Shown: piece by piece, positions 1 through 64,000 of the stretch
How the letters are laid out: each line of letters starts with the position of its first letter
How positions within the stretch are numbered: position 1 is the stretch's first letter
Assembly: GCA_030018135.1 (NCBI GenBank)
Contig: JASEGJ010000003.1
Span: forward strand, 27,083-91,082
Source: Candidatus Hodarchaeaceae archaeon
GTDB lineage: Archaea > Hadarchaeota > Hadarchaeia > Hadarchaeales > Hadarchaeaceae
DNA: 64,000 nt
Direction: 5' to 3'
The notes under the pieces: generated by a model
What the model was told of the DNA's origin: nothing
The model's input: only the letters and a program-made list of their open reading frames with translations
Database searches by the model: none
Made by a program: the position numbers and the translations under genes

Positions 1-278
1 GGGAACAGGCGGGGATTGCCGCCGTCTTCATCGGGGTCGCGATCGGAAGTTTGCTACCAGCTTGCCCTTTCATCTCCTTCCCGATAATCGCGGGTGTTTA
101 TGCTGCTGGTGCGAGTCTTGTCGGAGTGATGGCTATGCTTTTCGGGTCTGGGCTCGCCTTCGCGTGTCGGGTCACTTGCGATCTCATGTTTTTTAACCCA
201 AAGGTTGCCGGAGCCCGGATGACGCTGTCGTTCTTCGTGGCCGTCGTTGCAGGGCTTCTGGTTTACTTCATCATCTGA
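1..278 (+). CDS. ArsP/DUF318-type permease, C-terminal part (5' truncated by window)
   Basis: The reading frame is open to the window edge (first full codon at 3), so the true start lies upstream; the TTG at 51 is probably internal. The visible 91 residues hold two hydrophobic segments and the signature GSLLPACPFISFPII, a GxLLPxCP motif typical of the second half of DUF318/ArsP-type permeases, which export arsenicals or other small solutes. The next gene, 9 bp downstream, carries the same signature, so the transporter looks split into two half-size proteins. The substrate cannot be told from the sequence. Confidence 0.7.
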   Translation, partial: EQAGIAAVFIGVAIGSLLPACPFISFPIIAGVYAAGASLVGVMAMLFGSGLAFACRVTCDLMFFNPKVAGARMTLSFFVAVVAGLLVYFII

Positions 279-287
279 GGTGAAGCA

Positions 288-839
288 ATGGAGACGAAGG
301 AAAAGATCTACTTGAGCATAGTAATCGCGGCGGTTCTTCTCTACTTGGTGACTTGGCTTTTGGACCCCACGCGAGTCAAAAAATGCGTTGCCGCGAGTTT
401 TTCTGAAGTGAAGAAACTGTTCATCCCTATCTTGGCAGCGATCTTCGCCGGAAGTGTCGCAAAGAACCTTCTGCTGGGAAGCCGTTTCATGAAGATCTTG
501 GGTGGTAAATCCAAGCTGAGGGGGGTAGTTGCGGGGGGGACGCTCGGCAGTCTGTTGCCGCCATGTCCTTACGCCTCCTATCCGTTGATAAAAGGCGTAA
601 GCGACGGAGGAGCCAACTCCCTGAGCACGATGGCGATGCTCCTCGGCCTCACGTCGGTGGCGGTGGGGCGAGTTTTCGCCGGGATCGCGATCTTGGGCCC
701 GGAGATCGAAGGACTCAGAATACTTTTTTCATTTTTGGCAGTGATGCTCGTCGGCACCCTTTGCTTCTACTTTGACCGCGCCTTGGAGGTTAAGAGAAGG
801 TTGCCGCGTGTTCTGAGCCGCGCGAGCGAACCCAAGTGA
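288..839 (+). CDS. ArsP/DUF318-type permease, second half-protein
   Basis: An ATG start 9 bp after the previous stop, preceded by GAGGTGAAGC, gives a 183-residue membrane protein. An N-terminal hydrophobic helix is followed by three or four more. The motif GSLLPPCPYASYPLI near residues 86-100 repeats the GxLLPxCP signature of the upstream gene. Canonical ArsP permeases are single chains of about 300-350 residues with this motif in each half, so the pair probably forms a two-subunit version. It ends in a basic, soluble tail. Function in solute or metalloid export is inferred from the family only. Confidence 0.7.
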   Translation: METKEKIYLSIVIAAVLLYLVTWLLDPTRVKKCVAASFSEVKKLFIPILAAIFAGSVAKNLLLGSRFMKILGGKSKLRGVVAGGTLGSLLPPCPYASYPLIKGVSDGGANSLSTMAMLLGLTSVAVGRVFAGIAILGPEIEGLRILFSFLAVMLVGTLCFYFDRALEVKRRLPRVLSRASEPK

Positions 840-1029
840 TCAAATTCGCTGCCTTAGCTCTACTGCGTGGGGACACTCGCGGTTTTGTTTTCTGGGAGCT
901 AGCATAGTGGCCATCGCATCGGGACCTTAGAGTACTGACAAATTTCCCCCAACGCCGCTGCTATCCGAACCAACGAGAGATGAAGGTAATACTTTTATTC
1001 AAATAGGTAATATCAATTGAGGCGATGCG

Positions 1030-2304
1030 ATGCTCAATTATATGATCGAGAGAATGACTAGGAAAAAAATTGGAAATGTCAAATTTTCCAGAACCAAACC
1101 AGAAATCCCAAATGATAAGGATGAAATCGGTCTATACATCCACATACCATTTTGTAAGGTCCCATGTCCGTTCTGCGCTTACATCCGCTATCCTTGGAAC
1201 CCAAAGCTCGAGCGACCTTACGTGGAGGCCGTGAAGGAGGAGATAAACCTCTACCGGGAGAGGCTAAGCGACGTGAAAATAAACTCTATATACGTCGGCG
1301 GGGGCACCCCAACCATCATGCCTGAGGGCATTGCCGATATCCTCAGACATGCCGAGGACACTTTCGACGTGAGCAGCGACATAGGAGTCGAATCAAACCC
1401 CGATGATTTGAATGAAAAAACCCTTGAGCTTCTGCTTGACGCCGGCGTGAGCAAGCTCAGCATGGGGGTACAGTCCTTCAACGACGAGATCTTAAAAGCG
1501 ATAGGGAGACGAAGCCACGACGCAAAACAGGCGCTTGACGCAATAGAACTCGTCATGGACAACGGTGGATTTGACACTTTCAGCATCGATTTGATGTTTT
1601 CCCTGCCGACCCAGTCCCTCTCCAGTTTGAAGAGAGATCTCGAGATAGCCATCGAAAAGGGCGTGCCGCAGGTCGCAACTTATCCCCTCCTCTTGTTCCC
1701 CTACTGCAAGATGTACCGCGATGAGAAAGAGGGAAAGGTGAAGCTGCAGAACAAAAAAATCGAAAAGTGCATGTACGACACCATCGTGGATTCCTTCACG
1801 GATGCGGGCTATGAACCATGTTCGGTCTGGAGCTTCGTAAAGCAAGGGATAGACAAGTACGGATCGGTCGAACGCGATGAGTACGTTGGGATAGGCGCGG
1901 GGGCGATGAGTTCTGTGAACCAATACTTTTACGCCAACACCGCTTCGATCGAGGAATACACCCGGACGGTAGGGGAGGGAGCTCTACCAATAACGATCGG
2001 GGCAGAGTTCCAGCCGGAGGGCGTCGCGGCGAGATGGCTGTCTATGTCACTTTACGAAACGGGGTTCGACAAGCGCGAGTTCAAAAATCGCTTCAGCATG
2101 GGTGTCGACGAGAAATTTAAATCATTCCTGCGCTGGCTCAAACTCTTTGGGATCATAAAACTCGAAGGAGATCACGTCCAAGTTACAAGGAAAGGTATGT
2201 GCCCCATCCATCTGATGACAAAAACATTCTTGCTCACGTTCATAGCCAAAGCGTGCGTCGCGTGCATGGAAAACCCAAAGCCCCTAAACTTGCAGGTAGG
2301 CTAA
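1030..2304 (+). CDS. HemN/HemW-like radical SAM protein
   Basis: A 424-residue radical SAM enzyme. The cluster-binding CxxxCxxC motif is C42-KVP-C46-PF-C49 inside YIHIPFCKVPCPFC, and YVGGGTPT follows about 50 residues later, both as in coproporphyrinogen oxidase-like HemN/HemW proteins. A Cys-rich tail (CPIHLM then CVACM) closes the protein. Family members include heme chaperones, anaerobic heme-degrading methyltransferases and true coproporphyrinogen dehydrogenases, and the sequence alone does not decide between them. Its position just before the iron-uptake genes hints at heme or iron use. The 190 bp upstream hold no gene; an AT-rich promoter region lies around 985-1015 and TTGAGGCG precedes the ATG. 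Confidence 0.8.
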   Translation: MLNYMIERMTRKKIGNVKFSRTKPEIPNDKDEIGLYIHIPFCKVPCPFCAYIRYPWNPKLERPYVEAVKEEINLYRERLSDVKINSIYVGGGTPTIMPEGIADILRHAEDTFDVSSDIGVESNPDDLNEKTLELLLDAGVSKLSMGVQSFNDEILKAIGRRSHDAKQALDAIELVMDNGGFDTFSIDLMFSLPTQSLSSLKRDLEIAIEKGVPQVATYPLLLFPYCKMYRDEKEGKVKLQNKKIEKCMYDTIVDSFTDAGYEPCSVWSFVKQGIDKYGSVERDEYVGIGAGAMSSVNQYFYANTASIEEYTRTVGEGALPITIGAEFQPEGVAARWLSMSLYETGFDKREFKNRFSMGVDEKFKSFLRWLKLFGIIKLEGDHVQVTRKGMCPIHLMTKTFLLTFIAKACVACMENPKPLNLQVG

Positions 2305-2384
2305 GCGTTGCTTCTCTTCAGTCTTCGGATGGATTTTATTGCAATTGCATATAACAACAACAGTTAAAAACACTTTCACGCTAA

Positions 2385-2404
2385 AAATTAGGCATGCCTA
2401 ATTT
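2385..2404. promoter_or_regulatory. DtxR/MntR-type operator before feoA
   Basis: AAATTAGGCATGCCTAATTT is a perfect 20-bp palindrome with the TTAGGC...GCCTAA half-sites typical of DtxR/IdeR/SirR family iron boxes. It sits about 12 bp downstream of a TATA-like GTTAAAAAC (2363-2371) and 16 bp before feoA, so a bound repressor would cover the transcription start. The matching DtxR-family gene closes the same operon, which suggests iron-dependent autoregulation. Confidence 0.85.
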
Positions 2405-2419
2405 CAAGGAGAGCCGTAT

Positions 2420-2653
2420 TTGAGAAAATTACTCGTTGAGCTAAGAGCGGGCGAGAGTGGCATCATTGCGGGCGTCACAGGCGGGTTTGGGTTGCAACGG
2501 CGTTTGGCAACTTTAGGGATAAAAATCAACAAAAAAGTCCGAATGATCACTGCTCAACCGTTCAGGGGCCCTGTTGTCGTGGAAGTCGATGGGGCCCGTG
2601 TAGCAATCGGCATGGGAATAGCTTGGAAGGTCCTTGTGGAGGTAACAAAGTGA
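2420..2653 (+). CDS. feoA: FeoA, ferrous iron transport accessory protein
   Basis: A 77-residue SH3-like FeoA domain, the usual length for the family, with a TTG start 7 nt after AAGGAGAG. The central LQRRLATLGI and the C-terminal VAIGMGIAWKVLV match the family pattern. FeoA works on the cytoplasmic side with FeoB and is thought to influence its GTPase or assembly. The stop overlaps the feoB start (GTGA), so the two are translationally coupled. The operon begins with a DtxR-type operator and ends with a DtxR-like regulator. Confidence 0.9.
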   Translation: MRKLLVELRAGESGIIAGVTGGFGLQRRLATLGIKINKKVRMITAQPFRGPVVVEVDGARVAIGMGIAWKVLVEVTK

Positions 2654-4356
2654 GAATACTCCTCATGGGAAATCCAAACGTCGGTAAAAGTGTCGTTTTT
2701 TCAAGGCTGACAGGTACCAGCGTGGTCGTGTCCAATTACCCCGGTACCACAGTTGAGTTCACGAAAGGCACGATGAAGATTGGGGAAAAGAAAGCAGACG
2801 TAATCGACGTTCCGGGGACCTATACCTTGGAGCCAACCACAAGGGCAGAAGAAGTCGCAGTTGAGATGCTTAAAGAAGGCGATGTGGTCATCGATATCGT
2901 CGACGCCACAAACTTGGAGAGAAACCTTTACTTAACGCTTCAGCTATTGGAAAAGAAAGTGCCTGTGATCGTGGCCCTCAACTTGTCGGACGAGGCCAAG
3001 CACAAAGGTATAACTATCGATGTCAAGAAACTCGAGAAATTATTAGACGTCCCAGTCGTTCCCACCGTTGCCATCACTGGAGAGGGGCTCAAAAAACTCG
3101 TTTCTCGCCTGCCTGAAGCCAAAGCACATGCTTACAGACACACCGACGAACAAAGATGGGAAAAAGTGGGCAAGATCGTTGAAGATGTCCAATCAGTAGC
3201 GCATCGACATCATACTTTGGCAGAAAGGCTAGGGGATGCAACCGTTAGGCCCTTAACTGGGATCCCAATTGCCATTGGAATAGTTACACTAATGTTCCTT
3301 GTGATACGATTCATCGGCGAGGGATTGATTGCCAATGTGTTTGATCCAGCGTTTGGGGCCTATGAACCCGTAGCGATGAGGATGAGCGAAGCATTAGGTT
3401 CTGGCGGCCTCCTCCATAATATCGTAATCGGAAACCTGATCGATGGCGGGATAGACTTTACGCAGTCCATGGGCCTATTGACTACCGGGATTTTTGTCCC
3501 GTTCGCAATGGTTCTACCTTACGTGTTTGCGTTTTACTTGGTGCTGGGATTTCTCGAGGATAGCGGCTACTTACCAAGGCTAGGTGTACTTGTCGATAGT
3601 GGAATGCACAGGGTAGGGATGCACGGCCTTGCGGTAGTGCCGATGTTGCTTGGCTTAGGGTGCAATGTCCCGGGAGCTCTTTCTTCCAGAATTCTCGAAA
3701 CTCAAAGGCAAAGGTTCATTGCCCTCACGCTCATGGGGATAGCAGTCCCATGCATGGCCCAGCTCGCCATAATCTTCGGGTTGGTAGGTCCCTATGGCAT
3801 CGGAGCTCTGGCGATGGTCTTTGCAACACTTTTTGTGGTATGGGTGGTGATTGGGCTCTTGCTCAACAAGGTTTTGGCGGGCGAAAGTCCGGAGATGTTC
3901 ACAGAAATTCCGCCTTACCGCATGCCGTATTGGGGGGCAACATTGAAAAAGCTGTGGATGAGGATAAGGCACTTTTTGACCACGGCGATCCCCTTCGTGC
4001 TGCTGGGCGTACTTCTTGTGAATGTATTGTATACTTTGGGGATAATCGACTTCATGGGTGATATCGCATCCCCAGTTGTTGTTGGGTTGCTTGGGTTACC
4101 GCCGGCTGCGGCCGGAGCATTGATAATAGGATTTCTGCGCAAAGATGTGGCTGTAGGGATGTTGCTGCCCCTCGGCCTGAGCATGCAACAGCTGGTAGTG
4201 GCCAGCGTGGTACTGGCGATGTACTTCCCCTGTGTCGCAACCTTCGCCATCCTCTTCAAAGAGTTCGGGATAAAAGGCACGATAAAATCTACTTCAATTA
4301 TGATCGGAATGGCGTTGCTAGTGGGGACTTTACTTAGACTTGTACTCGGTGTGTGA
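2650..4356 (+). CDS. feoB: FeoB, Fe2+ transporter with G domain
   Basis: Starting at the GTG that overlaps the feoA stop gives 568 residues; an upstream in-frame ATG at 2623 lies inside feoA and is less likely. The N-terminal GTPase shows G1 GNPNVGKS (7-14), G3 DVPG (53-56) and G4 NLSD (111-114), the last a variant of NxxD. After a linker, residues from about 205 on form a polytopic membrane domain with the FeoB core motifs [11 protein letters not shown] and GLGCNVPGA. The protein is short compared with bacterial FeoB (about 770) but normal for archaeal forms. It imports Fe2+ across the cytoplasmic membrane. The dtxR gene begins 2 bp downstream. Confidence 0.95.
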
Positions 4357-4357
4357 G

Positions 4358-4786
4358 ATGCCATCGGTAAGTATCGACGAATATCTGGAAGTCCTGTGGA
4401 CTCTACGGGTCGATAGAAATCAGCCCGGAAAGATAAGGGATGTCGCAAAGTTATTAAAAATCGCGCCGCCAAGTGTGTTCCAAATGTTCGAAAAAATGAG
4501 AATGCAGGGGCTGATTAAATATGACAAGCGCTCTGGGGCAGATTTCACACGAAAGGGAAAGAGGAGGGCCAGACATATTGTGAGAAGTCACAAGCTTGTG
4601 GAAAAACTCCTCGTTGACATCGTGGGCGTTAAACTCGGTGAGGTGGAACGTCCCGCTTGCGGCGCCGAGCATTATCTGCCAGAAGAAGTGGCTGATGCGA
4701 TATGTATTTATTTGAAACATCCGCGCGAGTGTCCACACGGAGATCCGATTCCGAAGGGAAAATGTTGTCCTCAGAGGAAAGTTTGA
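4358..4786 (+). CDS. DtxR/MntR-family metal-dependent repressor
   Basis: A 142-residue protein starting at an ATG 1 bp after the feoB stop. It has an N-terminal winged helix (about 1-65, with VAKLLKIAPPSVFQM as the DNA-reading helices) and a dimerisation/metal-binding region. PACGAEHYLPEEVADAI and CPHGDPIP (about 125-132) are hallmark metal-site segments of DtxR family members. The C-terminal SH3-like domain is missing, as in MntR-type short forms. Together with the palindrome before feoA it probably closes an iron-responsive feedback loop. The tail KGKCCPQRKV adds two cysteines of unknown role. Confidence 0.9.
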   Translation: MPSVSIDEYLEVLWTLRVDRNQPGKIRDVAKLLKIAPPSVFQMFEKMRMQGLIKYDKRSGADFTRKGKRRARHIVRSHKLVEKLLVDIVGVKLGEVERPACGAEHYLPEEVADAICIYLKHPRECPHGDPIPKGKCCPQRKV

Positions 4787-4790
4787 GGGC

Positions 4791-4827
4791 GCCGATATAG
4801 GACCATTGCACAAAAACCTATATTGGC
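4791..4827. repeat. Inverted repeat between dtxR and the DUF134 gene
   Basis: GCCGATATAGG (4791-4801) and CCTATATTGGC (4817-4827) form an 11-bp inverted repeat with one mismatch around a 15-nt loop. It lies 4 bp after the dtxR stop. It could be a terminator hairpin for the feo operon or an operator for the next gene; the right arm contains a TATA-like CCTATATT. The loop includes ATTGCACAA, part of a motif that recurs upstream of other genes in this cluster. Confidence 0.5.
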
Positions 4828-4855
4828 ACGAGTAATTCTCTTCTATGGGGTTAGC

Positions 4856-5203
4856 TTGTACCAATGGCGTCGCGGTCGGCGAGGGGGACCTGGAAGGCCG
4901 ATGAAACCCAGGTTCTTGAGCTTCAGGCCCGAAGCGATAACGTTTATGCCATCCGCTCCAATAGGGCCACCAATCGCGGGCGAGCCGATCTACATGACTT
5001 ATGACGAGTACGAGGCCTTTCGCCTGATTTATCACGAAGGGCTGAACCAGGAGGAGGCCGCCAAGCGGATGAAAATTTCGCGTGGGACGGTGTGGCGCTG
5101 CTTAGAGAGCGCGAGGAATAAGGTTGCCTGCATGCTCGTCGAACGCCGCCCGCTCGTGGTCACGTCTGCACCTCCTCGACCTCCAGAGGAGACAGGCACT
5201 TGA
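4856..5203 (+). CDS. DUF134 helix-turn-helix protein
   Basis: A DUF134-family protein of about 115 residues. The family's N-terminal pattern is recognisable in GRRGGPGRPMKPR, followed by YMTYDEYEAFRLIYHEGL and a sigma-70 region 4-like HTH, EEAAKRMKISRGTVWRCLE. I place the start at the TTG at 4856, which puts the basic GRP motif near the N terminus. An in-frame TTG at 4823 would add 11 residues but falls inside the inverted repeat. DUF134 proteins are uncharacterised presumed regulators that recur beside NifX-domain and Mrp/MinD ATPase genes, as here. The stop overlaps the next TTG start. Confidence 0.85.
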   Translation: MYQWRRGRRGGPGRPMKPRFLSFRPEAITFMPSAPIGPPIAGEPIYMTYDEYEAFRLIYHEGLNQEEAAKRMKISRGTVWRCLESARNKVACMLVERRPLVVTSAPPRPPEETGT

Positions 5204-6039
5204 GCCAAGTCGATAGAATACGGCTCACGGTTTTGGTTGACGATTCCAAGAACCCGATCAGACCCGAACTCACAGCCAAGCACGGGTTGTCCTTCTTCAT
5301 CGAATTGAAAGCTGGCAGACACACAACTAGTCTGTTGCTGGATACCGGGCCGTCCGCCGATGTTGTCCTACAAAACGCTCGGAAGCTCGACATCGATTTG
5401 AGGAAGGTGGATTCTATTTTCCTGAGCCACGGACATTACGACCATACCGGTGGGCTCTTGGGCGTCCTAAAACACATCGGCAAAAAGGTACCTGTGATAG
5501 CCCACCCAGAGGCGCTTGAGCCAAAATTTGCGAGGAGGAAGAAGCGTCTCAAAAAGGCCGGCATCCCTTTTCAAGTTTCAGAGTTGCAGAGATCGAGCGG
5601 CATCTTAACTCTAAAACGGGGGTCGACTTCCGTAGCGCCCGGAGTTTGGGTGAGCGGGGAAATCAAAAGAGTCAGCCCATTTGAAGAGGTAAAGGGGTTC
5701 AAGGTTATGAGGCGGGGCAAACTCGTAGAGGATTACATGCCGGATGATCAGGCTCTTTTCGTGAGGGTCAAGGGCAGGGGGCTGGTGGTCATCACGGGTT
5801 GCGCTCACGCGGGGTTGATAAACACGATCAAGCAGGCGCAAAAGGTAACGGGTTCGAGCGGCGTGTATGCGGTCGTTGGTGGGTTTCACCTAGCTGGAGC
5901 AAGTGCGGGAAGGATAAATGCAACCATTGAGGAGCTCCAGAAAGCTGGCGTGAAAGCTGTCATGCCATGTCACTGCACGGGAAAGAAGGCAATCACAAAG
6001 TTCTCGAAGGTCTTTGGAAAAAAAGTGCAACCAGCTTAG
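5200..6039 (+). CDS. MBL-fold metallohydrolase
   Basis: A 279-residue metallo-beta-lactamase fold protein. The di-metal signature SHGHYDH occupies residues 76-82 and LLLDTGPS (45-52) precedes it; further ligand segments are ITGCAHAG near 200 and PCHCTGKKA near 255. The last resembles the subfamily related to MptA-like/dihydropterin phosphate hydrolases and other COG1237 proteins. The TTG start overlaps the DUF134 stop (TTGA), so the two genes are coupled. The substrate is unknown; COG1237 members often accompany NifX and Mrp genes. Confidence 0.85.
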   Translation: MSQVDRIRLTVLVDDSKNPIRPELTAKHGLSFFIELKAGRHTTSLLLDTGPSADVVLQNARKLDIDLRKVDSIFLSHGHYDHTGGLLGVLKHIGKKVPVIAHPEALEPKFARRKKRLKKAGIPFQVSELQRSSGILTLKRGSTSVAPGVWVSGEIKRVSPFEEVKGFKVMRRGKLVEDYMPDDQALFVRVKGRGLVVITGCAHAGLINTIKQAQKVTGSSGVYAVVGGFHLAGASAGRINATIEELQKAGVKAVMPCHCTGKKAITKFSKVFGKKVQPA

Positions 6040-6073
6040 AACAGGTAATGTAATCATTCTAAGCACCAAAAAG

Positions 6074-6101
6074 CTTTTATAGAATTATGTGCAATAGCAC
6101 A
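6074..6101 (+). promoter_or_regulatory. Promoter with TGTGC-N4-GCACA operator-like palindrome
   Basis: A TATA-like CTTTTATAGA (6074-6083) is followed by TGTGCAATAGCACA (6088-6101), a 5+5 bp palindrome with a 4-nt spacer. It lies 26 bp before the ATG at 6128, at the place expected for the transcription start. The TGTGCAAT core also occurs reversed at 4805-4812 before the DUF134 gene and direct at 11255-11262 before the Mrp gene. That makes a shared regulator, possibly DUF134, plausible. Confidence 0.55.
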
Positions 6102-6127
6102 AATAGTACAAATAGAGGTGGTAACGA

Positions 6128-6391
6128 ATGTGGTGGCCGGGTTTCGGCTGGGGTCGAGGCTGGTTTGGACCTTGGCCAGGCAGAGGGCCTTTTAGCTATC
6201 TGCCCCCATGGCAGAGACCCGGGTGGTGGTTTGGTCGAGGAGCGTGCTGGTGGCTCTTCGGACCTTGGGCGTGGTCGATGTTCGGATACCCATGGAGTGG
6301 ATACCTAGGAACCTACGGGTTTGCTCCGTACGCGATGCCACAGTACCCCTACCAAAGATACGTACCATACCCTTATCCGGGATACTGGTAA
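6128..6391 (+). CDS. Small Trp/Gly/Pro/Tyr-rich protein
   Basis: An 87-residue protein with an excellent AGGTGG Shine-Dalgarno 6 nt before the ATG. It contains about 14 tryptophans plus many Gly, Pro, Tyr and Phe, in repeats such as GWGRGWFGPWPGRG and YPYQRYVPYPYPGYW. It has almost no charged residues, one Cys and no signal peptide. Overlapping frames are shadows. It is not recognisable as a known fold; similar W- and G-rich or DUF5320-like small proteins accompany NifX/MinD clusters. A metal- or surface-binding scaffold is a guess. Confidence 0.75.
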   Translation: MWWPGFGWGRGWFGPWPGRGPFSYLPPWQRPGWWFGRGACWWLFGPWAWSMFGYPWSGYLGTYGFAPYAMPQYPYQRYVPYPYPGYW

Positions 6392-6414
6392 ACAAACAAA
6401 AGGAGGTCAAAAGT

Positions 6415-6732
6415 ATGTGGTGGCCTAGAGGTTGGAGATGTTGGTGGTGGTATATGAATCCATACATGTACCCACCCTACCTACCATACGTGCAAGCGCC
6501 GCAGCAACCCTCGCAACCTGCGCCGCAACCCACGCAGCCCGCAACAGTACCTTACTACCCGCTCCCACCGTTCATGCCTCCTCCACCGACGCCCGAGCAA
6601 GAGATCGAAGCGCTGGAGGCATACAAAAGCGAGCTCGAAGAGGAACTCAAGGGCATCGAGGCGAGGATAAAAGAGTTGAGGGAGTCCCTAGGCAAAGGAT
6701 CCAGCGGTCAACCATCTGAAACCGGAAAGTGA
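6415..6732 (+). CDS. DUF5320-like small protein with C-terminal coiled coil
   Basis: A 105-residue protein preceded by AGGAGGTC 6 nt before the ATG; a longer upstream frame has no such signal. The N terminus WWPRGWRCWWWYMNPYMYPP is Trp/Tyr-rich like its neighbour. A Pro/Gln-rich linker (about 22-60) leads to a charged coiled coil, EAYKSELEEELKGIEARIKE, near residues 67-95. The arrangement (aromatic/glycine N part, Glu/Lys coiled coil) matches DUF5320 proteins, which have no known function. It sits between the W-rich gene and the NifX genes, in one operon. Confidence 0.75.
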   Translation: MWWPRGWRCWWWYMNPYMYPPYLPYVQAPQQPSQPAPQPTQPATVPYYPLPPFMPPPPTPEQEIEALEAYKSELEEELKGIEARIKELRESLGKGSSGQPSETGK

Positions 6733-6736
6733 TAAA

Positions 6737-7102
6737 TTGGGGCTTAAAGTGGCAGTTGCCACGAAGGGGCTCAAAAGCCTAGAGGATGAAGTATCAGATG
6801 TCTTCGGCAGAGCTCGAGCCTTTGCAATAGTCGAGACCGAGGGAGGTCAGATCAAGAACGCAAAAGCTGTGGAGAATCCCGCAGCTTCATACGAGTACGG
6901 AGCTGGACCGATAGTCACAAAAATGCTCGCCGACATGGGAGTCGAGGTCGTGATCGCTGGCGAGTTCGGTATGGGGGTGTCAGTTCTCCTCAAGGATAAG
7001 AATATCCGTGCAGTCAAAGTTAGAGCTGGAACAAATGTCTGCCGGGCCGTGGATAGTGAATTAAGTGAGAAACAAACTTCGGAGCGATTGTCATGCGGGT
7101 AG
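6737..7102 (+). CDS. NifX/NafY-type metallocluster-binding domain protein
   Basis: A 121-residue protein with a TTG start 4 bp after the previous stop. It is a single dinitrogenase iron-molybdenum cofactor domain (RNase H-like fold, PF02579), recognised from the pattern VAVATKG...VSDVFGRARAFAIVE...GAGPIVTKMLADMGVEVVIAGEFG. Such domains bind Fe-S or Mo-Fe/Mo-Cu clusters; no nitrogenase genes are present here, so a nif role is unlikely. The last ten codons overlap the start of the tandem NifX gene in another frame. Confidence 0.85.
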   Translation: MGLKVAVATKGLKSLEDEVSDVFGRARAFAIVETEGGQIKNAKAVENPAASYEYGAGPIVTKMLADMGVEVVIAGEFGMGVSVLLKDKNIRAVKVRAGTNVCRAVDSELSEKQTSERLSCG

Positions 7103-7971
7103 CCATCCCATCAAATAAGCCTGGCGGACTGGATGCTGCGGTCTCCCCCCATTTTGGTCGTTGTGATGTATTCACGATAGTTAAAATTGAAAATGGCAAG
7201 GTAGTGGATGTAAGCGTTGTTGAAAATCGAGGGACACATTTCGGCTTTGGAGCAACACCTGCGGAAATCTTGGTTTCGAACGGCGTAGATGCGGTATTAG
7301 CTCAGGGTATGGGACCTAAGGCCCTGCAGCTCTTGGCACAAAGCGGTATCACAACGTACATGGCCTCGGCTCAAACGGTTGGAGAGGCTGTGCGCGAGCT
7401 GGTCGAGGATAAGGTCAGGCTGGCTACAATCGAGGAAGCGTGCAAAGAAGCAAGAGAACCTTGGTTGCCTCCGGCCCCTATCATGCCCGGTGTGGGGATG
7501 GGGATGGGCCGTGGAATGGGAAGGGGGGGGAGAATGATGGGTCCCTCTCCTTATGGTCCCGCTTACCCACCGATGATCCCCCCAACGCCGTATCCTCCAC
7601 AAATGCCGAAACCTTCTCCCCCACCAACAGGCCGCTTTAAAGTGGGCGTCGCAAGCCAGGGGCCAGGGGGACTCGACGACATGGTATCGCCGATCTTTGG
7701 CAGGTGCCCGAGCTTTACCATCGTCGAGATCGAAGGGAGAGAAATTAAAAATGTAAAGGTGATACCGAATCAATTCGTTTCTACGCCTCGCGGTGTGGGA
7801 ATCGCTGTGGTCCAGATGCTAGCAAGCGAAGGGGTGAAATTTATTTTGGCCGGACGATTTGGCCCTTGGGCATCCTCAACTTCTAGTCAATTCGATATCC
7901 AAATGGTCATGGTCCCGCCCGGCGTGAGGATTAGGGACGCTATCAACCAATACATCATCGGCTCACGCTAG
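7093..7971 (+). CDS. Tandem NifX-domain protein
   Basis: A 292-residue protein with two NifX-type domains (about 1-110 and 185-290). Each begins with VAIPSNKPGGLDAAVSPHFGRC or a similar block and contains the VVQMLASEGVKFILAGRFG-like helix/strand. The joining linker (about 135-180) is rich in Gly, Met and Pro (GMGMGRGMGRGGRMMG, then Pro/Tyr repeats), a possible flexible or metal-binding segment. The FGRC cysteine in both domains could serve as a ligand. The ATG overlaps the previous gene by 10 bp and the next gene starts 1 bp after its stop. Confidence 0.85.
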   Translation: MRVAIPSNKPGGLDAAVSPHFGRCDVFTIVKIENGKVVDVSVVENRGTHFGFGATPAEILVSNGVDAVLAQGMGPKALQLLAQSGITTYMASAQTVGEAVRELVEDKVRLATIEEACKEAREPWLPPAPIMPGVGMGMGRGMGRGGRMMGPSPYGPAYPPMIPPTPYPPQMPKPSPPPTGRFKVGVASQGPGGLDDMVSPIFGRCPSFTIVEIEGREIKNVKVIPNQFVSTPRGVGIAVVQMLASEGVKFILAGRFGPWASSTSSQFDIQMVMVPPGVRIRDAINQYIIGSR

Positions 7972-7972
7972 G

Positions 7973-8878
7973 GTGCAGCGATTGAAGGAAATTGTGATCG
8001 CTAGTGGAAAGGGTGGAGTCGGTAAGACTACGGTCGCTGCATCGCTTGCAGTTTTTTTGGCCAAAGCCGGGACGAAAATCGTTGCAGCTGATGCAGATGT
8101 TGATGCACCGGATCTCTTGTTGGCGCTGGGTGGCGGAAAGACAATTTCCTCAACCGAGATCGAAGCTTCAGAAAAAGCGGTGGTCGACGGGTCGAAATGC
8201 ACTGGATGTGGTAATTGCGTCAGCGCTTGCCCGTTCGGCGCGATTGTGGTGCAGAATCGTCGACCAACCGTTGTGCGGCTCATGTGTGAGGGTTGCGGCG
8301 TGTGCGAGGTTGTCTGCCCCGTCAACGCAGTTGAGGTGAAAAAGGCGGTGACGGGCACCCTGAAAATCGAGGATACTAAGTACGGATTCCCGTTGGTGAC
8401 TGGGTACCTGAGGCTGGGCGAACACAATTCGGGGCACCTCGTAGCGAGCGTAAAAAAATCCGGGCGGAAGACGGCTGAGGATTTGGGGGCAAGGGCGCTC
8501 GTGGTCGACGCAGCGCCGGGTATAGGTTGCCCAGTGATCGCTTCGATCTCGGGAGCCAGCTATGTTATTGCTGTTACCGAGCCGACGCCTGCCGCCAAGC
8601 GGGACCTAGAACGCTTGGTCAAAATCATAAAACACTTCGGGGTCTCGGCGGGAGTGGTGATAAACAAGGCGAACCTCTCGGACGACTTCAGGGATGCGCT
8701 TGAGGACTGGGTAAAGCATGTGCTAGGTTATCAAATTTTAGGCGAGATCCCCATCGACTACGAAGTTGTTAAAGCTCTGGTGAACATGGTGCCGGTCACT
8801 GAGTTTAATCCAAACGCTGAAGCATCGAAGATCTTGACTGCGATAGCCAAACGCGTGCGAGATGAGGTTTTACTATGA
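7973..8878 (+). CDS. MinD/Mrp-type P-loop ATPase with 2x[4Fe-4S] ferredoxin insert (ORP3/ORP4-like)
   Basis: A 301-residue ATPase with a GTG start. The deviant Walker A GKGGVGKTT is at 12-20. A bacterial-type ferredoxin domain is inserted after the first strand block, with clusters C76-79-82-86 and C105-108-111-115 (CTGCGNC, CEGCGVC). The second half carries VVDAAPGIGCPVIASI (Walker B/switch) and INKANLS. This architecture is found in paired ATPases beside NifX-domain proteins and in the Desulfovibrio ORP operon. It probably moves electrons or Fe-S clusters in an ATP-dependent way, which is inference. It overlaps the paralogous next gene by 4 bp (ATGA). Confidence 0.9.
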   Translation: MQRLKEIVIASGKGGVGKTTVAASLAVFLAKAGTKIVAADADVDAPDLLLALGGGKTISSTEIEASEKAVVDGSKCTGCGNCVSACPFGAIVVQNRRPTVVRLMCEGCGVCEVVCPVNAVEVKKAVTGTLKIEDTKYGFPLVTGYLRLGEHNSGHLVASVKKSGRKTAEDLGARALVVDAAPGIGCPVIASISGASYVIAVTEPTPAAKRDLERLVKIIKHFGVSAGVVINKANLSDDFRDALEDWVKHVLGYQILGEIPIDYEVVKALVNMVPVTEFNPNAEASKILTAIAKRVRDEVLL

Positions 8879-9828
8879 AACCCGGCGGGGAGGTGTCAGC
8901 GAAAGTGCTCAGGAAAAAGAGCGTGAGCGTGCCCATGATAGCAGTCACCGGCGGAAAGGGCGGCACGGGCAAAACCACGGTTGCGGTGAATTTGGCCGTG
9001 GGGTTGAGTTTGAAAGGCTCTAAGGTCATGCTGGTCGATGCCGACGTTGACTGCCCCTGTTGCGCGATGTTGCTCGGAACCGAACTGAATGCTAGCGAGG
9101 AAGTCAGAGTATTTAAGCCAGTGATCGATGCGGCGAAGTGCACTGGATGTGGAAGGTGTGTGGAAGTCTGTCGGGAACATGCATTGGTAGGGCTTGAGGG
9201 GCAAGTCCCATCACTTTTCGAAGAACTTTGCTCCGGGTGTAAAGCGTGTCAGCTCGTTTGCGAAGCCGGCGCCATGAAGAGCGGTCAGAAAGTTCTCGGT
9301 ACCATCTACGTCGCAGATTCAAATGGGATTAAACTGGTGGTGGGCGAACTCAAACCGACCGAGCCGAGGTCGCCGATCGTGGCGCGCGCGACCATGCTCA
9401 AAGCCGCTGAGGAGCTTAAGCTTGACAAACACGATATCGTAATCGTGGACACCGCTCCGGGGATTCATAACGTGGTGGCTCAAGCCCTTTGGGAAGCCGA
9501 CCTAGCGCTGGCTGTGACTGAGCCGACCCCACTCGGAGCTCACGATCTGGGATTCATGTTAGACCTCACCGAGGAACTGGGGTTGCCGACCGAGGTCATC
9601 CTGAACAAGGCCGACATCCCAAGCGGTTTGAAGGATAAGGTGGTGAAGACGAGCCGTGATCGGGGAGTTAAAATCGTTGCGGAGATACCGATGGACGAAG
9701 AGCTGTTGCGCTCCTACGTTTCGGGTGAGCCGCTCGTGAGAAAATCACCCAAGAGCCCAGCTGCAGCTGCAATGTTAACTCTGGTTCCGCACATTCGTGA
9801 AATGTTTGTAAAGGGAGGTGAAACCTGA
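8875..9828 (+). CDS. Second MinD/Mrp-type ATPase with ferredoxin insert
   Basis: A 317-residue paralog of the preceding ATPase. Walker A GKGGTGKTT is at 27-35, and the ferredoxin cysteines are C89-92-95-99 and C119-122-125-129. An extra Cys cluster DVDCPCC (about 57-63) follows the first switch region. VDTAPGIHN and LNKADIP mark the second half of the nucleotide site. The coupled pair (ATGA overlap) probably acts as a heterodimer, as for other paired ferredoxin-MinD proteins. A 9-nt gap after AGGGAGGTG would suit the next gene, whose ATG overlaps this stop by 1 bp. Confidence 0.9.
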   Translation: MKPGGEVSAKVLRKKSVSVPMIAVTGGKGGTGKTTVAVNLAVGLSLKGSKVMLVDADVDCPCCAMLLGTELNASEEVRVFKPVIDAAKCTGCGRCVEVCREHALVGLEGQVPSLFEELCSGCKACQLVCEAGAMKSGQKVLGTIYVADSNGIKLVVGELKPTEPRSPIVARATMLKAAEELKLDKHDIVIVDTAPGIHNVVAQALWEADLALAVTEPTPLGAHDLGFMLDLTEELGLPTEVILNKADIPSGLKDKVVKTSRDRGVKIVAEIPMDEELLRSYVSGEPLVRKSPKSPAAAAMLTLVPHIREMFVKGGET

Positions 9829-10037
9829 TGGCGCAACCACCCACCCCACCACCGCTGCCAACTAAAAAGTTTCAATGTTTTGCCTGCGGGAACATCATAG
9901 AGGTGCCTCAGGGGATACCCAAGCCACCAGCGTGCTCTAGGTGCGGCGCTCCGGCGGTAATGATTCATCGTGTTGACAAGGGGCCGCCGGGTGGAAGACG
10001 CGGCGCTGCGGGCCCACCTTGGGCTCAGCAAGGCTGA
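9828..10037 (+). CDS. Small zinc-ribbon/rubredoxin-like protein
   Basis: A 69-residue protein with a strong GGGAGGTG before its ATG. Two CxxC knuckles (C17-FA-C20 and C36-SR-C39) 16 residues apart form a rubredoxin-like zinc ribbon. They are framed by a Pro-rich N terminus and a Gly/Pro/Arg-rich tail. It is translationally coupled to the ferredoxin-MinD ATPase. Such ribbons often close NifX/MinD operons; they could bind zinc or iron. No more specific function can be given. Confidence 0.75.
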   Translation: MAQPPTPPPLPTKKFQCFACGNIIEVPQGIPKPPACSRCGAPAVMIHRVDKGPPGGRRGAAGPPWAQQG

Positions 10038-10122
10038 TTTAGTTGGGCCGTGGAACCAAAATCACTGAAAGAAGGGATAGATGTTTACGGCAAGGAGAAA
10101 CTACAAAAATTGGTGAATAAGA

Positions 10123-10971
10123 GTGAGGATCTATTTAGATTGCATCCCGTGCTTCGTGAGGCAGGCTTTGGAAGCGAGCAAGATGGCTACGAGGAACAAA
10201 AACAAACAAGAAAAAGTCTTGAAGAAAGTTTTATCTGAGATTGGGAAAACTTCGTTAAAAAACAAGATACCATCTGATATTGCTCATAAAGTTCACCGCA
10301 TAATCAGAAAAATGACAGGGAATAACGATCCTTACAAGAAATTGAAAGACCAGTGCAACAGAAAAGCGCTGAGGATGTACCCGGACCTTAAACAAAAGGT
10401 CGCTGGGTCTAAAGATAGATTGCTGACGGCGACAAAACTCGCCATAGCTGGAAACATTATCGATTTTGGGCCCGGTTCTGAGTTCAATCTGGAGAAAACA
10501 ATAGAGGAAGTTCTAGTTCAGGATTTCGCTATAAATCATTTTAATCGGCTTAGGGAAGCGTTGCAAAAATCTGAAAAGATTGTATATTTAGGAGACAATG
10601 CAGGTGAGATAGTTTTCGATCGGATTCTCTTGGAAGAATTGAAGGATAAAGAGATCACATTTGTGGTCAAAGGAGGGCCCATCATAAATGATGCAACGGT
10701 CGAAGATGCAAAATTCGCTGGCATAGACAAAATTGCTGAGATTAAAACAATAAGCAATGGGGAGCCTGGCACGGGGCCGAAGAGAAATTCAAAGGAATTT
10801 ACAAATTTCTTAAAAAGCGCCGATGTCGTGATTAGCAAAGGGCAGGGAAACTATGAAGCCTTAAGCGAAGTGAACGCGAACATATTCTTCTTGCTCAAGG
10901 TGAAGTGCCCAACGATTGCTGGGGATATCGGAGTTAAAATTGGTGGTATCGTCGTAAAACAATCGTGTTAG
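10123..10971 (+). CDS. DUF89/ARMT1-like metal-dependent phosphatase
   Basis: A 282-residue DUF89 protein with a GTG start. The family's N-terminal motif is LDCIPCFVRQA with C7 and C10. The metal-binding aspartate region reads VYLGDNAGEIVFD, about residues 155-170, followed by FVVKGGPIINDATVEDA. Family members are damage-control phosphatases acting on sugar phosphates or modified metabolites with Mn/Ni/Co. Its base composition is more AT-rich than its neighbours. The 85 bp before it contain no supported gene. Confidence 0.85.
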   Translation: MRIYLDCIPCFVRQALEASKMATRNKNKQEKVLKKVLSEIGKTSLKNKIPSDIAHKVHRIIRKMTGNNDPYKKLKDQCNRKALRMYPDLKQKVAGSKDRLLTATKLAIAGNIIDFGPGSEFNLEKTIEEVLVQDFAINHFNRLREALQKSEKIVYLGDNAGEIVFDRILLEELKDKEITFVVKGGPIINDATVEDAKFAGIDKIAEIKTISNGEPGTGPKRNSKEFTNFLKSADVVISKGQGNYEALSEVNANIFFLLKVKCPTIAGDIGVKIGGIVVKQSC

Positions 10972-10991
10972 TTGGTTGAGGCGATCCCAAG

Positions 10992-11156
10992 ATGTCGGAG
11001 ACCAAGCTCGTGAGCGCCTGCCTTTTTGGGGTCAACTGTAGTACGACGGTCAAAACAACTTTAACGAGAAAGACAAATGCTTGAAGGTCAGGCGGCAGCG
11101 CTCCGGCAGCAATTGGATCAATCAAGAAGAGGCTTGAAGAGCTCAGCAAAATGTAG
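10992..11156 (+). pseudogene. DUF523/TudS-like desulfidase remnant
   Basis: The ATG at 10992 opens with ETKLVSACLFGVNC, the hallmark start of DUF523 (2-thiouracil desulfurase family, normally SACLLGVNCRYDG). The frame then breaks: the expected YDGQNNFNEKDKCLKV is read in another frame from about 11040. A third frame near 11090-11156 encodes SAPAAIGSIKKRLEEL followed by a stop. Only about 55 codons remain of a roughly 150-residue family, so the middle is deleted as well as shifted. The rest of 10972-11278 shows no other gene, apart from the promoter motif at 11255-11262. Confidence 0.75.
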
Positions 11157-11278
11157 GGCCCAATCGTCTTATCAATGAGTCCGACAACAGGGGTGAAAAA
11201 GTGCTACGATAAGTGTGTAGCCTCATCTTGAATCAGCTGGATACACATTTATTTTGTGCAATCGCCAGAAAAAAATGA

Positions 11279-12136
11279 ATGGTGGGGCAAGTAGAAGAAA
11301 GGATGAAAGAAATACAGGAACAGGAAAGGCGCCTCAAAATACGGATGGCCAAAATCAAGTATAAACTGGCGATACTGAGTGGAAAGGGCGGGGTCGGCAA
11401 GAGTACCATCACCGCTAATTTAGCCATTGCTTTTGCACGCAAGGGTCACAAGGTGGGTGTTTTGGATGTTGATATTCACGGCCCGAGTATTCCCAAAATA
11501 CTCGGCATGAGGGGGCAGGAGTTGACTGCAGGGCGGCTTGAAGGTGTGGGCATCTTTCCGGCCAAAGGTCCGCTCGACATCAAAGTCATCTCCATGGATT
11601 TCCTCCTCCCAGATGACGAAACCCCGGTTATTTGGCGCGGTCCGATGAAGATGGGTGCGATCAGGCAATTTTTGGCGGATGTGGCGTGGGGTGACTTGGA
11701 TTTTCTGTTTATTGATGTCCCGCCAGGAACTGGGGACGAGCCGCTCAGCTTGATGCAATTGTTGCCAGACATCACGGGTGTCATCGTAGTAACTGCACCA
11801 TCCGAGGTTTCTCAGATCGTCGTCAAGAGAGCAGTAGGATTTACAAGGGAGCTGCACGTGCCGGTGGTTGGCATCGTAGAGAACATGAGTGGGTTCGTTT
11901 GTCCAAAATGTGGTGCAGAATTCGACATTTTAGGAACTAGTGGTGGGCAAAAAATATCAGAGCAACTTGGCATCCCATTTTTGGGCAAGATTCCAATCGA
12001 TCAAAAGATATGTGAGGATTCAGACAGGGGAACGCCTTTCGTCATCGAGCGTGCTGAAACTCCGGCGGCTAAGGCCTTCATGCGAGTGGTTGATAAAGTG
12101 GAGGGGTATTTAAAACAACTGGGAGTGCGGGCTTGA
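11279..12136 (+). CDS. Mrp/Nbp35-family Fe-S cluster carrier ATPase
   Basis: A 285-residue ApbC/Nbp35/Mrp protein. A charged N-terminal helix of about 27 residues precedes Walker A GKGGVGKST (35-43). VDIHGPSIPKILG and FIDVPPGTGDEPLS are diagnostic for Mrp, and CPKC near residue 210 supplies the bridging [4Fe-4S] ligands at the dimer interface. It assembles and delivers Fe-S clusters in the cytoplasm. The upstream region holds TTGTGCAAT (11254-11262), shared with other promoters in this cluster. The stop overlaps the next TTG start. Confidence 0.9.
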   Translation: MVGQVEERMKEIQEQERRLKIRMAKIKYKLAILSGKGGVGKSTITANLAIAFARKGHKVGVLDVDIHGPSIPKILGMRGQELTAGRLEGVGIFPAKGPLDIKVISMDFLLPDDETPVIWRGPMKMGAIRQFLADVAWGDLDFLFIDVPPGTGDEPLSLMQLLPDITGVIVVTAPSEVSQIVVKRAVGFTRELHVPVVGIVENMSGFVCPKCGAEFDILGTSGGQKISEQLGIPFLGKIPIDQKICEDSDRGTPFVIERAETPAAKAFMRVVDKVEGYLKQLGVRA

Positions 12137-12891
12137 TCGTCGACGAGTTATTGGGTCTGGTCGGGGAGCGGAGAAGCCAGCTAGAAGACCTGACGCTCTC
12201 GAGGGTATGCGTGAGCCTCTGCTATACCGCGGTGATGCTCGATAACGGCTACGTTGGGCTCTGCCACACGCCTACCGAGGACATTGCACACACTCATTGG
12301 GGCCGCAGGCGGGACTTCCACGGCTTCAAGGCCTTGGAAATCACGCGCCTGGCGAATTCGCTTGACATGATTGAGAGGACCGTTGGCATAGCGGCATTGA
12401 ACGCCCTCTCACAGTACCTGATGGACTCTGAAGGTTATGAGCGGCAGTTTGGAATGGACGCCTTTAATGCGATAGATGTAAAGGAGGAAGACAGCGCCGC
12501 GGTGGTTGGGTACATGAGGCCCCTAGTCGGGAAGCTGAGGGCAAAGGCCCGCGAAGTCCACGTTTTCGAACGCAACCCCCAATTGAGGGGGGATGCCCTG
12601 CCTGATACTTTTGTCGACTCGATATTGCCGAAAGCGGATATCGTGGTTATAAGCGGGTCGAGTTTAGTCAATGGAACCCTTGATAGGTTGCTGGAGCTAT
12701 CCAAAAGAACTAGATTCGTGATTTTTGCAGGGCCAACGGCCAGCACTTTACCAGAGCCTCTTTTCAAGCGGGGTGTAAGCGTCGTGGCGGGCGTTCGCGC
12801 GAAAGGTCCTAAGGTGATGGGTGCAGTAGCCGAGGCCAAACCATTCGTGGCATTCAAACAGCTTGTGGAGAAGTATATTTTAAGGAGATGA
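12133..12891 (+). CDS. DUF364 (putative heavy-metal chelation) protein
   Basis: A 252-residue protein coupled to mrp by a TTGA overlap. The N-terminal DUF4213-like part is about 1-100 (VCVSLCYTAVMLDNG). The C-terminal Rossmann-like DUF364 part has the family motif VVISGSSLVNGTLDRLLEL (about 170-190) and IFAGPTASTLPE. Family members are linked to metal handling, often next to Fe-S or molybdopterin genes; the ligand is unknown. Its place after Mrp supports a role in metal or Fe-S homeostasis. Confidence 0.8.
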   Translation: MIVDELLGLVGERRSQLEDLTLSRVCVSLCYTAVMLDNGYVGLCHTPTEDIAHTHWGRRRDFHGFKALEITRLANSLDMIERTVGIAALNALSQYLMDSEGYERQFGMDAFNAIDVKEEDSAAVVGYMRPLVGKLRAKAREVHVFERNPQLRGDALPDTFVDSILPKADIVVISGSSLVNGTLDRLLELSKRTRFVIFAGPTASTLPEPLFKRGVSVVAGVRAKGPKVMGAVAEAKPFVAFKQLVEKYILRR

Positions 12892-12911
12892 AAACAGCCT
12901 AAGGGGTAAGA

Positions 12912-13520
12912 GTGAATCGGCTTAAGCACATCGCTGCAGAGCTCAAAGAGCATGCACCTTTCACCGCTTTTGGAGCGGGCGTAGGGATGGTTGTAATGGC
13001 TGTTGTGTGTCTAACCAAACCCGACCCAGAGGTCTCTCACCACACCTTCCACGTCCTGCATCCCGCCCACATGCTACTGAGCTCGATCGTGACCGCCGCG
13101 ATGTTCAGGCTGCATAGGAGGGGTGTCAGATCCTCGATAGTCGTCGGACTCGTGGGAGCAGCGGGAATATGCGCGATAAGTGACATATTGTTCCCCTACG
13201 TGGGAGGTACTTTGCTCGGGGCTAGGATGACTTTGCACGTGTGCCTCTTAAAGCACCCGTGGCTCGTGCTTATACCAGGAGTCGTTGGCGCGACAATTGG
13301 TGCCCTTACACGCCGCCCTACCAAGTGCCCGCACGCGGCGCACGTGCTAATAAGCACCCTCGCATCGCTCTTCTACCTCATGGCGTTTGGGGTGGTGGAT
13401 TGGCTCCCGGTGTTTCCGCTCGTATTCGTGGTACTGTTCATAGCGGTATGGATCCCATGTTGCACCAGTGATATCGTGTTTCCCCTCTTGTTCGTGAGGG
13501 AAGGGAGGCATCGGAGGTGA
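12912..13520 (+). CDS. Unknown polytopic membrane protein
   Basis: A 202-residue protein with a GTG start preceded by AAGGGGTAAGA. I count about five hydrophobic segments (near 17-35, 45-62, 72-92, 105-125 and 140-185). Between them lie conserved-looking polar residues: HHTFHVLHPAHMLLS near 43-57 and WIPCCTSDIVFPLLF near the end. The His cluster at the start of a helix and the paired Cys could bind a metal. I do not recognise the family. It lies between the DUF364 and thioredoxin genes, within the metal/Fe-S cluster. Confidence 0.65.
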   Translation: MNRLKHIAAELKEHAPFTAFGAGVGMVVMAVVCLTKPDPEVSHHTFHVLHPAHMLLSSIVTAAMFRLHRRGVRSSIVVGLVGAAGICAISDILFPYVGGTLLGARMTLHVCLLKHPWLVLIPGVVGATIGALTRRPTKCPHAAHVLISTLASLFYLMAFGVVDWLPVFPLVFVVLFIAVWIPCCTSDIVFPLLFVREGRHRR

Positions 13521-13524
13521 CCTC

Positions 13525-13920
13525 GTGGACGAATTGGATGAAATACGCAAGAGGGGGATGAAAGAGCTGATGCGGAAATATTTGGGGAAAAAGGAAGCGT
13601 TTGGCAAACCCATTCAGGTCACGGACGAAACATTCGACCGAGTCATCAAGGCCCATCCCGTAGTCGTGGTGGACTTCTGGGGTGAGTGGTGCCCGCCATG
13701 TCGCTTAATCGCGCCAATCATCGAGGAGCTCGCAAGGGATTACGCAGGAAAGGTGATATTCGGGAAGCTGAACGTCGATGAGAACAAAGCTACCGCGGTG
13801 AGGTATGGTATAACGGCGATCCCGACCTTACTGATTTTTAAGAACGGTAAGCTGGTCGACCAAGTGCTCGGCGCTGTGTCGAAGCGGCACTTGGAGGAAA
13901 AAATTAGAAAAACGATTTAA
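13525..13920 (+). CDS. Thioredoxin with CPPC active site
   Basis: A 131-residue thioredoxin with a GTG start; the first 30 residues are a charged extension. The active site is WCPPC with C56 and C59, instead of the usual WCGPC. The cis-proline loop AIPTLLIF and FGKLNVDENKATAVRYGI follow the standard fold. The CPPC variant usually alters redox potential. A ferredoxin:thioredoxin reductase subunit lies at 47968-48249 and might reduce it. It begins 4 bp after the membrane protein gene. Confidence 0.9.
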   Translation: MDELDEIRKRGMKELMRKYLGKKEAFGKPIQVTDETFDRVIKAHPVVVVDFWGEWCPPCRLIAPIIEELARDYAGKVIFGKLNVDENKATAVRYGITAIPTLLIFKNGKLVDQVLGAVSKRHLEEKIRKTI

Positions 13921-13924
13921 AGCT

Positions 13925-14266
13925 CTAACTGAGTCCCTTCATCGCATCCATCGCCACCTTCGTGTAGGCCAGCGCAGGACCACCGCCCATCACTATCGCC
14001 ATGAAGCAAGCCTCGATTATTTCGTCCTTCGTCGCCCCCGCCTCTATCGCCTTCTTCACGTGGGTCGCTATGCACCAGTCGCATCCCCTGACGATCCCCG
14101 CGGCCAGCGCTATCAGCCGCTTCACCTTGGCGGAAAGGGCTCCCTCTTCAAAGGCGTGCCTCAGGAACACGTTGAACTGTCCTCCGACTTTCGGGGATAT
14201 CCTCCCTAGCTCTTCGGCTGTTTCCGCCAGTTCCTTTACCAGCCTAACGGCTTCTCCTCCTTCCAT
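13925..14266 (-). CDS. Carboxymuconolactone decarboxylase/AhpD-like protein
   Basis: A 113-residue AhpD-like protein. The start is the ATG at 14266, supported by GGGGGTGAT just upstream; a longer frame to 14287 lacks this. The signature RGCDWCIATHVKKAIEAGAT has the redox pair C62/C65 and H69. Members act as alkylhydroperoxidases or unknown redox enzymes. It converges with the thioredoxin gene and is separated from it by only 4 bp. Confidence 0.85.
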   Translation of the reverse strand: MEGGEAVRLVKELAETAEELGRISPKVGGQFNVFLRHAFEEGALSAKVKRLIALAAGIVRGCDWCIATHVKKAIEAGATKDEIIEACFMAIVMGGGPALAYTKVAMDAMKGLS

Positions 14267-14358
14267 CTCGATCACCCCCTTTAACACCTATAGGCTACTG
14301 TTAAATCGTCAAATGAGTTCTTATTAACCTTTGAGAACGTCGGCGAAAAGGGGAAAAC

Positions 14359-14937
14359 ATGGTAAATTGTGTATCTTGCGTGGAAAAAGCGTGTTCAAGA
14401 GGGAACCCATGCCCAGTCGGCGAACCTTTGAAAAAATTTGCATTCAAATTCAAGGAATACCGCAAAGCGGGCAACTTGAAGCTCTATCAAAAATCCAGCT
14501 CGCTAGAAGTCGAAGGGTACATGAGATACCCCCGGGTGAAAGAACCCATCCGGCTGGCAGAGGGGATGGGCTGGAATAAACTGGGGATGGCCTTTTGCAT
14601 AGGTCTTTCGGAGGAGGCGAAGAAGCTGCAGGAGGTACTGAAGTGCACGGTTTTGAAGTTCATTCGGTTGTGTGTAAAGTTGGTGGCGTTGAGAAGGAAA
14701 AATTCTCTTCCCGAAAGGAAAAGATCACGCATGCAATCCAATTCTCCAAGCGATGGTCCTCAACGAGGTTGGAACGGATTTGAACGTCATCGTGGGTCTT
14801 TGCATCGGCCACGACACCTGTTCCAGCGGTATTCGAAGGCTCCGACGACGACGCTCATAGTCAAGGATCGAGTACTGGCTCACAATCCGGTCGGGGCCCT
14901 CTACTCGAGATACCACTTCAAAAAGTTGTTGCGGTAG
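14359..14937 (+). pseudogene. DUF1847 metal-binding protein, three frame breaks
   Basis: The N-terminal part (CVSCVEKACSRGNPCP, then EVEGYMRYPRVKEPIRLAE and MGWNKLGMAFCIGLSEEAK) matches DUF1847 well. The frame then shifts three times by one base, near 14641, 14733 and 14825. The successive pieces are [35 protein letters not shown] and [17 protein letters not shown], each a clear continuation of the family. Each break moves the frame in the same direction, so the original frame returns at the end. It is either a decayed gene or one with three base-call errors within 200 bp. Confidence 0.8.
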
Positions 14938-14943
14938 GAGAGG

Positions 14944-15732
14944 TTGAGCGATAATTTCAGAGAGGTAATCTACGGCCCGGTTTTCTCTTGGCGGCTTGGC
15001 AGATCTCTGGGAGTAGACCCGATTTGCGCCGAGGGGAAAATCTGTTCATTCGATTGTGTGTATTGCTCTCTCGGTCGGACCGCGATGAAAACCGTCGACC
15101 GCAGAACCTTTGTCCCGGCGAAAACTGTGGAGCGAGCCCTTGGAGAAGCGCTGAAAAGTGTCAAGGCGGATGTCATAACTTTTTCTGGAACGGGTGAGCC
15201 GACACTCGCCAAAAACTTGGGTGAACTCATAGAGGTCGCTAAAGAATCCTCCGATCTCCCGGTCGCGGTTTTAACGAATTCCTCCCTCCAATTCAGGAAG
15301 GATGCGAGAAAAGAACTCGCAAAGGCGGACATCGTGAAAGGCAAACTGGATGCTCAAAACGATGAACTTCTCAAACGGATAAATCGTCCGCACGAGAAAA
15401 TTTCGTTCTCTGAAATCATAGCGGGTTTGAAAAAATTCCGAAAGGAGTTCACCGGAAGGTTCGCGATAGAGGTGATGTTCGTCCCGGAAAACAAGGATTT
15501 TTCGGGCGAGATCGCGGAAATTGTGGAAACAATAGAGCCGGATGAGGTCCAGATTAACACCCCTCTCAGACCGAGTCCCGCAACACCGCTTACCCGAGAG
15601 GAGTTGGAGAAAGTCGAGAAAAGCTTTCGGGGTTTGAATTGCAGGTCCGTTTACAAAGCTAGAATCCCGGCAAGACGCTACCTAAAAGTCTTGGGAGCGG
15701 AAAAAATAAGACGGCTCAAACGAGTCGATTGA
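14944..15732 (+). CDS. Radical SAM protein (COG0731-like)
   Basis: A 262-residue radical SAM enzyme starting at TTG after GGAGAGG. The cluster motif is C34-SFD-C38-VY-C41 in KICSFDCVYCSLG. TFSGTGEPTLA follows as the SAM-binding GGE-like motif, and QINTPLRPSPATPL lies near 200. The family is COG0731/TIGR04100-like, related to the wyosine (TYW1) enzymes but lacking a flavodoxin part; its reaction is not known. It follows the broken DUF1847 gene by 6 bp. Confidence 0.8.
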   Translation: MSDNFREVIYGPVFSWRLGRSLGVDPICAEGKICSFDCVYCSLGRTAMKTVDRRTFVPAKTVERALGEALKSVKADVITFSGTGEPTLAKNLGELIEVAKESSDLPVAVLTNSSLQFRKDARKELAKADIVKGKLDAQNDELLKRINRPHEKISFSEIIAGLKKFRKEFTGRFAIEVMFVPENKDFSGEIAEIVETIEPDEVQINTPLRPSPATPLTREELEKVEKSFRGLNCRSVYKARIPARRYLKVLGAEKIRRLKRVD

Positions 15733-16062
15733 TTACTTGGGTTCGTTGGTGCCAAGAATAAAATCCGAGCCCCGCCTTTCTCTCCTCTTCCCGTCTCCCA
15801 CTAGCAAAGAGTCGAACACCACTGATCGACAATTTTCTCCAAGCCTTCCCTTTCGTCGATATCAATGCCGCCACACGAGCCGCCTGGGCTTTACTCTGCA
15901 CGAGGATCACGCCTGCCCTTTCGAGTTTTCTTCGTTGCACCGATAGGTTTTGCGGATCGCGGGGTGTGTCAAATCGAGGCGACAATGCTCAAGTGCCCCT
16001 TCTCTGCCCCCACGGCATGCTTTGCTTCACCGATCGCTTTTGCGAGTTCATCCGCTGGGTTT
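15733..16062. other. Non-coding or decayed stretch, no confident gene
   Basis: No frame here has a supported start and good homology. On the minus strand, 15780-15985 reads LSVQRRKLERAGVILVQSK and QAARVAALIS, which looks like part of a larger protein. It is interrupted by stops on both sides in other frames, so it may be a gene fragment. Plus-strand open frames are low in complexity and have no ribosome site. Confidence 0.4.
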
Positions 16063-16352
16063 TAAAGGCCTCTCGGATGGAGTGGCATGTGCTTTTGCTC
16101 GGGCCAAAACCTTCACGATCCTCGATGTAGGGGGCAGAAAGGTTCAGGTGAAAGTCATCGCCAACCGGCAATTTCTGCGAGCGCGGCCGCGGACGGGCGG
16201 TAGTTCAAATGCTTTCGGAGGAGGGCGTGGATGTTGCGATCGCGGGCGAGTTCGGCCCGGGGGCGGCGGCATTTCTCCAAAAGAATAGAATCGACACGGT
16301 CGTGGAAAAAGCCGGCACTAAGGTTGTCGACTTGCTGAGGGGCAAATATTGA
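16063..16352 (+). pseudogene. NifX-domain protein remnant
   Basis: From about 16063 the plus strand encodes GLSDGVACAFARAKTFTILD and VKVIANR, the first half of a NifX domain. Near 16165 the frame shifts, and AVVQMLSEEGVDVAIAGEFG to DLLRGKY completes the domain up to TGA at 16350-16352. The usual first strand (VAVATxG) and a start codon are missing. It is closely similar to the intact NifX gene at 6737-7102, so it is probably a decayed paralog from the same family expansion. Confidence 0.8.
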
Positions 16353-16436
16353 AATACGATATCGCATAGTGCATTCCTCACGAGTTGGCTCTGAGGAGCT
16401 GGGCCTTCCATCAAACCTAGGTCTTAGGAGCACGGC

Positions 16437-17102
16437 CTACCATCGACTTTCTTTAACGAGTCGGTGGGCCATCCTCACGTGCATGTCCGCAGACTCCTCG
16501 ACGACCGGCCCGTGGCCGGGAAGCAGCTTCTGCACCTCCAGTCTAGCCAACCTCCGCAGCGATTTCAGCATTGCCGCCGCGTCGCCCGTCGGCAAATCAA
16601 CGCGCCCGATGCCTTCACAGAAAACAGTGTCCCCCGAGAAGAGGAGCCGCTGCTTTGGCTCGTACAGGCATATGCTACCCAGCGTGTGGCCAGGAGTATG
16701 CAACACCTCGAGCTTGAGTTTACCGAGCTTAATGCGGTCGCCCTCGCGTAACTCCCGCGCAACCTCCATTGGCCCCAACCTTCCACCGAAGCCTCCTGCT
16801 AGCGTGATAGTTTGATCCCCCTTCCGAAGCAGCTCCGCCTCGAGCTCATGGATCGACACCTCGCAGCCCGCAGCGACGAAATCCCGGTCGCCGCCAGCGT
16901 GATCGAAGTGGCAGTGGGTGTTGATGATGAGTTCGATGTCGCCCGGCTTCAGGTTAAAATCGGCCAGATTTCGTTTGACCGACTCGAAGTTCATGCCCGT
17001 GCCCGCGTCGATGAGCGCTACGGTCTCGTCGATGATCAAGTAGATATTCGAGTCGAATCCAAAACCACCTATACTGTGCACCTCTGCCAATTTCACCGCC
17101 AA
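16437..17102 (-). CDS. MBL-fold hydrolase, glyoxalase II-like
   Basis: A 221-residue metallo-beta-lactamase protein. The metal motif THCHFDH covers residues 62-68; later ligands fall in LHTPGHTLGS, LFSGDTVF and LLPGHGPVV. The arrangement follows the glyoxalase II/COG0491 group. An upstream TTG is used as start; GTG two codons later is an alternative. It is separated by 15 bp from the radical SAM gene on the same strand. The substrate is probably a thioester or similar, not determinable here. Confidence 0.85.
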   Translation of the reverse strand: MAVKLAEVHSIGGFGFDSNIYLIIDETVALIDAGTGMNFESVKRNLADFNLKPGDIELIINTHCHFDHAGGDRDFVAAGCEVSIHELEAELLRKGDQTITLAGGFGGRLGPMEVARELREGDRIKLGKLKLEVLHTPGHTLGSICLYEPKQRLLFSGDTVFCEGIGRVDLPTGDAAAMLKSLRRLARLEVQKLLPGHGPVVEESADMHVRMAHRLVKESRW

Positions 17103-17117
17103 AATACGGATGGTGGG

Positions 17118-18209
17118 CTAAGTTATGACATTTTCTAGTCCAACCTCGCGAGCTATTTCGAGCGCCCTACCAAATTCATCGCTCGTCAGTCGCCTGTTCA
17201 GTTCCTCGAACTCATGGGCCCGATATTCTGGCCTGTACTGGTCCATCAAATTCACACGAACCATTGAGCCCAAGTTCTCGGCTATCCATTCGAGCACCGG
17301 GCGGGTGCAGCATTCGATGTGGTTGGGAAGGACTAGATGGCGGACGATGAGCTCTGAGTCAGCAAAAGCGAGCCTATGATTGCGTGCAACGATTTTGAAA
17401 AAATTTGGCACCTTTGAATACTTGAGTGCACACTTATCGTCTGCATACTTAAAATCGGTTAAATAGACATCCTGCGTCCCGAAAAGCAGTTTCATTGCCT
17501 CGAGCGACATGTAGAAGTTAGAGTTCCAAACACTCGGTACGCTTACTTCACACAGGTTAAGCGTCTCCAGGATCGTATGAAGGTGAGGAGTAGGGGAACC
17601 ACCGACCCAGTTGACGTTTCTAGCCCCATCATGACGTTGGGCTTCGACGAGTCTGGCAAGCGTCCGAGGCGAGACTTCGACTCCCCCTCTTGGATCTTGG
17701 GAGATGTCATAGTTCTGGCAGAAGCAGCACTTGAAGGTGCAGCCGTTAAAAAAGATCGTGTAACTCGGCACAAGCTCCGGCTCTTCGCCCATGTGGATGA
17801 ACTCCGATGCTATTCGCGACCGTTCACTCACCCCACAGACCCCAACTTTCCCCGCAGTTCGGTCGACCACACACCTGCGCTCGCAGAAGTGGCAAGATTT
17901 CAGGATTCGCCGGGCGAGTTCCACCTTTAAGTCGAGCAGCGAGGGCTCTGGTCGCTCGAGGTCCTCAAGCCTCGCCTTGCCCCCGTCGATGTGCGCGAGC
18001 AGCTTGCGGAACTCCCTCAGGCCGCGATCGTGCGCGCGCCACAGCTCCTCATCGCCCGCCGAAAGGTCGACCTTGACCTCCGCACGCTTGCACACCAAGA
18101 AGCGCGCCGGGAGCTCGCCCCCCATGACCGCGAAGTAGCGGCCGAGCGATTTCCGCGCCCGCTCGTCCTTGAGCACCGCCACCGCGTCCGGCCTCAAAAC
18201 CCGCCACAT
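17118..18209 (-). CDS. Radical SAM protein (COG1313, PFL-activase-like) with extra Cys cluster
   Basis: A 363-residue radical SAM protein. The catalytic cluster is C157-TFK-C161-CF-C164 in FNGCTFKCCFCQN, the pattern of PflA-type activases. About 50 residues upstream lie C106, C109, C113 and C125 (CHFCERRC...GVC), which can bind an auxiliary cluster; the combination is typical of COG1313. An N-terminal region of about 90 residues is extra. The target is unknown. It is divergent from prs with a 63-bp intergenic promoter region (TATA-like ATATATG and TTTTTAAATC, 18219-18237). Confidence 0.8.
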   Translation of the reverse strand: MWRVLRPDAVAVLKDERARKSLGRYFAVMGGELPARFLVCKRAEVKVDLSAGDEELWRAHDRGLREFRKLLAHIDGGKARLEDLERPEPSLLDLKVELARRILKSCHFCERRCVVDRTAGKVGVCGVSERSRIASEFIHMGEEPELVPSYTIFFNGCTFKCCFCQNYDISQDPRGGVEVSPRTLARLVEAQRHDGARNVNWVGGSPTPHLHTILETLNLCEVSVPSVWNSNFYMSLEAMKLLFGTQDVYLTDFKYADDKCALKYSKVPNFFKIVARNHRLAFADSELIVRHLVLPNHIECCTRPVLEWIAENLGSMVRVNLMDQYRPEYRAHEFEELNRRLTSDEFGRALEIAREVGLENVIT

Positions 18210-18272
18210 TTGCCAGCCCCATATATGTTTTTAAATCAGCCCCACAAAAGGGTTGTCGCATCAGGTGTCATC

Positions 18273-19139
18273 ATGATAGTGGTTGCTGGCCCAGCTTCAG
18301 GTGAATTAGCCGCGCGGGTCGCCAAGGCCTTGAAGTGTTCGCTCATCGAGCCAGAACTCAAACGCTTCCCGGATGGCGAGAGCTACGTGCGCATCGACCA
18401 CAAGTTCGAGGGCGAACACGCCGTGGTCGTGCAATCCACCTGCCATCCGGTGAACGACAATTTCATGGAGCTATTTCTGCTCTTGGATACCACCAAGGAC
18501 TTGGGCGCCAAGCGCGTGACGGCGGCAGTGCCCTATTTTGGCTACGCCCGGCAGGATAAGCGCTTCAAGCCCGGCGAGGCCATCAGCGTTCGGACCATGT
18601 GCAAGCTGATCGAGCGCGCTGGCGCGGATGATCTGCTGACGATCGATATCCATGAGGATGAAATAATGGCGAACTTCGCGATCCCCGCATACAACCTCAC
18701 CGCAATGCCGCTGATCGGCCGCTACCTCGCAAACCTCGACCTTCGAGATCCGGTCGTTCTGGCGCCGGACCCCGGGGCGTTGCGCCACGCCCGTCGCGCC
18801 GCGGCCGAGTTCATGGCGGACTACGATTACCTCGAAAAGACCAGGCTGACCTCAACCAAGGTCGCGATGCGCCCCAAGCGACTCAGCGTGTCCGGGAGGG
18901 ACGTCGCGATAGTCGACGACATAATCAGCACGGGCGGCACGGTAATCGAGGCCACCAAGGTACTCAAAAAGCAGGGAGCCCGCAAGATCTACGCAGCTTG
19001 CACTCATCCGGTGCTCGTGGGCAAGGCCGCGCAAAAGATCCTGGCAGCCGGCGTGCGAGAAATCATCTCGACCGATACCATCAAGCATAAGACAAATATG
19101 ATATCCGTAGCGCCAGTCATAGCAGAATCGATCCATTAG
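18273..19139 (+). CDS. prs: Ribose-phosphate pyrophosphokinase
   Basis: A 288-residue archaeal-type PRPP synthetase. It makes 5-phosphoribosyl-1-diphosphate from ribose 5-phosphate and ATP for nucleotide, His and Trp synthesis. The start is the ATG at 18273 after AGGTG; the open frame extends far upstream but is antisense to the radical SAM gene. KRFPDGESYVRI, YFGYARQDKRF (ATP-binding flexible loop), and the PRPP loop VDDIISTGGT are all present. Typical catalytic DxHxxQ is seen as DIHEDEIMANF. It is followed 8 bp later by the G10 methyltransferase. Confidence 0.95.
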   Translation: MIVVAGPASGELAARVAKALKCSLIEPELKRFPDGESYVRIDHKFEGEHAVVVQSTCHPVNDNFMELFLLLDTTKDLGAKRVTAAVPYFGYARQDKRFKPGEAISVRTMCKLIERAGADDLLTIDIHEDEIMANFAIPAYNLTAMPLIGRYLANLDLRDPVVLAPDPGALRHARRAAAEFMADYDYLEKTRLTSTKVAMRPKRLSVSGRDVAIVDDIISTGGTVIEATKVLKKQGARKIYAACTHPVLVGKAAQKILAAGVREIISTDTIKHKTNMISVAPVIAESIH

Positions 19140-19147
19140 GGTTTCCC

Positions 19148-20173
19148 ATGAGGCAACTCATGTTCCTGCTCTCAGGCGAGCACCCAACTCTGCCGGTGGC
19201 GGAGGCAGCGGCTGCCATCAAGGCGGAACACCGCGCCTACAAGGTGATCGAACAGTTCGACCAAGTTTTGGTGGTGGAAACCAAGGCCAAGCCGGAAGTC
19301 CTCGCCTCGAGGCTCGCCATGTGTCGTGAGATATGTTGGCACCTCTGTACCTCCGGCGTTGACGAGGTCTTGGAAGCGGTGGGCAGCTCCGACATCGTCG
19401 ACCTCATCCCCCACGGCCGGACCTTCGCGGTGCACATAAAACGCGTGAAGCGCCACTCCTCTGAAGTCGATGTGCCCAAGCTGACCAGAGATATTGCGGA
19501 GTTGATAGCCAGCGAGGTGGAGTTCAAGGTCGACCTTGTGCAACCCGAAGTTGAGGTGTTGGGTGTACTCACGGATGGCAAGTGCATAATCGGTCTAAAG
19601 GCCACGCACGTCGACCGCACCCAGTTTACAAAGCGCCGGCCGACGATGAGGCCAGCGTTTCACCCCGGCACGCTTACGCCCCTTTTGGCGCGCTGCATGG
19701 TGAACTTGGCGCGGACCCCCAGGGGCGGTACCATGCTCGATCCGTTTTGCGGTGTCGGGGGTATCCTGATCGAAGCGGGCCTGATGGGCGCGAAGCCAAT
19801 CGGCATGGATATCGACGCGGAGATGATAGAGGGCGCTCGGCGCAACCTCGAAGCCGCTGGTATAAAAGATTACCAGTTGCTCGTTGGAGATGCGCGGCAT
19901 CTCCCAGTGGCGGAGGTCGACGCAGTTGCCACTGACCCGCCGTACGGACGACAGGCCACCACCGCAGGCCTGCGGCTCGAGGAGCTTTATGGGCAGGCGT
20001 TACCTTCGATCGCAGGCGTGCTCAAACGCAGGGGGTACGTGTGCATCACCTCGCCGGCGGATCTTGAGCTCAAGGAGCTAGCCAAGGGAGCGGGCCTGAG
20101 GCTCATCGAAAGGCATGAGCAACGCGTGCATAAGAGCTTGACCCGCCGCATCTATGTATTCAGGGGAAAGTAG
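19148..20173 (+). CDS. tRNA (guanine10-N2)-methyltransferase, Trm-G10 type
   Basis: A 341-residue protein with an N-terminal THUMP/ferredoxin-like RNA-binding part (about 1-165) and a C-terminal Rossmann methyltransferase. Motif I is LDPFCGVGGILIEAG and the catalytic motif is TDPPYGR, as in Trm11/TrmG10 enzymes that form m2G or m2,2G at tRNA position 10. VKRHSSEVD near 100 belongs to THUMP. It lies between prs and rnz, in a tRNA-processing context. Confidence 0.9.
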   Translation: MRQLMFLLSGEHPTLPVAEAAAAIKAEHRAYKVIEQFDQVLVVETKAKPEVLASRLAMCREICWHLCTSGVDEVLEAVGSSDIVDLIPHGRTFAVHIKRVKRHSSEVDVPKLTRDIAELIASEVEFKVDLVQPEVEVLGVLTDGKCIIGLKATHVDRTQFTKRRPTMRPAFHPGTLTPLLARCMVNLARTPRGGTMLDPFCGVGGILIEAGLMGAKPIGMDIDAEMIEGARRNLEAAGIKDYQLLVGDARHLPVAEVDAVATDPPYGRQATTAGLRLEELYGQALPSIAGVLKRRGYVCITSPADLELKELAKGAGLRLIERHEQRVHKSLTRRIYVFRGK

Positions 20174-20174
20174 G

Positions 20175-21086
20175 ATGAGGCTAATATTTTTGGGCACCGG
20201 TGGGAGCATCCCGACGCCATCACGCAGCCTGCCTGCGATCGCAGTCAAGAGAGCGAGGGAACTTTTACTTTTCGATTGTGGGGAGGGCACGCAATCTCAA
20301 ATGGCCCGCGCTGGAGTGAGCCCGATGAAGGTGAAGGCCGTTTTCCTGACCCATTTCCACGGCGACCATTTTCTCGGCTTGCCCGGCCTGGTGCAGACGA
20401 TGGCATTGATGAACCGCGACGAGGAACTCGAGATTTATGGTCCGCGAGGCGCCGCCGGGCTCGTCGAGAAGTTGCTCGATCTGGGCTACTACACCCTAAC
20501 GTTTCAAGTGCGGGCGCGGGATGTCAAACCGGGCGAGGAGCTGCGGCGTCAGGGCTACCGCGTTCAAACATGCGAGGTTGAGCACACGGTCGAGAGCTTG
20601 GCATACGCGATTGTCGAGGACCTCCGCCCGGGCAAATTTTACCTCGAGAAGGCCCTCGAGTTCGGAGTCAAGCCTGGGCCGGACTTCTCGCGCCTGCAAG
20701 CTGGGCAAACCGTTGAGCTGCCTGGCGGGCGAGTGATAAAACCGGAGCAGGTGATGGGACCGGCTAGGCCTGGGCGAAAGGTGGTTTACGCCGGAGATAC
20801 GAGGCCCTGCGAGCGCCTAATAGAGCTTGCTCGCGACGCCGATGTGTTGATTCACGATTGCACGCTGGCTAACGAACTCGCCGACAAGGCGGCGGAGAGC
20901 GGCCACTCGACGCCCGCCGAAGCCGCGGAGGTCGCAAGGAGGGCAGGCGTCAAGCAACTGGTGCTCGTCCACATAAGCCCGCGCTACACCGACGATGCGG
21001 AGTTGCTCAGGGAGGCGCAGCAAATATTTCCAAACGTCATCGTCGCCCGCGATCTGATGGAGTTGAATGTACAGCTGAGAGAATGA
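20175..21086 (+). CDS. rnz: Ribonuclease Z (tRNA 3' endonuclease)
   Basis: A 303-residue MBL-fold nuclease that trims tRNA 3' ends. The start is the ATG at 20175, 2 bp after the previous stop. FLGTGGSIPTPSR begins the fold and the zinc motif is HFHGDH (60-65). FDCGEGTQ, the exosite region near 150-185 and VYAGDTRPC plus SGHSTPAEAAEVA are canonical for the short RNase Z type. Its length (about 300) is normal for archaea. Confidence 0.95.
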   Translation: MRLIFLGTGGSIPTPSRSLPAIAVKRARELLLFDCGEGTQSQMARAGVSPMKVKAVFLTHFHGDHFLGLPGLVQTMALMNRDEELEIYGPRGAAGLVEKLLDLGYYTLTFQVRARDVKPGEELRRQGYRVQTCEVEHTVESLAYAIVEDLRPGKFYLEKALEFGVKPGPDFSRLQAGQTVELPGGRVIKPEQVMGPARPGRKVVYAGDTRPCERLIELARDADVLIHDCTLANELADKAAESGHSTPAEAAEVARRAGVKQLVLVHISPRYTDDAELLREAQQIFPNVIVARDLMELNVQLRE

Positions 21087-21102
21087 GGGGTTAAAAAGTT
21101 TG

Positions 21103-21753
21103 TTACAGCCCCTCAAAGCGGATGCCGACGCCAGCTGTCTTGTAGCGTCGGGTGAGTTCGACGAGCAGCGCCACCATTGGTTCAACAAATCTGCTGTTGC
21201 ACAGGGGCCCGCCGTCTATCGCCCGCACGCTTGGCATTTTTTCCGCCAGCTTCATGACTACCTGTTTGGCCTCTAGGTCGTCGCCGCACACGACGACATC
21301 GCAGTCGAGCGGCGTCGAGATATCCTGTATTCTTTTTGCACCTATGGTCTGAAATCCCGACACCACCCTCACACCCTTCGGTACCAGCCTCGCCAGCTCC
21401 TCGGTGGCGGAACCCGCCCTTGGCTGCTCAACCACGATCACGCCCCGCCGAAGCTCGATGGGGACGACGACGTTGACGAGGATCTTGCCCGGGCTCAAAG
21501 CCGGCTTTATATCCTCGATGATCCTCTTCATTGCTTTAAACGGCACGCTTAAAACCACGATGTCAGCAGCGCGCGCGGCCTCGAGATTTGTCGCCCCGCG
21601 TACCGATTTGCCGGTACGCTCGCTCACTTGGCTTGCTACGAGTTCGGCCTTCTCACGCTGGCGGGAGCCTATGATAACGTTCTCGCCGGCCAACGCCAGA
21701 CGCGCCACCAATCCGCGGCCTTGTGCGCCAGTTCCACCTATGACCGCTATCAC
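21103..21753 (-). CDS. npdG: F420-dependent NADP reductase (Fno/NpdG)
   Basis: A 216-residue F420H2:NADP+ oxidoreductase. The GTG start leads directly into the NADP-binding fold IAVIGGTGAQGRGLVARL. IIGSRQREKAE supplies the phosphate-recognising Arg, and LSVPFKA and SGFQTIGAKRIQD match the family. It transfers hydride between deazaflavin F420 and NADP. Its presence implies that the organism makes or uses F420. Confidence 0.9.
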   Translation of the reverse strand: MIAVIGGTGAQGRGLVARLALAGENVIIGSRQREKAELVASQVSERTGKSVRGATNLEAARAADIVVLSVPFKAMKRIIEDIKPALSPGKILVNVVVPIELRRGVIVVEQPRAGSATEELARLVPKGVRVVSGFQTIGAKRIQDISTPLDCDVVVCGDDLEAKQVVMKLAEKMPSVRAIDGGPLCNSRFVEPMVALLVELTRRYKTAGVGIRFEGL

Positions 21754-21762
21754 GCCATCGCC

Positions 21763-22170
21763 TCAGTATTTGATCTCCTCGATCGGCTTACCGTTTACGG
21801 TGCGTGGGGCGAGGTAGTCTATCAGATGCTCCGCATCGGGAGCTTCGAGCGTAACCATGATAGGGCCGAGCGGCGACTCCCCGTTTGTGAAGCTTACCCT
21901 CCCAACCGCGGCAACTTGTTTATTCAGCATGAATCGCACGATGTTTTCCCGCATGCCGCCGCGCATGACCCTTCGCGCGGAGTCGAGGATGGCCTGCAAC
22001 CTCAACAGCTGATGCAGCCTATCCAGGGCTTCTACCTGCGTTGACTCGCCCATGAGCAGGTTTCCCGCGAGGTTCAGCCGGAGCGTTGGGAAGATGTTTT
22101 TTACGGCCGCCTCCACCTTTTTAGGATCCTCGGTCGGTTTAACTTCGGCCTCGACGCGCAGCCTTAACAA
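21763..22170 (-). CDS. UPF0201-family RNA-binding-like protein
   Basis: A 135-residue protein of the archaeal UPF0201/COG1325-like group. The family start is recognisable as LLRLRVEAEVKPTEDPKKVE, so I use the TTG at 22170, which has GGTG 7 nt upstream; a longer open frame to 22275 overlaps the kinase gene and is unlikely. Related proteins adopt ribosomal L5-like folds and may bind RNA. It overlaps the 3' end of the upstream kinase gene by 32 bp, suggesting coupling. Confidence 0.8.
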   Translation of the reverse strand: MLRLRVEAEVKPTEDPKKVEAAVKNIFPTLRLNLAGNLLMGESTQVEALDRLHQLLRLQAILDSARRVMRGGMRENIVRFMLNKQVAAVGRVSFTNGESPLGPIMVTLEAPDAEHLIDYLAPRTVNGKPIEEIKY

Positions 22171-22738
22171 GCTTTTCACCAGCCACGATCTTTTTAAGGA
22201 TTTTATCCGCCTTTTCGTGGAGTTCGGCAAGCGTGCCCTCGTTGACGATGATTGAATCGGCCAGCGCGAACGCATCGCCCAGCCCCCAGCTGAGTTCGCG
22301 CGCGTCCTTTTGGCGAAAAGTTTTCATGCCGGCGATGTCATCCGCCCTACCTCGGGCCACGACCCTCGAGTAGCGCGTGGGCTCGCTCGCCCAAATCGCT
22401 AGGAGATGAAAACGGTCGCCGAAGGCGCGGCGGAACTCCTCGACCTCGGCAATGCCCCTGATGCCATCGACTATTACGGCCTGCTTGCCCCTGCCCCTCC
22501 GCTCGATCAGTGGCACGCAGCGATTGGCGATCGTCCCGAGCCCCTCCCGCTGCCTGAGCTCGTTCGCCACAGCTCCGACGTTCGCCTCGTTCAGCTCCAG
22601 CCCGCGGCGCTTGACCTCCGCCCAAACGACATCGCCCATCCGTACGTAGGGCATATCCAGCTTCATGGCCACCCCAGCGACCTCGGTCTTGCCGGATCCC
22701 TGCAGGCCGACGATGCCTATGACCTTAAAATCGCTCAT
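22139..22738 (-). CDS. UPF0200 P-loop kinase (dephospho-CoA/adenylate kinase-like)
   Basis: A 199-residue P-loop NMP-kinase fold protein. Walker A is GLQGSGKTE (residues 10-18), followed by MGDVVWAEVKRRGL, VIVDGIRGIAEVEEF and a lid region with RADDIAGMKTFRQKD. These are characteristic of the archaeal UPF0200 family, whose substrate is not established. It sits with UPF0201 downstream and the Lrp-like gene upstream, with a 4-bp overlap (ATGA). Confidence 0.8.
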   Translation of the reverse strand: MSDFKVIGIVGLQGSGKTEVAGVAMKLDMPYVRMGDVVWAEVKRRGLELNEANVGAVANELRQREGLGTIANRCVPLIERRGRGKQAVIVDGIRGIAEVEEFRRAFGDRFHLLAIWASEPTRYSRVVARGRADDIAGMKTFRQKDARELSWGLGDAFALADSIIVNEGTLAELHEKADKILKKIVAGEKLVKAARRGRS

Positions 22739-22968
22739 AACTCGACCACGATCAGCGTCGTGGTGTTCGTGACGCCGGGTATGCCTCGGATATCACCAAA
22801 AACAGCTTTCGTCAACTTCTCAAGGGAGTCCACTTCTATGCGGGCGACGATCTCATACGGACCAGCGACGCATTCAGCCTTCTTGACGCCTTCGATGGTT
22901 TTCACCTTGCGAAAAACATCTGCGGTTTTACCCGACTCCGCGGAAATTAGGCTATAGGCATTTACCAT
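22735..22968 (-). CDS. Stand-alone Lrp/AsnC ligand-binding (RAM) domain
   Basis: A 77-residue protein consisting only of the RAM (regulation of amino acid metabolism) domain, without an HTH. The ATG at 22968 has GAGGTGGGT upstream and is preferred over an earlier GTG. The pattern AYSLISAESGKTADVFRKV...ECVAGPYEIVARIEVDS...VTNTTTLIVVEL is typical. Such proteins bind amino acids or modulate Lrp partners. It overlaps the kinase gene by 4 bp. Confidence 0.85.
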   Translation of the reverse strand: MVNAYSLISAESGKTADVFRKVKTIEGVKKAECVAGPYEIVARIEVDSLEKLTKAVFGDIRGIPGVTNTTTLIVVEL

Positions 22969-23033
22969 ATACCCACCTCTTTTTACCACTATGTTGAACT
23001 GCTTTAAAACTTCAGCGTCAAGGATATCGATGG

Positions 23034-23456
23034 GTGCGCTGGGTGAAGCTCAGGACATCGCGCGAGCACCTCAGGCAAATCGGGGCGGATGCTAAGGCTA
23101 GAGCGCCGATCGAGGCATGTGGCGTTTTGGTGGGCGTCCGCAGAAAGGGGGGATTCGAGGTTTTGGAAGTCCTTCCCGCCCCCAACGAGTTGAGTTCGCC
23201 GACCCGCTTCGAGATAAATCCCGAGCGCCTCTACGAGTTCATCAAGGGCGCTGAGGGCAAAGGCTTGGAGGTCATAGGGTTTTATCATTCCCACCTAGGT
23301 TATGGCGCAGGGCCGTCAGCAACAGATCTTGAGCACTTGAAATTTCTTCCGAACTTGGTGTGGTTGATATGTGATGTTTCCACAGCTGGCGCTGAGTTCA
23401 GAGCTTTTGTCATGCGATCAGGTGCGTTGGTGGAGCTTGAGGTCGTGGTGGCTTGA
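23034..23456 (+). CDS. JAMM/MPN metalloprotease (desampylase-like)
   Basis: A 140-residue JAMM-fold protein with a complete catalytic set: E27 in EACG and the HxHx7SxxD motif H85, H87, S95, D98. Archaeal members remove ubiquitin-like SAMP proteins; a role in cleaving small sulfur-carrier proteins such as the MoaD-like protein at 36626 is an inference. A GTG start; a second GTG three codons later is possible. It is coupled to the next gene by a 4-bp overlap. Confidence 0.9.
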   Translation: MRWVKLRTSREHLRQIGADAKARAPIEACGVLVGVRRKGGFEVLEVLPAPNELSSPTRFEINPERLYEFIKGAEGKGLEVIGFYHSHLGYGAGPSATDLEHLKFLPNLVWLICDVSTAGAEFRAFVMRSGALVELEVVVA

Positions 23457-24055
23457 CTCTAGTTTATTACAGGGGAAAAGGCTTCGAGGTCAGGCCAAGC
23501 GTTTACGAGCCCGCCGAGGACACATTTCTCCTCGCGGATAACCTCGATGTGTATCCGGGTGAAAAAGTTTTAGAGCTCGGGACTGGTTGTGGCTTGTTGG
23601 CAATTCTAGCGGCGGAAGCCGGGGGCCGCGTGGTTGCGACAGATATAAACCCAATCGCGCTTGAGTGCGCCCGCACAAACGCGGTAGCGCACGAGGTCCT
23701 CGACCTCGTAGATTTTCGATTTGGCGACCTCTTCGAGCCGGTCGTCGATGAACGCTTTGATTTAGTGATCTTTAATCCGCCATATTTACCCGTTCAGCCT
23801 GAGGAAGTGCTTGGTACCATGCTCGATCGCGCGTGGGGGGCGGGACCAGAAGGTAGAGAGGTTATCGATCGGTTTTTGAGCAGGTTGCCAAACCATTTGG
23901 TAAGCAAAGGCCGGGCGTTATTTGTGCAGTCGTCTTTGTCAAATGCTGCCAAAACGCTCCGCGCCCTCCAAGCTCGCGGTTTTCAGGTCGATGTCATTGG
24001 CAAGAAGTTGCCATTTGAGGAGCTGTTCTTGTTTAAGGCAAAGCTCATGTTTTAG
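23453..24055 (+). CDS. HemK/Mtq2-like protein methyltransferase
   Basis: A 200-residue class I methyltransferase. SAM motif I is LELGTGCGLLAIL, the acidic loop is ATDINPIALE and the substrate motif is FNPPYLP, as in glutamine N5-methyltransferases modifying release factors (archaeal aRF1 by Mtq2-type enzymes). YEPAEDTFLLAD near the N terminus is diagnostic of this branch. A TTG start overlapping the JAMM stop. Confidence 0.85.
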   Translation: MTLVYYRGKGFEVRPSVYEPAEDTFLLADNLDVYPGEKVLELGTGCGLLAILAAEAGGRVVATDINPIALECARTNAVAHEVLDLVDFRFGDLFEPVVDERFDLVIFNPPYLPVQPEEVLGTMLDRAWGAGPEGREVIDRFLSRLPNHLVSKGRALFVQSSLSNAAKTLRALQARGFQVDVIGKKLPFEELFLFKAKLMF

Positions 24056-24146
24056 GCTGGGGACAAACAAGCAAAATATCATGCGAAACTTGGATTAGGT
24101 AAGATTTTTAGCCTCGCAGTAGCAAGTCGAGCAAGCTGGTGCTAAC

Positions 24147-24254
24147 ATGGGGAAAAGGCCTCGCAAGTGGAAGAAGAAGGGAAGGATGCGTTGGAAGTGG
24201 GTCAAGAAGCGCATGCGCAGGAAAAAGCGCAGACTGAAGCAGAGAAAGGCTTAG
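24147..24254 (+). CDS. rpl41e: Ribosomal protein eL41
   Basis: A very short gene of 35 codons encoding a highly basic peptide with three Trp, roughly [18 protein letters not shown] then [13 protein letters not shown]. The composition (about 60% Lys/Arg), length and single-helix pattern fit archaeal/eukaryotic eL41. It begins with ATG and stops at TAG 24252-24254. A longer open frame overlapping it (from 24167) is only a read-through of the downstream gene's frame. Confidence 0.75.
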
Positions 24255-24314
24255 TTTCTTTAGATTTAAAAGGTCAAAATCGAGCGGTGCCCATTCAAGG
24301 CAAAGATTTTTATA

Positions 24315-24335
24315 TTGGATGGATAATCCATCCAA
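24315..24335. promoter_or_regulatory. Promoter with operator-like inverted repeat before the transporter gene
   Basis: TTGGATGG (24315-24322) and CCATCCAA (24328-24335) are perfect 8-bp arms around ATAAT. They directly follow a TATA-like TTTTTATATT (24307-24316), where a repressor would block the start site. GAGGAGG follows at 24336-24342. A stem-loop in the leader RNA is the alternative reading. The genes behind it are a membrane protein and a DUF4430 protein, so vitamin-dependent control is possible. Confidence 0.55.
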
Positions 24336-24388
24336 GAGGAGGTTATAGCATATTCGCAAAGTTATTCCGCGGCGGTGTCCCAGAAGAG

Positions 24389-25000
24389 GTGCTATCCAAA
24401 AGGATCAAGATATTCGTCCTTCTTGGGTTCACATTTATAGCGATAAACAAATTCACGTTAAGCCGATTTAGCCCCCTCCCAAATCTTGAGATGATAATTC
24501 CGACCATCTGCGTCATGGGCTGCTTTCCGCTCTATTGCGGCGGGGGCAAGTTCTGGGGTCTTTTGATGAGATATTTTGGGGTAGTGGCATTGGTCAGCGT
24601 GTTCTTGGCGGATTTGTGGGTCTGGGGTTTCCGCTCGATATATGCCTTTACCTGGTCGGGGTTCGTAATTTGCTGGTTTTTCGCCGCGCGCAGGAAGCTC
24701 TTCATGTTCGGTAGATTCAAACACCTGCTCTGGCACTCGATGCTGACAACCGCGGTCGCCATCATAATGTTTGATATCTACACCTGTTTTGGTTGGGCAT
24801 TTCTGACGGGGGCTAGGACCCTTGCAGGGCTAACGGCAGTTTTCCTCGCCCAAATACCCTTCACTCTGTACCATCTCTCCTCCCTGACGTTCGTTCCGCC
24901 TTTAGTCGGGTTGGCTAAGTTGTTGATCAGGGTTAGAGTTCCAGTTCCAGCGGCAGTTCCCATGGCGATGAAAATTCGGACCGCTCAGGGAAGGGGGTGA
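24389..25000 (+). CDS. Membrane protein, probable ECF-type substrate-binding subunit
   Basis: About 203 residues from the GTG at 24389, with six hydrophobic segments. The start is uncertain: the frame is open back into eL41, a GTG at 24287 is another candidate, and the good GAGGAGG at 24336 has no standard start codon behind it. The segments ICVMGCFPLYCGGGKFWG, SIYAFTWSGFVICWFFAARR and LTTAVAIIMFDIYTCFGWAF give an S-component-like layout. A DUF4430 gene follows by 6 bp; this pairing is common in corrinoid or vitamin uptake loci. Substrate and family are inferred. Confidence 0.6.
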   Translation: MLSKRIKIFVLLGFTFIAINKFTLSRFSPLPNLEMIIPTICVMGCFPLYCGGGKFWGLLMRYFGVVALVSVFLADLWVWGFRSIYAFTWSGFVICWFFAARRKLFMFGRFKHLLWHSMLTTAVAIIMFDIYTCFGWAFLTGARTLAGLTAVFLAQIPFTLYHLSSLTFVPPLVGLAKLLIRVRVPVPAAVPMAMKIRTAQGRG

Positions 25001-25006
25001 ATTGAA

Positions 25007-25420
25007 TTGGGCATCAAAGTCTTAGCCTTTGGCATCCTATCGGCGGCGATATTGGCAGGGGCGATGTTCCAAATTGGCAGCATGTATGGCTCTAAGGGAA
25101 CGGAAACGGTTGGCAGCGTGTCCATCCGCGTCATCGTGGTGCAACCAGGAGAGAACCAATTGTTAAAAAATGAAAACGTGAGGATCTCGACAGGAACCAC
25201 GGTTTTCGAGGTGCTGGACCGAGTTGCGGATGTGGGTTATAAAAAATACCCAGGGGTGGGCAAATTTGTGATCTCCATCGACAACGTGGAGCAAACCCCC
25301 GACAAATGGTGGCTCTACCAGGTGAACGGGGTCTACCCAAATATCGCGTCGGATAGGTATGCCGTGATGGACGGGGACAACATCCTCTGGGAGTTCACCT
25401 CGGAATGGCCCACCTTCTGA
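25007..25420 (+). CDS. DUF4430-domain secreted/anchored protein
   Basis: A 137-residue protein with a TTG start. Residues 4-25 form a hydrophobic signal or anchor segment, so the rest is probably extracellular. The domain holds ISTGTTVFEVLDRVADVGY, then VEQTPDKWWLYQVNGVYP and ILWEFTSEW, the typical DUF4430 pattern (related to the beta-grasp part of transcobalamin/intrinsic factor). With the preceding membrane protein it probably captures a small molecule, perhaps a corrinoid; this is inference. Confidence 0.8.
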   Translation: MGIKVLAFGILSAAILAGAMFQIGSMYGSKGTETVGSVSIRVIVVQPGENQLLKNENVRISTGTTVFEVLDRVADVGYKKYPGVGKFVISIDNVEQTPDKWWLYQVNGVYPNIASDRYAVMDGDNILWEFTSEWPTF

Positions 25421-25440
25421 CGATTTTCAGACGGGCCCCG

Positions 25441-25983
25441 TTACGAAAGCCTTCTTGCCGCGGCCCTCGCCCCAGCCTCGGCTTTTGCTACATCTCCCCC
25501 TGTCCCGATTATGATGACGTCTCCTTCGCGAGGCTTAAAAATCTTCTTCAACTCGGAGCTGATTTCCTTGTTGACTTCTAGAAAGCCGTCCGGGAACTGA
25601 AGTTTGCCCGCCCTGAAGACGAGCACGGTAGCTCCATCGGCACCAGCTTTAATCGCCTCATCGCGTTGCTCCACGCCCCGCCTAACCTTTGCTGCAGCAT
25701 TTCTGACGATTATCGCGACATCGACCTCGCCGACCGTTAAATCTCCAGCATCGATTTGCGCGCATTTGAACGCCTTTCCGAGTTCGCGCCTGCCCTTCTC
25801 AGTTATCGAGTGACCGCCCCTGCCCGAAGTTATTAGCCCACGTTTTTTCAGGCGGTTTAGGATCGTGCGCATACTGCCCTCGCCTATGCCAAGTTTCCCC
25901 GCCAATCTCTTGCGCCCCAGCGCCTTTTGCTCGGCGATGAGTTCTAGCGCCATGCGAACTTGGACCTCGGCGAAGTGCGGCAT
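25441..25983 (-). CDS. HTH regulator with DUF4443-like sensor domain
   Basis: About 180 residues. The N-terminal winged helix (AGKLGIGEGSMRTILNRLKK and GLITSGRGGHSITEKGRREL) is followed by a C-terminal alpha/beta domain with VDVAIIVRNAAAKVRRGVE and a terminal IIIGTGGDVAKAEAGA. This is the DUF4443-type domain found in archaeal regulators. I take the ATG at 25983; TTG at 26001, directly after argF, is the alternative. As the last gene of the arginine operon it may control arginine or nitrogen metabolism. Confidence 0.75.
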   Translation of the reverse strand: MPHFAEVQVRMALELIAEQKALGRKRLAGKLGIGEGSMRTILNRLKKRGLITSGRGGHSITEKGRRELGKAFKCAQIDAGDLTVGEVDVAIIVRNAAAKVRRGVEQRDEAIKAGADGATVLVFRAGKLQFPDGFLEVNKEISSELKKIFKPREGDVIIIGTGGDVAKAEAGARAAARRLS

Positions 25984-26002
25984 TGGCCCTGTGGCGGGCA
26001 AG

Positions 26003-26926
26003 CTACATCACCACGCAGAGGATTGCTTTCTGGGAATGCAGCCTGTTCTCAGCTTGGTCGAAGACGACCGAGTGAGGCCCGTCTATTACCTCAGCGGTAA
26101 CCTCTTCTCCGCGATGGGCGGGTAGGCAATGCATGAAGATTACGTCCTCCTTCGCATGTTTCAGAAGGCCGGCGTTAACTTGGTAGCCCTTGAAGTCCTT
26201 CATCCTCCTCTCTCGCTCCGCCTCGTGGCCCATCGAGACGAACACATCGGTGTAAATTACATCCGCCCCCTTGACCGCTTTTTTTGGGTCGTTGAGGATT
26301 TCGAGCTTAACCCCGCTGCGCTTGGCATTCTTCTGCGCCTGTTCCACTATTTCGGCGTTCGGTTCATATCCCTTCGGGCACGCGACTGAAATGTTCATGC
26401 CGACGAGCGTACACGCGAGCAGCAGCGAGTTGCACACGTTGTTGCCGTCTCCGACCCAAGCTAGCTTCAGGCCCTCCAGCCCGCCCTTCTTTTCCCTGAT
26501 CGTCTGGAGGTCCGCGAGCGTCTGGCAGGGGTGGAGCAGCTCGGTGAGGCCATTTATCACCGGCACGCTCGAATTTCGCGCCAGCTCGACAACATCCTCA
26601 TGCTTGAATAACCTAGCCATCACCGCATCGACGTAGCGTGAAAGCGTTCTGGCCGTGTCGGCGATGGTTTCTCCTCGCCCAAGTTGAAGGTCGCCGGTGC
26701 CCAAGTAAATCGCGTGCCCACCCAGCTGGGTCATCGCGGCCTCGAAGCTGACACGTGTCCTCGTTGATGGCTTGGCGAATATCATACCAAGCGTCTTGCC
26801 GTGGAGCACCTCATGGGGTTCGCCCCTGCGCAGCTTCTGCTTGAGTTCGTCCGCCTTGTCGAGCAGAGCAATGATCTCCTCAGGGCTTAAATCCTGAGGC
26901 GACAGGAGATGTCTTCCCTTCAGCAT
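26003..26926 (-). CDS. argF: Ornithine carbamoyltransferase
   Basis: A 307-residue enzyme forming citrulline from ornithine and carbamoyl phosphate. The carbamoyl-phosphate motif is STRTRVSF (about 56-63). [12 protein letters not shown] and [13 protein letters not shown] are signatures of ornithine rather than aspartate carbamoyltransferase. The start overlaps the argD stop by 7 bp. Length is standard. Confidence 0.97.
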
Positions 26927-28110
26927 TTCCCCACCTCCGTCAGGATTTGGTCGAGCTCCTTAATTAGGCGATCTACGTGTTTGCGTTCGACTATGAGGGG
27001 CGGCACGAACCTTAGAACTTTGTCAGCCGTGCAGTTTATCAATAAACCCCTCTCCCTTGCCTTTGCCACCGCCGCATCTGCGATCTGCTTACTTGAAAGT
27101 TCCATCCCGAGCATGAGCCCAAGCCCTCGAACGTCGAGCACGCAGTCATGTTTGTCCTTTAACTCGAGCAAGCGCTTCTTGAAATATTTGCCGATCCTCG
27201 CGACGCGCTTGGGGAGCTTCAGCCGCAGCATGGTCTTGATCACCGCCTTCGAAGCCTCGCATGCGAGGGGGTTGCCGCCAAAGGTTGAGGCGTGATCGCC
27301 CGGGGAGAATGAAGCCATAACGTCGCCCTTGGCGCCGAAGCAACCTATCGGGAAGCCCCCTCCGAGAGCCTTTGCCATCGTTACAATATCGGGAGTTACC
27401 CCCCAATTCTGGCAGGCGAACCATCGCCCTGTTCGTCCCATGCCCGTCTGGATCTCGTCGCAGATCAGGAGGATGCCCCGCTCATCACAGAGCTTTCTGA
27501 GCCCGGGCAGGAAATCGTCGGAGGCAACGTTTATCCCCCCTTCCCCTTGGACGGGCTCGACGATCACCGCGGCGGTTTGATCGGTCGTCGCCTTCTCCAC
27601 GGCCGCAAGGTCGTTGAACGGCACGAAATCGAAGACCTTGGGGATCAGCGCCGCATAGGGCTCACGATAGGAGGCGTGCCAAGTTGCCCCTACTGTAGAT
27701 GCCGTCCTGCCGTGGAACGAGCCTTCCATGGCTATGATGCGTTGGCGCTTCGTGTGTTTGACCGCGAGCTTGAAGGAGCCCTCGACGGCCTCAGCGCCGG
27801 AATTGCAGAAGAAGAACTTGTCTATACCCTGAGGAGCGACTTGAGCGAGCAGTCCAGCTAGTTCAGCCTGCGGTTGGATGTAGTAGAGGTTTGAAACGTG
27901 CATCAGTTTCTTAGCCTGCGTAGAAATCGCTTTTATGATTGCCGGATGGCAATGACCCAGAGCACAAACCGCTATTCCACCGACGAAGTCGAGGTATTTC
28001 TTTCCCTCGATGTCGCGGACGAACATTCCCTTGCCTTCGACGAGGCAAAGGGGCTGGCGTCTGTAGGTCTGGGCGACGTAGCGCCCGTCTAACTCTTGAA
28101 TGCGATGCAT
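26920..28110 (-). CDS. argD: Acetylornithine aminotransferase
   Basis: A 396-residue class III PLP aminotransferase. It converts N-acetylglutamate semialdehyde to N-acetylornithine with glutamate as amino donor. [17 protein letters not shown] and [10 protein letters not shown] bind [18 protein letters not shown] holds the aspartate and the Schiff-base lysine is in [13 protein letters not shown]. The stop-to-start spacing to argB is zero or nearly so. Dual use in lysine synthesis (LysJ) cannot be excluded, but no lysW is present here. Confidence 0.95.
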
Positions 28111-28995
28111 TCATTGCCCTCGTTCGATCATCGTACCTATACCGCTCTCAGTCAAGATCTCGAGCAAGAGGACATGAGGCATGGTGCCTTTGAGAATGTG
28201 GCACCGCTCGACGCCGCTCTGTATGGCCTTCAGACAAGCATCGACCTTGGGTATCATACCCTTCTTGATCACCCCATCCTGTATGAGCTTCCGCGCCTCG
28301 TCAACTGTCAACACCGAAATTAAGGTTTTTTCATCGTTTGGGTCTCGCATAACCCCAACGACATCCGTGAGCAGGATGAGCTTTTTTGCATGCATGGCCC
28401 CGGCGAGTTCGGCGGCGGTGATGTCGGCGTTTATGTTTAAACTGTGACCTTCGGCATCCACACCGATTGGCGTGATCACCGGGATGCAGCCCCCTTTGAT
28501 CAAGTTATGGATGATGGTCGGGTCGATCTTTTCCACCTCTCCGACGAGCCCGAGGTCGACTTCAACTTCCTTTCCCTTGCTTGTGGTCATCTTGTGGATG
28601 AGCTTGCGCGCGCGGATGAGGTTCCCATCCATCCCGGAGATCCCGAAGGCTTTTCCCCCGTGGTGGTTGATCCCGAGGACTATCTGCTTGTTGATCTTCC
28701 CGGCGAGCTGTTCGTGCAGGATCTCCATCGTCCTCTCATCGGTGACGCGAAGCCCCTCGATGAACTTAGGCTTGATCCCCAGCTTGCGCATTTCCTCGCT
28801 TATCTCCGGGCCGCCTCCGTGGACCACCACTATCTTCATCCCAAAGAGGTTGAGGAGGACTACATCTTGGAGGAGGGTATCGAGCATCTTTTCGCCCCCT
28901 AGCACGCTGCCGCCGATTTTGATGACGATGATTTTGCCGTGAAAGCGCTGAATGTAGGGTAGTGCCTCGAGCAATACCGACGCGCGATCTTGCAT
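28111..28995 (-). CDS. argB: Acetylglutamate kinase
   Basis: A 294-residue amino acid kinase that phosphorylates N-acetylglutamate. KIGGSVLG near the N terminus, VVHGGGPEISEEMRKLG, and LTDVVGVM with a KGGMIPK-like helix (IKKGMIPKVDA) are canonical. I choose the ATG at 28995, which has GTGGAGAT upstream; a GTG four codons earlier is possible. The 178 bp before it contain a promoter-like TTTTTAAGAAG and no gene, so argB-argD-argF may have their own promoter. Confidence 0.95.
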   Translation of the reverse strand: MQDRASVLLEALPYIQRFHGKIIVIKIGGSVLGGEKMLDTLLQDVVLLNLFGMKIVVVHGGGPEISEEMRKLGIKPKFIEGLRVTDERTMEILHEQLAGKINKQIVLGINHHGGKAFGISGMDGNLIRARKLIHKMTTSKGKEVEVDLGLVGEVEKIDPTIIHNLIKGGCIPVITPIGVDAEGHSLNINADITAAELAGAMHAKKLILLTDVVGVMRDPNDEKTLISVLTVDEARKLIQDGVIKKGMIPKVDACLKAIQSGVERCHILKGTMPHVLLLEILTESGIGTMIERGQ

Positions 28996-29173
28996 CTTTA
29001 TCTCCACAATTTCACTTCATTGTTATGTATCTTCTTAAAAACATTTGTAAACGACGTAAGCGTCAAAGTAAAAATCTTGATCGCTGGATCGATGTTTTTC
29101 TAGGCACGCACAGCTGTGAAGTTAGGGGAAATTGGTTATTTTTTAGATTCTCAAGCAATCTTGGTGAACCTCA

Positions 29174-30406
29174 TCAGGTGGTGTACCTCGAGTTTATCCT
29201 CACGTAGTCATAGGTCAGGTCGCATCCCCACGCGACTGCCTCGGCCTTCCCCGCGGCCAAGTCCACATGGACCTCGATCTCCCGACAGCGCATTATGTCG
29301 CGCGCTCGCTCGAGGGCTCGCCTTGGCTTGGGCTTGCCCCGTTCGACTAGGTTGACCCGCCCACGATCGCTCACAAACTCCAGGCTGATCTTGGACGGAT
29401 CGAAGGAAGCTCCGGAGTACCCGAGCGCGGCGATCACGCGGCCCCAATTTGGATCTCGGCCAAAGACGGCGGCCTTAACGAGGTTCGAGCCAGCCACAGC
29501 GAGGGCCGCTCGACGTGCGTCCCCCTCGTTGCGCGCGTTTTTTACCCGTACCTCGATTAGGTGGGCCGCGCCTTCCCCATCCCTCACGATCATGCGCGCG
29601 AGTTCGATGAGCACATAGTCCAAACCGGATTGGAACATTTTGTCGATGTGTTTGATGGTTATCGGGCGATTTTTCGCGCGCCCATTTGCCATGATCAATA
29701 CCATATCATTTGTGCTTGTATCGTCATCGACGGTGATCATGTTAAAGCTCCGCTCAACGGAGTTTTGGAGCGCAGCTCTCAAGGCAGCCGGGGTCACCGT
29801 GGCATCGGTCACGATCAATGCCAACATGGTTGCAACCCTCATCCGCGGTCGGATCATGCCTGCGCCCTTGGCTACCCCAGCGATGTTGATCGTCGTGCCG
29901 TCCTCCAGGTTAACTCTGATCGCGATTTCCTTTGGAAATGTATCGGTCGTCATGATGGCCCTTGCGGCGTTCAAGCTCGCCTCGCGTGAGCTGGAGAGCT
30001 CCTCGACTGCTGCCCTGATACCTGCCTCTATTCGACGCATGGGGAGACGCATTCCTATGAGGCCAGTCGACGCAACGGCGAGGTCATTCGAGCGCAGCTT
30101 GAGAAGCTTGGCAGCGAGCCGTGCCATCTGGCGCGCGTCCCGTATCCCCTGCTTGCCGGTGTATGCATTCGCGTTGCCGCTGTTAGCGACCACCGCCGCG
30201 AGCTTGCCGTCCTTGAGGTGCTCCATTGTAACCAAAAGCGGCGCACCCCTGACTAGGTTGGTTGTAAAGGAGCCAGCAGCCGGCACCGGGCCATCCTCGC
30301 TCACCAGCATCATGATGTCCAAGCCGCGCCGCTTGACGTTTGCCCTAACCCCCGCCGCCAAAAAGCCAGGCACTGCGGTTAAGCCGCCCTCCAGCACGGT
30401 GATCAT
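29174..30406 (-). CDS. argJ: Glutamate N-acetyltransferase/ornithine acetyltransferase
   Basis: A 410-residue ArgJ. It recycles the acetyl group from acetylornithine to glutamate and, in bifunctional forms, also acetylates glutamate from acetyl-CoA. The self-cleavage site is the Thr of VATMLAL (about residue 185), inside KGAGMIRPRMRVATML; GNANAYTG and DPNWGRVIAALGYSG are further signatures. It implies the economical cyclic arginine pathway without ArgE. It starts 8 bp after argC. Confidence 0.95.
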   Translation of the reverse strand: MITVLEGGLTAVPGFLAAGVRANVKRRGLDIMMLVSEDGPVPAAGSFTTNLVRGAPLLVTMEHLKDGKLAAVVANSGNANAYTGKQGIRDARQMARLAAKLLKLRSNDLAVASTGLIGMRLPMRRIEAGIRAAVEELSSSREASLNAARAIMTTDTFPKEIAIRVNLEDGTTINIAGVAKGAGMIRPRMRVATMLALIVTDATVTPAALRAALQNSVERSFNMITVDDDTSTNDMVLIMANGRAKNRPITIKHIDKMFQSGLDYVLIELARMIVRDGEGAAHLIEVRVKNARNEGDARRAALAVAGSNLVKAAVFGRDPNWGRVIAALGYSGASFDPSKISLEFVSDRGRVNLVERGKPKPRRALERARDIMRCREIEVHVDLAAGKAEAVAWGCDLTYDYVRINSRYTT

Positions 30407-30414
30407 GGCTTCAC

Positions 30415-31443
30415 CTATGGGCGTAGCGGCGGGGTTTCCAAGCCCCTCGCCTCATCGATGCCGAACATCAGATTCATGTTTTGGATCGCCTGACCGGATG
30501 CGCCCTTGATGAGGTTATCGATCGTAGATACCACCACAAGCCTTTTCCCCTCGGCGTCGCATTCGACCCCGACATCGCAGTAATTCGACCCCGCGACGAA
30601 GTTGACCTGCGGCAGATCTTCCAGCACGCGCACAAAGCGCTCGCCGCGGTAAAACTCTTGATAGAGCTTGAGCACCCTCTCCTTAAACATTGGCTCACGA
30701 GCGAACACGTGCATGGTAGATAGGATGCCTCGCACGATCGGTATGAGGTGCGGGGTGAAGAATGCCTTGATTTCCCGTCCGGCGAGTTTACTCAGCTCCT
30801 GATCTATTTCGGGGCCGTGGCGATGGGTCGTCACTGCATAGGCGCGGACATTTGAGCCGCAGGTGGGGTGATGGGTAATTTCGCCGGGTGCGGCCCCGGC
30901 TCCAGAGGTGCCGCTCTTGGCATCGATCACTATATGTCCAAGATCGACGAGATGTCCCTTGACGAGCGGCGCTAAACCCAGGACGGCGGCAGTTGGATAG
31001 CAGCCGGGGTTGGCGACGAGTTCGGCCCCCTTTATTTCATCGCGGTAGAGCTCCGGCAATCCGTAGACCGCTTTAAGGTGCGGGCTCTCGTGTTTGACGT
31101 AGTGCCGTTCAAACACCTTGGGGTCGTCGAACCTATAGTCGGCACTAAGGTCGACCACTTTCGCACCGCCCTCTAAAAGCTTTGGGACAAACTTCATAGC
31201 AATCCCATGTGGCGTGGCGGTGAACACGACATCAGCTGCTTTACCTATCTTTGCATAGTCTGGCTCAGCTATGGTTAAATCAACCAATCCCCGCAAGTTT
31301 GGGTGTACCCTGTGTAATGGCTGACCGGCGTTTTTAATGTCATACGCACCGACGAGATTTACATCCGGATGGTTCGCCAGAAGCCTGAACAGCTCGCCCC
31401 CAGCATATCCAGATGCCCCGATGACGGCAGCGGTTATCGTCAA
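30415..31443 (-). CDS. argC: N-acetyl-gamma-glutamyl-phosphate reductase
   Basis: A 342-residue NADPH-dependent reductase. The nucleotide motif is GASGYAGGELFRLL and the catalytic Cys lies in NPGCYPTAAVLG; the His of GTSGAGAAPGE...HRHGPEI region completes the site. The full-length form (about 340) is the common one. It overlaps the argH stop by 4 bp (ATGA-type). Confidence 0.95.
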   Translation of the reverse strand: MTITAAVIGASGYAGGELFRLLANHPDVNLVGAYDIKNAGQPLHRVHPNLRGLVDLTIAEPDYAKIGKAADVVFTATPHGIAMKFVPKLLEGGAKVVDLSADYRFDDPKVFERHYVKHESPHLKAVYGLPELYRDEIKGAELVANPGCYPTAAVLGLAPLVKGHLVDLGHIVIDAKSGTSGAGAAPGEITHHPTCGSNVRAYAVTTHRHGPEIDQELSKLAGREIKAFFTPHLIPIVRGILSTMHVFAREPMFKERVLKLYQEFYRGERFVRVLEDLPQVNFVAGSNYCDVGVECDAEGKRLVVVSTIDNLIKGASGQAIQNMNLMFGIDEARGLETPPLRP

Positions 31444-32921
31444 CGCACCCTTCTCCTCACGTCTTTCAACAGTTTTGTCTCCGCCTTTGCAATCGCCCTC
31501 GCTCGTGCGCGCACCAGCTTTTCCCTGTTTTTAACGGCTCTCCTTAGTTGATTTATTTGCCCTTTTATCACCTTCGGCGCAGGTCCACCGAGCGTGCCTC
31601 GAGCCTCCACGCATTTTTCGGCATCCCAAGCTTCTTTAAACTCCTTTTCTGTGAGCGAGATTCCCTTGCCGAGGATCTCGCGGCATGCCGCCTGCAAATC
31701 CTCGATGCTTAATGCCCGCGGGGATTTGTGCTCTTTCACGGCCCGAGCGACCATTCGGCCAACTACCGCGTGCGCGTCCCTGAACGCCAACCCAGCTCTG
31801 CGCACGAGCGTGTCGGCGAGTTCCGTTGCGGTGGCAAAGCTCATCTCTGCGCGCTCGCGCATGACCTCCGGCTTAGGCTCGATTGCACCCATGAGTTTTG
31901 ACATCGCCTTCAAGCTATCCCTTGTCTGGTCGATGGCGTCCCAAAGCAGGGGAGTGAGATCCTGGAGGTCCAAGTTATATGACTGCGGCAGGGCTTTCAT
32001 TACGGCCAATGCACCGACTAGGTTGCCGGTCAAGCGTCCTGCCTTCGCGCGGGCTATTTCTGCAACCACCGGGTTTTTCTTCTGAGGCATTATGCTGCTG
32101 GTCGCTGCAAACTCGTCGGGCATCTCGATCATGTCAAACTCGGCCGAACCCCAAAGCACGAGCTCATCAGCTAACCTGCTCACATTCACCATTGAAATGG
32201 CCAGAGCTGATATTGTCTGAAGGGCAAAGTCCCGACCACCGACGGCGTCGATGGTGTTCTCCAGGATGTGCTTAAAACCGAGCAACCGAGCGACACGCAT
32301 CCGATCGATGGGAAAGCTCGTTCCAGCCAAAGCGCAGGCGCCCATTGGACAGGAGCTGGCCTGTTCTAGCGCGTGCGAGAGGCGGTCCGCATCCCGGAGG
32401 AAAGCCGATGCATGGGCGACAAGGTAGTGGGCGAAGGTTGTTGGCTCCGCAACTTGGAGGTGGGTATAGCCGGGCATTATTGTCCTAGTGTTTTTTTCGG
32501 CGAGGGCTATCAAATTGCCTATCAGCTCGAGGAGCGCGGCCTGAACTTCCAAAAGGTCCTTTCGAAGGGTCATGCGAATGGCGGCGGCGACTTGGTCGTT
32601 ACGGCTCTTCGCCGTGTGAAGTTTACCTCCGACCTCCTCGTCGGTGGCCGCAATGACGAACTTCTCAACGGCCATGTGGATGTCCTCGAGCTCCGGCCGT
32701 AGCTCGAGGGCTTCCACGCCCCGCTCATGGAGTTCATGAAGCGCACGAAGTATTGCGGCGGCATCTTCCTCAGGGATTATACGGCGTTCAGCCAGCATGA
32801 TGATGTGCGCCATGTTGATCTGGACAACTGGCTTAAAAATCCGGACATCGGCCCGCATTGAGGAGGTGTACTCGCTGATCATCTCATCCGTCGGCGGCTT
32901 GAGGCGTCCTCTGCGCAACAT
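31440..32921 (-). CDS. argH: Argininosuccinate lyase
   Basis: A 493-residue fumarase/aspartase superfamily enzyme, cleaving argininosuccinate to arginine and fumarate. The superfamily signature is SSIMPQKKNPVVAE. SRNDQVAAAIRM and GYTHLQVAEPTT form other parts of the active site. The C-terminal extension after position 460 is Arg/Lys-rich. It is 39 bp downstream of argG. Confidence 0.95.
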   Translation of the reverse strand: MLRRGRLKPPTDEMISEYTSSMRADVRIFKPVVQINMAHIIMLAERRIIPEEDAAAILRALHELHERGVEALELRPELEDIHMAVEKFVIAATDEEVGGKLHTAKSRNDQVAAAIRMTLRKDLLEVQAALLELIGNLIALAEKNTRTIMPGYTHLQVAEPTTFAHYLVAHASAFLRDADRLSHALEQASSCPMGACALAGTSFPIDRMRVARLLGFKHILENTIDAVGGRDFALQTISALAISMVNVSRLADELVLWGSAEFDMIEMPDEFAATSSIMPQKKNPVVAEIARAKAGRLTGNLVGALAVMKALPQSYNLDLQDLTPLLWDAIDQTRDSLKAMSKLMGAIEPKPEVMRERAEMSFATATELADTLVRRAGLAFRDAHAVVGRMVARAVKEHKSPRALSIEDLQAACREILGKGISLTEKEFKEAWDAEKCVEARGTLGGPAPKVIKGQINQLRRAVKNREKLVRARARAIAKAETKLLKDVRRRVR

Positions 32922-32960
32922 CCTATCTCCCTCACTCTACTTTTACCACAACTTGTTTGA

Positions 32961-34142
32961 TCATCTACCCTTCTTTCTGGCACATGCAATTTTTTGTTGC
33001 AACCCATACAATTTTATGAACGCTTCCGCGTCGGCGCCTTTCCAACTTGCCATCTGTGCGTACCGTGCGACATCTTCGCGCACGAGGGAGTATGGGGATG
33101 AAACGCTTACCTGAATTGCACTCATGTGATCCAGTTTCATCACCGTTTCCCCCGTCACAACCTTTTGAGTTGAATCCATGAAGGCTTCTATGTCTCGCAC
33201 CAGTGGCTCATAAAACAAACCACGGTAAGACATGTCCGCATAGGTACTCTCTAGAGGGGTTTTGGTGGCAAGCTGGTGTCGCGTGAGCACAAGCCTTTCA
33301 AGCGCCCTGTGCGCCTCGATCAGCAGGAGCAAGCCCGGTGCTTCAAATGCCTGAAAACCTTTTATCCCAACCGTTTCGTCCTCCACGTAAAGTCCCCTTC
33401 CGTACCCGTGCGCCCCGGCCACCTCGTTCAACTTCTGGAGGATCTCTATTCCATGCATTTTCTTTCCGTCCAACGCGACGGGAACCCCTTTCTCGAAGGA
33501 AATTTTAACATATTCGGGTTCTCTTTTCCTTACTTTAGTTAACACCCATACTTCCTCACTTGGCTCCTTGTTTTCGTCTATTTCTGAGCCTGAAATAGTT
33601 CGCCCGAAAACATTTTCGTTGATGGTGTATTTTTTCGTCGCATTTTTCACGCTGAATCCTTTTTTCTCCAAATACTCTATTTCCTGCGGCCTTCTTATCC
33701 CGAGCTCTCGTATGGGCGCGATTATTTTAAGATCCGGAGCCAAGCACATCGTAGTTATGTCGATTCGCACTTGGTCATTTCCCGCCCCGGTGCATCCGTG
33801 CGCAACCGCGCTAGCTTTTTCCTCAGCCGCGATCTCGATTAGATGTTTTGCGATGGTATAGCGGTCGGAGCACATGAGGGGGTACACTCCCTCATACAAC
33901 GCGTTTGCCTTGATGATGTAAGAGATTATCTCGTCGAAGATTTCTTTTTTCGCATCGACAAAATAATGTTTTATTGCGCCCAACTTCTTTGAACGATTTT
34001 CGATGTACTTCAATTCTTCTTTACTCAGTCCACCAGTATCTACCGTTGCGGTAATCACGTCAAACTTTTTTTCTTTTAAGTAGAGCAAACAAAAACTCGT
34101 GTCTAAGCCACCAGAAAAAGCCAATACAACTTTTTCGGTCAT
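32961..34142 (-). CDS. argG: Argininosuccinate synthase
   Basis: A 393-residue N-type ATP pyrophosphatase joining citrulline and aspartate. The P-loop is AFSGGLDTSFCLL (8-20). The usual GCTGKGNDQVRFE motif appears here as GCTGAGNDQVRID, with Lys replaced by Ala, a change also seen in some archaeal homologs. A GGTGGGTGGA ribosome site precedes the ATG. It is the first gene of the arginine operon and shares a 137-bp divergent promoter region with the ferredoxin gene. Confidence 0.93.
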   Translation of the reverse strand: MTEKVVLAFSGGLDTSFCLLYLKEKKFDVITATVDTGGLSKEELKYIENRSKKLGAIKHYFVDAKKEIFDEIISYIIKANALYEGVYPLMCSDRYTIAKHLIEIAAEEKASAVAHGCTGAGNDQVRIDITTMCLAPDLKIIAPIRELGIRRPQEIEYLEKKGFSVKNATKKYTINENVFGRTISGSEIDENKEPSEEVWVLTKVRKREPEYVKISFEKGVPVALDGKKMHGIEILQKLNEVAGAHGYGRGLYVEDETVGIKGFQAFEAPGLLLLIEAHRALERLVLTRHQLATKTPLESTYADMSYRGLFYEPLVRDIEAFMDSTQKVVTGETVMKLDHMSAIQVSVSSPYSLVREDVARYAQMASWKGADAEAFIKLYGLQQKIACARKKGR

Positions 34143-34279
34143 TTACTCCACCCACCTACAATAGCGTCTCAGTTTTTATCACTATTTAGTTCGGGTATAT
34201 CAATAAATCTTTAATCATCCCGAAAGCTTTTTAGCAGCCGTTCTCCAATCGCTACGGTTGAAGTTCCACGGGTGCCTAG

Positions 34280-34714
34280 ATGGGAAGGATCGCGTACGTG
34301 GGTGAAGGCTGTACCGGATGCAAAATCTGCTCTGTTGCCTGTGCTTATGCGCACGATCGGACATTTGGCGTCAAGGCGGGCCGCATTTGGGTCGTCAAGG
34401 AGGAGCCACTTACAGATTATCCCGTTGTTTGCGTCCAGTGCGCTAAGCCCCGGTGCCAAGAAGTTTGTCCGGTGGCGGCCATCAGCCGCGTTAACGATTT
34501 GGTGCTTGTCGACGAAAATGCTTGCATAGGCTGTGGCGCGTGCGTCGAGGCCTGTCCGTTTGGTGCGATAATTTTGCATCCCGCGAAGCGCATCGCGATT
34601 AAATGCGACCTCTGCGGCGGCAATGAGCCACAATGCGTAAAGTTTTGCCCAGCGGACGTATTGAAACTCAAAGAGCTCGCAGCCGTGGCGCAGGAGAAGC
34701 GGACTAAGGGGTGA
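34280..34714 (+). CDS. Polyferredoxin-like 4Fe-4S protein of the AOR operon
   Basis: A 144-residue HycB/DMSO reductase B-type ferredoxin. It has four Cys groups: CTGCKICSVAC (10-20), CVQCAKPRCQEVCP, CIGCGACVEACP and CDLCGGNEPQCVKFCP, enough for four [4Fe-4S] clusters. It precedes the aldehyde oxidoreductase gene by 4 bp, so it is the likely electron acceptor or a subunit. It is cytoplasmic, with no signal peptide. Confidence 0.9.
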   Translation: MGRIAYVGEGCTGCKICSVACAYAHDRTFGVKAGRIWVVKEEPLTDYPVVCVQCAKPRCQEVCPVAAISRVNDLVLVDENACIGCGACVEACPFGAIILHPAKRIAIKCDLCGGNEPQCVKFCPADVLKLKELAAVAQEKRTKG

Positions 34715-34718
34715 TATC

Positions 34719-36629
34719 TTGCCATATCCGTTCGGCGGCTACATGGGACAAATCCTGCGCGTGGATTTGACGAGACAAAAGTCCGCCGTGGAGCAACTGC
34801 CGAGCAGGCTTGTGCGCGACTATATCGGCGGCACAGGCTTTGCAGCTCGCATTTTGTTCGATGAGCTCAAGTCCGGGATGGACGCCCTCGATCCGGAAAA
34901 CAGGCTAATCTTCGCGACCGGTCCGCTGGTGGGCACGCTCTGGCCAACGTCTGGCAGGTGGGCGGTTTACGCGAAATCTCCTCTGACAGATATTTGGGGG
35001 GAGTCGCACTGCGGAGGGTTCTTCGGCGCGGAGCTGAAGTTCGCTGGCTACGATATGATCATAGTGAATGGGCGAGCGAACAAACCCGTTTATTTGTGGA
35101 TCGACGACGGAAGGATCGAGATCCTGTCCGCCAAAAACCTCTGGAACAGAAACACGGCCGAAACCACGGACGCGATTCGAGAGCAACACGGCGATCGGGA
35201 GATCGAGGTGGCTTGCATCGGTCCAGCGGGTGAGAACCTCGTGCGCTTCGCTTGCATAATGAACAATTATCAAGACGCGGCTGGCAGGGCAGGCTTGGGG
35301 GCGGTGATGGGCTCGAAGCGCCTAAAGGCGGTTGCCGTGAGGGGTTCGCAAAGCGTCAGGGTGGCGGATGATGATAAGTTTATGGAGCTGGTTGAGGATG
35401 CCCACGAGCGCGTGCTCAAGCAACCTCAAGCTCGGGAGATGACCAAGTATGGCACGCCGTTGCTTGTCGCATACAAATCAGAAATTGGGGAACTCCCCAC
35501 GCGAAACCATCAAACGGGCATATTTGCGGGCGCCGGTAAACTTAAGGCAGACACGATCCGCGCGCAGTACTTCGCCAAAACGCGGTCATGCTTTGGCTGC
35601 CGCATAATGTGCAAAAAGGTAAACCGCATCCCCGAGGGCCCGTATAAGGGGACGATATCCGGCGGGCCGGAATATGAGTCAATTTTTTCGCTCGGCACCA
35701 ATTGCGGCATAGATGATTTTGGCGCGATACATAAGGCGAACCAGCTTTGCAACCTGTACGGTCTCGACGCCATCTCAGCGGGCTGCGTCGTAGCATGGCT
35801 GATGGAGTGCTATGAACGTGGGCTGATCAACCGTGGGCAGTGCGATGGCCTCGACCCGACGTGGGGCAACCATGGGGCGATGGTGACGCTAATCGAGAAA
35901 ATTGCAAAACGCGAGGGGATCGGCGATACCCTCGCGGAGGGCAGCTATCGCGCGGCGAAGAAGCTGGGCAAGGGCGCCGAATACGTCATGCACGTCAAAA
36001 AACTGGAAATATCGGGTCAGGATGGCCGCACCCATCGAAGCGTCGCGCTTACGCACGCCATATCCGTGCGCGGCGCCGACCATCTGCGCTCGCTCGTCAC
36101 CGTGGATCAGCTCGGCTACGAGGAGACGGCGGCGAAGCGCTACGGCAAGGACAAGTTACCGGAGATATGCGATCCCTACGTGGAGAAATACAAGGCCGCG
36201 GCGGTCAAGGACACCGAGGACGCGTTCGCGATACGCGATAGCTTGATCGTCTGTTGGTACTCCTGCGGTTGGCCGCCCATCTTCTGGATGCCTGACTTTG
36301 CGGCGGTTGCGGCGGCGGCAACTGGCATAAAGGAGTTCGGCAGGCTCGAGGAGCTTTACCGCATAGCGCAGCGCATATGCAATCTGCGGCGGGCCTTCAA
36401 CGTGCGCGAGGGGCTGGATCGAAGGCACGACGCGCTGCCCAAGCGTTTCACCCACGAACCCATGCCCGAAGGGCCTGGCAAGGGGCAGGTGGCGAACCTT
36501 GAAATAATGTTGCGCGAATATTACAAATTGAGGGGCTGGGGCGAAAATGGCATACCTACGAGGCGGACGTTGGGTGAGCTTGGGTTGAGCGATGTGGCGG
36601 CCGAGCTGGAGCGCTTGGGGAGGTTGTGA
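34719..36629 (+). CDS. aor: Aldehyde:ferredoxin oxidoreductase (W/Mo-bispterin)
   Basis: A 636-residue AOR-family enzyme oxidising aldehydes to acids with ferredoxin. The N-terminal domain has the ILRVDLT and FATGPLVGTLWPTSGRW blocks and the tungstopterin motif CGGFFGAELKFAGYD. The [4Fe-4S] ligands are CxxCxxxC at C291, C294 and C298 (SCFGCRIMC), with a distal Cys near 510 (IVCWYSCGW). A TTG start is used. The moaD-like gene overlaps its stop by 4 bp and the ferredoxin precedes it, giving a complete small operon. Confidence 0.93.
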   Translation: MPYPFGGYMGQILRVDLTRQKSAVEQLPSRLVRDYIGGTGFAARILFDELKSGMDALDPENRLIFATGPLVGTLWPTSGRWAVYAKSPLTDIWGESHCGGFFGAELKFAGYDMIIVNGRANKPVYLWIDDGRIEILSAKNLWNRNTAETTDAIREQHGDREIEVACIGPAGENLVRFACIMNNYQDAAGRAGLGAVMGSKRLKAVAVRGSQSVRVADDDKFMELVEDAHERVLKQPQAREMTKYGTPLLVAYKSEIGELPTRNHQTGIFAGAGKLKADTIRAQYFAKTRSCFGCRIMCKKVNRIPEGPYKGTISGGPEYESIFSLGTNCGIDDFGAIHKANQLCNLYGLDAISAGCVVAWLMECYERGLINRGQCDGLDPTWGNHGAMVTLIEKIAKREGIGDTLAEGSYRAAKKLGKGAEYVMHVKKLEISGQDGRTHRSVALTHAISVRGADHLRSLVTVDQLGYEETAAKRYGKDKLPEICDPYVEKYKAAAVKDTEDAFAIRDSLIVCWYSCGWPPIFWMPDFAAVAAAATGIKEFGRLEELYRIAQRICNLRRAFNVREGLDRRHDALPKRFTHEPMPEGPGKGQVANLEIMLREYYKLRGWGENGIPTRRTLGELGLSDVAAELERLGRL

Positions 36630-36919
36630 CGGCTGTGGAAGTCGTGATCAAACTTCACGGCGATTTATGCGAGAAGGCGGGCACCGACACGATAAAGCTG
36701 CCGATCGACGAAGACGAGACGATCGACACGCTGCTGATGAAGCTCGGCAGGCGCCACTCGGACCTGCTGGAGGCCATCCTCGATCCGCAGACGGGCGAAC
36801 TCAAGTCCTACTACAATATTTTGCTCAATGGTAGGAGGGTACAGCAGCTTCGCGGCATCCATACCAAGCTGAAGCACAAGGACGAGCTCGCGATCTTTCC
36901 GCCCGTGGCGGGGGGTTAG
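36626..36919 (+). CDS. MoaD/ThiS-family sulfur carrier
   Basis: A 97-residue beta-grasp protein starting at GTG inside the AOR stop region. It ends in the diagnostic di-glycine, FPPVAGG, whose carboxyl terminus becomes the thiocarboxylate for molybdopterin/tungstopterin dithiolene synthesis. LDPQTGELKSYYNILLNGRRV is the MoaD-type central section. Coupled to AOR, it probably supplies pterin sulfur for this enzyme; use as a SAMP-type modifier is also possible. Confidence 0.9.
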   Translation: MTAVEVVIKLHGDLCEKAGTDTIKLPIDEDETIDTLLMKLGRRHSDLLEAILDPQTGELKSYYNILLNGRRVQQLRGIHTKLKHKDELAIFPPVAGG

Positions 36920-37247
36920 CAAGCATCCGGAGATTTTGCTCGACGTTTTGCCCGACCCCGAGTACCATGGAGTTTGTCGGACACCTCTCCAACTTTGCTA
37001 GCAACTCAGCGATGCTCAGGTCAGCCAGCTTGTATCTGATCAATTTTCCTTGGCGCACACTTTTTACCAGCCCGCACCTTCTGGCAACTTGCAGGTGGTG
37101 CGAAATCAAGGATTGCTCCTTACCCAGCCCCCTAAAGATCTCGCACACGCAGCGCTCGCCGTCCTTCGGCATCAACAGAATTTTAAACTGCGTTTCGTCC
37201 GCTATGCGCTTGAGCAGGGCGAGCTGGTTGTCGATGGGCTGAGGCAT
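36825..37247 (-). CDS. ArsR-family winged-helix regulator
   Basis: A 140-residue ArsR/SmtB protein. The winged helix covers about 8-90; CVCEIFRGLGKEQSLISHHL is the DNA-recognition region, with a CVC metal-ligand pair as in ArsR-type arsenic sensors. The last ~35 residues are read antisense to the moaD gene and are low in complexity. The original stop may have been lost, since the convergent genes overlap by 95 bp. It faces away from suf genes, and its target could be metal/arsenic genes. Confidence 0.8.
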   Translation of the reverse strand: MPQPIDNQLALLKRIADETQFKILLMPKDGERCVCEIFRGLGKEQSLISHHLQVARRCGLVKSVRQGKLIRYKLADLSIAELLAKLERCPTNSMVLGVGQNVEQNLRMLANPPPRAERSRARPCASAWYGCREAAVPSYH

Positions 37248-37436
37248 GCGCTCATCCCGGAATGTCGCGCCTTATGACCAAGACTGGCCTCCGAGTCGTT
37301 TTTCAGCCACTTTTGCCACCTAAGATTCTTGAGCGTCTTCTTGGTAAATGAATGATGGTTCAAATAAGGTTTTCTTAGCGCGAAACTTTCGCCAACGACA
37401 AAGGACAAGAAATGTATCCTCTTTCGTTTTTAAACT

Positions 37437-38672
37437 CTACAGGATCCTTTTCGCTGTTATGTCGATTATTTTCTTGATTTCGCTCTCCAGCGCATCAGGG
37501 AGCCCGAGGATGCTGGCATCCATGAACCCCCTTACTATCAGCGATTGGGCCTCCTCTTCGGAGAACCCCCTCGCCATTAGATATCGTATCTGGTCCCCGG
37601 CTATCTTGCCGACCGCCGCCTCGTGCGAGAGCTCGGTTCCCTTGACCCTCGCGACGAGCTCAGGGATCGCATGGATGGACGCGTCGTCGGAGAGCAGGAG
37701 GCCCCTGCATTCGAGGTGTGCTTTGCTATCTTCATGTTCCCCCACCAAAAGGCCTCGGGCGTAGATTTGCGCGCTGTCAGATGCTAAAGCGCGGGCGATG
37801 ACCTCTCCCCTGCTACCCGCGCCCTGGAGGATCACCTTGGACCCGATATCCAAATAGGAATTTCCAGCTCCGTAAAAAATCGCGTTAAATCTAGCCCTTG
37901 AGTTATCTCCTTTGCAATACGCAACTGGGTACATCTGGAGGCTCTTGACTGGCTTCAGGCAAACGTAGTTGTTCACGAACGTGGCGTTGTCCTCCAGCAG
38001 CGCCGCGGTTCTAGGGCGGACGTCAAAATCTTGGGCCCAGTTGTGGACCATGGTGAAGGTGAGCTTCGCCCCCTCCTTCACGAAGAACTCGGTAATTCCG
38101 ACGTGCAACCCCCGCTTGACGTCTGGATGGATGGTGCAGCCAGTTATTATCTGAACCTCCGAGTTGGGCTCCGCTACTATGAGGTTGTGAACGTTCTGGT
38201 TCAGATTGTCCTTGGAGATGAAGAGGCACGCCTGCAGGGGGAGGTCGACCTTCTGGCCTTCAAATATCCTGATGAAGTAGCCCTGGTCCCACTTTAACTC
38301 GGCCAAGGTAGTGTACTTGTCCTGGTTCACATCGATGATTTTCCACCAATAGTCCCCTACCCAGCCGTATTTTTGAAGGGCCTCTTGGGTACTCATTATT
38401 TCTGTCTTTCCTTCCAACGCCCTTTGAACTCCTTGAAAGACCACCGAGTGATCCATCTGAAAATATGTGCCTGCCCTCTTCCCTTCATCGACCCTAACCC
38501 CAACGCTTAGGGCTTGCCGCAGGATATCCTCCGGCAGACCTGAAATTGGGCAGGGGGCCCACGGCCTCGCATCCCTTGAGAAGCTTTCGACATCTAGGTC
38601 AGGGCCAAGCTTGGATGACCTTTCTTTGGCCCTCAGCGCGGCTTCCTTGCTTCGGGGCATCTCTCGCACCAC
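37437..38672 (-). CDS. sufB: SufB/SufD-family Fe-S scaffold
   Basis: A 411-residue SufBD protein, part of the SUF Fe-S assembly scaffold. The right-handed beta-helix core carries IITGCTIHPDVKRGLHVGITEFFV, FTMVHNWAQDFDVRPRT and GSRGEVIARALAS. The C-terminal part has LSHEAAVGKIAGDQIRYLMARG with the conserved HEA motif. In archaea SufB alone often pairs with SufC. Its first 40 bp overlap the 3' end of sufC. Confidence 0.93.
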   Translation of the reverse strand: MVREMPRSKEAALRAKERSSKLGPDLDVESFSRDARPWAPCPISGLPEDILRQALSVGVRVDEGKRAGTYFQMDHSVVFQGVQRALEGKTEIMSTQEALQKYGWVGDYWWKIIDVNQDKYTTLAELKWDQGYFIRIFEGQKVDLPLQACLFISKDNLNQNVHNLIVAEPNSEVQIITGCTIHPDVKRGLHVGITEFFVKEGAKLTFTMVHNWAQDFDVRPRTAALLEDNATFVNNYVCLKPVKSLQMYPVAYCKGDNSRARFNAIFYGAGNSYLDIGSKVILQGAGSRGEVIARALASDSAQIYARGLLVGEHEDSKAHLECRGLLLSDDASIHAIPELVARVKGTELSHEAAVGKIAGDQIRYLMARGFSEEEAQSLIVRGFMDASILGLPDALESEIKKIIDITAKRIL

Positions 38673-39352
38673 CTATAACCTTCCTTCATGATCTGACTGA
38701 GGATTTTGATCGGCTTTCCGGAGCAGGCGATGCTGCCGTTTATCAACACGTGCGCTTCATCCGCCTCTATGTAACGAAGGATGTGGCCCAGGTGGGTTAT
38801 CAAAAGCCCAGATCTACCATCGAGGAAGCTGTTGATGGCCTTGCCGACTATCTCTAGGTTTTCGACATCCACTCCCGAGTCGGGCTCGTCGAATATCGCG
38901 AGACCCGGTTCTTGTGCGAGCACCTGCAAGATCTCAGAGCGTTTTAGCTCCCCGCCGGAAAATCCAAGATTTAAATCCCTCCTCAAGAACTCCGTAGGGA
39001 GGTTTACGGATTCAGCTAGCTTCCAAGCGTCGACTTCGCCTTCGGTGAGTCGATTCAAGATATCGCCTAATTTTACACCCCTTATAGCGGGGGGATTTTG
39101 GAAGGCCACGCCGATCCCGAGCTCCACGCGCTCGTCGATGGGCATGCTCGTGATATTCACCCCTTTAAACAAGATCTCGCCTGAAACGACGCGGTAATTC
39201 GGAAAACCTAGGATCGACATTATTAACGATGTCTTTCCGGAGCCATTTGGGCCGAATAGGACATGGACCTCCCCTTCAGGTATCTCCAAATCGACATTTT
39301 CAAGTACCTTCTTTCCCGCGGTTTCGACTGTTAGGCCTTTTATCTTTAACAA
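38633..39352 (-). CDS. sufC: SufC, Fe-S assembly ATPase
   Basis: A 239-residue ABC-type ATPase of the SUF system. Walker A is FGPNGSGKTSL (34-44), the signature is FSGGELKRSEIL and Walker B is LAIFDEPDSGVD, the last a SufC-specific sequence. It powers cluster assembly on SufB. sufC precedes sufB in the minus-strand operon. TATA-like AAACTTAAG lies around 39400-39415. Confidence 0.95.
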   Translation of the reverse strand: MLKIKGLTVETAGKKVLENVDLEIPEGEVHVLFGPNGSGKTSLIMSILGFPNYRVVSGEILFKGVNITSMPIDERVELGIGVAFQNPPAIRGVKLGDILNRLTEGEVDAWKLAESVNLPTEFLRRDLNLGFSGGELKRSEILQVLAQEPGLAIFDEPDSGVDVENLEIVGKAINSFLDGRSGLLITHLGHILRYIEADEAHVLINGSIACSGKPIKILSQIMKEGYRWCERCPEARKPR

Positions 39353-39587
39353 GGTGCACGACCTCGCGAATTAGCCCCTATCGCTAACATCAATGTGGGT
39401 TTTAAACTTAAGATTACCGCCTAACCCTGCACGCAGCAGCTATAGAACCGTCGGGGATGTGGCGCTCTTTCTCCCGCAACAGGCGCGCTGCATTCACGGG
39501 AGGGCATAAAAAATCTCAACTCAAGGGCGCTTACGGAATGGCATATGTGTTAGGGGAACCGCTAGAAAATGGTGAGCGGGACAATTC

Positions 39588-39990
39588 GTGAAGGGAGGAA
39601 AATTGAGGGTTCTGTTCGTTTGCGTGGAGAACGCCTGCTGGAGCCAGATGGCGGAGGCATTTTTCAACAAGATGTCAAGGGCGGCTAAGGCAAGCAACGC
39701 TGGCACCAAGCCAGCAATGGTGGTGAATCCTATAGCCGTTGAGGTGATGAAGGAGGTCGGGGTCGACATGAGCGATGCGAGGTCCAAATTGCTGACCCTC
39801 GAAATGCTCGAGGAAGCAGACAAGGTGATAACGATGGGCTGCTCCGTGGGGAGGTCTGCCCCGGGGCCACCGTTGAGGCCGAGGATTGGGCGTCGAGGAC
39901 CAAGCTGGGAAATCGATCGAAAAATTCCGAGAAGTTAGGGATCTGGTGGAGGGGAAAGTTAAGGAGTTGCCGAAAAAATTGGAAGGTTGA
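39588..39990 (+). pseudogene. arsC: Arsenate reductase (LMW-PTP fold), frameshifted
   Basis: The N-terminal RVLFVCVENACWSQMAEAFF is the family P-loop, but the catalytic CX5R arginine is replaced by Trp (normally CVHNAGRSQM). After VITMGCSVG (near 39850) the frame breaks twice. EVCPGATVEAEDWA is in a second frame and DQAGKSIEKFREVRD to KKLEG followed by TGA (39988-39990) is in a third. Both are clear family continuations. Both the active-site loss and the two shifts indicate decay. Only the first 116 codons are open. Confidence 0.85.
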
Positions 39991-39998
39991 TGTCTGAA

Positions 39999-40598
39999 TT
40001 ACTTCTCCCGAACGGCGCTGAATCCCAGCTCGAATGCGCGCAGGTTAACCTCTTCGGTGCCCTTCGGCACGTTTTCCCGGATGACGCGCTTCAGGGATTC
40101 CGGTGATGTCGGTAGCTTGTCGACGCCCGCGAGCGCCCCGAGCATGACGACGTTCATCGTCCGCACATTTCCCGCCTGCTGGGCGAGCGAGGTCGCGTCT
40201 ATCGCGATGACCCTCCCGCCGAGCTTTTCCACGGCGCCCCTGATGGTCTCCATACTCGGGTACTCAGCCCTGCCCGTGTTGACGTCCACCGGCGTCCACG
40301 CTCGAGTATTCGTCAGCAATATACCACCCCCGGCGAGGTACTTTACAGCATTCCTGAGCCCTTCGAGCGGCTCAAGCGCGAGCACGATTTCGGCGCCGCC
40401 CTCCGGCACAAGCGGGGTAGGGGCATCTTCGCCTATGCGCACATGGCTTGCAACCGCGCCGCCTCGCATCGCCGCGCCGAAGGTTTCGCCGACGCGAGCG
40501 CGCAACCCATCTCGGATCGCCGCCATTGCGACGAGGTGCGACGCCAGCACGCTGCCTTGGCCGCCGACGCCGGCGATTATCAGGTTGAGCTCGGTCAT
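39999..40598 (-). CDS. iorB: Indolepyruvate:ferredoxin oxidoreductase beta subunit
   Basis: A 199-residue pyruvate-ferredoxin oxidoreductase gamma-type domain. GVGGQGSVLASHLVAMAA (8-25) and GAAMRGGAVASHVRIG are typical for IorB. With IorA it oxidises arylpyruvates from aromatic amino acid transamination to aryl-acyl-CoA, reducing ferredoxin. It starts directly after the iorA stop. Confidence 0.93.
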   Translation of the reverse strand: MTELNLIIAGVGGQGSVLASHLVAMAAIRDGLRARVGETFGAAMRGGAVASHVRIGEDAPTPLVPEGGAEIVLALEPLEGLRNAVKYLAGGGILLTNTRAWTPVDVNTGRAEYPSMETIRGAVEKLGGRVIAIDATSLAQQAGNVRTMNVVMLGALAGVDKLPTSPESLKRVIRENVPKGTEEVNLRAFELGFSAVREK

Positions 40599-42566
40599 CT
40601 ACTCAACCACGCTCAGGGCCCCGGTCGGGCAGACTTGGGCGCACATCCCGCAGCCGTTGCAGAGAAGAAAATCTATGCCCCCTTTGTTGTCCTTGTAGGT
40701 TATGGCGGGGCAGCCGAAGCTGACGCAAAGTCTGCAGCTAGTGCATTTTTCAGGGCTCACTACCATTTTTTTGCCAACGAATTTCTTCTCCCGCTGCGCC
40801 TGAAGCGTGCAGACCCGTCTAGCGACGACTACGGCGAAGCCCTCGTGCTTTAGCGCCTCCTCGATCGCAGCTTGAGTGGCTCCCAGGTCGAATGGGTCGG
40901 CGGTCCTGATGAAGTCCACGCCGCAGGCTTTAGCTACGTCCTCGATGCGGAGGGCCCTAACCCGCTCGCCGGTGGCCGTGATACCAGTGGCGGGATTTGG
41001 CTGGTGGCCCGTCATCGCCGTCCAGGAGTTGTCCATCACCAGGAAGACGCCCTTCGCTAGGTTGCAGACGGCATTTATCACCGCGGGTATGCAGGCGTGG
41101 AAGAAGGTGGAGTCGCCAGCCACCGCGACGATGGCGCCGTCTCTATAGCCTGCGTGAAACTCTCCCTGCATCAGCCCAACGCCTCCTCCCATGATATAGT
41201 TGGTATCAAGCGCCTCGTATGGCGACTCGATGGGATAGCGGACGGATTCGGTCGAGAAGCTTGGTTTTATCGCCTTCGCGAAAATCCCGTAGCCCCCCTG
41301 CTCGTAACAACCAATGTCGCCGTTGACTATGGGCACCCGACCGCCGAGCTTGCGAAGGGCCTGTTTGAGGGCCCAGTAGCTTCCTAGGTGCTGGCAGCCA
41401 GCGCACAGCGTCGATGAGCGGGGTGAGACGAGTTCGCCCACCTCGGCCTTGATGAACTCCCTCGCCCTATCCCTTCGCCGCCTAATACCTGCCAACTTTG
41501 CGAGGGCATTTGCGACGATGTCGGAGTTTATCTCCCCGACCGGAGGCAGCTCGCCCGTCAACTTGCCAGCAATTTTGACCCTTGGGTTCAGGTCCTTAGC
41601 GAGGGCTTTTACCTGAAATTCCACGAGGGGGTCGCCCTCCTCCACTACGAAGACGGTTTTGACGGCTTTCAGCAGGCGGCCCACCATCCGCTCTGGTAAG
41701 GGCGTCGGGGTTCCCACCTTGAGGAACGCCACCTTGCCCTCGAGCCCGAGTCTTCGAACGGCATCCCGAGCGTAGCTGGCGCCGAGCCCAGGAGCTATGA
41801 TGCCGAGTTTGGGCTTTCCCTTCAGCTCAAGCTTGTTCCACGGCAACTTTTCAACTGCCCTTTTGGCGAGCGGCATGCGGGAGTGTAGCCACCGATGTTT
41901 CTCCACCGGACCTGGAGGCCCGTATACGTTCCAGCGGTAGGCCAGCTCGTAATGCTTGTCGAAGGCCGGCTTTCGGTCGAGCTTTTGAATCTTGCCGAGC
42001 TCGACATCGCCTGAGGCATGACTTAGTCGCGTTGCTGATCGGACCATCACGGGTAGCTTGAGCTGTTCCGAGAGTTCGAAGGCGTAGCGGGTCATGTCCT
42101 TAGCTTCTTGCTGGTCAGCTGGCTCAAGGCAGGGGATCTCGCCGTAGAATGCGGCGAAGCGCGTGTCCTGCTCGTTTGAGGAATAGTGGGCGTCAGGGTC
42201 ATCCGCGACGGCGACGACGAAGCCGCCACGCACGCCCCCGTAGACGAGCGTCATGAACATGTCCATGACCCAATTCAAGCCCGCGTTTTTCATGGAGGTC
42301 AACGCTCGAATGCCGGTTATGGCTGCGCCCGCGGCGACCTCGAAGGCCACCTTCTCATTGGTCGACCATTCGGCATGAAAGCCGAGCCTCGGCGCGGCGA
42401 GCGCGAGCGCCTCCATGATTTCCGACGCCGGTGTGCCGGGGTAGGAAGCCGCGACCCCTATGCCGGCTTCAATTGCCCCTCGAGCGATTGCCTCGTTGCC
42501 CATCAGCAGGACGCGTTTTCCCGGCGAGTCTTCAGCGATGGTTTCGGCAATTCCCAAATCGATCAC
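40599..42566 (-). CDS. iorA: Indolepyruvate:ferredoxin oxidoreductase alpha subunit
   Basis: A 655-residue thiamine-diphosphate enzyme with a GTG start. The N-terminal PYR-like domain contains SYPGTPASEIM. The TPP-binding part (VAGDSTFFHACIPAVINAV and VMDNSWTAMTGHQPNP) lies near 450-530. A C-terminal bacterial-type ferredoxin domain carries CTSCRLCVSFGCP and CNGCGMCAQVCP. It degrades aromatic 2-oxoacids. The acyl-CoA product is probably used by the ADP-forming synthetase encoded just upstream. Confidence 0.95.
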   Translation of the reverse strand: MIDLGIAETIAEDSPGKRVLLMGNEAIARGAIEAGIGVAASYPGTPASEIMEALALAAPRLGFHAEWSTNEKVAFEVAAGAAITGIRALTSMKNAGLNWVMDMFMTLVYGGVRGGFVVAVADDPDAHYSSNEQDTRFAAFYGEIPCLEPADQQEAKDMTRYAFELSEQLKLPVMVRSATRLSHASGDVELGKIQKLDRKPAFDKHYELAYRWNVYGPPGPVEKHRWLHSRMPLAKRAVEKLPWNKLELKGKPKLGIIAPGLGASYARDAVRRLGLEGKVAFLKVGTPTPLPERMVGRLLKAVKTVFVVEEGDPLVEFQVKALAKDLNPRVKIAGKLTGELPPVGEINSDIVANALAKLAGIRRRRDRAREFIKAEVGELVSPRSSTLCAGCQHLGSYWALKQALRKLGGRVPIVNGDIGCYEQGGYGIFAKAIKPSFSTESVRYPIESPYEALDTNYIMGGGVGLMQGEFHAGYRDGAIVAVAGDSTFFHACIPAVINAVCNLAKGVFLVMDNSWTAMTGHQPNPATGITATGERVRALRIEDVAKACGVDFIRTADPFDLGATQAAIEEALKHEGFAVVVARRVCTLQAQREKKFVGKKMVVSPEKCTSCRLCVSFGCPAITYKDNKGGIDFLLCNGCGMCAQVCPTGALSVVE

Positions 42567-42599
42567 CTCGATCGTCGATTTCGTGAGGGGGCTGCTCGC

Positions 42600-43967
42600 T
42601 TAAAGGTTTTGCCCGCGAGTTTGGGACTTCCTCGACCTCGCATATTTGACCAACGCTGCCAGCGTGCGCGCTGCGCGCACGGGGCTTGAATACACTGGCA
42701 CCCGCATTTTTTGGAGCTTCGCCCGCTCCTCGATCTCCGCCCGTCCGCCGCCCAGCATCACCGGTATAAGCGTCCTGCCGCCGCCGAAATGCTTCGCGAT
42801 GACATCCGCGATTCCGGGCATCGGGTCGCCGACTATCGCAATGACGGAGTGCACACCCGCGGCCGCCGACAATGCCGTGAGCACTTCATCGTACATCTGC
42901 GAGGTCGCGCTCCCGGTTAGGTCTAGTGGGTTGCGCAATATGCACTCGGGCGGTAGCTTGTCCTCGAGCGAGTGGCGAACGTTCGCCGGTAGCTCGACGA
43001 CGTTCAAACCCAGCTCCTCGCAGGCATCAGTAGCCAAGATGCCCGAGCCACCGGAGCTCGTCACGATGACGACGTCGTCTCCCTCGGGCAGGGGCAGGTG
43101 CGCGAATCCCTTGCAAACATCGTATAGCTCTTCAACGTCGAGAACGCGGATCACGCCAGCCTGCTTGAATGCAACGTCGAAAATCACGTCCGAACCAGCC
43201 AGCGAGCGGGTGTGGGACAGGACGGCTTCCGCACCCTTGGCAGTCCGCCCGCCCTTGAGCACCACGACTGGCTTCCTGCGCGCGGCGGCACGCGAGGTCT
43301 CCATGAACCTCCTGCCATCGCGCACCCCCTCCATGTACAACGCGACCACCTTCGTCCGGGGGTCTTCGGCTAGGTACTCGAGCAGCTCGGTTTCATCCAC
43401 ATCGCACTTGTTTCCTAGCGCCACGAGCTTGCATATCCCAATCCCTTCGTCGGCGGCCCAGCACCCGAGCGCCGCGCCGATCGTGCCGCTCTGTGAGACT
43501 ATGGAGATCGGCCCTTGAACCTTGACCAACGGCCAGCTCGCGCATAGTCCAACGAAGGTGCTGTTGACGCCTTGGCAGTTTGGCCCGATGATGCGGATGC
43601 CCGCTCGTTTTGCGATTTCGAGCGTTTGGCGCTCGAGTTCCTCGCCTGGTGCGCCAGACTCCCTGAAGCCGCCCGAGATGATAGCCGCGGCGGGCACGCC
43701 CTTGGCGGCGCAGTCGGTCATGACCGATGGCACGAAGCGCGCGGGCACGATGATGACCGCAAGCTCGATGTCATCTTGCACATCCTTCACGGAAGGGTAG
43801 CACTTGAGCCCCAGGATCTCGTCGGCTTTGGGGTTGATCGGGTAAAGCTTACCCTTAAAGCCGGCCTCGATGATATTGCGCAGGATTTCATACCCGAGCT
43901 TGCCCGGCTCCCGTGACGCCCCCACGACCGCGACGCTCGATGGCTCGAAAAAGCTGCTCAGCGCCAT
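42600..43967 (-). CDS. acdA: ADP-forming acyl-CoA synthetase alpha subunit
   Basis: A 455-residue succinyl-CoA synthetase-like alpha subunit. The start is the ATG at 43967, overlapping the previous stop (TGATG) and preceded by GGTGGT; 43982 is possible. SSFFEPSSVAVVGASREPGK and IGPNCQGVNSTF match the family. The phosphorylated His is in LSHTRSLAGS. It conserves energy by making ATP from acyl-CoA. No beta subunit (ATP-grasp) is seen in this window, so the partner must be elsewhere. It follows iorAB's upstream side, fitting peptide fermentation. Confidence 0.93.
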   Translation of the reverse strand: MALSSFFEPSSVAVVGASREPGKLGYEILRNIIEAGFKGKLYPINPKADEILGLKCYPSVKDVQDDIELAVIIVPARFVPSVMTDCAAKGVPAAAIISGGFRESGAPGEELERQTLEIAKRAGIRIIGPNCQGVNSTFVGLCASWPLVKVQGPISIVSQSGTIGAALGCWAADEGIGICKLVALGNKCDVDETELLEYLAEDPRTKVVALYMEGVRDGRRFMETSRAAARRKPVVVLKGGRTAKGAEAVLSHTRSLAGSDVIFDVAFKQAGVIRVLDVEELYDVCKGFAHLPLPEGDDVVIVTSSGGSGILATDACEELGLNVVELPANVRHSLEDKLPPECILRNPLDLTGSATSQMYDEVLTALSAAAGVHSVIAIVGDPMPGIADVIAKHFGGGRTLIPVMLGGGRAEIEERAKLQKMRVPVYSSPVRAARTLAALVKYARSRKSQTRGQNL

Positions 43968-45358
43968 CAGACCACCGGCCATCTAGGTCCGATGTTCAAC
44001 CCCAGTCGCTCGTCGACCTTGAGGCCGAGTTCCTGCGCGAGTGCTACGACCTCCGCTTCATCGATGGTCTTGACCTCGCGCTCCCGCATGACGATCTCGC
44101 CATCGACGATGACGGTGTCGACATCGCCGCCGTTTGCGGCGTAGACCAAGTTTGAGACCGGATTGCGCACTGGCACGAGGTGGGGTTTTCGCCGATCTAG
44201 GACGATCACATCCGCCAGCTTGCCCGGTTCGAGCGAGCCCAACCGGTCGCCCCAGAGCGTCGCACGGGCGCCATTTACGGTGGCCATCTCCAGGACCGCT
44301 TCGGCGGGCAGGACCTCCGGGTCCAGCAGCCAGCCCTTGTGGACGATCGCGGCGAGCTTCATCTCCCGCATCATGTCGTAGCAGTTGTTGCTCGGTCCGC
44401 CGTCGCAACCGAGCGCCACGTTGACGCGCGATTTGAGCATCTCCGGCACCGGCGCGATGCCGGATGCCAGCTTTAAGTTGCTCGCCGGGCAGTGGCAAAC
44501 GGTTCCGCCAGTCTCGCGCAGCCTCGCGAAGTCCTCCTCCGGGAGCCAGACCCCGTGCGCGTAGATCACGTGCTCGCCCACGAGCCCGCAGTACTCCATG
44601 AATTGCATGGGGGTCATGTTAAACTCCTTTCGCATGTATTCGATGTCCTGCCTAACTTCGGCCAAGTGGATCGTTATGCCCGTACCATGCTCTTTCGCCC
44701 GTTCGGCTATCTCGCGGTAAAAGTCGACGGTGCAGGCGCCGGGCGTCCTAGGGCCGAACCAAACGTGTATCCGGTCGTTGGCTTTGCCGTGCCATTTTTT
44801 GATCATCGCCAGGGTTTCCTCCATCGTCGACCTGCCCTCCTCGACCATGCTAGCGGGTATCGCATCCGGCCTGTCCGCGTAGCCCGCCACATCCATCAGT
44901 TTTTTCGAGAGGGCGGCGCGCATGCCCATCGATTCGACGACTTCGGCGATGCCGTCAAAACCGTAGCGGCTGTGCAAGCCGCTCTCCACGAATGTGGTCG
45001 TGCCGGATTTTATCATCTCCAAGCAGCAGAGTTGGGCGCTGAGCTTACCCTCCTCGGCGGTGTAGGAGCCCTGCATGGGCCAAACCCGCTCGCACAGCCA
45101 CGGGATGAGCGACATGTCGTCCGCGCAGCCGCGGAGGAGCGCCTGGGCGAGGTGAACGTGGCAGTCCACCAGGCCGGGCAGGACCAGCTTGTCTCTGCAG
45201 TCGAGCTCGATGTCGACGCGGTAACGCGGTCGAACATCGTCGGTCTTGCCCACATCGACGATTTCATTGCCCTCGATCACGACCGAGCCGTCCCGCAGGA
45301 TCTCGCGCCGCTCGTTCATCGTCACAACCGTCGCGCGCGTAAGGGCGATATCCGCCAT
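43967..45358 (-). CDS. Amidohydrolase, SAH/MTA deaminase family
   Basis: A 463-residue amidohydrolase. Zinc ligands fall in DCHVHLAQALLRG (67-79), ITIHLAEVRQDIEYM, IYAHGVWLPEEDF and LGCDGGPSNNCYDMM. The order and the TVCHCPASNLKLASGIAP stretch fit the TrzN/AtzA-like and S-adenosylhomocysteine/methylthioadenosine deaminases. In archaea such enzymes salvage SAH via S-inosylhomocysteine. ATG start; the next gene overlaps its stop. Confidence 0.88.
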   Translation of the reverse strand: MADIALTRATVVTMNERREILRDGSVVIEGNEIVDVGKTDDVRPRYRVDIELDCRDKLVLPGLVDCHVHLAQALLRGCADDMSLIPWLCERVWPMQGSYTAEEGKLSAQLCCLEMIKSGTTTFVESGLHSRYGFDGIAEVVESMGMRAALSKKLMDVAGYADRPDAIPASMVEEGRSTMEETLAMIKKWHGKANDRIHVWFGPRTPGACTVDFYREIAERAKEHGTGITIHLAEVRQDIEYMRKEFNMTPMQFMEYCGLVGEHVIYAHGVWLPEEDFARLRETGGTVCHCPASNLKLASGIAPVPEMLKSRVNVALGCDGGPSNNCYDMMREMKLAAIVHKGWLLDPEVLPAEAVLEMATVNGARATLWGDRLGSLEPGKLADVIVLDRRKPHLVPVRNPVSNLVYAANGGDVDTVIVDGEIVMREREVKTIDEAEVVALAQELGLKVDERLGLNIGPRWPVV

Positions 45359-45463
45359 GGTATGACCTTACCGATGTAGATTGGACGCCAATTTAATCTT
45401 TCTTTCGAGTCTGGCATGCGCAAAAAATGTCGACCAGCCGTTGGCTTCGGCCATGAGTAGAAT

Positions 45464-46141
45464 TTAAGCGCCCATCCTCCGGCGCCTTCGCTTGTACTCG
45501 GCCAAGCACTCCTTGAAATCCTCGCGGGTGAAGTCAGGCCAGAATTTATCCACGAAGATGATTTCTGCGTAGGCGGACTGGTAGGGCAAAAAGTTGGATA
45601 GCCTGCGGTCGCCGCCAGTCCTTATGATGAGATCCACGGGCCTCGAGACCCAGAGGCATCGCTCGAGCAGCCTTTTGGTTATCCTGCCGACTCTGCTCCT
45701 GCTCGCCTTCTGGACGCACCTCAACAACTCATCCTGCCCGCCGTACGCGACAAGTATGTTTAAGAAGTGGTTGGCGTGGCCCTTCGTGGCCTTCGCGACC
45801 TTGTTTGCCGCCCCCAGGACCGGATCCGGCAGCTTGTAAGTTCGCCCCAATACCCTGATGTTCACCTCATGCCTGTGCACGAACTCGTCCCGGGATAACT
45901 TTTCGAAGTATTCAGAAAATATGGCAAAAATTTTTTTCAGTTCCTGCTCGGGGCGCTTGATTAGGTTTTCTGCCGATAGGGCATAGACGCTGATCTCTTC
46001 TATTCCTTCGTCGACGCACCACCTCAGGCACTCCTCCATGACCTTAGCTCCGCGCTCATGCCCCTGCCAGGGCTCGAGCCCGTGCGCGCGAGCCCACCTC
46101 CGGTTGCCATCTGGGATCAAGCCCAGGTGAATCGGTTGCAC
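45464..46141 (-). CDS. uppS: cis-Prenyl diphosphate synthase (undecaprenyl-type)
   Basis: A 225-residue cis-prenyltransferase making the long polyprenyl diphosphate carrier used for glycan transfer. The catalytic aspartate is D11 in GLIPDGNRRWAR. GQDELLRCVQKA, LIIRTGGDRRLSNFLPYQSAYAEI and FVDKFWPDF are hallmarks. A GTG start is used. Upstream, ACGTTATTTAACGT (46170-46183) is a TATA-containing palindrome. Confidence 0.95.
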   Translation of the reverse strand: MQPIHLGLIPDGNRRWARAHGLEPWQGHERGAKVMEECLRWCVDEGIEEISVYALSAENLIKRPEQELKKIFAIFSEYFEKLSRDEFVHRHEVNIRVLGRTYKLPDPVLGAANKVAKATKGHANHFLNILVAYGGQDELLRCVQKASRSRVGRITKRLLERCLWVSRPVDLIIRTGGDRRLSNFLPYQSAYAEIIFVDKFWPDFTREDFKECLAEYKRRRRRMGA

Positions 46142-46262
46142 TTCATCCGCCGTTTTGAGATAGCATCGTACGTTATTTAACGTTGCCGAGGCCGCCGCGG
46201 CTTCATGTCAATTTCCTCCTGCAAGGGCTTTGCTCGAGGGAAGAATCCCTATGGCACAACGG

Positions 46263-46526
46263 TCAAAGCAAGCGCTTGTGCCTTAATTTTTTCCATGAAG
46301 TTTTCTTCGGTCTCCGCCCTTCCGTGATCGAATATGTAGGCGCATGTCCGATCAATAGCCGCTTACCCTGCATGTCTATCTCCACCTCGACCTCATCCCC
46401 TGGCCTGAACGGGAACGCAGAGTCCCTGGCCAGCTCGGTCGGGATGTAGATGAAGAACTTATCGTAGGTCCGTCGGCCGGTTTGGGTCGGGCGGTTGATG
46501 AGCCTCCCTTTTCCTTTTAGCACCAA
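46263..46526 (-). CDS. AbrB/SpoVT-like swapped-hairpin protein
   Basis: An 87-residue protein. YDKFFIYIPTELARDSAFPF and GDEVEVEIDMQGKRLLI resemble the AbrB/MazE swapped-hairpin beta barrel, with a basic C-terminal tail (KKTSWKKLRHKRL). The family is seen in antitoxins and archaeal transcription factors. No toxin gene is adjacent. The overlapping plus-strand frame is treated as a shadow. Confidence 0.6.
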   Translation of the reverse strand: MVLKGKGRLINRPTQTGRRTYDKFFIYIPTELARDSAFPFRPGDEVEVEIDMQGKRLLIGHAPTYSITEGRRPKKTSWKKLRHKRLL

Positions 46527-46652
46527 TTTGGTTCCCTATTGAGTATCACCAAAAACGCCACTTAACCGATTTTTCGCTCACCATTCTGCTGTTTCTATTT
46601 GGTAACGCAAAGAGTATATACAGCAATGGAAGAACGGGGGCGGGTGAGGAAA

Positions 46653-46901
46653 ATGCGCGAGCGGAGGCCGGCCGAACGGGTTAAGAATGAGGTGGACAAA
46701 AAGTTCCGGAAAATCGGAAAGCTGTCAAAGGCGAAAGGCAGCCTCAAGGAGGGCGGACGAGTGAGGGGCGATATCGAGGCCATGAAGCGACAGATCGAGG
46801 CGCTGTCGGAGCATGTCGACAACCTGACCCACAGGGTGATCAAGATAGAGGAGGGCCTGGAGAAATTGGAGGACGAGTTGAGGCGGCTTTCCAAATCGTA
46901 A
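46653..46901 (+). CDS. Small coiled-coil protein
   Basis: About 82 residues from the ATG at 46653, chosen because GGTGAGG precedes it and a TATA-like GAGTATATAC lies at 46611-46620. An in-frame ATG at 46626 would add 9 residues. The first half is basic; the second (IEAMKRQIEALSEHVDNL and KIEEGLEKLEDELRRL) is a clear heptad coiled coil. No known family is recognised. Confidence 0.6.
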   Translation: MRERRPAERVKNEVDKKFRKIGKLSKAKGSLKEGGRVRGDIEAMKRQIEALSEHVDNLTHRVIKIEEGLEKLEDELRRLSKS

Positions 46902-47054
46902 CGCACGAGCCAGTGTCATCCCTCGGCCACCCACTTAGGCTTGAGCTTACTCATGAACCCGCGCTTTTTCGCCGATGGATTTCAGCGCCGCCGAAGGCAA
47001 AATCGAGGGGCGTATATCAAGCGGGAAGCGGCATGAATGAAGGTGGGCGTAGCC

Positions 47055-47675
47055 ATGGAAATAGTGCTCGTCGGGCGGTCGAACGTGGGCAAGTCCAGCG
47101 TGATAAGGCAGCTCACCGGCAAGCGCATTCCGGTCGGCAGGCGCCCGGGCGTCACGCGCAAGTTGCTCCGCTACAGGCACGGCGAACTCGACATCGTCGA
47201 CATGCCGGGCTTCGGGTACATGGCGGGCGTGAGCAGGGCGAGGCAAGAGGAGATCAAGACAGAGATCGTGCGCTACCTCGAGGCACGCAGGCAGGGCATC
47301 CTGTTTGCGATCCAGGTGCTGGACGCCCGCGCGTTCGGCGAGATAGTCGAGCGCTGGGAGCGCCGAGGGCAGGTGCCGATCGACGTCGAGATGTTTCATT
47401 TTTTGCAGGAGCTTGAACTGCGCCCGATAGTGGTAGCGAACAAGATCGACCTCATCTATCCTGACGAACGCGACGAGGTGCTCGACGATATCTGCGAGAA
47501 GCTCGGCATGCCATTCCCGTGGAGCCAATGGAAAGATATCATAGTCCCATTTTCTGCGAAAACGGGAGAAGGCTTAGAGGGTTTAGTAAAGCTGATTTGC
47601 GAGAGATTGATCGCTTGCGGCAAGCCCCACTTTATCAAGTTCTTTAAAATTAGGCGCAAGCTGCATCAGCGATAG
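47055..47675 (+). CDS. engB: EngB-like GTP-binding protein
   Basis: A 206-residue GTPase. The ATG at 47055 has AGGTGGG 7 nt upstream; the earlier start at 47037 is less likely. G1 is GRSNVGKSS (7-15), G3 DMPGFGYM, and G4 VVANKIDL. The TRKLLRY region and the C-terminal FSAKTGEGLEGL are typical of the TrmE-Era-EngA-EngB superfamily, with closest pattern to EngB/YsxC. It is probably involved in ribosome assembly. An inverted repeat follows its stop by 2 bp. Confidence 0.88.
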   Translation: MEIVLVGRSNVGKSSVIRQLTGKRIPVGRRPGVTRKLLRYRHGELDIVDMPGFGYMAGVSRARQEEIKTEIVRYLEARRQGILFAIQVLDARAFGEIVERWERRGQVPIDVEMFHFLQELELRPIVVANKIDLIYPDERDEVLDDICEKLGMPFPWSQWKDIIVPFSAKTGEGLEGLVKLICERLIACGKPHFIKFFKIRRKLHQR

Positions 47676-47952
47676 ATTTTTCCGCTGAAGCGGAAAACCG
47701 ATGTTTTCTTTAAAGCGCCGAATATCGCATTGGCGCGTGATTAGAAGCTTCCACCGCGCGGTAACGCGTTTTGAGGTTATGTACCTCTTTCTCACCCCTA
47801 AATATCGCGCCATCTTCATCGGCCTCTCCCCAATTGCGGTTCTGATCTGAGGTATTCGCCATCTTCTTGATCCTTTGATGTTCGATACGCTTATCGAATA
47901 GTTCATCGATGGCTCTTATCAGTTTGTAACTTTCCTTTCGCTTCAAGAACAT
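47660..47952 (-). pseudogene. Probable LAGLIDADG-type endonuclease remnant
   Basis: The first frame (from ATG 47952) reads MFLKRKESYKLIRAIDELF. A second frame continues on the same strand with SKRVTARWKLLITRQCDI and RRFKENIGFPLQRKNLSL. The pattern W-x-L-x-I ... F-x-x-x-IGF-x-x-x-RK-x-x-L is that of the end of LAGLIDADG homing endonucleases and of archaeal intein endonucleases. No LAGLIDADG motif is present and the piece is frameshifted, so it would be dead. The tail overlaps the end of engB. If this reading is wrong, 47710-47952 could still be a small unknown gene of 80 codons. Confidence 0.4.
47678..47697. repeat. Hairpin after engB
   Basis: TTTTCCGCT (47678-47686) and AGCGGAAAA (47689-47697) are perfect 9-bp arms around GA. 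It directly follows the engB stop and could serve as a transcription end signal. It also lies inside a possible coding remnant on the other strand, where it encodes FPLQRKNL, so the symmetry may be accidental. Confidence 0.5.
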
Positions 47953-47967
47953 CCTCTCGCCCTGCGC

Positions 47968-48249
47968 TCAAGGCTCCCCTCGCCCAGACTTGGCCACGAA
48001 AAGCCCGCAGTGGCACCTTCCCATGCTCCTGATCTCCTCCTTGTGGTAAACGCATGGGCAGATGATCCTAGCGTCCTGCTTCTTATCGCCGGTGACAACC
48101 CTGCAGGGGCAGTACCTGTAGCCGAACTTCTCCTCGTTCTTTAGCAGCCCCTGTATGACGAAGTCCACGATCTTTTCGTCCGGGTTTATCTCGAACCCCT
48201 GCGACTCGGCGTACTTTCTCAACGCGCTCAAGAGCTGCTCCGCGTTCAT
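47968..48249 (-). CDS. ftrB: Ferredoxin:thioredoxin reductase catalytic subunit
   Basis: A 93-residue protein with all six FTR cysteines as CPC (47-49), CPC (64-66) and CHC (79-81). These bind the [4Fe-4S] cluster and form the redox disulfide. The ATG at 48249 is preceded by GGTGGCGGG; a longer frame to 48309 lacks this. It takes electrons from ferredoxin to a thioredoxin-like partner; the CPPC thioredoxin at 13525-13920 is a candidate. It lies divergent to the second AOR gene. Confidence 0.93.
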   Translation of the reverse strand: MNAEQLLSALRKYAESQGFEINPDEKIVDFVIQGLLKNEEKFGYRYCPCRVVTGDKKQDARIICPCVYHKEEIRSMGRCHCGLFVAKSGRGEP

Positions 48250-48345
48250 CCCGCCACCAACTTGATTCGGCGAGCGAACATAAAACCTTTCAAGCCGCGC
48301 CCCGAGCATTTTTTAGGCGGGCGACTCTAGAGAGCTGGGGTTTGG

Positions 48346-50172
48346 GTGTTTGGCTACAAGGGCAAGCTGTTGCGCGTCGATCTAACGGAGGGCTCGCTCG
48401 AGGAGCGCCCCACGTCCGAGCAGCTCGCCCGCGCCTTCCTGGGCGGCCGCGGCTTGGGGGCGGCGCTGCTGTACAAGGAGCTGGAGCGAGGCGTCGACCC
48501 CCTCTCCCCGAAAAATGTCTTGATATTCATGACCGGCCCGGCAGTCGGCACGCCGCTGCCAGCCTGCCCCCGCTGGGAGGTCGTCACCAAATCTCCGCTC
48601 ACGAGCATGTATTGCTGCGGCTCGGTCGGCGGGTTCTTCGGCGCGGAGCTGAAGTTCGCTGGCTACGACGGGATAATCGTGCGGGGCAAGGCGGCCAACC
48701 CCACCTACTTGGCGATAATCGACGGCAGGGCCGAGCTGCGCGATGCGGGCAAACTCTGGGGGATGAACACCGACGAGGTCGAGGCGGCGCTCCGCAAGGA
48801 ACTCAAGGACAGCCGCGCGCGCGTCGCAAGCATCGGCCCGGCGGGCGAGAACTTGGTCAAGATCGCGAGCATTCAGGCGGACCTCCGGTCGGCGGGACGC
48901 GGAGGCCCTGGCGCGGTGATGGGGTCGAAGCTGCTCAAGGCGATCGCCGTCAGGGGGCATGAAAGGATAGAGGTGGCCGACGAGGACGGACTGATGGCGC
49001 TCACCCGCGAGCTTGTTTCGAGCATGAAGGAGAGCCGGGCGGTTCAGAACTTCTCCAGGTGGGGAACGCCGCAGTTCGTCGACCCGGTCAACGAGGGAGG
49101 CCTCTGGCCGACCAGGAACTTTCGGGAGGGCTCCTTCGAGGGGGCGAGGCGCTTGAACGCCGAGAGCATGCGCGAGCGCCTGGTGAAGCGCGACACCGCC
49201 TGCTATGCGTGCCCCATAGCGTGCGGCAAGCTGAGCGTGGTCGGCGATGGCCCATACGCGGGCGTCGTGGTCGAGGGCCCGGATTACGAGACGCTCTGGG
49301 CCTTCGGCGCGCAGTGCGGCGTGGATCGCCTCGATGCGATCGCCGCGGCGAACCTGTGGTGCGACCGCTATGGCATCGATACGATTTCCGCGGGCAACGC
49401 GATCGGCTTCGCCATGGAGTGCTTCGAGCACGGCCTGCTGACCTCGAGCGACACGGGCGGGCTGGATCTGAAGTTCGGCAATCACGAGGTCTTCGTCGAA
49501 CTCCTGCGCAGGATCGCGTTTCGGGAGGGCATTGGCGACCTGCTCGCGGAGGGTGTCCGCGCGGCGGCTGAACGGATGGGGAGGGGCGCGGAGAAATTCG
49601 CTATGCACGTAAAGGGCCTGGAGCTGCCGGCGTACGACCCGAGGGGCGCGTGGGGCATGGCCTTGGCGTATGCCACGGCATGTCGCGGCGGCTGTCATCT
49701 CAAGGCCTGGACCCTCGCGGCGGAGGTGTTCGAGGCGAGGTACGACCGCTTCTCGAGCGAGGGAAAGGCGAAGCTGGTGTTCGACCTCCAGAACATACGC
49801 GCCGCGGTGGATTCGATAGGCGTGTGCGTCATAGGCAGCCGCGCGATGGGCGTGCGGGAGATGGCGAGGGTGATGACGGTCACGACCGGCTGGAGCTTTA
49901 AAGCCGACGACATAACCAAGGCGGGCGAGCGGATCTACAACCTCGAGCGCCTGCTAGCCGTGCGGGACGGCATCTCGCGCGAGGACGACACCCTGCCGCC
50001 GAGGCTGTTGAACGAGACCCTGCCCCATGGCCCGTGCAAGGGCATCGCGCTCCGAGGGGAGGACCTCGATCGCATGCTCGATGAGTACTACGCGCTGCGC
50101 GGGTGGGATCGCCGCGGCAGGCCAAAAAAAGATAAGATAGAAGAACTCGGGATAACCAAGTTGCTGGGGTAG
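48346..50172 (+). CDS. Second aldehyde:ferredoxin oxidoreductase
   Basis: A 608-residue AOR-family enzyme with a GTG start. Key blocks are KLLRVDLTEG, FMTGPAVGTPLPACPRW, GGFFGAELKFAGYDGIIV and the cluster motif CYACPIACG with C286, C289 and C293. It differs from the AOR at 34719 in its substrate-loop sequences, and it has no ferredoxin or MoaD gene beside it. It is GC-rich like the next gene. It probably oxidises another aldehyde with ferredoxin as acceptor. Confidence 0.93.
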   Translation: MFGYKGKLLRVDLTEGSLEERPTSEQLARAFLGGRGLGAALLYKELERGVDPLSPKNVLIFMTGPAVGTPLPACPRWEVVTKSPLTSMYCCGSVGGFFGAELKFAGYDGIIVRGKAANPTYLAIIDGRAELRDAGKLWGMNTDEVEAALRKELKDSRARVASIGPAGENLVKIASIQADLRSAGRGGPGAVMGSKLLKAIAVRGHERIEVADEDGLMALTRELVSSMKESRAVQNFSRWGTPQFVDPVNEGGLWPTRNFREGSFEGARRLNAESMRERLVKRDTACYACPIACGKLSVVGDGPYAGVVVEGPDYETLWAFGAQCGVDRLDAIAAANLWCDRYGIDTISAGNAIGFAMECFEHGLLTSSDTGGLDLKFGNHEVFVELLRRIAFREGIGDLLAEGVRAAAERMGRGAEKFAMHVKGLELPAYDPRGAWGMALAYATACRGGCHLKAWTLAAEVFEARYDRFSSEGKAKLVFDLQNIRAAVDSIGVCVIGSRAMGVREMARVMTVTTGWSFKADDITKAGERIYNLERLLAVRDGISREDDTLPPRLLNETLPHGPCKGIALRGEDLDRMLDEYYALRGWDRRGRPKKDKIEELGITKLLG

Positions 50173-50176
50173 TGAC

Positions 50177-51535
50177 ATGCGCGACAAGAGGCTCTTCGGC
50201 ACGAGGGGCATCAGGGGGCCGATAGCCACGAAGGTCACGCCCGAGCTGATGCTGAAGCTTGGGCTGGCCCTGGCGACCCATGTCGGGGAGGGGGAAATAG
50301 TGGTGGGGCGCGACACCCGCACATCGGGCGAGATGTTGCAGCACGCGTTCATGGCAGGGGTGCTGGCGGGCGGCTGCGATGTCGTGGACATAGGTCTGGC
50401 TCCCTCGCCGTGCGTCGCGTTCACGACCAAGGAGCTAGGCGCCAAGGCTGGGGCGATCATAACCGCCTCGCACAATCCCCCGCCGGACAACGGCGTCGCT
50501 TTCTACGGCGCGGACGGCATGGAGTACCTGCCGAGCCAGGAGCTCGACATCGAGGACCTGGTGTTGAACGAGAAGCTCAAGCTCGCCGGCTGGGACTCTC
50601 TGGGGAGGGTGCGGAGCTACCCTCGCGCGACCTCGCGCTATATCGAAGCCATCAAGAGGGCGGTCAAGGTCAAGCGCGGCTTCAAGGTCGTCGTCGACTG
50701 CGCCAACGGCTCCGGCTCGGTGGTCACGCCCTACCTGCTCCGCGAGCTGGGCTGCAAGGTCATGACGCTCAACTCCCATCCAGATGGCCATTTCCCCGGG
50801 CGGGCGGTGGAGCCGCAGCCCTGGAACCTCGGCGACCTGATGAACACGGTGCGCGAGGTCGGAGCCGATGCCGGCTTTGCGCACGACGGCGACGCGGACC
50901 GCTTCGCGGCCGTCGATGAAAACGGCAAGTTCATAAAGCACGATGCCCTCATCGCGTTGTTCGCGAGGCTGGCGGTCGGGGCCGAGAAGGGGGGAAAGGT
51001 GGTCACGAGCATCAACACCTCCGTCGCGATAGAGGAGGTCGTCGCGGAGGCGGGCGGCCGCACGATCCGAACCGCGCTCGGCGACATACACGCGGCGATG
51101 CTCGAGCACGGCGCGATATTTGCGGGGGAGCCGGGCAAGATCATCTTCCCGGAGTTCGGCAGGTGGATAGACGGCGTGTACGGCGTCGCGAAGATGTTGG
51201 AGCTGATGTCGCTGGAGGGGAAGCCGCTCTCGAGGATCGTCGCGAGCGTGCCGGACTACCCCATGTACCACGAGGACTTTTCATGCCCCGACGAGCGCAA
51301 GGCCGGCTTCATGGAGAACATCCGCAAGTACATGCTCGAGGAGGTGGACGGGATACGCGATATCCTGGACATCGATGGCCTGCGCGTCAACCGCAAGGAT
51401 GGAAGCTGGTTGCTCATCCGGGTGTCGGGGACCGAGCCAAAGGCCAGGATGGTACTCGAGGGCAGGACGCGGGCCGGGGCCGAGAGGCTCAGGGATATCG
51501 GCCTCAGGGGCATCAAAAAGTTCTTGAAGCAATGA
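50177..51535 (+). CDS. glmM: Phosphohexomutase (phosphoglucosamine/phosphomannomutase)
   Basis: A 452-residue alpha-D-phosphohexomutase starting 4 bp after the AOR stop. The phosphoserine loop is TASHNPPPDNG, the Mg2+ loop is AHDGDADRF, the sugar-binding loop is FAGEPGKIIFPEF-like and the phosphate-binding loop is RVSGTEPKARM. Archaeal homologs act on phosphoglucosamine, phosphomannose or phosphoglucose; the sugar cannot be fixed from sequence. The strong GC bias matches the AOR upstream. Confidence 0.9.
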   Translation: MRDKRLFGTRGIRGPIATKVTPELMLKLGLALATHVGEGEIVVGRDTRTSGEMLQHAFMAGVLAGGCDVVDIGLAPSPCVAFTTKELGAKAGAIITASHNPPPDNGVAFYGADGMEYLPSQELDIEDLVLNEKLKLAGWDSLGRVRSYPRATSRYIEAIKRAVKVKRGFKVVVDCANGSGSVVTPYLLRELGCKVMTLNSHPDGHFPGRAVEPQPWNLGDLMNTVREVGADAGFAHDGDADRFAAVDENGKFIKHDALIALFARLAVGAEKGGKVVTSINTSVAIEEVVAEAGGRTIRTALGDIHAAMLEHGAIFAGEPGKIIFPEFGRWIDGVYGVAKMLELMSLEGKPLSRIVASVPDYPMYHEDFSCPDERKAGFMENIRKYMLEEVDGIRDILDIDGLRVNRKDGSWLLIRVSGTEPKARMVLEGRTRAGAERLRDIGLRGIKKFLKQ

Positions 51536-51581
51536 TTTTCCGGCTGATTTTTGATGAGGTGCACGTATTTCAACTGGCGCT

Positions 51582-51601
51582 GATGTCACAGCTGTGACAT
51601 C
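51582..51601. repeat. Perfect palindrome after glmM
   Basis: GATGTCACAGCTGTGACATC is an uninterrupted 20-bp palindrome 46 bp beyond the glmM stop. It is in a gene-free region (51536-51948). It might be a protein-binding operator or a terminator; no gene starts nearby, so an operator would have to act on something further away. The rest of that stretch holds repeats described separately and no supported gene. Confidence 0.6.
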
Positions 51602-51725
51602 GTCGACGTTAAGGTACGCAGCCCAGTTTTCGATTCGGTACTGTCAAAGGTTGACGTGCCCCCTCCGCTCCGGCAACCGCCCCCATGGATTTCATGTCAA
51701 GCCCGAGATCACCTGAGTGCGCGTC

Positions 51726-51759
51726 CCTAAAAATTTAAGTGAAAGCCCAAACCCAAACC
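51726..51759. repeat. Left flanking repeat of the restriction-modification locus
   Basis: CCTAAAAATTTAAG (51726-51739) followed by GCCCAAACCCAAACC (51745-51759). The first 14-mer recurs in direct orientation at 55208-55221. The second 15-mer recurs inverted at 55194-55208. Together they bracket the decayed restriction-modification gene. Confidence 0.65.
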
Positions 51760-51785
51760 CCTTGGGGTGGTAGGGTATCCCATGA

Positions 51786-51809
51786 ATGATAAAATGATAA
51801 AATGATAAA
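51786..51809. repeat. ATGATAAA tandem repeat
   Basis: Three perfect copies of the 8-mer ATGATAAA lie head to tail between the flanking repeat and the zinc-ribbon remnant. The function is unknown; such short AT-rich arrays can vary in copy number. It sits in the gene-free part of the locus. Confidence 0.7.
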
Positions 51810-51948
51810 ACTAACTCTTATGGCCGTACTTCTTCAACAATACTGCAATAGACCCCACGATCAATATCACAATCATCCGGACGCCAAATTCCTCGGGTGT
51901 CAAGATTTTCCCTACTTTTATTGAAGTTCACTATAACCAAGGCGCAAC

Positions 51949-52048
51949 TTACTTCTTTATCTTTTTCCCGCAACTCGGGCAGAACGCCGCACCCGGAACG
52001 AGTTGAACGCCGCAGAACGGACAGTAACCCTTCCCTGTCTGTACACAT
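51949..52048 (-). pseudogene. Zinc-ribbon fragment without an intact start
   Basis: On the minus strand this encodes KGYCPFCGVQLVPGAAFCPS and CGKKIKK followed by TAA (51949-51951), a clean four-Cys zinc ribbon (CPFC...CPSC). No start codon is in frame; the ATG at 52048 is one frame away, so one base seems lost. An overlapping open frame (51818-52048) in the other frame is a shadow. It may be the end of a larger decayed gene or a small zinc-ribbon gene. Confidence 0.55.
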
Positions 52049-52087
52049 AAATTAATAATCGATAGAACCTCGTTGTTATTGGGAGAA

Positions 52088-55000
52088 ATGCAAATGGAGC
52101 GCGAGGCCAAACTTCAAGACGATCTTAAAAACCTAATCGAAACGGTGACAAAAGAGCGCAGGTTTCACGGGGTTGAGATAACCCACGTTGAGTGGAATTA
52201 CCCCGTAGATGGCAGGGAGGCGGACCTCGTGATCTTCATGCGGGGCGAAATTCCCTTCATGTTTATCGAAACCAAGCGAAAAGTTGGCAGGGGCGCCCTA
52301 TTTGATCCCTTGGATGCTTCGGTTGTCGGCCAGGTGATGAGTTACGCCGCGCTCTGGAAACGTTCACATCCGGAGCACGAAATCCCGTTTGTCGCCACGG
52401 CAAATCCTGAATCCATCGCGATTTTCAAAGTCCCCAAAAATATCGAGGAGTACATCGACCGAACCGCCTTGATGAAAAGGGACTACAGGGGCGCCATCAA
52501 GCGGAAGTACCTTTCCATAATCGAGAACCAGATGGTGGGCAAACTCCAGAGACTTTCGTTAACAAGGGAATTTATCGACTATTTGCTCGACAGGCTTGCC
52601 GAAGAATACGCCGGGAAAAGGATAACCAAGCCCGAGCCAAGCGAGGCCATGATAGAGAGGTTCAGGGGATTTGTCAAAACCGTGGCTGATAAGTGCCTAC
52701 CCCTTCTGGAATCGAAGTTAAAAGAAGATGGAATTTTCAGGGGAGAGATAGAAAAACTTGGATACAAGGCGGAGCCCGATGTCCTACCTCAAACCGCGAG
52801 AAATCTGGCGCGTATGATGGCATACGTGCTCATGAACAAACTCATTTTTCGTAAAGTGCTGGAAAAAGTTACAGGTTGCCTCCGATGGTTTTGCTCGATT
52901 CGTCCTCGCTGGTTAGGTTCAGGGAGGATTTGAAGCGTAATTTCGACGGGGCCGTTGAGGTAACCCAAGATTTCGAGCCCATCTTCCGTACTGGAGTGTA
53001 CGATCAAATTCCAATCCCAGATGATCCGGGGCTGATGGAGTACATCAACGACTTCATCTATGACCTCGAAAGCGTCGATGTTGTCAAAATCGGGGACCAG
53101 ATAGGGTACATGTACGAGGTGCTCATCCCGCCCGAGGAGAGGCACCAACTCGGTCAGTTCTATACGCCGCCGTGGGTTTGCGAACTCATAACTCGCTGGT
53201 GTATCAGAAGCCCGGAGGATGTGGTTTTGGACCCGGGCGTCGGCAGCGGGGGCTTTCTCCTGCAGGCTTACAAAAGGCTTCAGGAGAAGAAGATCGGCCC
53301 CAGCGTGATTTCGGTTGTGCGTTCAGAAATTCATGAGAGGATTTTGAGCCAACTTTACGCTCTGGACCTAAACCCGTTCCCGTCCCATCTTTCTGCCATG
53401 GGGGTCTCTATCAAGAACATCAAGGTCCCATCCACGAAATTGAACGTGCTGGTGTCAGACTTCTTCGCACTGCAACCAGGACAAAAAGTTTTGAGCCCAC
53501 AAGGTGAAGACGATTGTTCGGGAGGAAGAGCGCGAGATCGTTATGCCGAAATTCGATGTTGTGGTCGGGAATCCACCGTACACGAGGTGGACCGAGATCC
53601 ACGATGAGACGCAGGGGTTGATCAGAAAACGCCTAGGAAATCTAATGAGGAGGTACGGATTAACCCCACAAGTTTCTCGCGGGGTAGAGCCCGGCATCTA
53701 CACCTACTGGATAATGCACGCCACCGACTTCCTGAAAGAGGACGGAAGGCTGGGGATGATAATCTCGAACACATGGCTCCAGACGGACTATGGGATCGGT
53801 TTTGGGAGCTTTCTTCTGGACAACTTCAGGATAAAGGCGATAATAGACACGGCTCTCAAACTTTTCAAGGATGCCCTGGTGACAACGTGTATAGTGCTCG
53901 CTGAAAGGGAGTCAGACGAGGCAAAGAGATTGGAGAATGAAGTTGTTTTTATCCACATCCCGGGCGAGGTCAAAAGCGCGGATGTGGGCAGGCTTTTGAG
54001 AGCCGTTGAAACTGGAAGTTCAGATGATTATACCGTAACGGTGGTGAAACAGAAAGAATTGCCTAGGGACCGAAAATGGATAGACATTTTCTTCAAGACC
54101 GTGGATATTTCAAAACACCCACTTATGACAAAACTCGGCGAACTTTTCGAGCCGCTGAGAGGAAACACAGTTTGGGCTGAATGGTCTATCTCTCACGGGA
54201 GAAGACCAGACCCCGGTAGTAGCGACTTCACTTATTTGTCGCCATCAAAAATTAAAGAGTTTAACCTCGATAAGTGGGCTTACCCAAATGTCCCGTTAAA
54301 GGATGCCTTGGTTTACCCTGCCATAACCAGCGCTAGGCAGACGAACTACTTTACATTCACCGAGGAGGACTGGGAGGAGATGCGCGGATCCGACGATAGG
54401 TGTTACATGTTCGTGTGCCATGTGCCTAGGAAAAAGCTCCCCAAGGAGATGGCGGACTACGTCAAGTGGGGCGAGACCGAGTGCATGACGAGAATAAGGG
54501 GAACTAGGAAAGGTGGGAGGCTGGCAAGCGAGACAGAGGCGGCAAAAACTAGGGCAAATGAGCCAAAGCGATTTCACGGCTGGTACGATTTGGGCGGAGT
54601 AATCCCAGCACCCATATTCGCCATCCGCCAAGCATGGTATAAGACTAGGTTTACGTGGTGCAGGTTTCCAGTAACTATGTATGACGCACTAATAGCCCTT
54701 GCACCCAAAAAGAGTGTTTCTCTCGATGAGGCCCAGACTAAGGCACTTCTAGCTTATCTCAATTCAAGCTTTGCACAGGCTTACATCGAAACTGATGGCA
54801 GGAAAAGTCCTGGGGGGATAATAGGCTTCGAGGTGAACATAGCCAGAGAGATGCCCGTTCTAGATGTAAGGAAATTGAACAATAAACAACTGAACTCGCT
54901 GGCCAAGCTTTTCGACAAGCTGGAGCACGAGGCGAGGAAAATCGGTGGCGCTTCTCGCAGAGAGGAGATCGAGAAGCTTAAGCCAAAGATATACGAGATC

Positions 55001-55114
55001 GACCGCGCCGTGGCCTCGCTCTTGAGCATCAAGGATGAAGATGTCAAAAATGTGCAGGCCCAGGTAGATTTGATGGTAGAGAGGAGGGTCAGTGTGGCGA
55101 AGAAGGCCCGCTAA
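52088..55114 (+). pseudogene. Type IIG/Eco57I-like restriction-modification enzyme, two frameshifts
   Basis: Three consecutive frames together form one protein of about 1,000 residues. The first has a PD-(D/E)xK-type nuclease motif, READLVIF then FIETKRK. The second carries QFYTPPWVCELIT and SAM motif I, DPGVGSGGFLLQAYK. The third has motif IV, VVVGNPPYTRW, plus a target-recognition region and a C-terminal coiled-coil part. The breaks are near 52866 (A5 run; reading goes from LEKVTG into SYRLPPMVLL) and between 53495 and 53520. The shifts are opposite, so the end frame equals the first. It is inactive unless rescued by frameshifting or phase variation. Confidence 0.85.
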
Positions 55115-55193
55115 CACAATATGTATGTATATATACCCTTATCCTATGCTAGCTTTGTCAGTAAAGACGCTACATAAGCAAATAGCCCATTCT

Positions 55194-55221
55194 GGTTTGG
55201 GTTTGGGCCTAAAAATTTAAG
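55194..55221. repeat. Right flanking repeat of the restriction-modification locus
   Basis: GGTTTGGGTTTGGGC (55194-55208) is the exact reverse complement of the 15-mer at 51745-51759. CCTAAAAATTTAAG (55208-55221) repeats the 14-mer of 51726-51739 in direct orientation. The AT-rich part may also act as a promoter element. It lies 80 bp after the restriction-modification stop. Confidence 0.65.
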
Positions 55222-55317
55222 GCACCGACCAAGTTCCAACTTTGCCGCATATGGATAAGTTCGTCGCGATGCATATACGTCGCACCGCGTCCTTGGATGG
55301 ATTCCTCCATGAAGCCG

Positions 55318-55330
55318 TTATATTTTTATT
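55318..55330 (+). promoter_or_regulatory. TATA-like promoter of the thiolase operon
   Basis: TTATATTTTTATT lies about 30-40 bp before the ATG at 55359. That is the spacing expected for a short-leader archaeal transcript, and it supports the chosen start over an open frame running back to 55242. Confidence 0.55.
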
Positions 55331-55358
55331 GGACAATCAACAGTTATTGGGCGATCGA

Positions 55359-56504
55359 ATGGAAGTGGGAATCGTCTCCTACGGACATACAAAATTTGGC
55401 GTGTTGGAGGAGGATACCCCGGATCTCATCAAGAAGGCCATAGAAGGTTGTTTGAATAACGTTGAGAAGGGCATTTCTCCCAAAGAGATAGAATGCATTA
55501 TCGTGAGCTGCGTCGACAACGCCTTTTCCGAGCAGCATCAAACTGGGACGTTGGCGTGGGAATACTTGGGAAACCCAGACGCTTACGGCTTCAAGGTTGA
55601 ATCGGCCTGCGTGAGCGGGAGCATGGCAATATATCAAGGCAGGAAGATGATCGAGGCGGGGATGGCGAAGAACGTTCTCATCGTCGGTTTTGAAAAGATG
55701 AACAAGTTTCCCACAGATAAGGTCACGGAGATTTTGACCCACGGATCCTCCCCCGAGGAGAGGAGGTACGGCATAACCCAGCCCGGTGCTTACGCCTTGC
55801 TGATAAGGCTGTACGCCCAGAAGTATGATGTCACTGAGAGGGACTGGGCGGAGATATCGGTGAAGAACCACAAAAACGCGCTCAGAAACCCGTGGGCCCA
55901 CCTCCAAAAGGACATCACGGTCGAGCAGGTGATGAACTCGAGGATGATAGCCGATCCGATCAGGTTGTTCCATTGCTCCACGATCAGCGACGGTGCGGCC
56001 TCCATTTTGCTGAGCGCGGATCCGAGGAAGTACACCGACACGCCTGTCTTTATCAAGGGGATGGGCGTGGCCCACGATTACATGTCGGTGATCGATAGGG
56101 AGGACCCGACGGTGTTGCTCTGCTCGAAAAGGGCCGCTGATCAGGCCTACAAAGAAGCGGGAAAGACCCCAAAGGACATAAGCCTCGCGGAGGTCCACGA
56201 CGCCTTTACTCCTGTCGAGCCCATGTGTTATGAAGCCGTAGGTTTTGCCGAGAAGGGTGAAGGCTCCAAGTTGGTCAGGGAGGGGGTGGTCATGTTCGAC
56301 GGATCCCTCCCGGTGAACGTGAGCGGTGGACTCAAGGCCAAAGGACACCCCGTGGGCGCCACACATGTGGGAACCATGGTGGAGATGTTCCTGCAACTCA
56401 GGGGAGAGGCCGATAAGAGGCAGGTTCCGGATGCAGAAACCGCCCTGATCGAGGGACACGGCGGAACCGGCTCCGTCGCGGTGGTCTCGATATTGGGGAG
56501 ATGA
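55359..56504 (+). CDS. Thiolase-domain acyl-CoA acetyltransferase
   Basis: A 381-residue SCP-x/COG0183-like thiolase. The family start is MEVGIVSYGHTKFG, so the start at 55359 is preferred to the longer frame. The nucleophile is C84 in VESACVSGSMAI. The His and His/Gly motifs are AEVHDAFTPVEP and SGGLKAKGHPVGATH. It claisen-condenses or cleaves acyl-CoA; an acyl chain cannot be specified. The next gene overlaps its stop (ATGA) and holds a DUF35-like OB domain, the usual thiolase partner. Confidence 0.88.
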   Translation: MEVGIVSYGHTKFGVLEEDTPDLIKKAIEGCLNNVEKGISPKEIECIIVSCVDNAFSEQHQTGTLAWEYLGNPDAYGFKVESACVSGSMAIYQGRKMIEAGMAKNVLIVGFEKMNKFPTDKVTEILTHGSSPEERRYGITQPGAYALLIRLYAQKYDVTERDWAEISVKNHKNALRNPWAHLQKDITVEQVMNSRMIADPIRLFHCSTISDGAASILLSADPRKYTDTPVFIKGMGVAHDYMSVIDREDPTVLLCSKRAADQAYKEAGKTPKDISLAEVHDAFTPVEPMCYEAVGFAEKGEGSKLVREGVVMFDGSLPVNVSGGLKAKGHPVGATHVGTMVEMFLQLRGEADKRQVPDAETALIEGHGGTGSVAVVSILGR

Positions 56505-57466
56505 AAATGAAGGCAAAATTGATTAGTTACACGGATGTGGCCGTTCCCACGCCACCTTATAGGACATCAACGAAGTCCGGGATTGTCGAGGACGAGGAAG
56601 GAAAGCGTTTGTTGGTCAGAATAGAGGATGAGTACTATCCTATTTTGAAGATAGGGATGGAGGGCGAAGTCGAGGAGAGGAGGACCGACTTCGGGACCTT
56701 CAACTTCTTCATTCCGGCAGTCAAGAAGGAAGAAAAGAGAAAGGTTGCCATCGTCACTGGAGCCAGCAGGGGGATAGGAAAGGCGATCGCTTTTGAACTC
56801 GCCCGAAGCGGATTTGATGTCGTGATAAGCGATATCGAAAAAGCGGATGAGTGCGAAGAAAACATGAAAAGGATAAAAGAACTGGGCAGGGAATCGATTT
56901 TCGTTAAAGCCGATGTTTCGGATTTCAATCAGGTCGAGAATATGGTAAAGGAAACGGTCGAGAAATTCGGGCGCGTCGACGTTCTGATAAATAACGCCGG
57001 GCTAAATATCGACAAGCTGGTCACCACCATGACCCTTGAGCAATGGCAAAAAGTCATCGACGTGGACTTAAACGGAGTTTTCAATTGCACGAAGGCCATT
57101 CTTCCCTACATGATCCAGCAAGGCGGGGGCAGGATAGTGAACGTTAGCTCCATGAGCGCCCTCGATGGGGCAGTGGGGCAGGCGAATTACGCGGCCGCAA
57201 AGGGAGGGATTATCTCGTTTACGAAGGTGATAGCGAAGGAGTACGCGCAGTACAACATACTCTGCAACGCGATAGCACCAGGATTCATAAGGACCAGAAT
57301 GACCGATGCAATGCCGCCCGGTTTGTTCCGGGATAGATTGGCGCGAAATCCTCTCGGGAGGAGGGGAGAACCGGAGGAAGTCGCGAAGCTGGTAAGGTTT
57401 CTTGTCACCGAAGGGGATTACATAACCGGCCAAGTGATAGGCATAAACGCCGGGGAATATGTTTGA
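56501..57466 (+). CDS. Fusion of DUF35-like OB domain and FabG/PhaB-type SDR
   Basis: A 321-residue protein. Residues 1-75 look like the C-terminal OB fold of DUF35 acyl-CoA partners (AKLISYTDVAVPTPPY and YYPILKIGMEGEVEERRTDF) but with no zinc ribbon. Residues 80-321 are a complete short-chain dehydrogenase: TGASRGIG (86-93), NNAG, the Ser of VNVSSMSAL and the YxxxK in ANYAAAKGG. PGFIRTRM and TGQVIGINAGEYV complete it. The SDR is of the 3-oxoacyl reductase kind. It is coupled to the thiolase by 4 bp overlap; fusing the two partners is unusual. Confidence 0.88.
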   Translation: MKMKAKLISYTDVAVPTPPYRTSTKSGIVEDEEGKRLLVRIEDEYYPILKIGMEGEVEERRTDFGTFNFFIPAVKKEEKRKVAIVTGASRGIGKAIAFELARSGFDVVISDIEKADECEENMKRIKELGRESIFVKADVSDFNQVENMVKETVEKFGRVDVLINNAGLNIDKLVTTMTLEQWQKVIDVDLNGVFNCTKAILPYMIQQGGGRIVNVSSMSALDGAVGQANYAAAKGGIISFTKVIAKEYAQYNILCNAIAPGFIRTRMTDAMPPGLFRDRLARNPLGRRGEPEEVAKLVRFLVTEGDYITGQVIGINAGEYV

Positions 57467-57495
57467 ACGGCAAAAGGTGAAGGCCGGGGTCGAAG

Positions 57496-59049
57496 ATGAA
57501 GGTAGTTGCGAGCGAGGAAGCTGTAGGTCGCATAAAAAATGGGGATACGGTCGCAACTGGCGGTTTCACAACGACCAACCTTCCGTGGGAACTCTTCCAC
57601 GCGTTGAGGAACAGATTTCTCAAAACGGGCAAACCGAGAGACCTAACGATCATACAGCCCGCGGGCCAATCTGGAGGTAAAGGAGTCGGATTCGATCTCT
57701 TGGGCATCGAAGGCCTTATTAAAAAAATGATATTCACCCACTCCGGAAAGGCTCCGATGACAAGCGATTTGATAATGAACAACAAGATCATCGCTTATTG
57801 TCTCCCGCAGGGTGTAATCTCTCAAATGTTCAGGGACATTGCCGCAAAAAAACCATATTTGATAACGCACACGGGCTTGTACACATTCGTGGATCCTCGG
57901 GTCGATGGGGGCAAGGTAAACGATATCACAAAGAAAGAGGAAGACATAGTCAAACTGGTTGAGGTAGACGGCAGGGAATATTTGCTTTATAAAACTTTCC
58001 CGGTAGATTTCGCCCTAATTCGGGGGACGACTTCGGACGAAAAGGGCAACATTTCAATGGAAAAGGAAGGAGTAACCCTCGAAAACCTATCCATAGCTCA
58101 AGCGACGAAAAATTCCGGGGGAACCGTGGCCGTTCAGGTGGAGAAGGTCATCGAAGGACTCTTGCCGGGCAGGACGGTCAAGGTCCCCGGGATTCTTGTG
58201 GATTATGTTGTGATAGCCTCGAAACCCGAGTACGGCTGGCAGACCGTTCGCATATCACACGATCCAGCCATCAGCGGTGAAACGAGAATTCCCCCATCCG
58301 CGGTTGAACCTAGGCCGCTCGACGAGAGAAAGGTCATCGGTAGGAGGGCGGCCATGGAAATAAGACCCGGCGATGTCATAAACCTCGGCATCGGGATGGC
58401 CACGGAGGTCGCCAATGTCGCAATGGAGGAAAACGTCTACGAAGAATTCACGCTGACTGTCGAGTCGGGCGTAACGGGCGGTGTCCCCCTCTCCGCCCTA
58501 GATTTCGGGCTCGGGGTGAACTACGAGGCCCTCATCGATCAACCCTATCAATTCGATTTCTATCAGGGTGGAGGATTGGATTTGGGCTTCCTGGGAATGG
58601 CCCAAGCCGACGAAAAGGGAAACACAAACGTGAGCAAATTCGGTGGAAGGTTTGCAGGTTGCGGCGGTTTTATCGATATCGCCCAGAACGCCAAGAAAGT
58701 CGTCTTTTGCGGGACCTTGACCACGAAGGGCCTTCAGGTGGAAGTCGGAGATGGGAGATTGAAAATTTTGCAGGAGGGATCGGTCAAGAAATTCGTAAAA
58801 AATGTGGAGCACATTACATTTAGCGGCGAGTACGCGAGAAAGCTCGGACAAGAAGTTTTGTACGTCACCGAAAGGGCCGTTTTCAGGCTCGGTAGGGATG
58901 GCATGATGTTGGAGGAAATCGCGCCCGGAGTCGATCTAAAGAAGGACGTCCTTGACAAGATGGAATTTTCTCCAATCGTCTCGGATGAACTTAGGACTAT
59001 GGACGAAAAAATATTCAAAAAGGAGAAAATAGGAATTCTACTGACCTAG
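57496..59049 (+). CDS. Acetate/propionate-type CoA-transferase
   Basis: A 517-residue family I CoA-transferase carrying both halves in one chain, like YdiF/propionate CoA-transferase. The catalytic Glu is E323 in TVESGVTGG. GDTVATGGFTTTNLPWELFH begins the first half, IRPGDVINLGIGMATEVA begins the second. It swaps CoA between short carboxylates and acyl-CoA. With the thiolase and reductase it suggests a four-carbon or longer hydroxyacyl-CoA route, but direction and substrate are open. Confidence 0.9.
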   Translation: MKVVASEEAVGRIKNGDTVATGGFTTTNLPWELFHALRNRFLKTGKPRDLTIIQPAGQSGGKGVGFDLLGIEGLIKKMIFTHSGKAPMTSDLIMNNKIIAYCLPQGVISQMFRDIAAKKPYLITHTGLYTFVDPRVDGGKVNDITKKEEDIVKLVEVDGREYLLYKTFPVDFALIRGTTSDEKGNISMEKEGVTLENLSIAQATKNSGGTVAVQVEKVIEGLLPGRTVKVPGILVDYVVIASKPEYGWQTVRISHDPAISGETRIPPSAVEPRPLDERKVIGRRAAMEIRPGDVINLGIGMATEVANVAMEENVYEEFTLTVESGVTGGVPLSALDFGLGVNYEALIDQPYQFDFYQGGGLDLGFLGMAQADEKGNTNVSKFGGRFAGCGGFIDIAQNAKKVVFCGTLTTKGLQVEVGDGRLKILQEGSVKKFVKNVEHITFSGEYARKLGQEVLYVTERAVFRLGRDGMMLEEIAPGVDLKKDVLDKMEFSPIVSDELRTMDEKIFKKEKIGILLT

Positions 59050-59127
59050 GGAAGACATCTCGTTTTTCATTTCGCCGGCCTCGCTTCCTATTTAACCTGA
59101 TTTAAAACATTACAAAAGTGTGATCTG

Positions 59128-60507
59128 GTGTTAGTCAAAAATGAAAGGCAATTACTTGAAAGAGCCAAGACCCCGGAGCTTCGGAAAGCGAGGGGCATTC
59201 TCATTGAGATAGTGAATAGGGCAATTTCCTCTGCTGACCCGTCTTCTGCGATGCGCCGTCGGTTGAGGTTGGTTGAGGGACGCTTGAGGGTCGGGGCTCA
59301 CGAGTTTGACCTCTCGGAGGTTGGAAAGATCATCGTGGTGGGTGGCGGAAAGGCGAGCGGGAACATGGCCGAGGTGCTAGAGGAAATACTCGGAGATAGG
59401 ATAACGGGAGGCGTGGTCAACGTCCCGGAGGGCGCGGCGTCGAGATGCGAAACGCGAAAGATCAAGCTCGTCGAAGCTGGCCACCCCCTCCCAACCGAGG
59501 CGGGAGTAGGGGGCGCCGAAGAGATGATAGATCTAGTTAGCGACCTCGAGCCACAGGACCTCGTTATATGTCTCCTGAGTGGGGGTGGCTCGGCCCTCGT
59601 CACCCTCCCCGCGGAAGGGATTTCTCTGGATGAGCTGCGGGAGACGACCCAACTGCTCCTCAAAAGCGGGGCGACTATTCAAGAGGTGAACGCCGTCAGG
59701 AAACACCTCTCTAGGATAAAAGGTGGCCAGCTGGCCAAAGCGGCCTATCCCGCGAAGGTCATCACCTTGCTCATTTCGGATGTGGTTGGCGACAGACTGG
59801 ACACAATCGCGAGCGGCCCGACCTATCCCGATTCGACAACATATTCGGACGCGTTGGCGGTGATTGAAAGATATGAGATACTCAAAAAGGTGCCTGTGAG
59901 CATTTTAAGGCACCTGAGATTGGGGGCAGAAGGGAAGGTACCCGAGACCCCAAAACCTGGTGAGAAATATTTTCTGAACACGCTCCACGAGGTCATAGCG
60001 AGCAACGCGGATGCGGTCGGGGCGGCTGCGGAAGTCGGGAGATCGCACGGCTTCAACGTCTCGGTGCTCACGGCGACCATGCACGGCGAGGCGCGTGAGG
60101 TCGGAGCGCATCTCGCAGCCGTCGCGAAAGATGTGATGGAGACAGGCAAACCCGTATCAAGGCCCGCGCTTCTGATCTCTGGAGGGGAGACGACGGTGAC
60201 GGTAAAGGGCGAGGGTACGGGTGGGCGAAATCAGGAGCTCGCGCTCAGCGCCGCTATAGGGATATCGGGCTTGAGGAACGTGGCCGTGGCTTCATTCAGC
60301 ACCGATGGAATAGACGGCCCGACTGATGCTGCTGGAGCTGTCGTGGATGGATTCACCATCGAAAGGGCAAGGCATCTCATGCTTGATCCCGTGGCTTATC
60401 TCGAGCGGAATGACTCCTACAGCTTCTTCAAGGGGCTTGAGGACCTCTTGGTAACTGGGCCCACAGGGACGAATGTTATGGATGTAACGTGCTTGATCCT
60501 GATCTGA
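59128..60507 (+). CDS. gck: Glycerate 2-kinase (MOFRL family)
   Basis: A 459-residue GckA/MOFRL-type kinase with a GTG start. It phosphorylates glycerate to 2-phosphoglycerate. IIVVGGGKASGNMAEVLEEI, LLSGGGSALVTLP and the C-terminal MOFRL block (LISGGETTVTVKGEGTGGRN and STDGIDGPTDAAGAVVDG) are diagnostic. The upstream 78 bp hold a TATA-like CTATTTAACC and TTTAAAAC. Whether it belongs with the CoA pathway or stands alone is unclear. The 280 bp after it contain no supported gene. Confidence 0.93.
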   Translation: MLVKNERQLLERAKTPELRKARGILIEIVNRAISSADPSSAMRRRLRLVEGRLRVGAHEFDLSEVGKIIVVGGGKASGNMAEVLEEILGDRITGGVVNVPEGAASRCETRKIKLVEAGHPLPTEAGVGGAEEMIDLVSDLEPQDLVICLLSGGGSALVTLPAEGISLDELRETTQLLLKSGATIQEVNAVRKHLSRIKGGQLAKAAYPAKVITLLISDVVGDRLDTIASGPTYPDSTTYSDALAVIERYEILKKVPVSILRHLRLGAEGKVPETPKPGEKYFLNTLHEVIASNADAVGAAAEVGRSHGFNVSVLTATMHGEAREVGAHLAAVAKDVMETGKPVSRPALLISGGETTVTVKGEGTGGRNQELALSAAIGISGLRNVAVASFSTDGIDGPTDAAGAVVDGFTIERARHLMLDPVAYLERNDSYSFFKGLEDLLVTGPTGTNVMDVTCLILI

Positions 60508-60786
60508 TGCTCCGAGGCTGAAGGTACGTATTAACTTGGTCCATTCAACTTATGTCAACTTTTTCAGCTTTGGTGGATAGCGTTTGAGTCGTCCCGGAGT
60601 ATTTTCATCCATTTTATCGATTTTATCGGGCTAACCAGAGTAGCGCGCCGGGTTCGTCAATACCCCCGTTGACGAGCAGCCACGAGACAGTGTTGGAGAT
60701 TTAAGAAATACGTAAAACACTCTGATAAAAACGGTGATTAGGGAGGGAACAGTGAAACTGGCGCAGTGTTCGAGAGGGGAGAAAAA

Positions 60787-61242
60787 TTAGTAACTCCTTC
60801 TACTTCGGCCCCTATATCCTCCCTTGAATCCGCCGCCGTACCTCGGCCTGAACCCCCCGCGCTGCTGCTCCGCGGCGCTGACATCGACTTCCGTGTTGAC
60901 ATTTGGTATATCCTTGTCGGATTTTGTCATCTTGCCGTATTTCCCGACGTTGAGGTGCATGTGGCCCCGCACGAGCGAGACGTATCCATTCTCTATGGAC
61001 AGGACATCTCCCTCGTTGACCGACCCGATTTGGTCCTGCCACAGGGAGAGTATAATCGTCCCGGTTTCGTCGCCCACCCTGGCCTCCGCCACCTTCCTTG
61101 CTTCTCCGCCGAATCTGCTGGGGATCTCTTTTGGCTCCCCGACACCCGTGACCTTCACCAAGACGTTTACTTTATCCGATGCTGGCGTCAGATCTTTTAC
61201 CTTTGTTACTCCAACTGGGCTCCCTTCCATTTTCCTTTCCAT
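60787..61242 (-). CDS. OB-fold single-stranded DNA-binding protein (SOSS-B/RPA-like)
   Basis: A 151-residue archaeal SSB-like protein. One OB domain spans about 10-110: VLVKVTGVGEPKEIPSRFGG, VGDETGTIILSLWQDQIG and VREG-like GDVLSIENGYVSLVRGHMH. The tail is an RGG-type region (GGFRPRYGGGFKGGYRGRS) that probably binds nucleic acid. The start at 61242 has AAAGGGATAG upstream; a second ATG four codons later is possible. It is probably involved in DNA repair or RNA binding. Confidence 0.9.
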   Translation of the reverse strand: MERKMEGSPVGVTKVKDLTPASDKVNVLVKVTGVGEPKEIPSRFGGEARKVAEARVGDETGTIILSLWQDQIGSVNEGDVLSIENGYVSLVRGHMHLNVGKYGKMTKSDKDIPNVNTEVDVSAAEQQRGGFRPRYGGGFKGGYRGRSRRSY

Positions 61243-61629
61243 TCTATCCCTTTCTCCCTTGTGCGTGCTACTATAAAAATTGGTTGTGCATGAAACTTTC
61301 TAGCAAATGTCGTGAATTGAATTGTTGAAAATCGTGGAGTTAGGGGGAAAGTTTATTTTTTATATACGAGTTCGTATTTTACGCCGACGCCCATCGCTCC
61401 TATTAATTACGTTTACGTCGCTTTCTTTGGCTGGATGAGGAAGATGACTATCGGTTGAGAAACCACTATTTTGTGAGTGGTGCCCCGGGCGAGATGCACA
61501 CTATAGTTTACATCCATCGCCCGGGCGGGATTTTTGCTTCTTCCATACAATTTTCAGGCAAAAATTGGGCAATAATCGAGCAGCTCAAAAGCAATTTTCA
61601 GGTAAAGAGAAATCGAGATTATCGGCCGT
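61243..61629. other. Gene-poor stretch with a possible transposase fragment
   Basis: The left part contains the promoter region of the OB-fold gene (TATA-like CTATAAAAATT, 61271-61281 region). A second TATA-like element TTTTTTATATACG lies near 61355-61368. From about 61400 the plus strand reads DEEDDYRLRNHYFVSG to QLKSNFQVKRNRDYRPF without a good start codon; the ending resembles the end of some DDE transposases. I do not annotate it as a gene. Confidence 0.4.
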
Positions 61630-62127
61630 TTAGAGATTCTTGAAACTTTGATGTCGAGCCGGTCGCATGCGAGAGTGGCTTAAATCCCCTCGCAGTTTTA
61701 CCGGTCGATTTCTATAGCTTATCGATGGTTGCAGCACTTTCTCAAACTTTTGCAAGATCTCCTCATCAAATGAAGCCAGCATACATTTCTTTTCAGATGC
61801 GAGCTGGACAATAACGGCATCGGCCCCCCGCAATCCGTACTTGATGGCAATCAACTGCGCCTCATCGGCCCTCTTTTTGTCAAGTTCCTCGATAGTGATG
61901 AATCCACCCTTTGCCCAACTGGTGAATCTCTTCCTTATCCGTTTAGCGTACTTGGGCCCCACGACCCTACCCATGGCCCCGACGACTTCAACCAGTGCCA
62001 GACAACTCACAAAGGCGCGGTACTTGGTCCCGATTTGTTCGATAACCGCATGCGCCTGCCCGTGAAATGGGTCACCAACTTTGAACGCAGCGATGAATAC
62101 GGAGGAGTCTACAACGAGTTCATCCAT
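61630..62127 (-). CDS. vapC: VapC-type PIN-domain toxin
   Basis: A 165-residue PIN ribonuclease. The ATG at 62127 matches the family start MDELVVDSSVFIAAF, with D7 as the first acidic residue. Others lie in LALVEVVG, RGADAVIVQLA and LASFDEEIL. It overlaps the AbrB-like antitoxin gene by 8 bp, the classical VapBC layout. The C-terminal tail after about 140 is longer than typical (about 130 residues) and basic. VapC toxins cleave specific RNAs when not bound by VapB. Confidence 0.9.
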   Translation of the reverse strand: MDELVVDSSVFIAAFKVGDPFHGQAHAVIEQIGTKYRAFVSCLALVEVVGAMGRVVGPKYAKRIRKRFTSWAKGGFITIEELDKKRADEAQLIAIKYGLRGADAVIVQLASEKKCMLASFDEEILQKFEKVLQPSISYRNRPVKLRGDLSHSRMRPARHQSFKNL

Positions 62128-62371
62128 GTTTTCCGCGCTCGCGTCTGACGATTTCAACCGCGGTCATCCCCCTGGGCCACTTGCCTCTTAGCTCTCGTGC
62201 TATTTCCTTTACATCCTCCGCCATCGGCCTCTGTACAGTCAGAAGAATGCCTTTTTGGCTTTCTTTTAACAACAACTTGGTCCCCTTCTCAATCCGATAC
62301 TTTCTCCTCAAAGCTTTGGGGATTACTACCTGCCCTTTGGAGCTGATGCTTACGGTTTTTTCTTCTACCAT
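62120..62371 (-). CDS. vapB: VapB antitoxin, AbrB/SpoVT fold
   Basis: An 83-residue antitoxin starting at the ATG at 62371, following GGGGAG. SISSKGQVVIPKALRRKYRI is the AbrB-type swapped-hairpin DNA-binding signature; the C-terminal part (AEDVKEIARELRGKW) binds the toxin. The gene lies directly upstream of vapC and overlaps it. A promoter-like AAAATTTAAATC (62401-62412) precedes it and may be autoregulated by the complex. Confidence 0.9.
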   Translation of the reverse strand: MVEEKTVSISSKGQVVIPKALRRKYRIEKGTKLLLKESQKGILLTVQRPMAEDVKEIARELRGKWPRGMTAVEIVRRERGKHG

Positions 62372-62576
62372 ACATCTCCCCACTTTTAATAGGTAAGACG
62401 AAAATTTAAATCTTACTAGAACTTACTTCTTACTTCTAAAAGTGCAAACATCAAGCAGTAATTAGACGGCTCCTTCGCCAAAAAAAGGGCTCAAATATTT
62501 TTCAGTTTATGTTTTTTACTGGCGGGCCGGGCGGGATTCATATGAGTTTTGGGGTCGAGTCTCTCCTCTTCAGGTG

Positions 62577-62813
62577 TCATTTTTTAGCCCTCGCCTTAAG
62601 CGGCACCACGAGAACCTGAACCAAGTCGCCGATTTCTAGCTCCGTTGACTCTCGCTCGGCGTCGGGGATCGTGATCCGGTAGCCCTCAACGATCCTCGCC
62701 TTGAACACCGCGTTCTCCCGTGCAACCTCGAGCACGGCCTCCCTCAGATCCCTCCGCAGTTCCTTGACGTTCGGAGCGGCGGCGGCAAGGAGCTTTGCGA
62801 TGCTTTCCACCAT
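62577..62813 (-). CDS. Small AbrB-like protein
   Basis: A 78-residue protein with GAGGTG 6 nt before the ATG. The N-terminal half is helical (AKLLAAAAPNVKELRRDLREA), the C-terminal half reads VFKARIVEGYRITIPDAERE and LEIGDLVQVLVVPLKA, an AbrB-type swapped hairpin. The domain order (helix first) is inverted compared with VapB. No toxin is adjacent. It lies divergent to the next gene with a 24-bp palindrome between them. Confidence 0.65.
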   Translation of the reverse strand: MVESIAKLLAAAAPNVKELRRDLREAVLEVARENAVFKARIVEGYRITIPDAERESTELEIGDLVQVLVVPLKARAKK

Positions 62814-62888
62814 TTATCACCTCTTTTCGGTTTTTTTGGTTTTAAATTGTATTTTAAAGTATATAAAGTTTATTGATGTAAACTTGAT

Positions 62889-62912
62889 AAAACAAAATAC
62901 GTATTTTGTTTT
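62889..62912. promoter_or_regulatory. 24-bp perfect palindrome in a divergent promoter region
   Basis: The halves AAAACAAAATAC and GTATTTTGTTTT meet without spacer, a 24-bp perfect palindrome. It lies 39 bp before the plus-strand gene at 62951 and 76 bp upstream of the minus-strand AbrB-like gene. A TATA-like AGTATATAAAG (62859-62869) is next to it. An operator for the AbrB-like protein is the natural guess. It could also form a cruciform or act as an insertion target. Confidence 0.7.
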
Positions 62913-62950
62913 TCCTCACGCTTAAGAAAATCAATCTTGATTATCGTTTG

Positions 62951-63424
62951 ATGACCAGGAGAAAAGTCGCACGTGGTTGGCGAACTTGGTATCCATGGAC
63001 GACTGGGATGTTCATCAGGAGGTACTTGCTCGAAAAAGGCGAAGCGTATATCCACGAAACTTGGATGGCTTTCGCGCGAGCGCTAAAGGAGGCAGGGATC
63101 GAGTGGTGGGGAACATACACGAGCTTCCGACGGTATTTCTACATGCTCGAGCGCTTAGGGCTAATCTGGTTCGTAAGATCCGAGCCAGGGCTTAAACCCG
63201 AACTCCAGCCACGAAGGTACTACGCGGTCGTCCCCGAATTCGCCGATCTGATCGAGGCGTGGGTCAGGCCGCAAGTCGTGCTTTATCCCGAAACCGTTTG
63301 GGGGCGAAAGGACTACTCGAAGAAGGTCGAGGAAGCAAGAAAAGAGGGGATAACTATTCGAGAACTAACGCTCCGGGAGAGGCCCGAGCTCGCAGCCCTG
63401 AGGGCCAGATTGCGAATTTATTGA
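62951..63424 (+). CDS. Unknown basic protein, possibly winged-helix
   Basis: A 157-residue protein, rich in Trp, Arg and Tyr (GWRTWYPWTTGMFIRRYLL, then WMAFARALKEAGIEWWGTY and RRYFYMLERLGLIWFVRS). The helix-helix-strand sequence of residues 20-80 looks like a winged-helix DNA-binding domain. The remainder carries LQPRRYYAVVPEFADLIEAW. I do not recognise the family. An upstream in-frame ATG at 62906 falls in the palindrome, so 62951 is preferred. It may be linked to mobile DNA nearby. Confidence 0.6.
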   Translation: MTRRKVARGWRTWYPWTTGMFIRRYLLEKGEAYIHETWMAFARALKEAGIEWWGTYTSFRRYFYMLERLGLIWFVRSEPGLKPELQPRRYYAVVPEFADLIEAWVRPQVVLYPETVWGRKDYSKKVEEARKEGITIRELTLRERPELAALRARLRIY

Positions 63425-63510
63425 AAATATAATGCTGAACTCTTCTCAAAGGCTCAGTGAATGGATTATTAAACCCCCCTTTTTCTCGGTTTTCCTCGGA
63501 ATCCGTGAGT

Positions 63511-64000
63511 TAGGATGATTTTTTCCTTTTGAAAAATCTCTGGAAAACGTTCGTCTCACCGGCGAAGCGTACCCTCTTGGAGACTTTTCCCCATCGCAGA
63601 TACCTCTTCATCAAAGGGAGGATAGCCCAAGCTAAACCCACAGTAGAGTTCGACGCTTGATGCTCAGCTAAGATGGGATCGAGCAAACTCGTATCAGGTC
63701 TAGTAGCCGATTTCTTCCGAGTCTGAAGTTTAGCCCCGTCACTTCGGCGGGCGTTCGCTTCGGGCCTTGATGGGTCCTCACGAAGTTGTAGATGAACCTC
63801 CTCAAGCTCAGGAAAGCCTCGGCTGAGGCAAAGCTCTTGAAATGCCGCATGATTTTGTAACGCTGTTTGATATCCCCATTGTGACGTTCGACTGGATTGT
63901 TGTTGTACTCTAACCCGTATTGCTTACACGCTATGGGTACTCCGAAAACCAGCTTGGCTACGCGATAGAAGTACCGGTTGAAAGCCGTGCGGTACTGCCA
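63511..64000 (-). pseudogene. DDE transposase, C-terminal part, frameshifted and cut by the window edge
   Basis: The minus strand reads from the window edge as VAKLVFGVPIACKQYGLEYN and NNPVERHNGDIKQRYKIM, with the glutamate of the DDE triad in NPVERHNGDIKQRYK. YNFVRTHQGPKRTPAEVTGL follows, as in IS6/IS240-like and related families. It ends at TAG 63668-63670, but a shifted frame continues the protein as LLDPILAEHQASNSTVGLAW to FFKRKKSS, with a stop at 63511-63513. So one base seems lost near 63686. The 5' part lies beyond 64000. No terminal inverted repeat could be confirmed. Confidence 0.8.

Follow-up and report, generated by a model that had tools for sequence, protein, structure and literature searches.

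Two described systems come closest to the locus reported here. IssA (PF2025/SipA) of Pyrococcus furiosus is an iron-sulfur storage protein and a proven mineral store, forming thioferrate nanoparticles from which ferredoxin has been reconstituted; its tail is Pro-rich at first and then cationic, aromatic and Gly-rich, with W/G/R conserved (PMC5524996). In Palaeococcus, sulfur induces IssA, a second NifX, two CobQ/Fe-S proteins, Mrp and feoAB together (PMC6981617), and the CobQ/Fe-S pair is probably a ferredoxin-MinD pair. IssA-clade NifX proteins have been reported in other archaeal genomes: Table 5 of PMC8351635 gives putative IssA homologues, including one of the two Hadesarchaea genomes surveyed, and that survey found neither FtnA nor Bfr in the same two genomes. 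PMC9431491 describes two IssA-clade proteins of Methanococcus voltae as more abundant on pyrite. In the parts consulted, neither paper brings up detached tails, DUF5320, DUF134, MinD pairs, operators or the genes nearby. The second system is the ORP complex of Desulfovibrio vulgaris (PMC6345978), in which a NifX-fold protein, two ferredoxin-MinD ATPases and Mrp are encoded together, with an MrpORP fusion and sigma-54 control.

The window, by which we mean the whole 64-kb stretch of DNA analysed, comes from an uncultured archaeon of the Hadarchaeota and contains genes in common with both. The initial annotation had described DUF134, a metallo-beta-lactamase-fold (MBL) hydrolase, two W-rich proteins (W1, W2), NifX1, a tandem NifX, two ferredoxin-MinD ATPases, a zinc ribbon, Mrp, DUF364, a membrane protein and a CPPC thioredoxin as running in one direction with overlapping or near-zero spacing. 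All were found on one strand where it had placed them, whereas the close spacing is interrupted by gaps of 88 nt before W1 (6040-6127, promoter-bearing), 85 nt before a DUF89/ARMT1-like gene and 307 nt before Mrp, the last containing a W-rich/DUF5320 gene remnant. The block also begins earlier, with a DtxR-type box followed by feoA, feoB and dtxR; this operon (2420-4786) and the DUF89 gene had been overlooked. The features are listed below.

2384..2405, no strand: DtxR/IdeR-type palindrome AAATTAGGCATGCCTAATTT, immediately 5' of feoA
2420..2653, +: feoA-like, 77 aa, called from size and position, without a family-model match
2623..4356, +: feoB, ferrous iron transporter (FeoB_N, Gate, FeoB_C domains); real start probably near 2650
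4364..4786, +: DtxR-family metal-dependent repressor (domain match)
4805..4813, -: half-site TTGTGCAAT, 5' of DUF134
4823..5203, +: DUF134 regulator, sigma-70 region 4-like HTH (66 bits); candidate repressor of the W1 promoter
5200..6039, +: metallo-beta-lactamase-fold hydrolase (domain match)
6088..6101, no strand: operator TGTGCAATAGCACA, directly 3' of the W1 TATA box
6128..6391, +: W1, 87 aa, IssA-tail-like free-standing protein (composition, dN/dS)
6415..6732, +: W2, with W-rich head, Pro-rich middle and DUF5320 coiled coil (profile match, dN/dS)
6737..7102, +: NifX1, single Nitro_FeMo-Co domain without W/G/R tail (profile match, tree)
7093..7971, +: tandem NifX, two domains with a disordered GMGRGMGRGGRMMG/Pro-rich linker between them (profile, fold model)
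7973..8878, +: ferredoxin-MinD ATPase 1 (profile match)
8875..9828, +: ferredoxin-MinD ATPase 2 (profile match)
9828..10037, +: zinc-ribbon protein, Gly/Arg-rich C-terminus (match below cut-off; kept in relatives)
10123..10971, +: DUF89/ARMT1-like damage-control phosphatase (246 bits)
11060..11154, +: Wb, third W-rich/DUF5320-type gene, a frameshifted remnant (intact in relatives)
11254..11262, +: half-site TTGTGCAAT, 5' of Mrp
11279..12136, +: Mrp/NBP35 Fe-S carrier ATPase, single domain (profile match)
12133..12891, +: DUF4213/DUF364 putative heavy-metal chelation protein (domain match)
12912..13520, +: membrane protein with conserved His/Cys (Hadarchaeota only, among 101 genomes)
13525..13920, +: thioredoxin, CPPC (domain match)

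The gene order is repeated in related genomes, and DUF134 and NifX are no more than 8 kb apart in nine of the 14 Hadarchaeota having both (0.2 expected) and in seven of ten other archaea having both (0.3 expected). W1 and W2 are under purifying selection, with dN/dS of about 0.1-0.4 where computable. Taken together these observations argue against a chance arrangement; the homologous genes are not scattered when neighbourhoods are compared, and the proposal of a single conserved locus with a metal-sulfur theme is borne out. That W1 and W2 might be chance open reading frames was rejected on dN/dS well below 1, their own Shine-Dalgarno-like sequences and the conserved promoter. No known RNA was found in an Rfam scan of 2-17 kb and no tRNA in the 64-kb window, and a search of a plasmid collection gave four weak NifX matches and nothing more.

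The NifX-fold (IPR003731/PF02579) domains match at 57-131 bits, and the fold model matches NifX structures. A C-terminal cationic, aromatic, Gly-rich tail is absent from NifX1, and the tandem NifX has just an internal GMGRG/Pro linker; because the tail-like sequence sits in the separate genes W1 and W2, we do not file these NifX proteins as IssA proteins. The tree places NifX1 and domain 2b together with the GMGRG-tailed NifX of Thermococcales at 88/90, but its deep forks are open and it does not resolve the IssA clade. A role in nitrogenase or FeMo-cofactor assembly was rejected (nifX model 14.8 bits against a cut-off of 112; no PF00148 in the genome), and the absence of nif genes, noted initially for the neighbourhood, extends to the whole draft genome, in which no nitrogenase genes were found.

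W1 consists of 16% Trp, 18% Gly and 37% aromatic residues, with one Cys and zero acidic residues. Both W1 and W2 resemble the W/G/R-rich cationic IssA tail in composition and in the pattern of their repeats. The comparison used Thermococcales counterparts of IssA, identified by their domain and tail; these have tails with 21-23% aromatic residues and 23-27% Gly, against 30-41% and 17-22% in W1 and its orthologues, and both groups are net positive, with one Cys each. For most pairs, alignment to these tails beats shuffles of W1 (z up to 4.6), with the W1 of the window reaching only z 1.5-2.4, and the likeness is in part compositional. A DUF5320 protein of another archaeon aligns to the IssA tails at z 8.2-8.8 (0/500 shuffles). 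W2 scores 24.8 bits against DUF5320 (PF17253; cut-off 27), its C-terminal helix alone matching, and its orthologue in G012 scores 27.5 bits with its neighbours in the frame. Fusions in other genomes join the same parts: NifX with a GMGRG tail and coiled coil (L043), NifX with a coiled coil (L048), a W1 head with a DUF5320 coiled coil (L045, L047) and a W-rich segment with a zinc ribbon (L101). A strict rule by which each genome has its tail either in cis or in trans was rejected, since in some genomes NifX is tail-less and DUF5320 is absent. Both DUF5320 and DUF134 (PF02001) recur beside NifX in other archaea; no function for either was found in the literature searched, and the roles given to them here are provisional.

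The W1 promoter carries the palindrome TGTGCN4GCACA after its TATA box. The operator TGTGCAATAGCACA occurs at ten sites in nine Hadarchaeota genomes, every one just 5' of W1/W2 (about 0.2-0.4 expected), and no further site turned up in 28 genomes of the phylum. Across 624 kb of loci, all 11 exact copies of TGTGCN4GCACA lie upstream of either a W gene or an IssA gene of Thermococcales (0.33 expected). The exact palindrome follows the TATA box of the IssA promoter in G032, and the IssA promoter of G054 has it with one mismatch, both genomes being assigned to Thermococcales via near-identical PDB proteins. Near-matches precede DUF5320b, the DUF5320 gene of G037, Mrp (L038, G037), the G032 MinD pair and the G054 NifX, and several near-identical sites in other archaea adjoin DtxR boxes. 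An RNA hairpin is a less likely explanation of the palindrome, because it sits downstream of the TATA box but ahead of the point where transcription is expected to begin. DUF134 is the likely repressor of the W1 promoter and the putative reader of its operator. Among the DUF134/DUF5320 promoters of other archaea, palindromes are strong in G040 and G051 (0/300 mononucleotide shuffles) and are reached by 9-11 of 300 such shuffles in G035, G057, G045 and G042; because they are strong only at some promoters, a DUF134-operator rule across archaea stays a lead.

Iron is linked to the locus by position and by predicted regulation. A dtxR gene lies in the feo operon and a palindromic DtxR-type box, ATTAGGCATGCCTAAT, lies 5' of feoA, as expected of a DtxR regulon, with binding predicted from sequence. 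Relatives have exact boxes (TTTAGGNNNNCCTAAA) 5' of dtxR-feoB, and further boxes occur in G034 at the promoters of NifX-MinD-MinD and of DUF5320, in G032 at the MinD pair and in G054 at the NifX. DtxR-like palindromes with arms of six are frequent by chance (45-55 of 300 shuffles), and the weight of these boxes therefore comes from their match to the known box sequence and their position. Two feoB-dtxR pairs, just ~33% identical, each occupy the slot beside the same DUF134-MBL block. FeoB was found within 4 kb of DUF134 in none of 11 genomes outside Hadarchaeota, so this arrangement is lineage-specific. Homologues of the membrane protein in other genomes adjoin feoB or a dtxR; its fold search gave a weak TRIC-like match (Z 9.7 over 133 residues, rmsd 3.1, 11% identity), under the level that the tool deems telling for helical bundles.

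On balance we favour an iron- and sulfide-controlled locus for Fe-S storage and delivery, IssA-like, with the tail supplied in trans. The likeness of W1 to the tails, the fusions, the sharing of the operator, the DtxR boxes and the two feoB-dtxR pairs beside DUF134-MBL point to this reading, as do the lack of any ferritin found in the draft genome (93% complete), the presence of a SufB core and the co-induction by sulfur in Palaeococcus. With IssA the locus has in common the NifX-fold domain, the W/G/R-rich, Pro-rich, cationic and aromatic tail chemistry with one Cys, the operator after the TATA box of a Thermococcales IssA promoter, and the link to iron and sulfide. It differs in that the IssA tail is on the NifX C-terminus and is here in two free-standing genes, and in bringing a tandem NifX, a ferredoxin-MinD pair, Mrp, thioredoxin and feoAB-dtxR into one locus; thioferrate is demonstrated for IssA and proposed here. 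Iron would enter via FeoAB under DtxR control, and the single and tandem NifX domains would nucleate anionic, thioferrate-like iron sulfide from iron and sulfide. W1, cationic and rich in Trp, Gly and Arg, and W2, with its coiled coil, may wrap and cross-link it, replacing the IssA C-terminal tail in trans. Thioredoxin could give the thiol for breaking the iron-sulfide polymer, the ferredoxin-MinD ATPases and Mrp could reduce clusters and pass them to apo-proteins and SufBC, and DUF134 would repress the W1 promoter. The ferredoxin-MinD pairs, MBL and DUF364 are putative participants in IssA-type function.

An unlikely alternative is that the locus serves Fe-S assembly and delivery only: small Fe-S clusters would sit on the NifX proteins, the W-rich proteins would act as structural organisers or condensate formers, and there would be no mineral store. 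It agrees with ferredoxin-MinD and Mrp being cluster-handling ATPases, and with several archaeal NifX near MinD pairs that lack a tail and have no DUF5320 close by; however, the W1 operator is shared with a promoter of IssA, the proven store, ferritin was not found, and W1/W2 come first after the regulated promoter. Clearly less probable is the initial proposal of an archaeal ORP-like system, in which the ferredoxin-MinD ATPases and Mrp would mature a Mo-Cu-S or other heterometal cluster for the NifX proteins to hold. Those ATPases and Mrp are indeed present, the ferredoxin-MinD pair adjoins a NifX-fold gene as in the orp cluster, ORP aligns to the second tandem NifX domain (E 7e-9), and the window encodes two AOR-like oxidoreductases, judged by sequence appearance, from which W/Mo chemistry probably exists. 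However, the two-domain MrpORP (Mrp plus Di-Nase) is absent, the 285-aa Mrp aligning to the 365-position MrpORP model over positions 1-249 only, with 349 of 450 bits, and stopping before Di-Nase; sigma-54 regulation was not seen, ORP has no specific closeness in the NifX tree, and the described ORP genes do not include the W-rich proteins, feoAB-dtxR, DUF134 or thioredoxin. Every independent regulatory and neighbour link found leads instead to iron, namely the adjoining feoAB-dtxR, the DtxR boxes, the operators common to IssA promoters and the published co-induction. Equally improbable is iron-sulfide detoxification or efflux, with NifX and W-rich proteins trapping FeS from Feo iron and sulfide and the membrane protein exporting or sensing metal: other archaea have CDF-type efflux transporters with a fused NifX domain, PMC6981617 cites a proposed sipA role in iron sulfide detoxification, and the membrane protein adjoins feoB or dtxR genes, but Mrp, ferredoxin-MinD and thioredoxin suggest re-use, and ferredoxin has been reconstituted from IssA thioferrate.

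Read as IssA-like, the locus is a version of Pyrococcus iron-sulfide storage with the tail as separate small proteins and a link to iron uptake genes. A tentative extension, slightly less likely than not, is that many archaea have a protein-bound iron-sulfide mineral store of two or three components, with small W/G/R-rich proteins of the DUF5320 type as interchangeable detached IssA tails on tail-less NifX and DUF134 as a dedicated repressor alongside DtxR. For iron storage in strict anaerobes without usable ferritin, IssA is the single characterised answer in the literature searched, from one organism. This reading offers a testable job for several protein families of unknown function: if the tail acts in trans, DUF5320, similar W-rich ORFs, DUF134, the zinc ribbon and the ferredoxin-MinD pairs near NifX would share it, and TGTGCN4GCACA gives a sequence handle for locating the regulon. 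It would also bear on the use of Fe-S minerals by archaea in sulfidic, early-Earth-like settings.

The genome under study is an archaeal draft of 1.11 Mb in 45 contigs (93% complete), and every gene that the initial annotation had named for its Orange Protein (ORP)-like system is found in the window. That list did not include feoA-feoB-dtxR, which lies immediately upstream of the locus (2420-4786), a DUF89/ARMT1-like gene (10123-10971) or three decayed genes:

before mrp: W-rich/DUF5320 remnant, frameshifted
14359-14930: DUF1847 pseudogene, frameshifted
16060-16350: NifX pseudogene, decayed

The closest match of the NifX pseudogene is the NifX of compact relatives of the locus (L045), which suggests that a second NifX block may formerly have stood at this place. 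The frameshifts in the DUF1847 pseudogene could alternatively be assembly errors; intact copies occur in L045, L083 and L095, flanked by CMD and radical SAM genes. Ahead of mrp, a stretch of some 90 nt is conserved (window 11150-11250, L035, L036, L040, L041 and L083), though the preceding W-rich gene is decayed in the window.

The two small Trp-rich proteins, W1 (6128-6391) and W2 (6415-6732), are true genes, since their dN/dS is about 0.1-0.4 in all computable cases and each has its own Shine-Dalgarno-like sequence. The C-terminus of W2 is a DUF5320 coiled coil, scoring 24.8 bits against a cut-off of 27.

The order DtxR/FeoB, DUF134, MBL hydrolase, W1, W2, NifX1, tandem NifX, MinD1, MinD2, zinc ribbon and DUF89 is kept wholly or largely in L035, L036, L037, L040 and L041. 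Downstream of DUF89, L035/L095 and L083 continue with MBLb, DUF5320b, the third W-rich gene Wb, Mrp, DUF364, a membrane protein and thioredoxin. Each of the compact loci L045 and L047 has a single W protein and a single NifX besides feoB, dtxR, DUF134 and MBL; L045 adds the membrane protein and thioredoxin. Of the genomes that have both DUF134 and NifX, 9 of 14 Hadarchaeota (0.2 expected) and 7 of 10 other archaea (0.3 expected) place the two no more than 8 kb apart. For DUF134 and FeoB at up to 4 kb the figures are 8/15 Hadarchaeota (0.1 expected) and 0/11 other archaea. The slot beside DUF134 holds two different feoB-dtxR pairs: the window FeoB is ~33% identical to that of G004, G010, G006 and G002, which share 86-93% mutual identity. 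The independence of these associations points to a functional link with iron. The membrane protein, with conserved His and Cys residues, was detected in 16 genomes, only Hadarchaeota, among 101 searched, and adjoins feoB or dtxR in L078, L080, L081 and L089, from genomes without the NifX block. A second copy (L090 6875-7471, G000 contig 11; 59% identical) lies elsewhere in the genome of the window, away from feoB.

The W1 promoter carries TGTGCAATAGCACA at 6088-6101, immediately 3' of the TATA box. Among 61 genomes searched, TGTGCAATNGCACA has 10 sites in nine Hadarchaeota genomes (about 0.2-0.4 expected), all a short way 5' of W1 or, in genomes lacking W1, of W2; the phylum's 28 genomes hold no other, and a single unrelated genome has one. 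The palindrome is unchanged between families while the flanking promoter sequence has diverged (L042). The fetched loci (624 kb) contain 11 exact TGTGCN4GCACA sites (0.33 expected), each of which precedes a W gene or the IssA gene of G032. One-mismatch sites lie upstream of G054 IssA, Hadarchaeota DUF5320b, G037 DUF5320 (two sites), Mrp in L038 and G037, the G032 MinD pair and G054 GMGRG-NifX. DUF134 accompanies W1/W2 and the operator in every genome except G013, where none was detected and the contig ends at the promoter, and the DUF134 gene's own promoter bears a strong palindrome in three other archaea; DUF134 is therefore the likely reader of this operator. Additionally, predicted DtxR-type boxes occur upstream of the window feoA (AAATTAGGCATGCCTAATTT), upstream of dtxR-feoB in relatives (TTTAGGNNNNCCTAAA), spanning the promoter of the G034 NifX-MinD-MinD operon (TTTAGGTTAGCCTAAA) and at the G034 DUF5320 promoter (TTAGGTTGACCTAA); further boxes adjoin TGTGC sites, one ahead of the MinD pair in G032 and one ahead of the NifX in G054.

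The ferredoxin-MinD pair and Mrp are common to the locus and the ORP system, but the MrpORP fusion that defines ORP is absent from the locus. In the NifX tree, NifX1 (6737-7102) and domain 2b of the tandem protein (7093-7971) fall nearest the tailed NifX of Thermococcales with moderate support, ORP being unplaced. The fold model of the tandem protein shows two NifX domains and a disordered linker (122-173), its nearest structures being NifX-fold proteins, ORP and MTH1175 among them. Its nearest named relatives are nearly all "Hadesarchaea" (Hadarchaeota) genomes, with one bacterial-labelled relative 72% identical.

The one characterised relative found with a sequence of the W1/W2 kind is the tail of IssA, the Fe and S thioferrate store of P. 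furiosus. This tail begins Pro-rich and continues as a cationic stretch with many aromatic residues and Gly; it has a single Cys, and its W, G and R residues follow a conserved pattern (PMC5524996). In G032 and G054, NifX domains carry tails of the kind GPGWGRGWGRGWGRGRGFGRGWGRGGRGWGARLGYCPWTG. These genomes were placed in Thermococcales because their Alba and RpiA are near-identical to Pyrococcus PDB proteins. W1 resembles the tails in composition and repeat, with GFGWGRGRGWGRGWFGPWPGRG in its orthologues; aligned to the tails, the orthologues reach z 1.1-4.6 over shuffled W1, varying by orthologue, and the window's own W1 1.5-2.4, while the value for a DUF5320 protein from a different archaeon is 8.2-8.8 (0/500 shuffles). 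Fusions link these parts: NifX, GMGRG tail and coiled coil (L043), NifX and coiled coil (L048), W1 head and coiled coil (L045, L047), and W-rich and zinc ribbon (L101). A further fusion joins CDF cation-efflux transporters to a C-terminal NifX domain (L053 7157-8407, L054 3128-4372, L101 6090-7388, L102 2901-4100); several archaea encode such proteins, which are possible FeS-sensing exporters, next to NifX and ferredoxin-MinD. Directly downstream of Thermococcales IssA, a small membrane protein has a GRGYGRF-type N-terminus (L049 8169-8402, L052 6135-6356). Strictly defined, IssA has its tail on the same chain, which the NifX proteins of the locus do not; the locus is thus grouped with IssA by its presumed way of working, and none of its proteins is called an IssA.

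In Palaeococcus pacificus, IssA/SipA (log2 6.2), a second Fe-Mo-cofactor-binding (NifX) protein (4.3) and PAP_06425 and PAP_06430 ("CobQ, iron-sulfur cluster binding"; 3.7 and 3.4) rank among the genes that sulfur induces most strongly, along with Mrp/NBP35 (2.2) and feoAB (PMC6981617). From this description, we read PAP_06425/PAP_06430 as the ferredoxin-MinD pair. No nitrogenase component was found in the draft genome, in agreement with the initial annotation that no nif genes lie nearby, and no ferritin was found in it by a search positive in 14/14 control genomes. A published survey lists one IssA homologue and no FtnA or Bfr for two Hadesarchaea genomes (PMC8351635). A SufB core protein is present; together with an adjoining SufC-like ATPase it makes up the SufBC pair at 37437-39352 (-), 24 kb from the locus. 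Two proteins (34719-36629 and 48346-50172) look by sequence like tungsten-type aldehyde ferredoxin oxidoreductases (AOR), so the organism likely uses a W/Mo cofactor.

The locus is real, conserved and iron-linked. The explanation that fits best is Fe-S storage and delivery in the manner of IssA, by a system whose tails are detached. Fe(II) imported by FeoAB would combine with sulfide to form anionic iron sulfide on the NifX domains; cationic, aromatic W1 would wrap it and the coiled coil of W2 would cross-link it. Thioredoxin may supply the cellular thiol that DTT replaces in vitro, and the ferredoxin-MinD ATPases and Mrp would serve cluster reduction and delivery. We infer both the mineral and this order of events. 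DtxR would sense iron, with DUF134 probably gating the storage genes.

Follow-up and report, generated by a model that had tools for sequence, protein, structure and literature searches.

What becomes of a thiolase and its DUF35 helper when the helper is merged with the enzyme of the next step? The question is raised by a locus of a Candidatus Hodarchaeaceae archaeon (Hadarchaeota), which occupies positions 55359-59049 of a 64,000-nucleotide stretch of contig JASEGJ010000003.1 (hereafter, the window). DUF35 proteins adjoin thiolases throughout the archaea; which of them serve only as a scaffold and which channel an intermediate is an unsettled matter, and the 2025 Sal paper calls for such cases (PMC12329534). 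Our analysis indicates that, in a few uncultured archaea, a DUF35-type helper without the zinc ribbon is merged with the next-step enzyme, and that the pair probably functions as a single unit in the chemistry of short hydroxy acids, 3-hydroxybutyrate among them.

A thiolase gene, an OB-SDR gene and a CoA-transferase gene, all on the forward strand, were found where an earlier note on this DNA had placed them, each with matching Pfam domains. The fusion is real. The first gene (55359..56504) codes for an SCP2/archaeal-type thiolase of 381 aa, as judged from Pfam (Thiolase_C_1, 6e-45; Thiolase_N, 2e-23) and NCBIfam, from PDB matches (7yvy_A, 1.7e-75; 6esq_A, 3e-56; BbsB 7pxp_C, 1.9e-44) and from a tree. 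Its start was set at ATG 55359 and not at the upstream TTG 55242, because the former is supported by a possible archaeal TATA box, the AT-rich TTATATTTTTAT (55318..55329, + strand), which was picked by eye, is unscored and lies about 30 bases 5' of this start. The second gene (56501..57466) codes for the OB-SDR fusion protein of 321 aa. The two genes had been described as overlapping. This applies to ATG 56501, with which the gene overlaps that of the thiolase by 4 bases, but not to the alternative start, ATG 56507, at the equivalent of which the Hadarchaeal orthologues begin and which leaves a 2-base gap. The third gene (57496..59049) codes for a class I CoA-transferase of the fused alpha-beta type (YdiF/FadX/Pct-like) of 517 aa, and it stands immediately 3' of the pair in all Hadarchaeal loci of sufficient length. 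The next gene 3' of the trio (59128..60507, + strand) is glycerate 2-kinase-like, with DUF4147 and MOFRL domains (6.5e-86 and 6.3e-41). It is kept in this place in Hadarchaeota (synteny in L013, L015 and L016) and probably has a function separate from that of the trio.

The N-terminal 75 residues of the fusion protein (56501..56725, + strand) were analyzed for OB/DUF35 similarity, on which the earlier note had staked its reading. PF01796 matched this domain with an E-value of 0.0029 and 18 bits, short of the curated cut-off of 27.1. An hhalign comparison with four ribbon-bearing archaeal DUF35 proteins gave a probability of 96.6% (43% identity over 54 columns), which rose to 97.5% with a wider fusion set. 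No NCBIfam model matched the OB domain alone, and a phmmer search of it against PDB sequences returned a single chance match (E 0.46), so a fold search was needed. Modelled on its own by AlphaFold (pLDDT 78.9), the OB domain has five strands, and Foldseek placed DUF35 subunits of thiolase complexes (6esq_F/E/G and 6ok1_B/D) at ranks 1-5. DUF35 was also at the top in VIA-align (Z 8.9), but ribosomal OB folds scored nearly as high (8.5-8.8), so this comparison by itself says merely "OB fold". The model of the whole fusion, computed from six close sequences, was weak (pLDDT 64, with much of the C-terminal part below 50) and was used solely for its five N-terminal strands. A zinc ribbon was not seen: PF12172 gave no match, there is no cysteine in residues 1-117, and the ribbon pattern was absent from 8/8 fusion rows. 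The three cysteines of the protein (118, 196 and 255) all lie within the SDR part. Alignments and models thus identify the N-terminal ~75 residues as the OB half of DUF35 (OB_ChsH2_C) without its ribbon; hhalign, Foldseek and the cysteine positions agree with the earlier description of such a part fused to a reductase, which this test did not refute.

The remainder of the protein (residues 79-321; 56735..57463, + strand) was assigned to the FabG/PhaB/(3R)-hydroxyacyl-CoA dehydrogenase type of SDR from Pfam, NCBIfam and motifs. The adh_short model covered residues 81-270 only (8e-64), and TGxxxGIG, NNAG (164) and the catalytic Ser216/217, Tyr230 and Lys234 are present. The SDR scored below the NCBIfam cut-offs of the FabG and acetoacetyl-CoA reductase models (TIGR01830, 278.2 against 297.75; TIGR01829, 236.3 against 302.1) and above that of the broad subfamily NF009466 alone (242.1 against 222). 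An Asp ends the second strand (VVISD), which suggests NAD(H) as the cofactor. The CoA-transferase matched PF01144 (3.6e-36), YdiF (2ahu, 1.1e-135) and the FadX model NF052271 (464.9 bits, under the equivalog cut-off of 750). Its Glu323 (58462..58464, + strand) is aligned with YdiF Glu333, the CoA-bearing glutamate of class I enzymes. The protein thus combines the PF01144 domain and the catalytic Glu of the class I YdiF/FadX type, and CoA transfer as the third step, proposed earlier, fits.

A search for the same fusion, advised in the earlier note, showed that the pair of thiolase and OB-SDR recurs in 7/28 Hadarchaeota genomes and in 4/398 genomes of a second archaeal phylum (the phylum of G052). 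The paired thiolase clade was found in the same four of these 398 genomes exclusively, at 659-720 bits against 423 for the next best, with a clade model that includes the four genomes' own sequences. At the thresholds applied, two other archaeal phyla, searched in 389 and 392 genomes, gave no OB-SDR frame. The contig scan with the whole protein, which relied on exact peptide patterns and may miss other cases, returned fusions from Hadarchaeota alone, plus OB-less SDRs. Two candidates were rejected: the match in G448 (open frame 340) arose by chance, and its gene reads as succinyl-CoA ligase; the 489-aa frame of L142 is an HMG-CoA synthase, accompanied by a DUF35 of the usual ribbon-bearing kind. 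The fusion protein is 71-82% identical within Hadarchaeota and 45-65% in the second phylum, and this conservation across both argues that it is no chance product. The paired thiolases form one clade in the tree (support 100/100; 0/500 shuffles as low). The OB-SDR gene lies between a 4-base overlap and a few bases downstream of the thiolase gene, always after this clade and always in the slot in which a ribbon-bearing DUF35 gene stands beside 35/46 other sampled thiolases. A separate DUF35 is therefore the usual neighbour, as the earlier note had held, and here the fusion gene itself provides the DUF35-type adjacency to a thiolase-superfamily gene. Because it replaces the DUF35 gene, the thiolase-reductase unit proposed earlier is the natural reading. 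Over eight rows, the thiolase identities correlate with those of the OB (r = 0.94) and SDR (r = 0.86) parts. At the sequence level, this indicates that thiolase and OB-SDR are inherited jointly.

The thiolase possesses the CxSG nucleophile and the GHP histidine of the SCP2/archaeal type. Cys84 (ESACVSGS; 55608..55610, + strand) is invariant in the eight paired thiolases and aligns with the EAACASGS cysteine of 6esq, and the catalytic His330 of the GHPVG motif (56343..56357, + strand) is likewise invariant. The second catalytic cysteine is missing at both known places (HDCF and CxG), and ordinary thiolase activity can therefore not be taken for granted. HDCF, kept in most non-paired thiolases compared, is replaced by HDAF (H280-D-A-F283; 56196..56207, + strand) in 8/8 paired rows. 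His367 of [GN]HGGTG (56457..56459, + strand) is invariant in the paired clade, and the nearest non-paired thiolases have Ile, Val, Leu or Met at this position. We found no earlier description of HDAF together with an invariant His in [GN]HGGTG. This active-site change and the family's absence of beta-oxidation had both been overlooked in the earlier note. Given this linked change, the question of acid-base catalysis can be addressed with single mutations.

We consider it reasonably probable that the three enzymes form a reversible module for short 3-hydroxyacyl-CoA chemistry, in which the OB domain docks the reductase on the thiolase. The thiolase would join or cleave two acyl-CoA molecules, in the simplest case 2 acetyl-CoA <-> acetoacetyl-CoA. 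The N-terminal OB domain would keep the reductase on the thiolase, in the role that a separate DUF35 subunit has for other archaeal thiolases, and the reductase would convert acetoacetyl-CoA to (R)-3-hydroxybutyryl-CoA or the reverse, with NAD(H) as its probable cofactor. In the third step, the CoA-transferase would exchange CoA between 3-hydroxybutyrate (or acetoacetate) and another acyl-CoA, for example acetyl-CoA; the free hydroxy acid could therefore leave or enter the cell, being excreted as a fermentation product or imported and consumed. Operation in either direction, as claimed earlier, is possible. The balance tips slightly towards the use of 3-hydroxy acids rather than their production, as in the second phylum the pair adjoins a PHA-depolymerase-like hydrolase and an acyl-CoA ligase. 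The neighbours there (L103/L105) are this hydrolase, beside the pair in two genomes, an HTH_10 regulator and the AMP-forming ligase, found in one. The best NCBIfam match of the hydrolase is the intracellular scl-PHA depolymerase, with 101.7 and 85.8 bits, far under the cut-off of 300 and over just ~120-130 residues. PHB synthesis via class III PhaC was rejected, as TIGR01836 had no match in any of the 11 genomes with the pair. A bolder version is tentative: the clade may have exchanged DUF35 for a ribbonless OB domain in the next enzyme while the new [GN]HGGTG histidine took over the acid-base role of the HDCF cysteine, giving an enzyme that converts acetyl-CoA directly to 3-hydroxybutyryl-CoA and keeps acetoacetyl-CoA bound.

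A part of the trio in beta-oxidation or alkane oxidation is extremely improbable. Hadarchaeota contain alkane oxidisers (PMC10811742), but these belong to another family (f3), which has the beta-oxidation enzymes. Crotonase, acyl-CoA dehydrogenase and MaoC (PF00378, PF00441, PF01575) were found in 0/22 genomes of the host family, the host's own genome being ~93% complete; the role was rejected because of this absence, which agrees with PMC10811742. The same absence of enzymes to make or use such chains counts against the proposed architecture acting on a longer, branched or aromatic 3-keto/3-hydroxyacyl-CoA, in the manner of benzoylsuccinyl-CoA thiolase (BbsAB) in toluene degradation. In the bbs system a thiolase, DUF35, SDR and CoA-transferase are found together, BbsB (7pxp_C) is a relative, and the non-standard active site could suit different chemistry. 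The CoA-transferase, however, is of the class I YdiF type and not of the bbs type, and we regard another substrate as rather unlikely.

Instead of Claisen condensation or thiolysis, the "thiolase" might now catalyze related chemistry, namely an acyl transfer, a decarboxylative condensation or a retro-aldol reaction, like PhlC, Sal and Ltp2. The clade-wide HDAF and new invariant His point this way, and a C->A change in the same motif of CtSal abolished aldolase activity (PMC12329534). Yet Cys84, HD and His330 of GHP are retained, HDAF is shared by 7yvy_A, which was deposited as an acetyl-CoA acetyltransferase, and the adjacent gene encodes a reductase for the thiolase product; a changed reaction is quite unlikely. 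An Ltp2/Sal-type aldolase was rejected, as the Tyr of the YDHF/YDCY motifs is missing, with HDAF instead and Cys84 kept. The OB domain is the fastest-diverging part of the fusion (24-52% identity outside the Hadarchaeal rows), which speaks for a relic or a mere solubility/oligomer element on an ordinary FabG-like reductase that is adjacent by chance. This reading is very unlikely, because the domain is retained in every fusion in its constant place, with eight invariant residues (Pro19, Glu30, Gly34, Gly52, Gly55, Gly65, Phe70 and Pro72).

The module for short 3-hydroxyacyl-CoA chemistry suggests a ketone-body-like metabolism in subsurface archaea without beta-oxidation. Because the natural fusion keeps the OB half alone, it also suggests that docking resides in this half and that loss of the zinc ribbon is tolerated.

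The PhaA-PhaB-Pct/YdiF pathway of 3-hydroxybutyrate likewise unites the three reaction types in one operon; here, in contrast, the thiolase is of the SCP2/archaeal type and not PhaA, an OB docking domain is present, and class III PHA synthase is missing. BbsAB resembles our pair in that a DUF35-thiolase pair is clustered with an SDR and a CoA-transferase, but its DUF35 is separate and ribbon-bearing, its substrate differs, and acyl-CoA dehydrogenase and hydratase are present. In the accessible text of the 2010 SSO2064 structure paper (PMC2954200), DUF35 homologues joined to an SDR-related NAD(P)-binding Rossmann domain are named as a class, without sequences, neighbours or function, and the architecture of ribbon plus OB is said to be conserved in all DUF35 homologues; the ribbon is missing here. 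Judged by that text, the fusion is not "unusual" as a class, as had been claimed, and the ribbonless pair is new as a variant only. In ChsH1-ChsH2-Ltp2 and Shy-Sal (6OK1, 9MYR; steroid hydratase), a docking domain is also fused to a neighbouring pathway enzyme with a thiolase-fold partner, but the hydratase is the fused enzyme, the DUF35 zinc finger is kept, and the aldolase partner has other catalytic residues. DUF35 acts as a scaffold with a shared CoA site in the 6ESQ complex, and DUF35 on hydratases binds Sal/Ltp2 (PMC12329534, PMC6392133). Thiolase/HMG-CoA synthase channels through DUF35, whereas Shy-Sal shows no channelling, the DUF35-tethered CtShy-CtSal having released 93% of the intermediate (PMC12329534); because this analogue is close, channelling is not to be assumed for our pair. 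The archaeal acetoacetyl-CoA thiolase/DUF35/HMG-CoA synthase complex (6ESQ) shares with our pair a related thiolase, a DUF35-type partner for an archaeal thiolase and the DUF35 OB domain, which is the top Foldseek match of the OB model. There, a separate zinc-ribbon DUF35 serves a thiolase with HDCF, and HMG-CoA synthase is the next enzyme; here, a ribbonless OB domain lies within the reductase, and the thiolase has HDAF.

The source genome, a 1.11-Mb assembly that is 93% complete, belongs to Hadarchaeota, with Hadesarchaea and Ca. Hodarchaeaceae as its nearest named relatives. Three co-directional genes at 55359-59049 encode an archaeal/SCP2-type thiolase, a short-chain dehydrogenase with an additional N-terminal domain (OB-SDR), and a single-chain class I CoA-transferase. 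With ATG 56501 as its start, the OB-SDR gene overlaps the thiolase stop by four bases; with ATG 56507, the start used by the orthologues, a two-base gap separates the two. A glycerate 2-kinase-like gene (DUF4147 and MOFRL, 59128-60507, + strand) lies downstream of the CoA-transferase, as it also does at loci L013, L015 and L016. It is conserved in synteny, but its function is probably separate from the module.

The N-terminal domain of OB-SDR was assigned to the DUF35 OB fold. PF01796 (OB_ChsH2_C) is the OB half of DUF35. In Pfam, residues 4-54 matched this family with an isolated-domain E-value of 0.0029, a score too low to reach the curated cut-off. Stronger tests agreed with this assignment. 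Profile-profile comparison with four ribbon-bearing archaeal DUF35 proteins gave 96.6% probability (43% identity over 54 columns), and 97.5% once the fusions of the second phylum were included. Modelled alone, from an alignment of its orthologues that included no DUF35 sequence, the domain was predicted to contain five strands (pLDDT 78.9). Its top five Foldseek matches were all DUF35 subunits, taken from the thiolase/HMG-CoA synthase complex or from Ltp2-ChsH2. OB-SDR has no cysteine before residue 118 and therefore lacks the zinc ribbon.

The fusion replaces the DUF35 gene beside the thiolase. In a tree of 54 thiolases, the eight paired with OB-SDR formed a single group (support 100/100), and the pairing cost one change compared with 7.6 in shuffles. 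Among the 46 others, 35 were followed directly by a ribbon protein (CxxC...CxxC, i.e., DUF35); in the paired clade, this slot (start at -60 to +120 bases relative to the thiolase end) is occupied by OB-SDR. Across the eight loci, sequence identities of the thiolase correlated with those of each part of the fusion, at r 0.94 for OB and r 0.86 for SDR. The fusion was found in 7 of 28 Hadarchaeota genomes searched; an eighth match, in G022, proved to be an ordinary ribbon DUF35. The order thiolase, OB-SDR, CoA-transferase was kept in every Hadarchaeota locus with sufficient contig. Four further fusions, each immediately after a thiolase, were detected among 398 genomes of a second phylum, probably Thermoproteota, where the paired-thiolase profile scored 659-720 bits in these four genomes and 423 in the next best, a gap widened by their inclusion in the profile. 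Two other archaeal phyla (389 and 392 genomes) yielded no fusions at the thresholds applied. At another locus (L001), the source genome also encodes a conventional archaeal thiolase with its DUF35 partner. At a further locus of this genome, L002 (G000:C19, 234-1397), a second thiolase-like protein precedes a ribbon DUF35; its nucleophile cysteine is gone (VENGPASG), it has HDAF, and it is probably no longer a thiolase.

The paired thiolases still have Cys84 as nucleophile, along with the HD of HDxF and the GHP His330. The second catalytic cysteine is gone in 8/8, with HDAF in place of HDCF, and His367 is invariant within [GN]HGGTG; the nearest non-paired thiolases mostly have N-(I/V/L/M)-G-G-S-G in this loop. 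As a guess, His367 may have taken over proton transfer. HDAF is not exclusive to the clade: 7yvy_A, deposited as an acetyl-CoA acetyltransferase, combines it with NIGGTG. The thiolase-like protein of locus L080 (2666-4087, - strand) has HDAY and SHAGTG and no nucleophile (WGGATG at that site), a second instance in which loss of the HDCF cysteine accompanies a His in the last loop.

The closest PDB relatives of the SDR part are (3R)-hydroxyacyl-CoA dehydrogenase and FabG, and the catalytic residues are present. An Asp ends the second strand in most rows (VVISD, VINDL). Such an Asp is the usual companion of NAD(H), which is thus the predicted cofactor. The CoA-transferase matched YdiF at 1e-135, with YdiF Glu333 aligned to Glu323.

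Crotonase, acyl-CoA dehydrogenase and MaoC hydratase were each found in 0 of the 22 genomes of the window's family, which leaves no chain-shortening spiral for the paired thiolase to serve; all three are present in family f3 of the same order. Their absence agrees with the reported restriction of Hadarchaeota beta-oxidation to the alkane-oxidising Ca. Cerberiarchaeaceae (PMC10811742). With enoyl-CoA enzymes absent, the simplest route would interconvert two acetyl-CoA and acetoacetyl-CoA (thiolase), acetoacetyl-CoA and 3-hydroxybutyryl-CoA (reductase), and 3-hydroxybutyryl-CoA and 3-hydroxybutyrate (CoA-transferase). No CoA-transferase was seen at the second-phylum loci of the pair. At two loci, L103 and L105, an alpha/beta-hydrolase lies near the pair; its top NCBIfam model is intracellular short-chain PHA depolymerase, at 101.7 and 85.8 bits, far below the cut-off of 300. 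Both also carry an adjoining HTH_10 (Bat-like) regulator (L103, 3864-4586, - strand; L105, 2573-3304, + strand), possibly dedicated to the pair, and L105 an AMP-forming acyl-CoA ligase. These neighbours weakly suggest that the module uses 3-hydroxy acids. No class III PHA synthase was detected in the genomes carrying the pair. In the alkane-oxidiser-like f3, a class III PHA-synthase-like frame (L137, G024:C15:41763-43126; 315 bits, below the cut-off of 365) lies ~100 bases upstream of a MaoC hydratase.

Other features of the window were recorded. An aldehyde:ferredoxin oxidoreductase and, four bases on, a phosphoglucomutase/phosphomannomutase occupy 48346-51535 (+). The stretch 52073-55114 (+) contains three ORFs, 52073-52933, 52876-53607 and 53504-55114, which overlap and differ in frame; the last matches Eco57I/N6 methylase. 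Together they resemble a single type IIG-like restriction-modification gene split by frameshifts, or by assembly errors. At 61630-62383 (-), a PIN-domain gene overlaps a MazE/AbrB-type gene, likely a toxin-antitoxin pair.

Elsewhere, DUF35 acts as a bridge between thiolase and HMG-CoA synthase, where the CoA site is fused and the intermediate channelled, and hydratase-fused DUF35 domains dock on Sal/Ltp2 (PMC12329534, PMC6392133). By analogy, the OB domain would dock the reductase onto the thiolase. Channelling is not an automatic consequence of docking, since CtShy-CtSal releases 93% of its intermediate (PMC12329534). In the open-access literature, we found no description of a ribbonless DUF35-SDR form, of a fusion that takes the place of the DUF35 gene next to a single clade of thiolases in two phyla, or of an active-site change linked to the fusion. 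The DUF35-SDR fusion is already known as a class: the 2010 SSO2064 structure paper (PMC2954200) counts SDR-related domains that bind NAD(P) among the partners to which DUF35 is fused. That paper describes ribbon and OB as conserved in all DUF35 homologues, whereas the ribbon is missing from the fusion described here.
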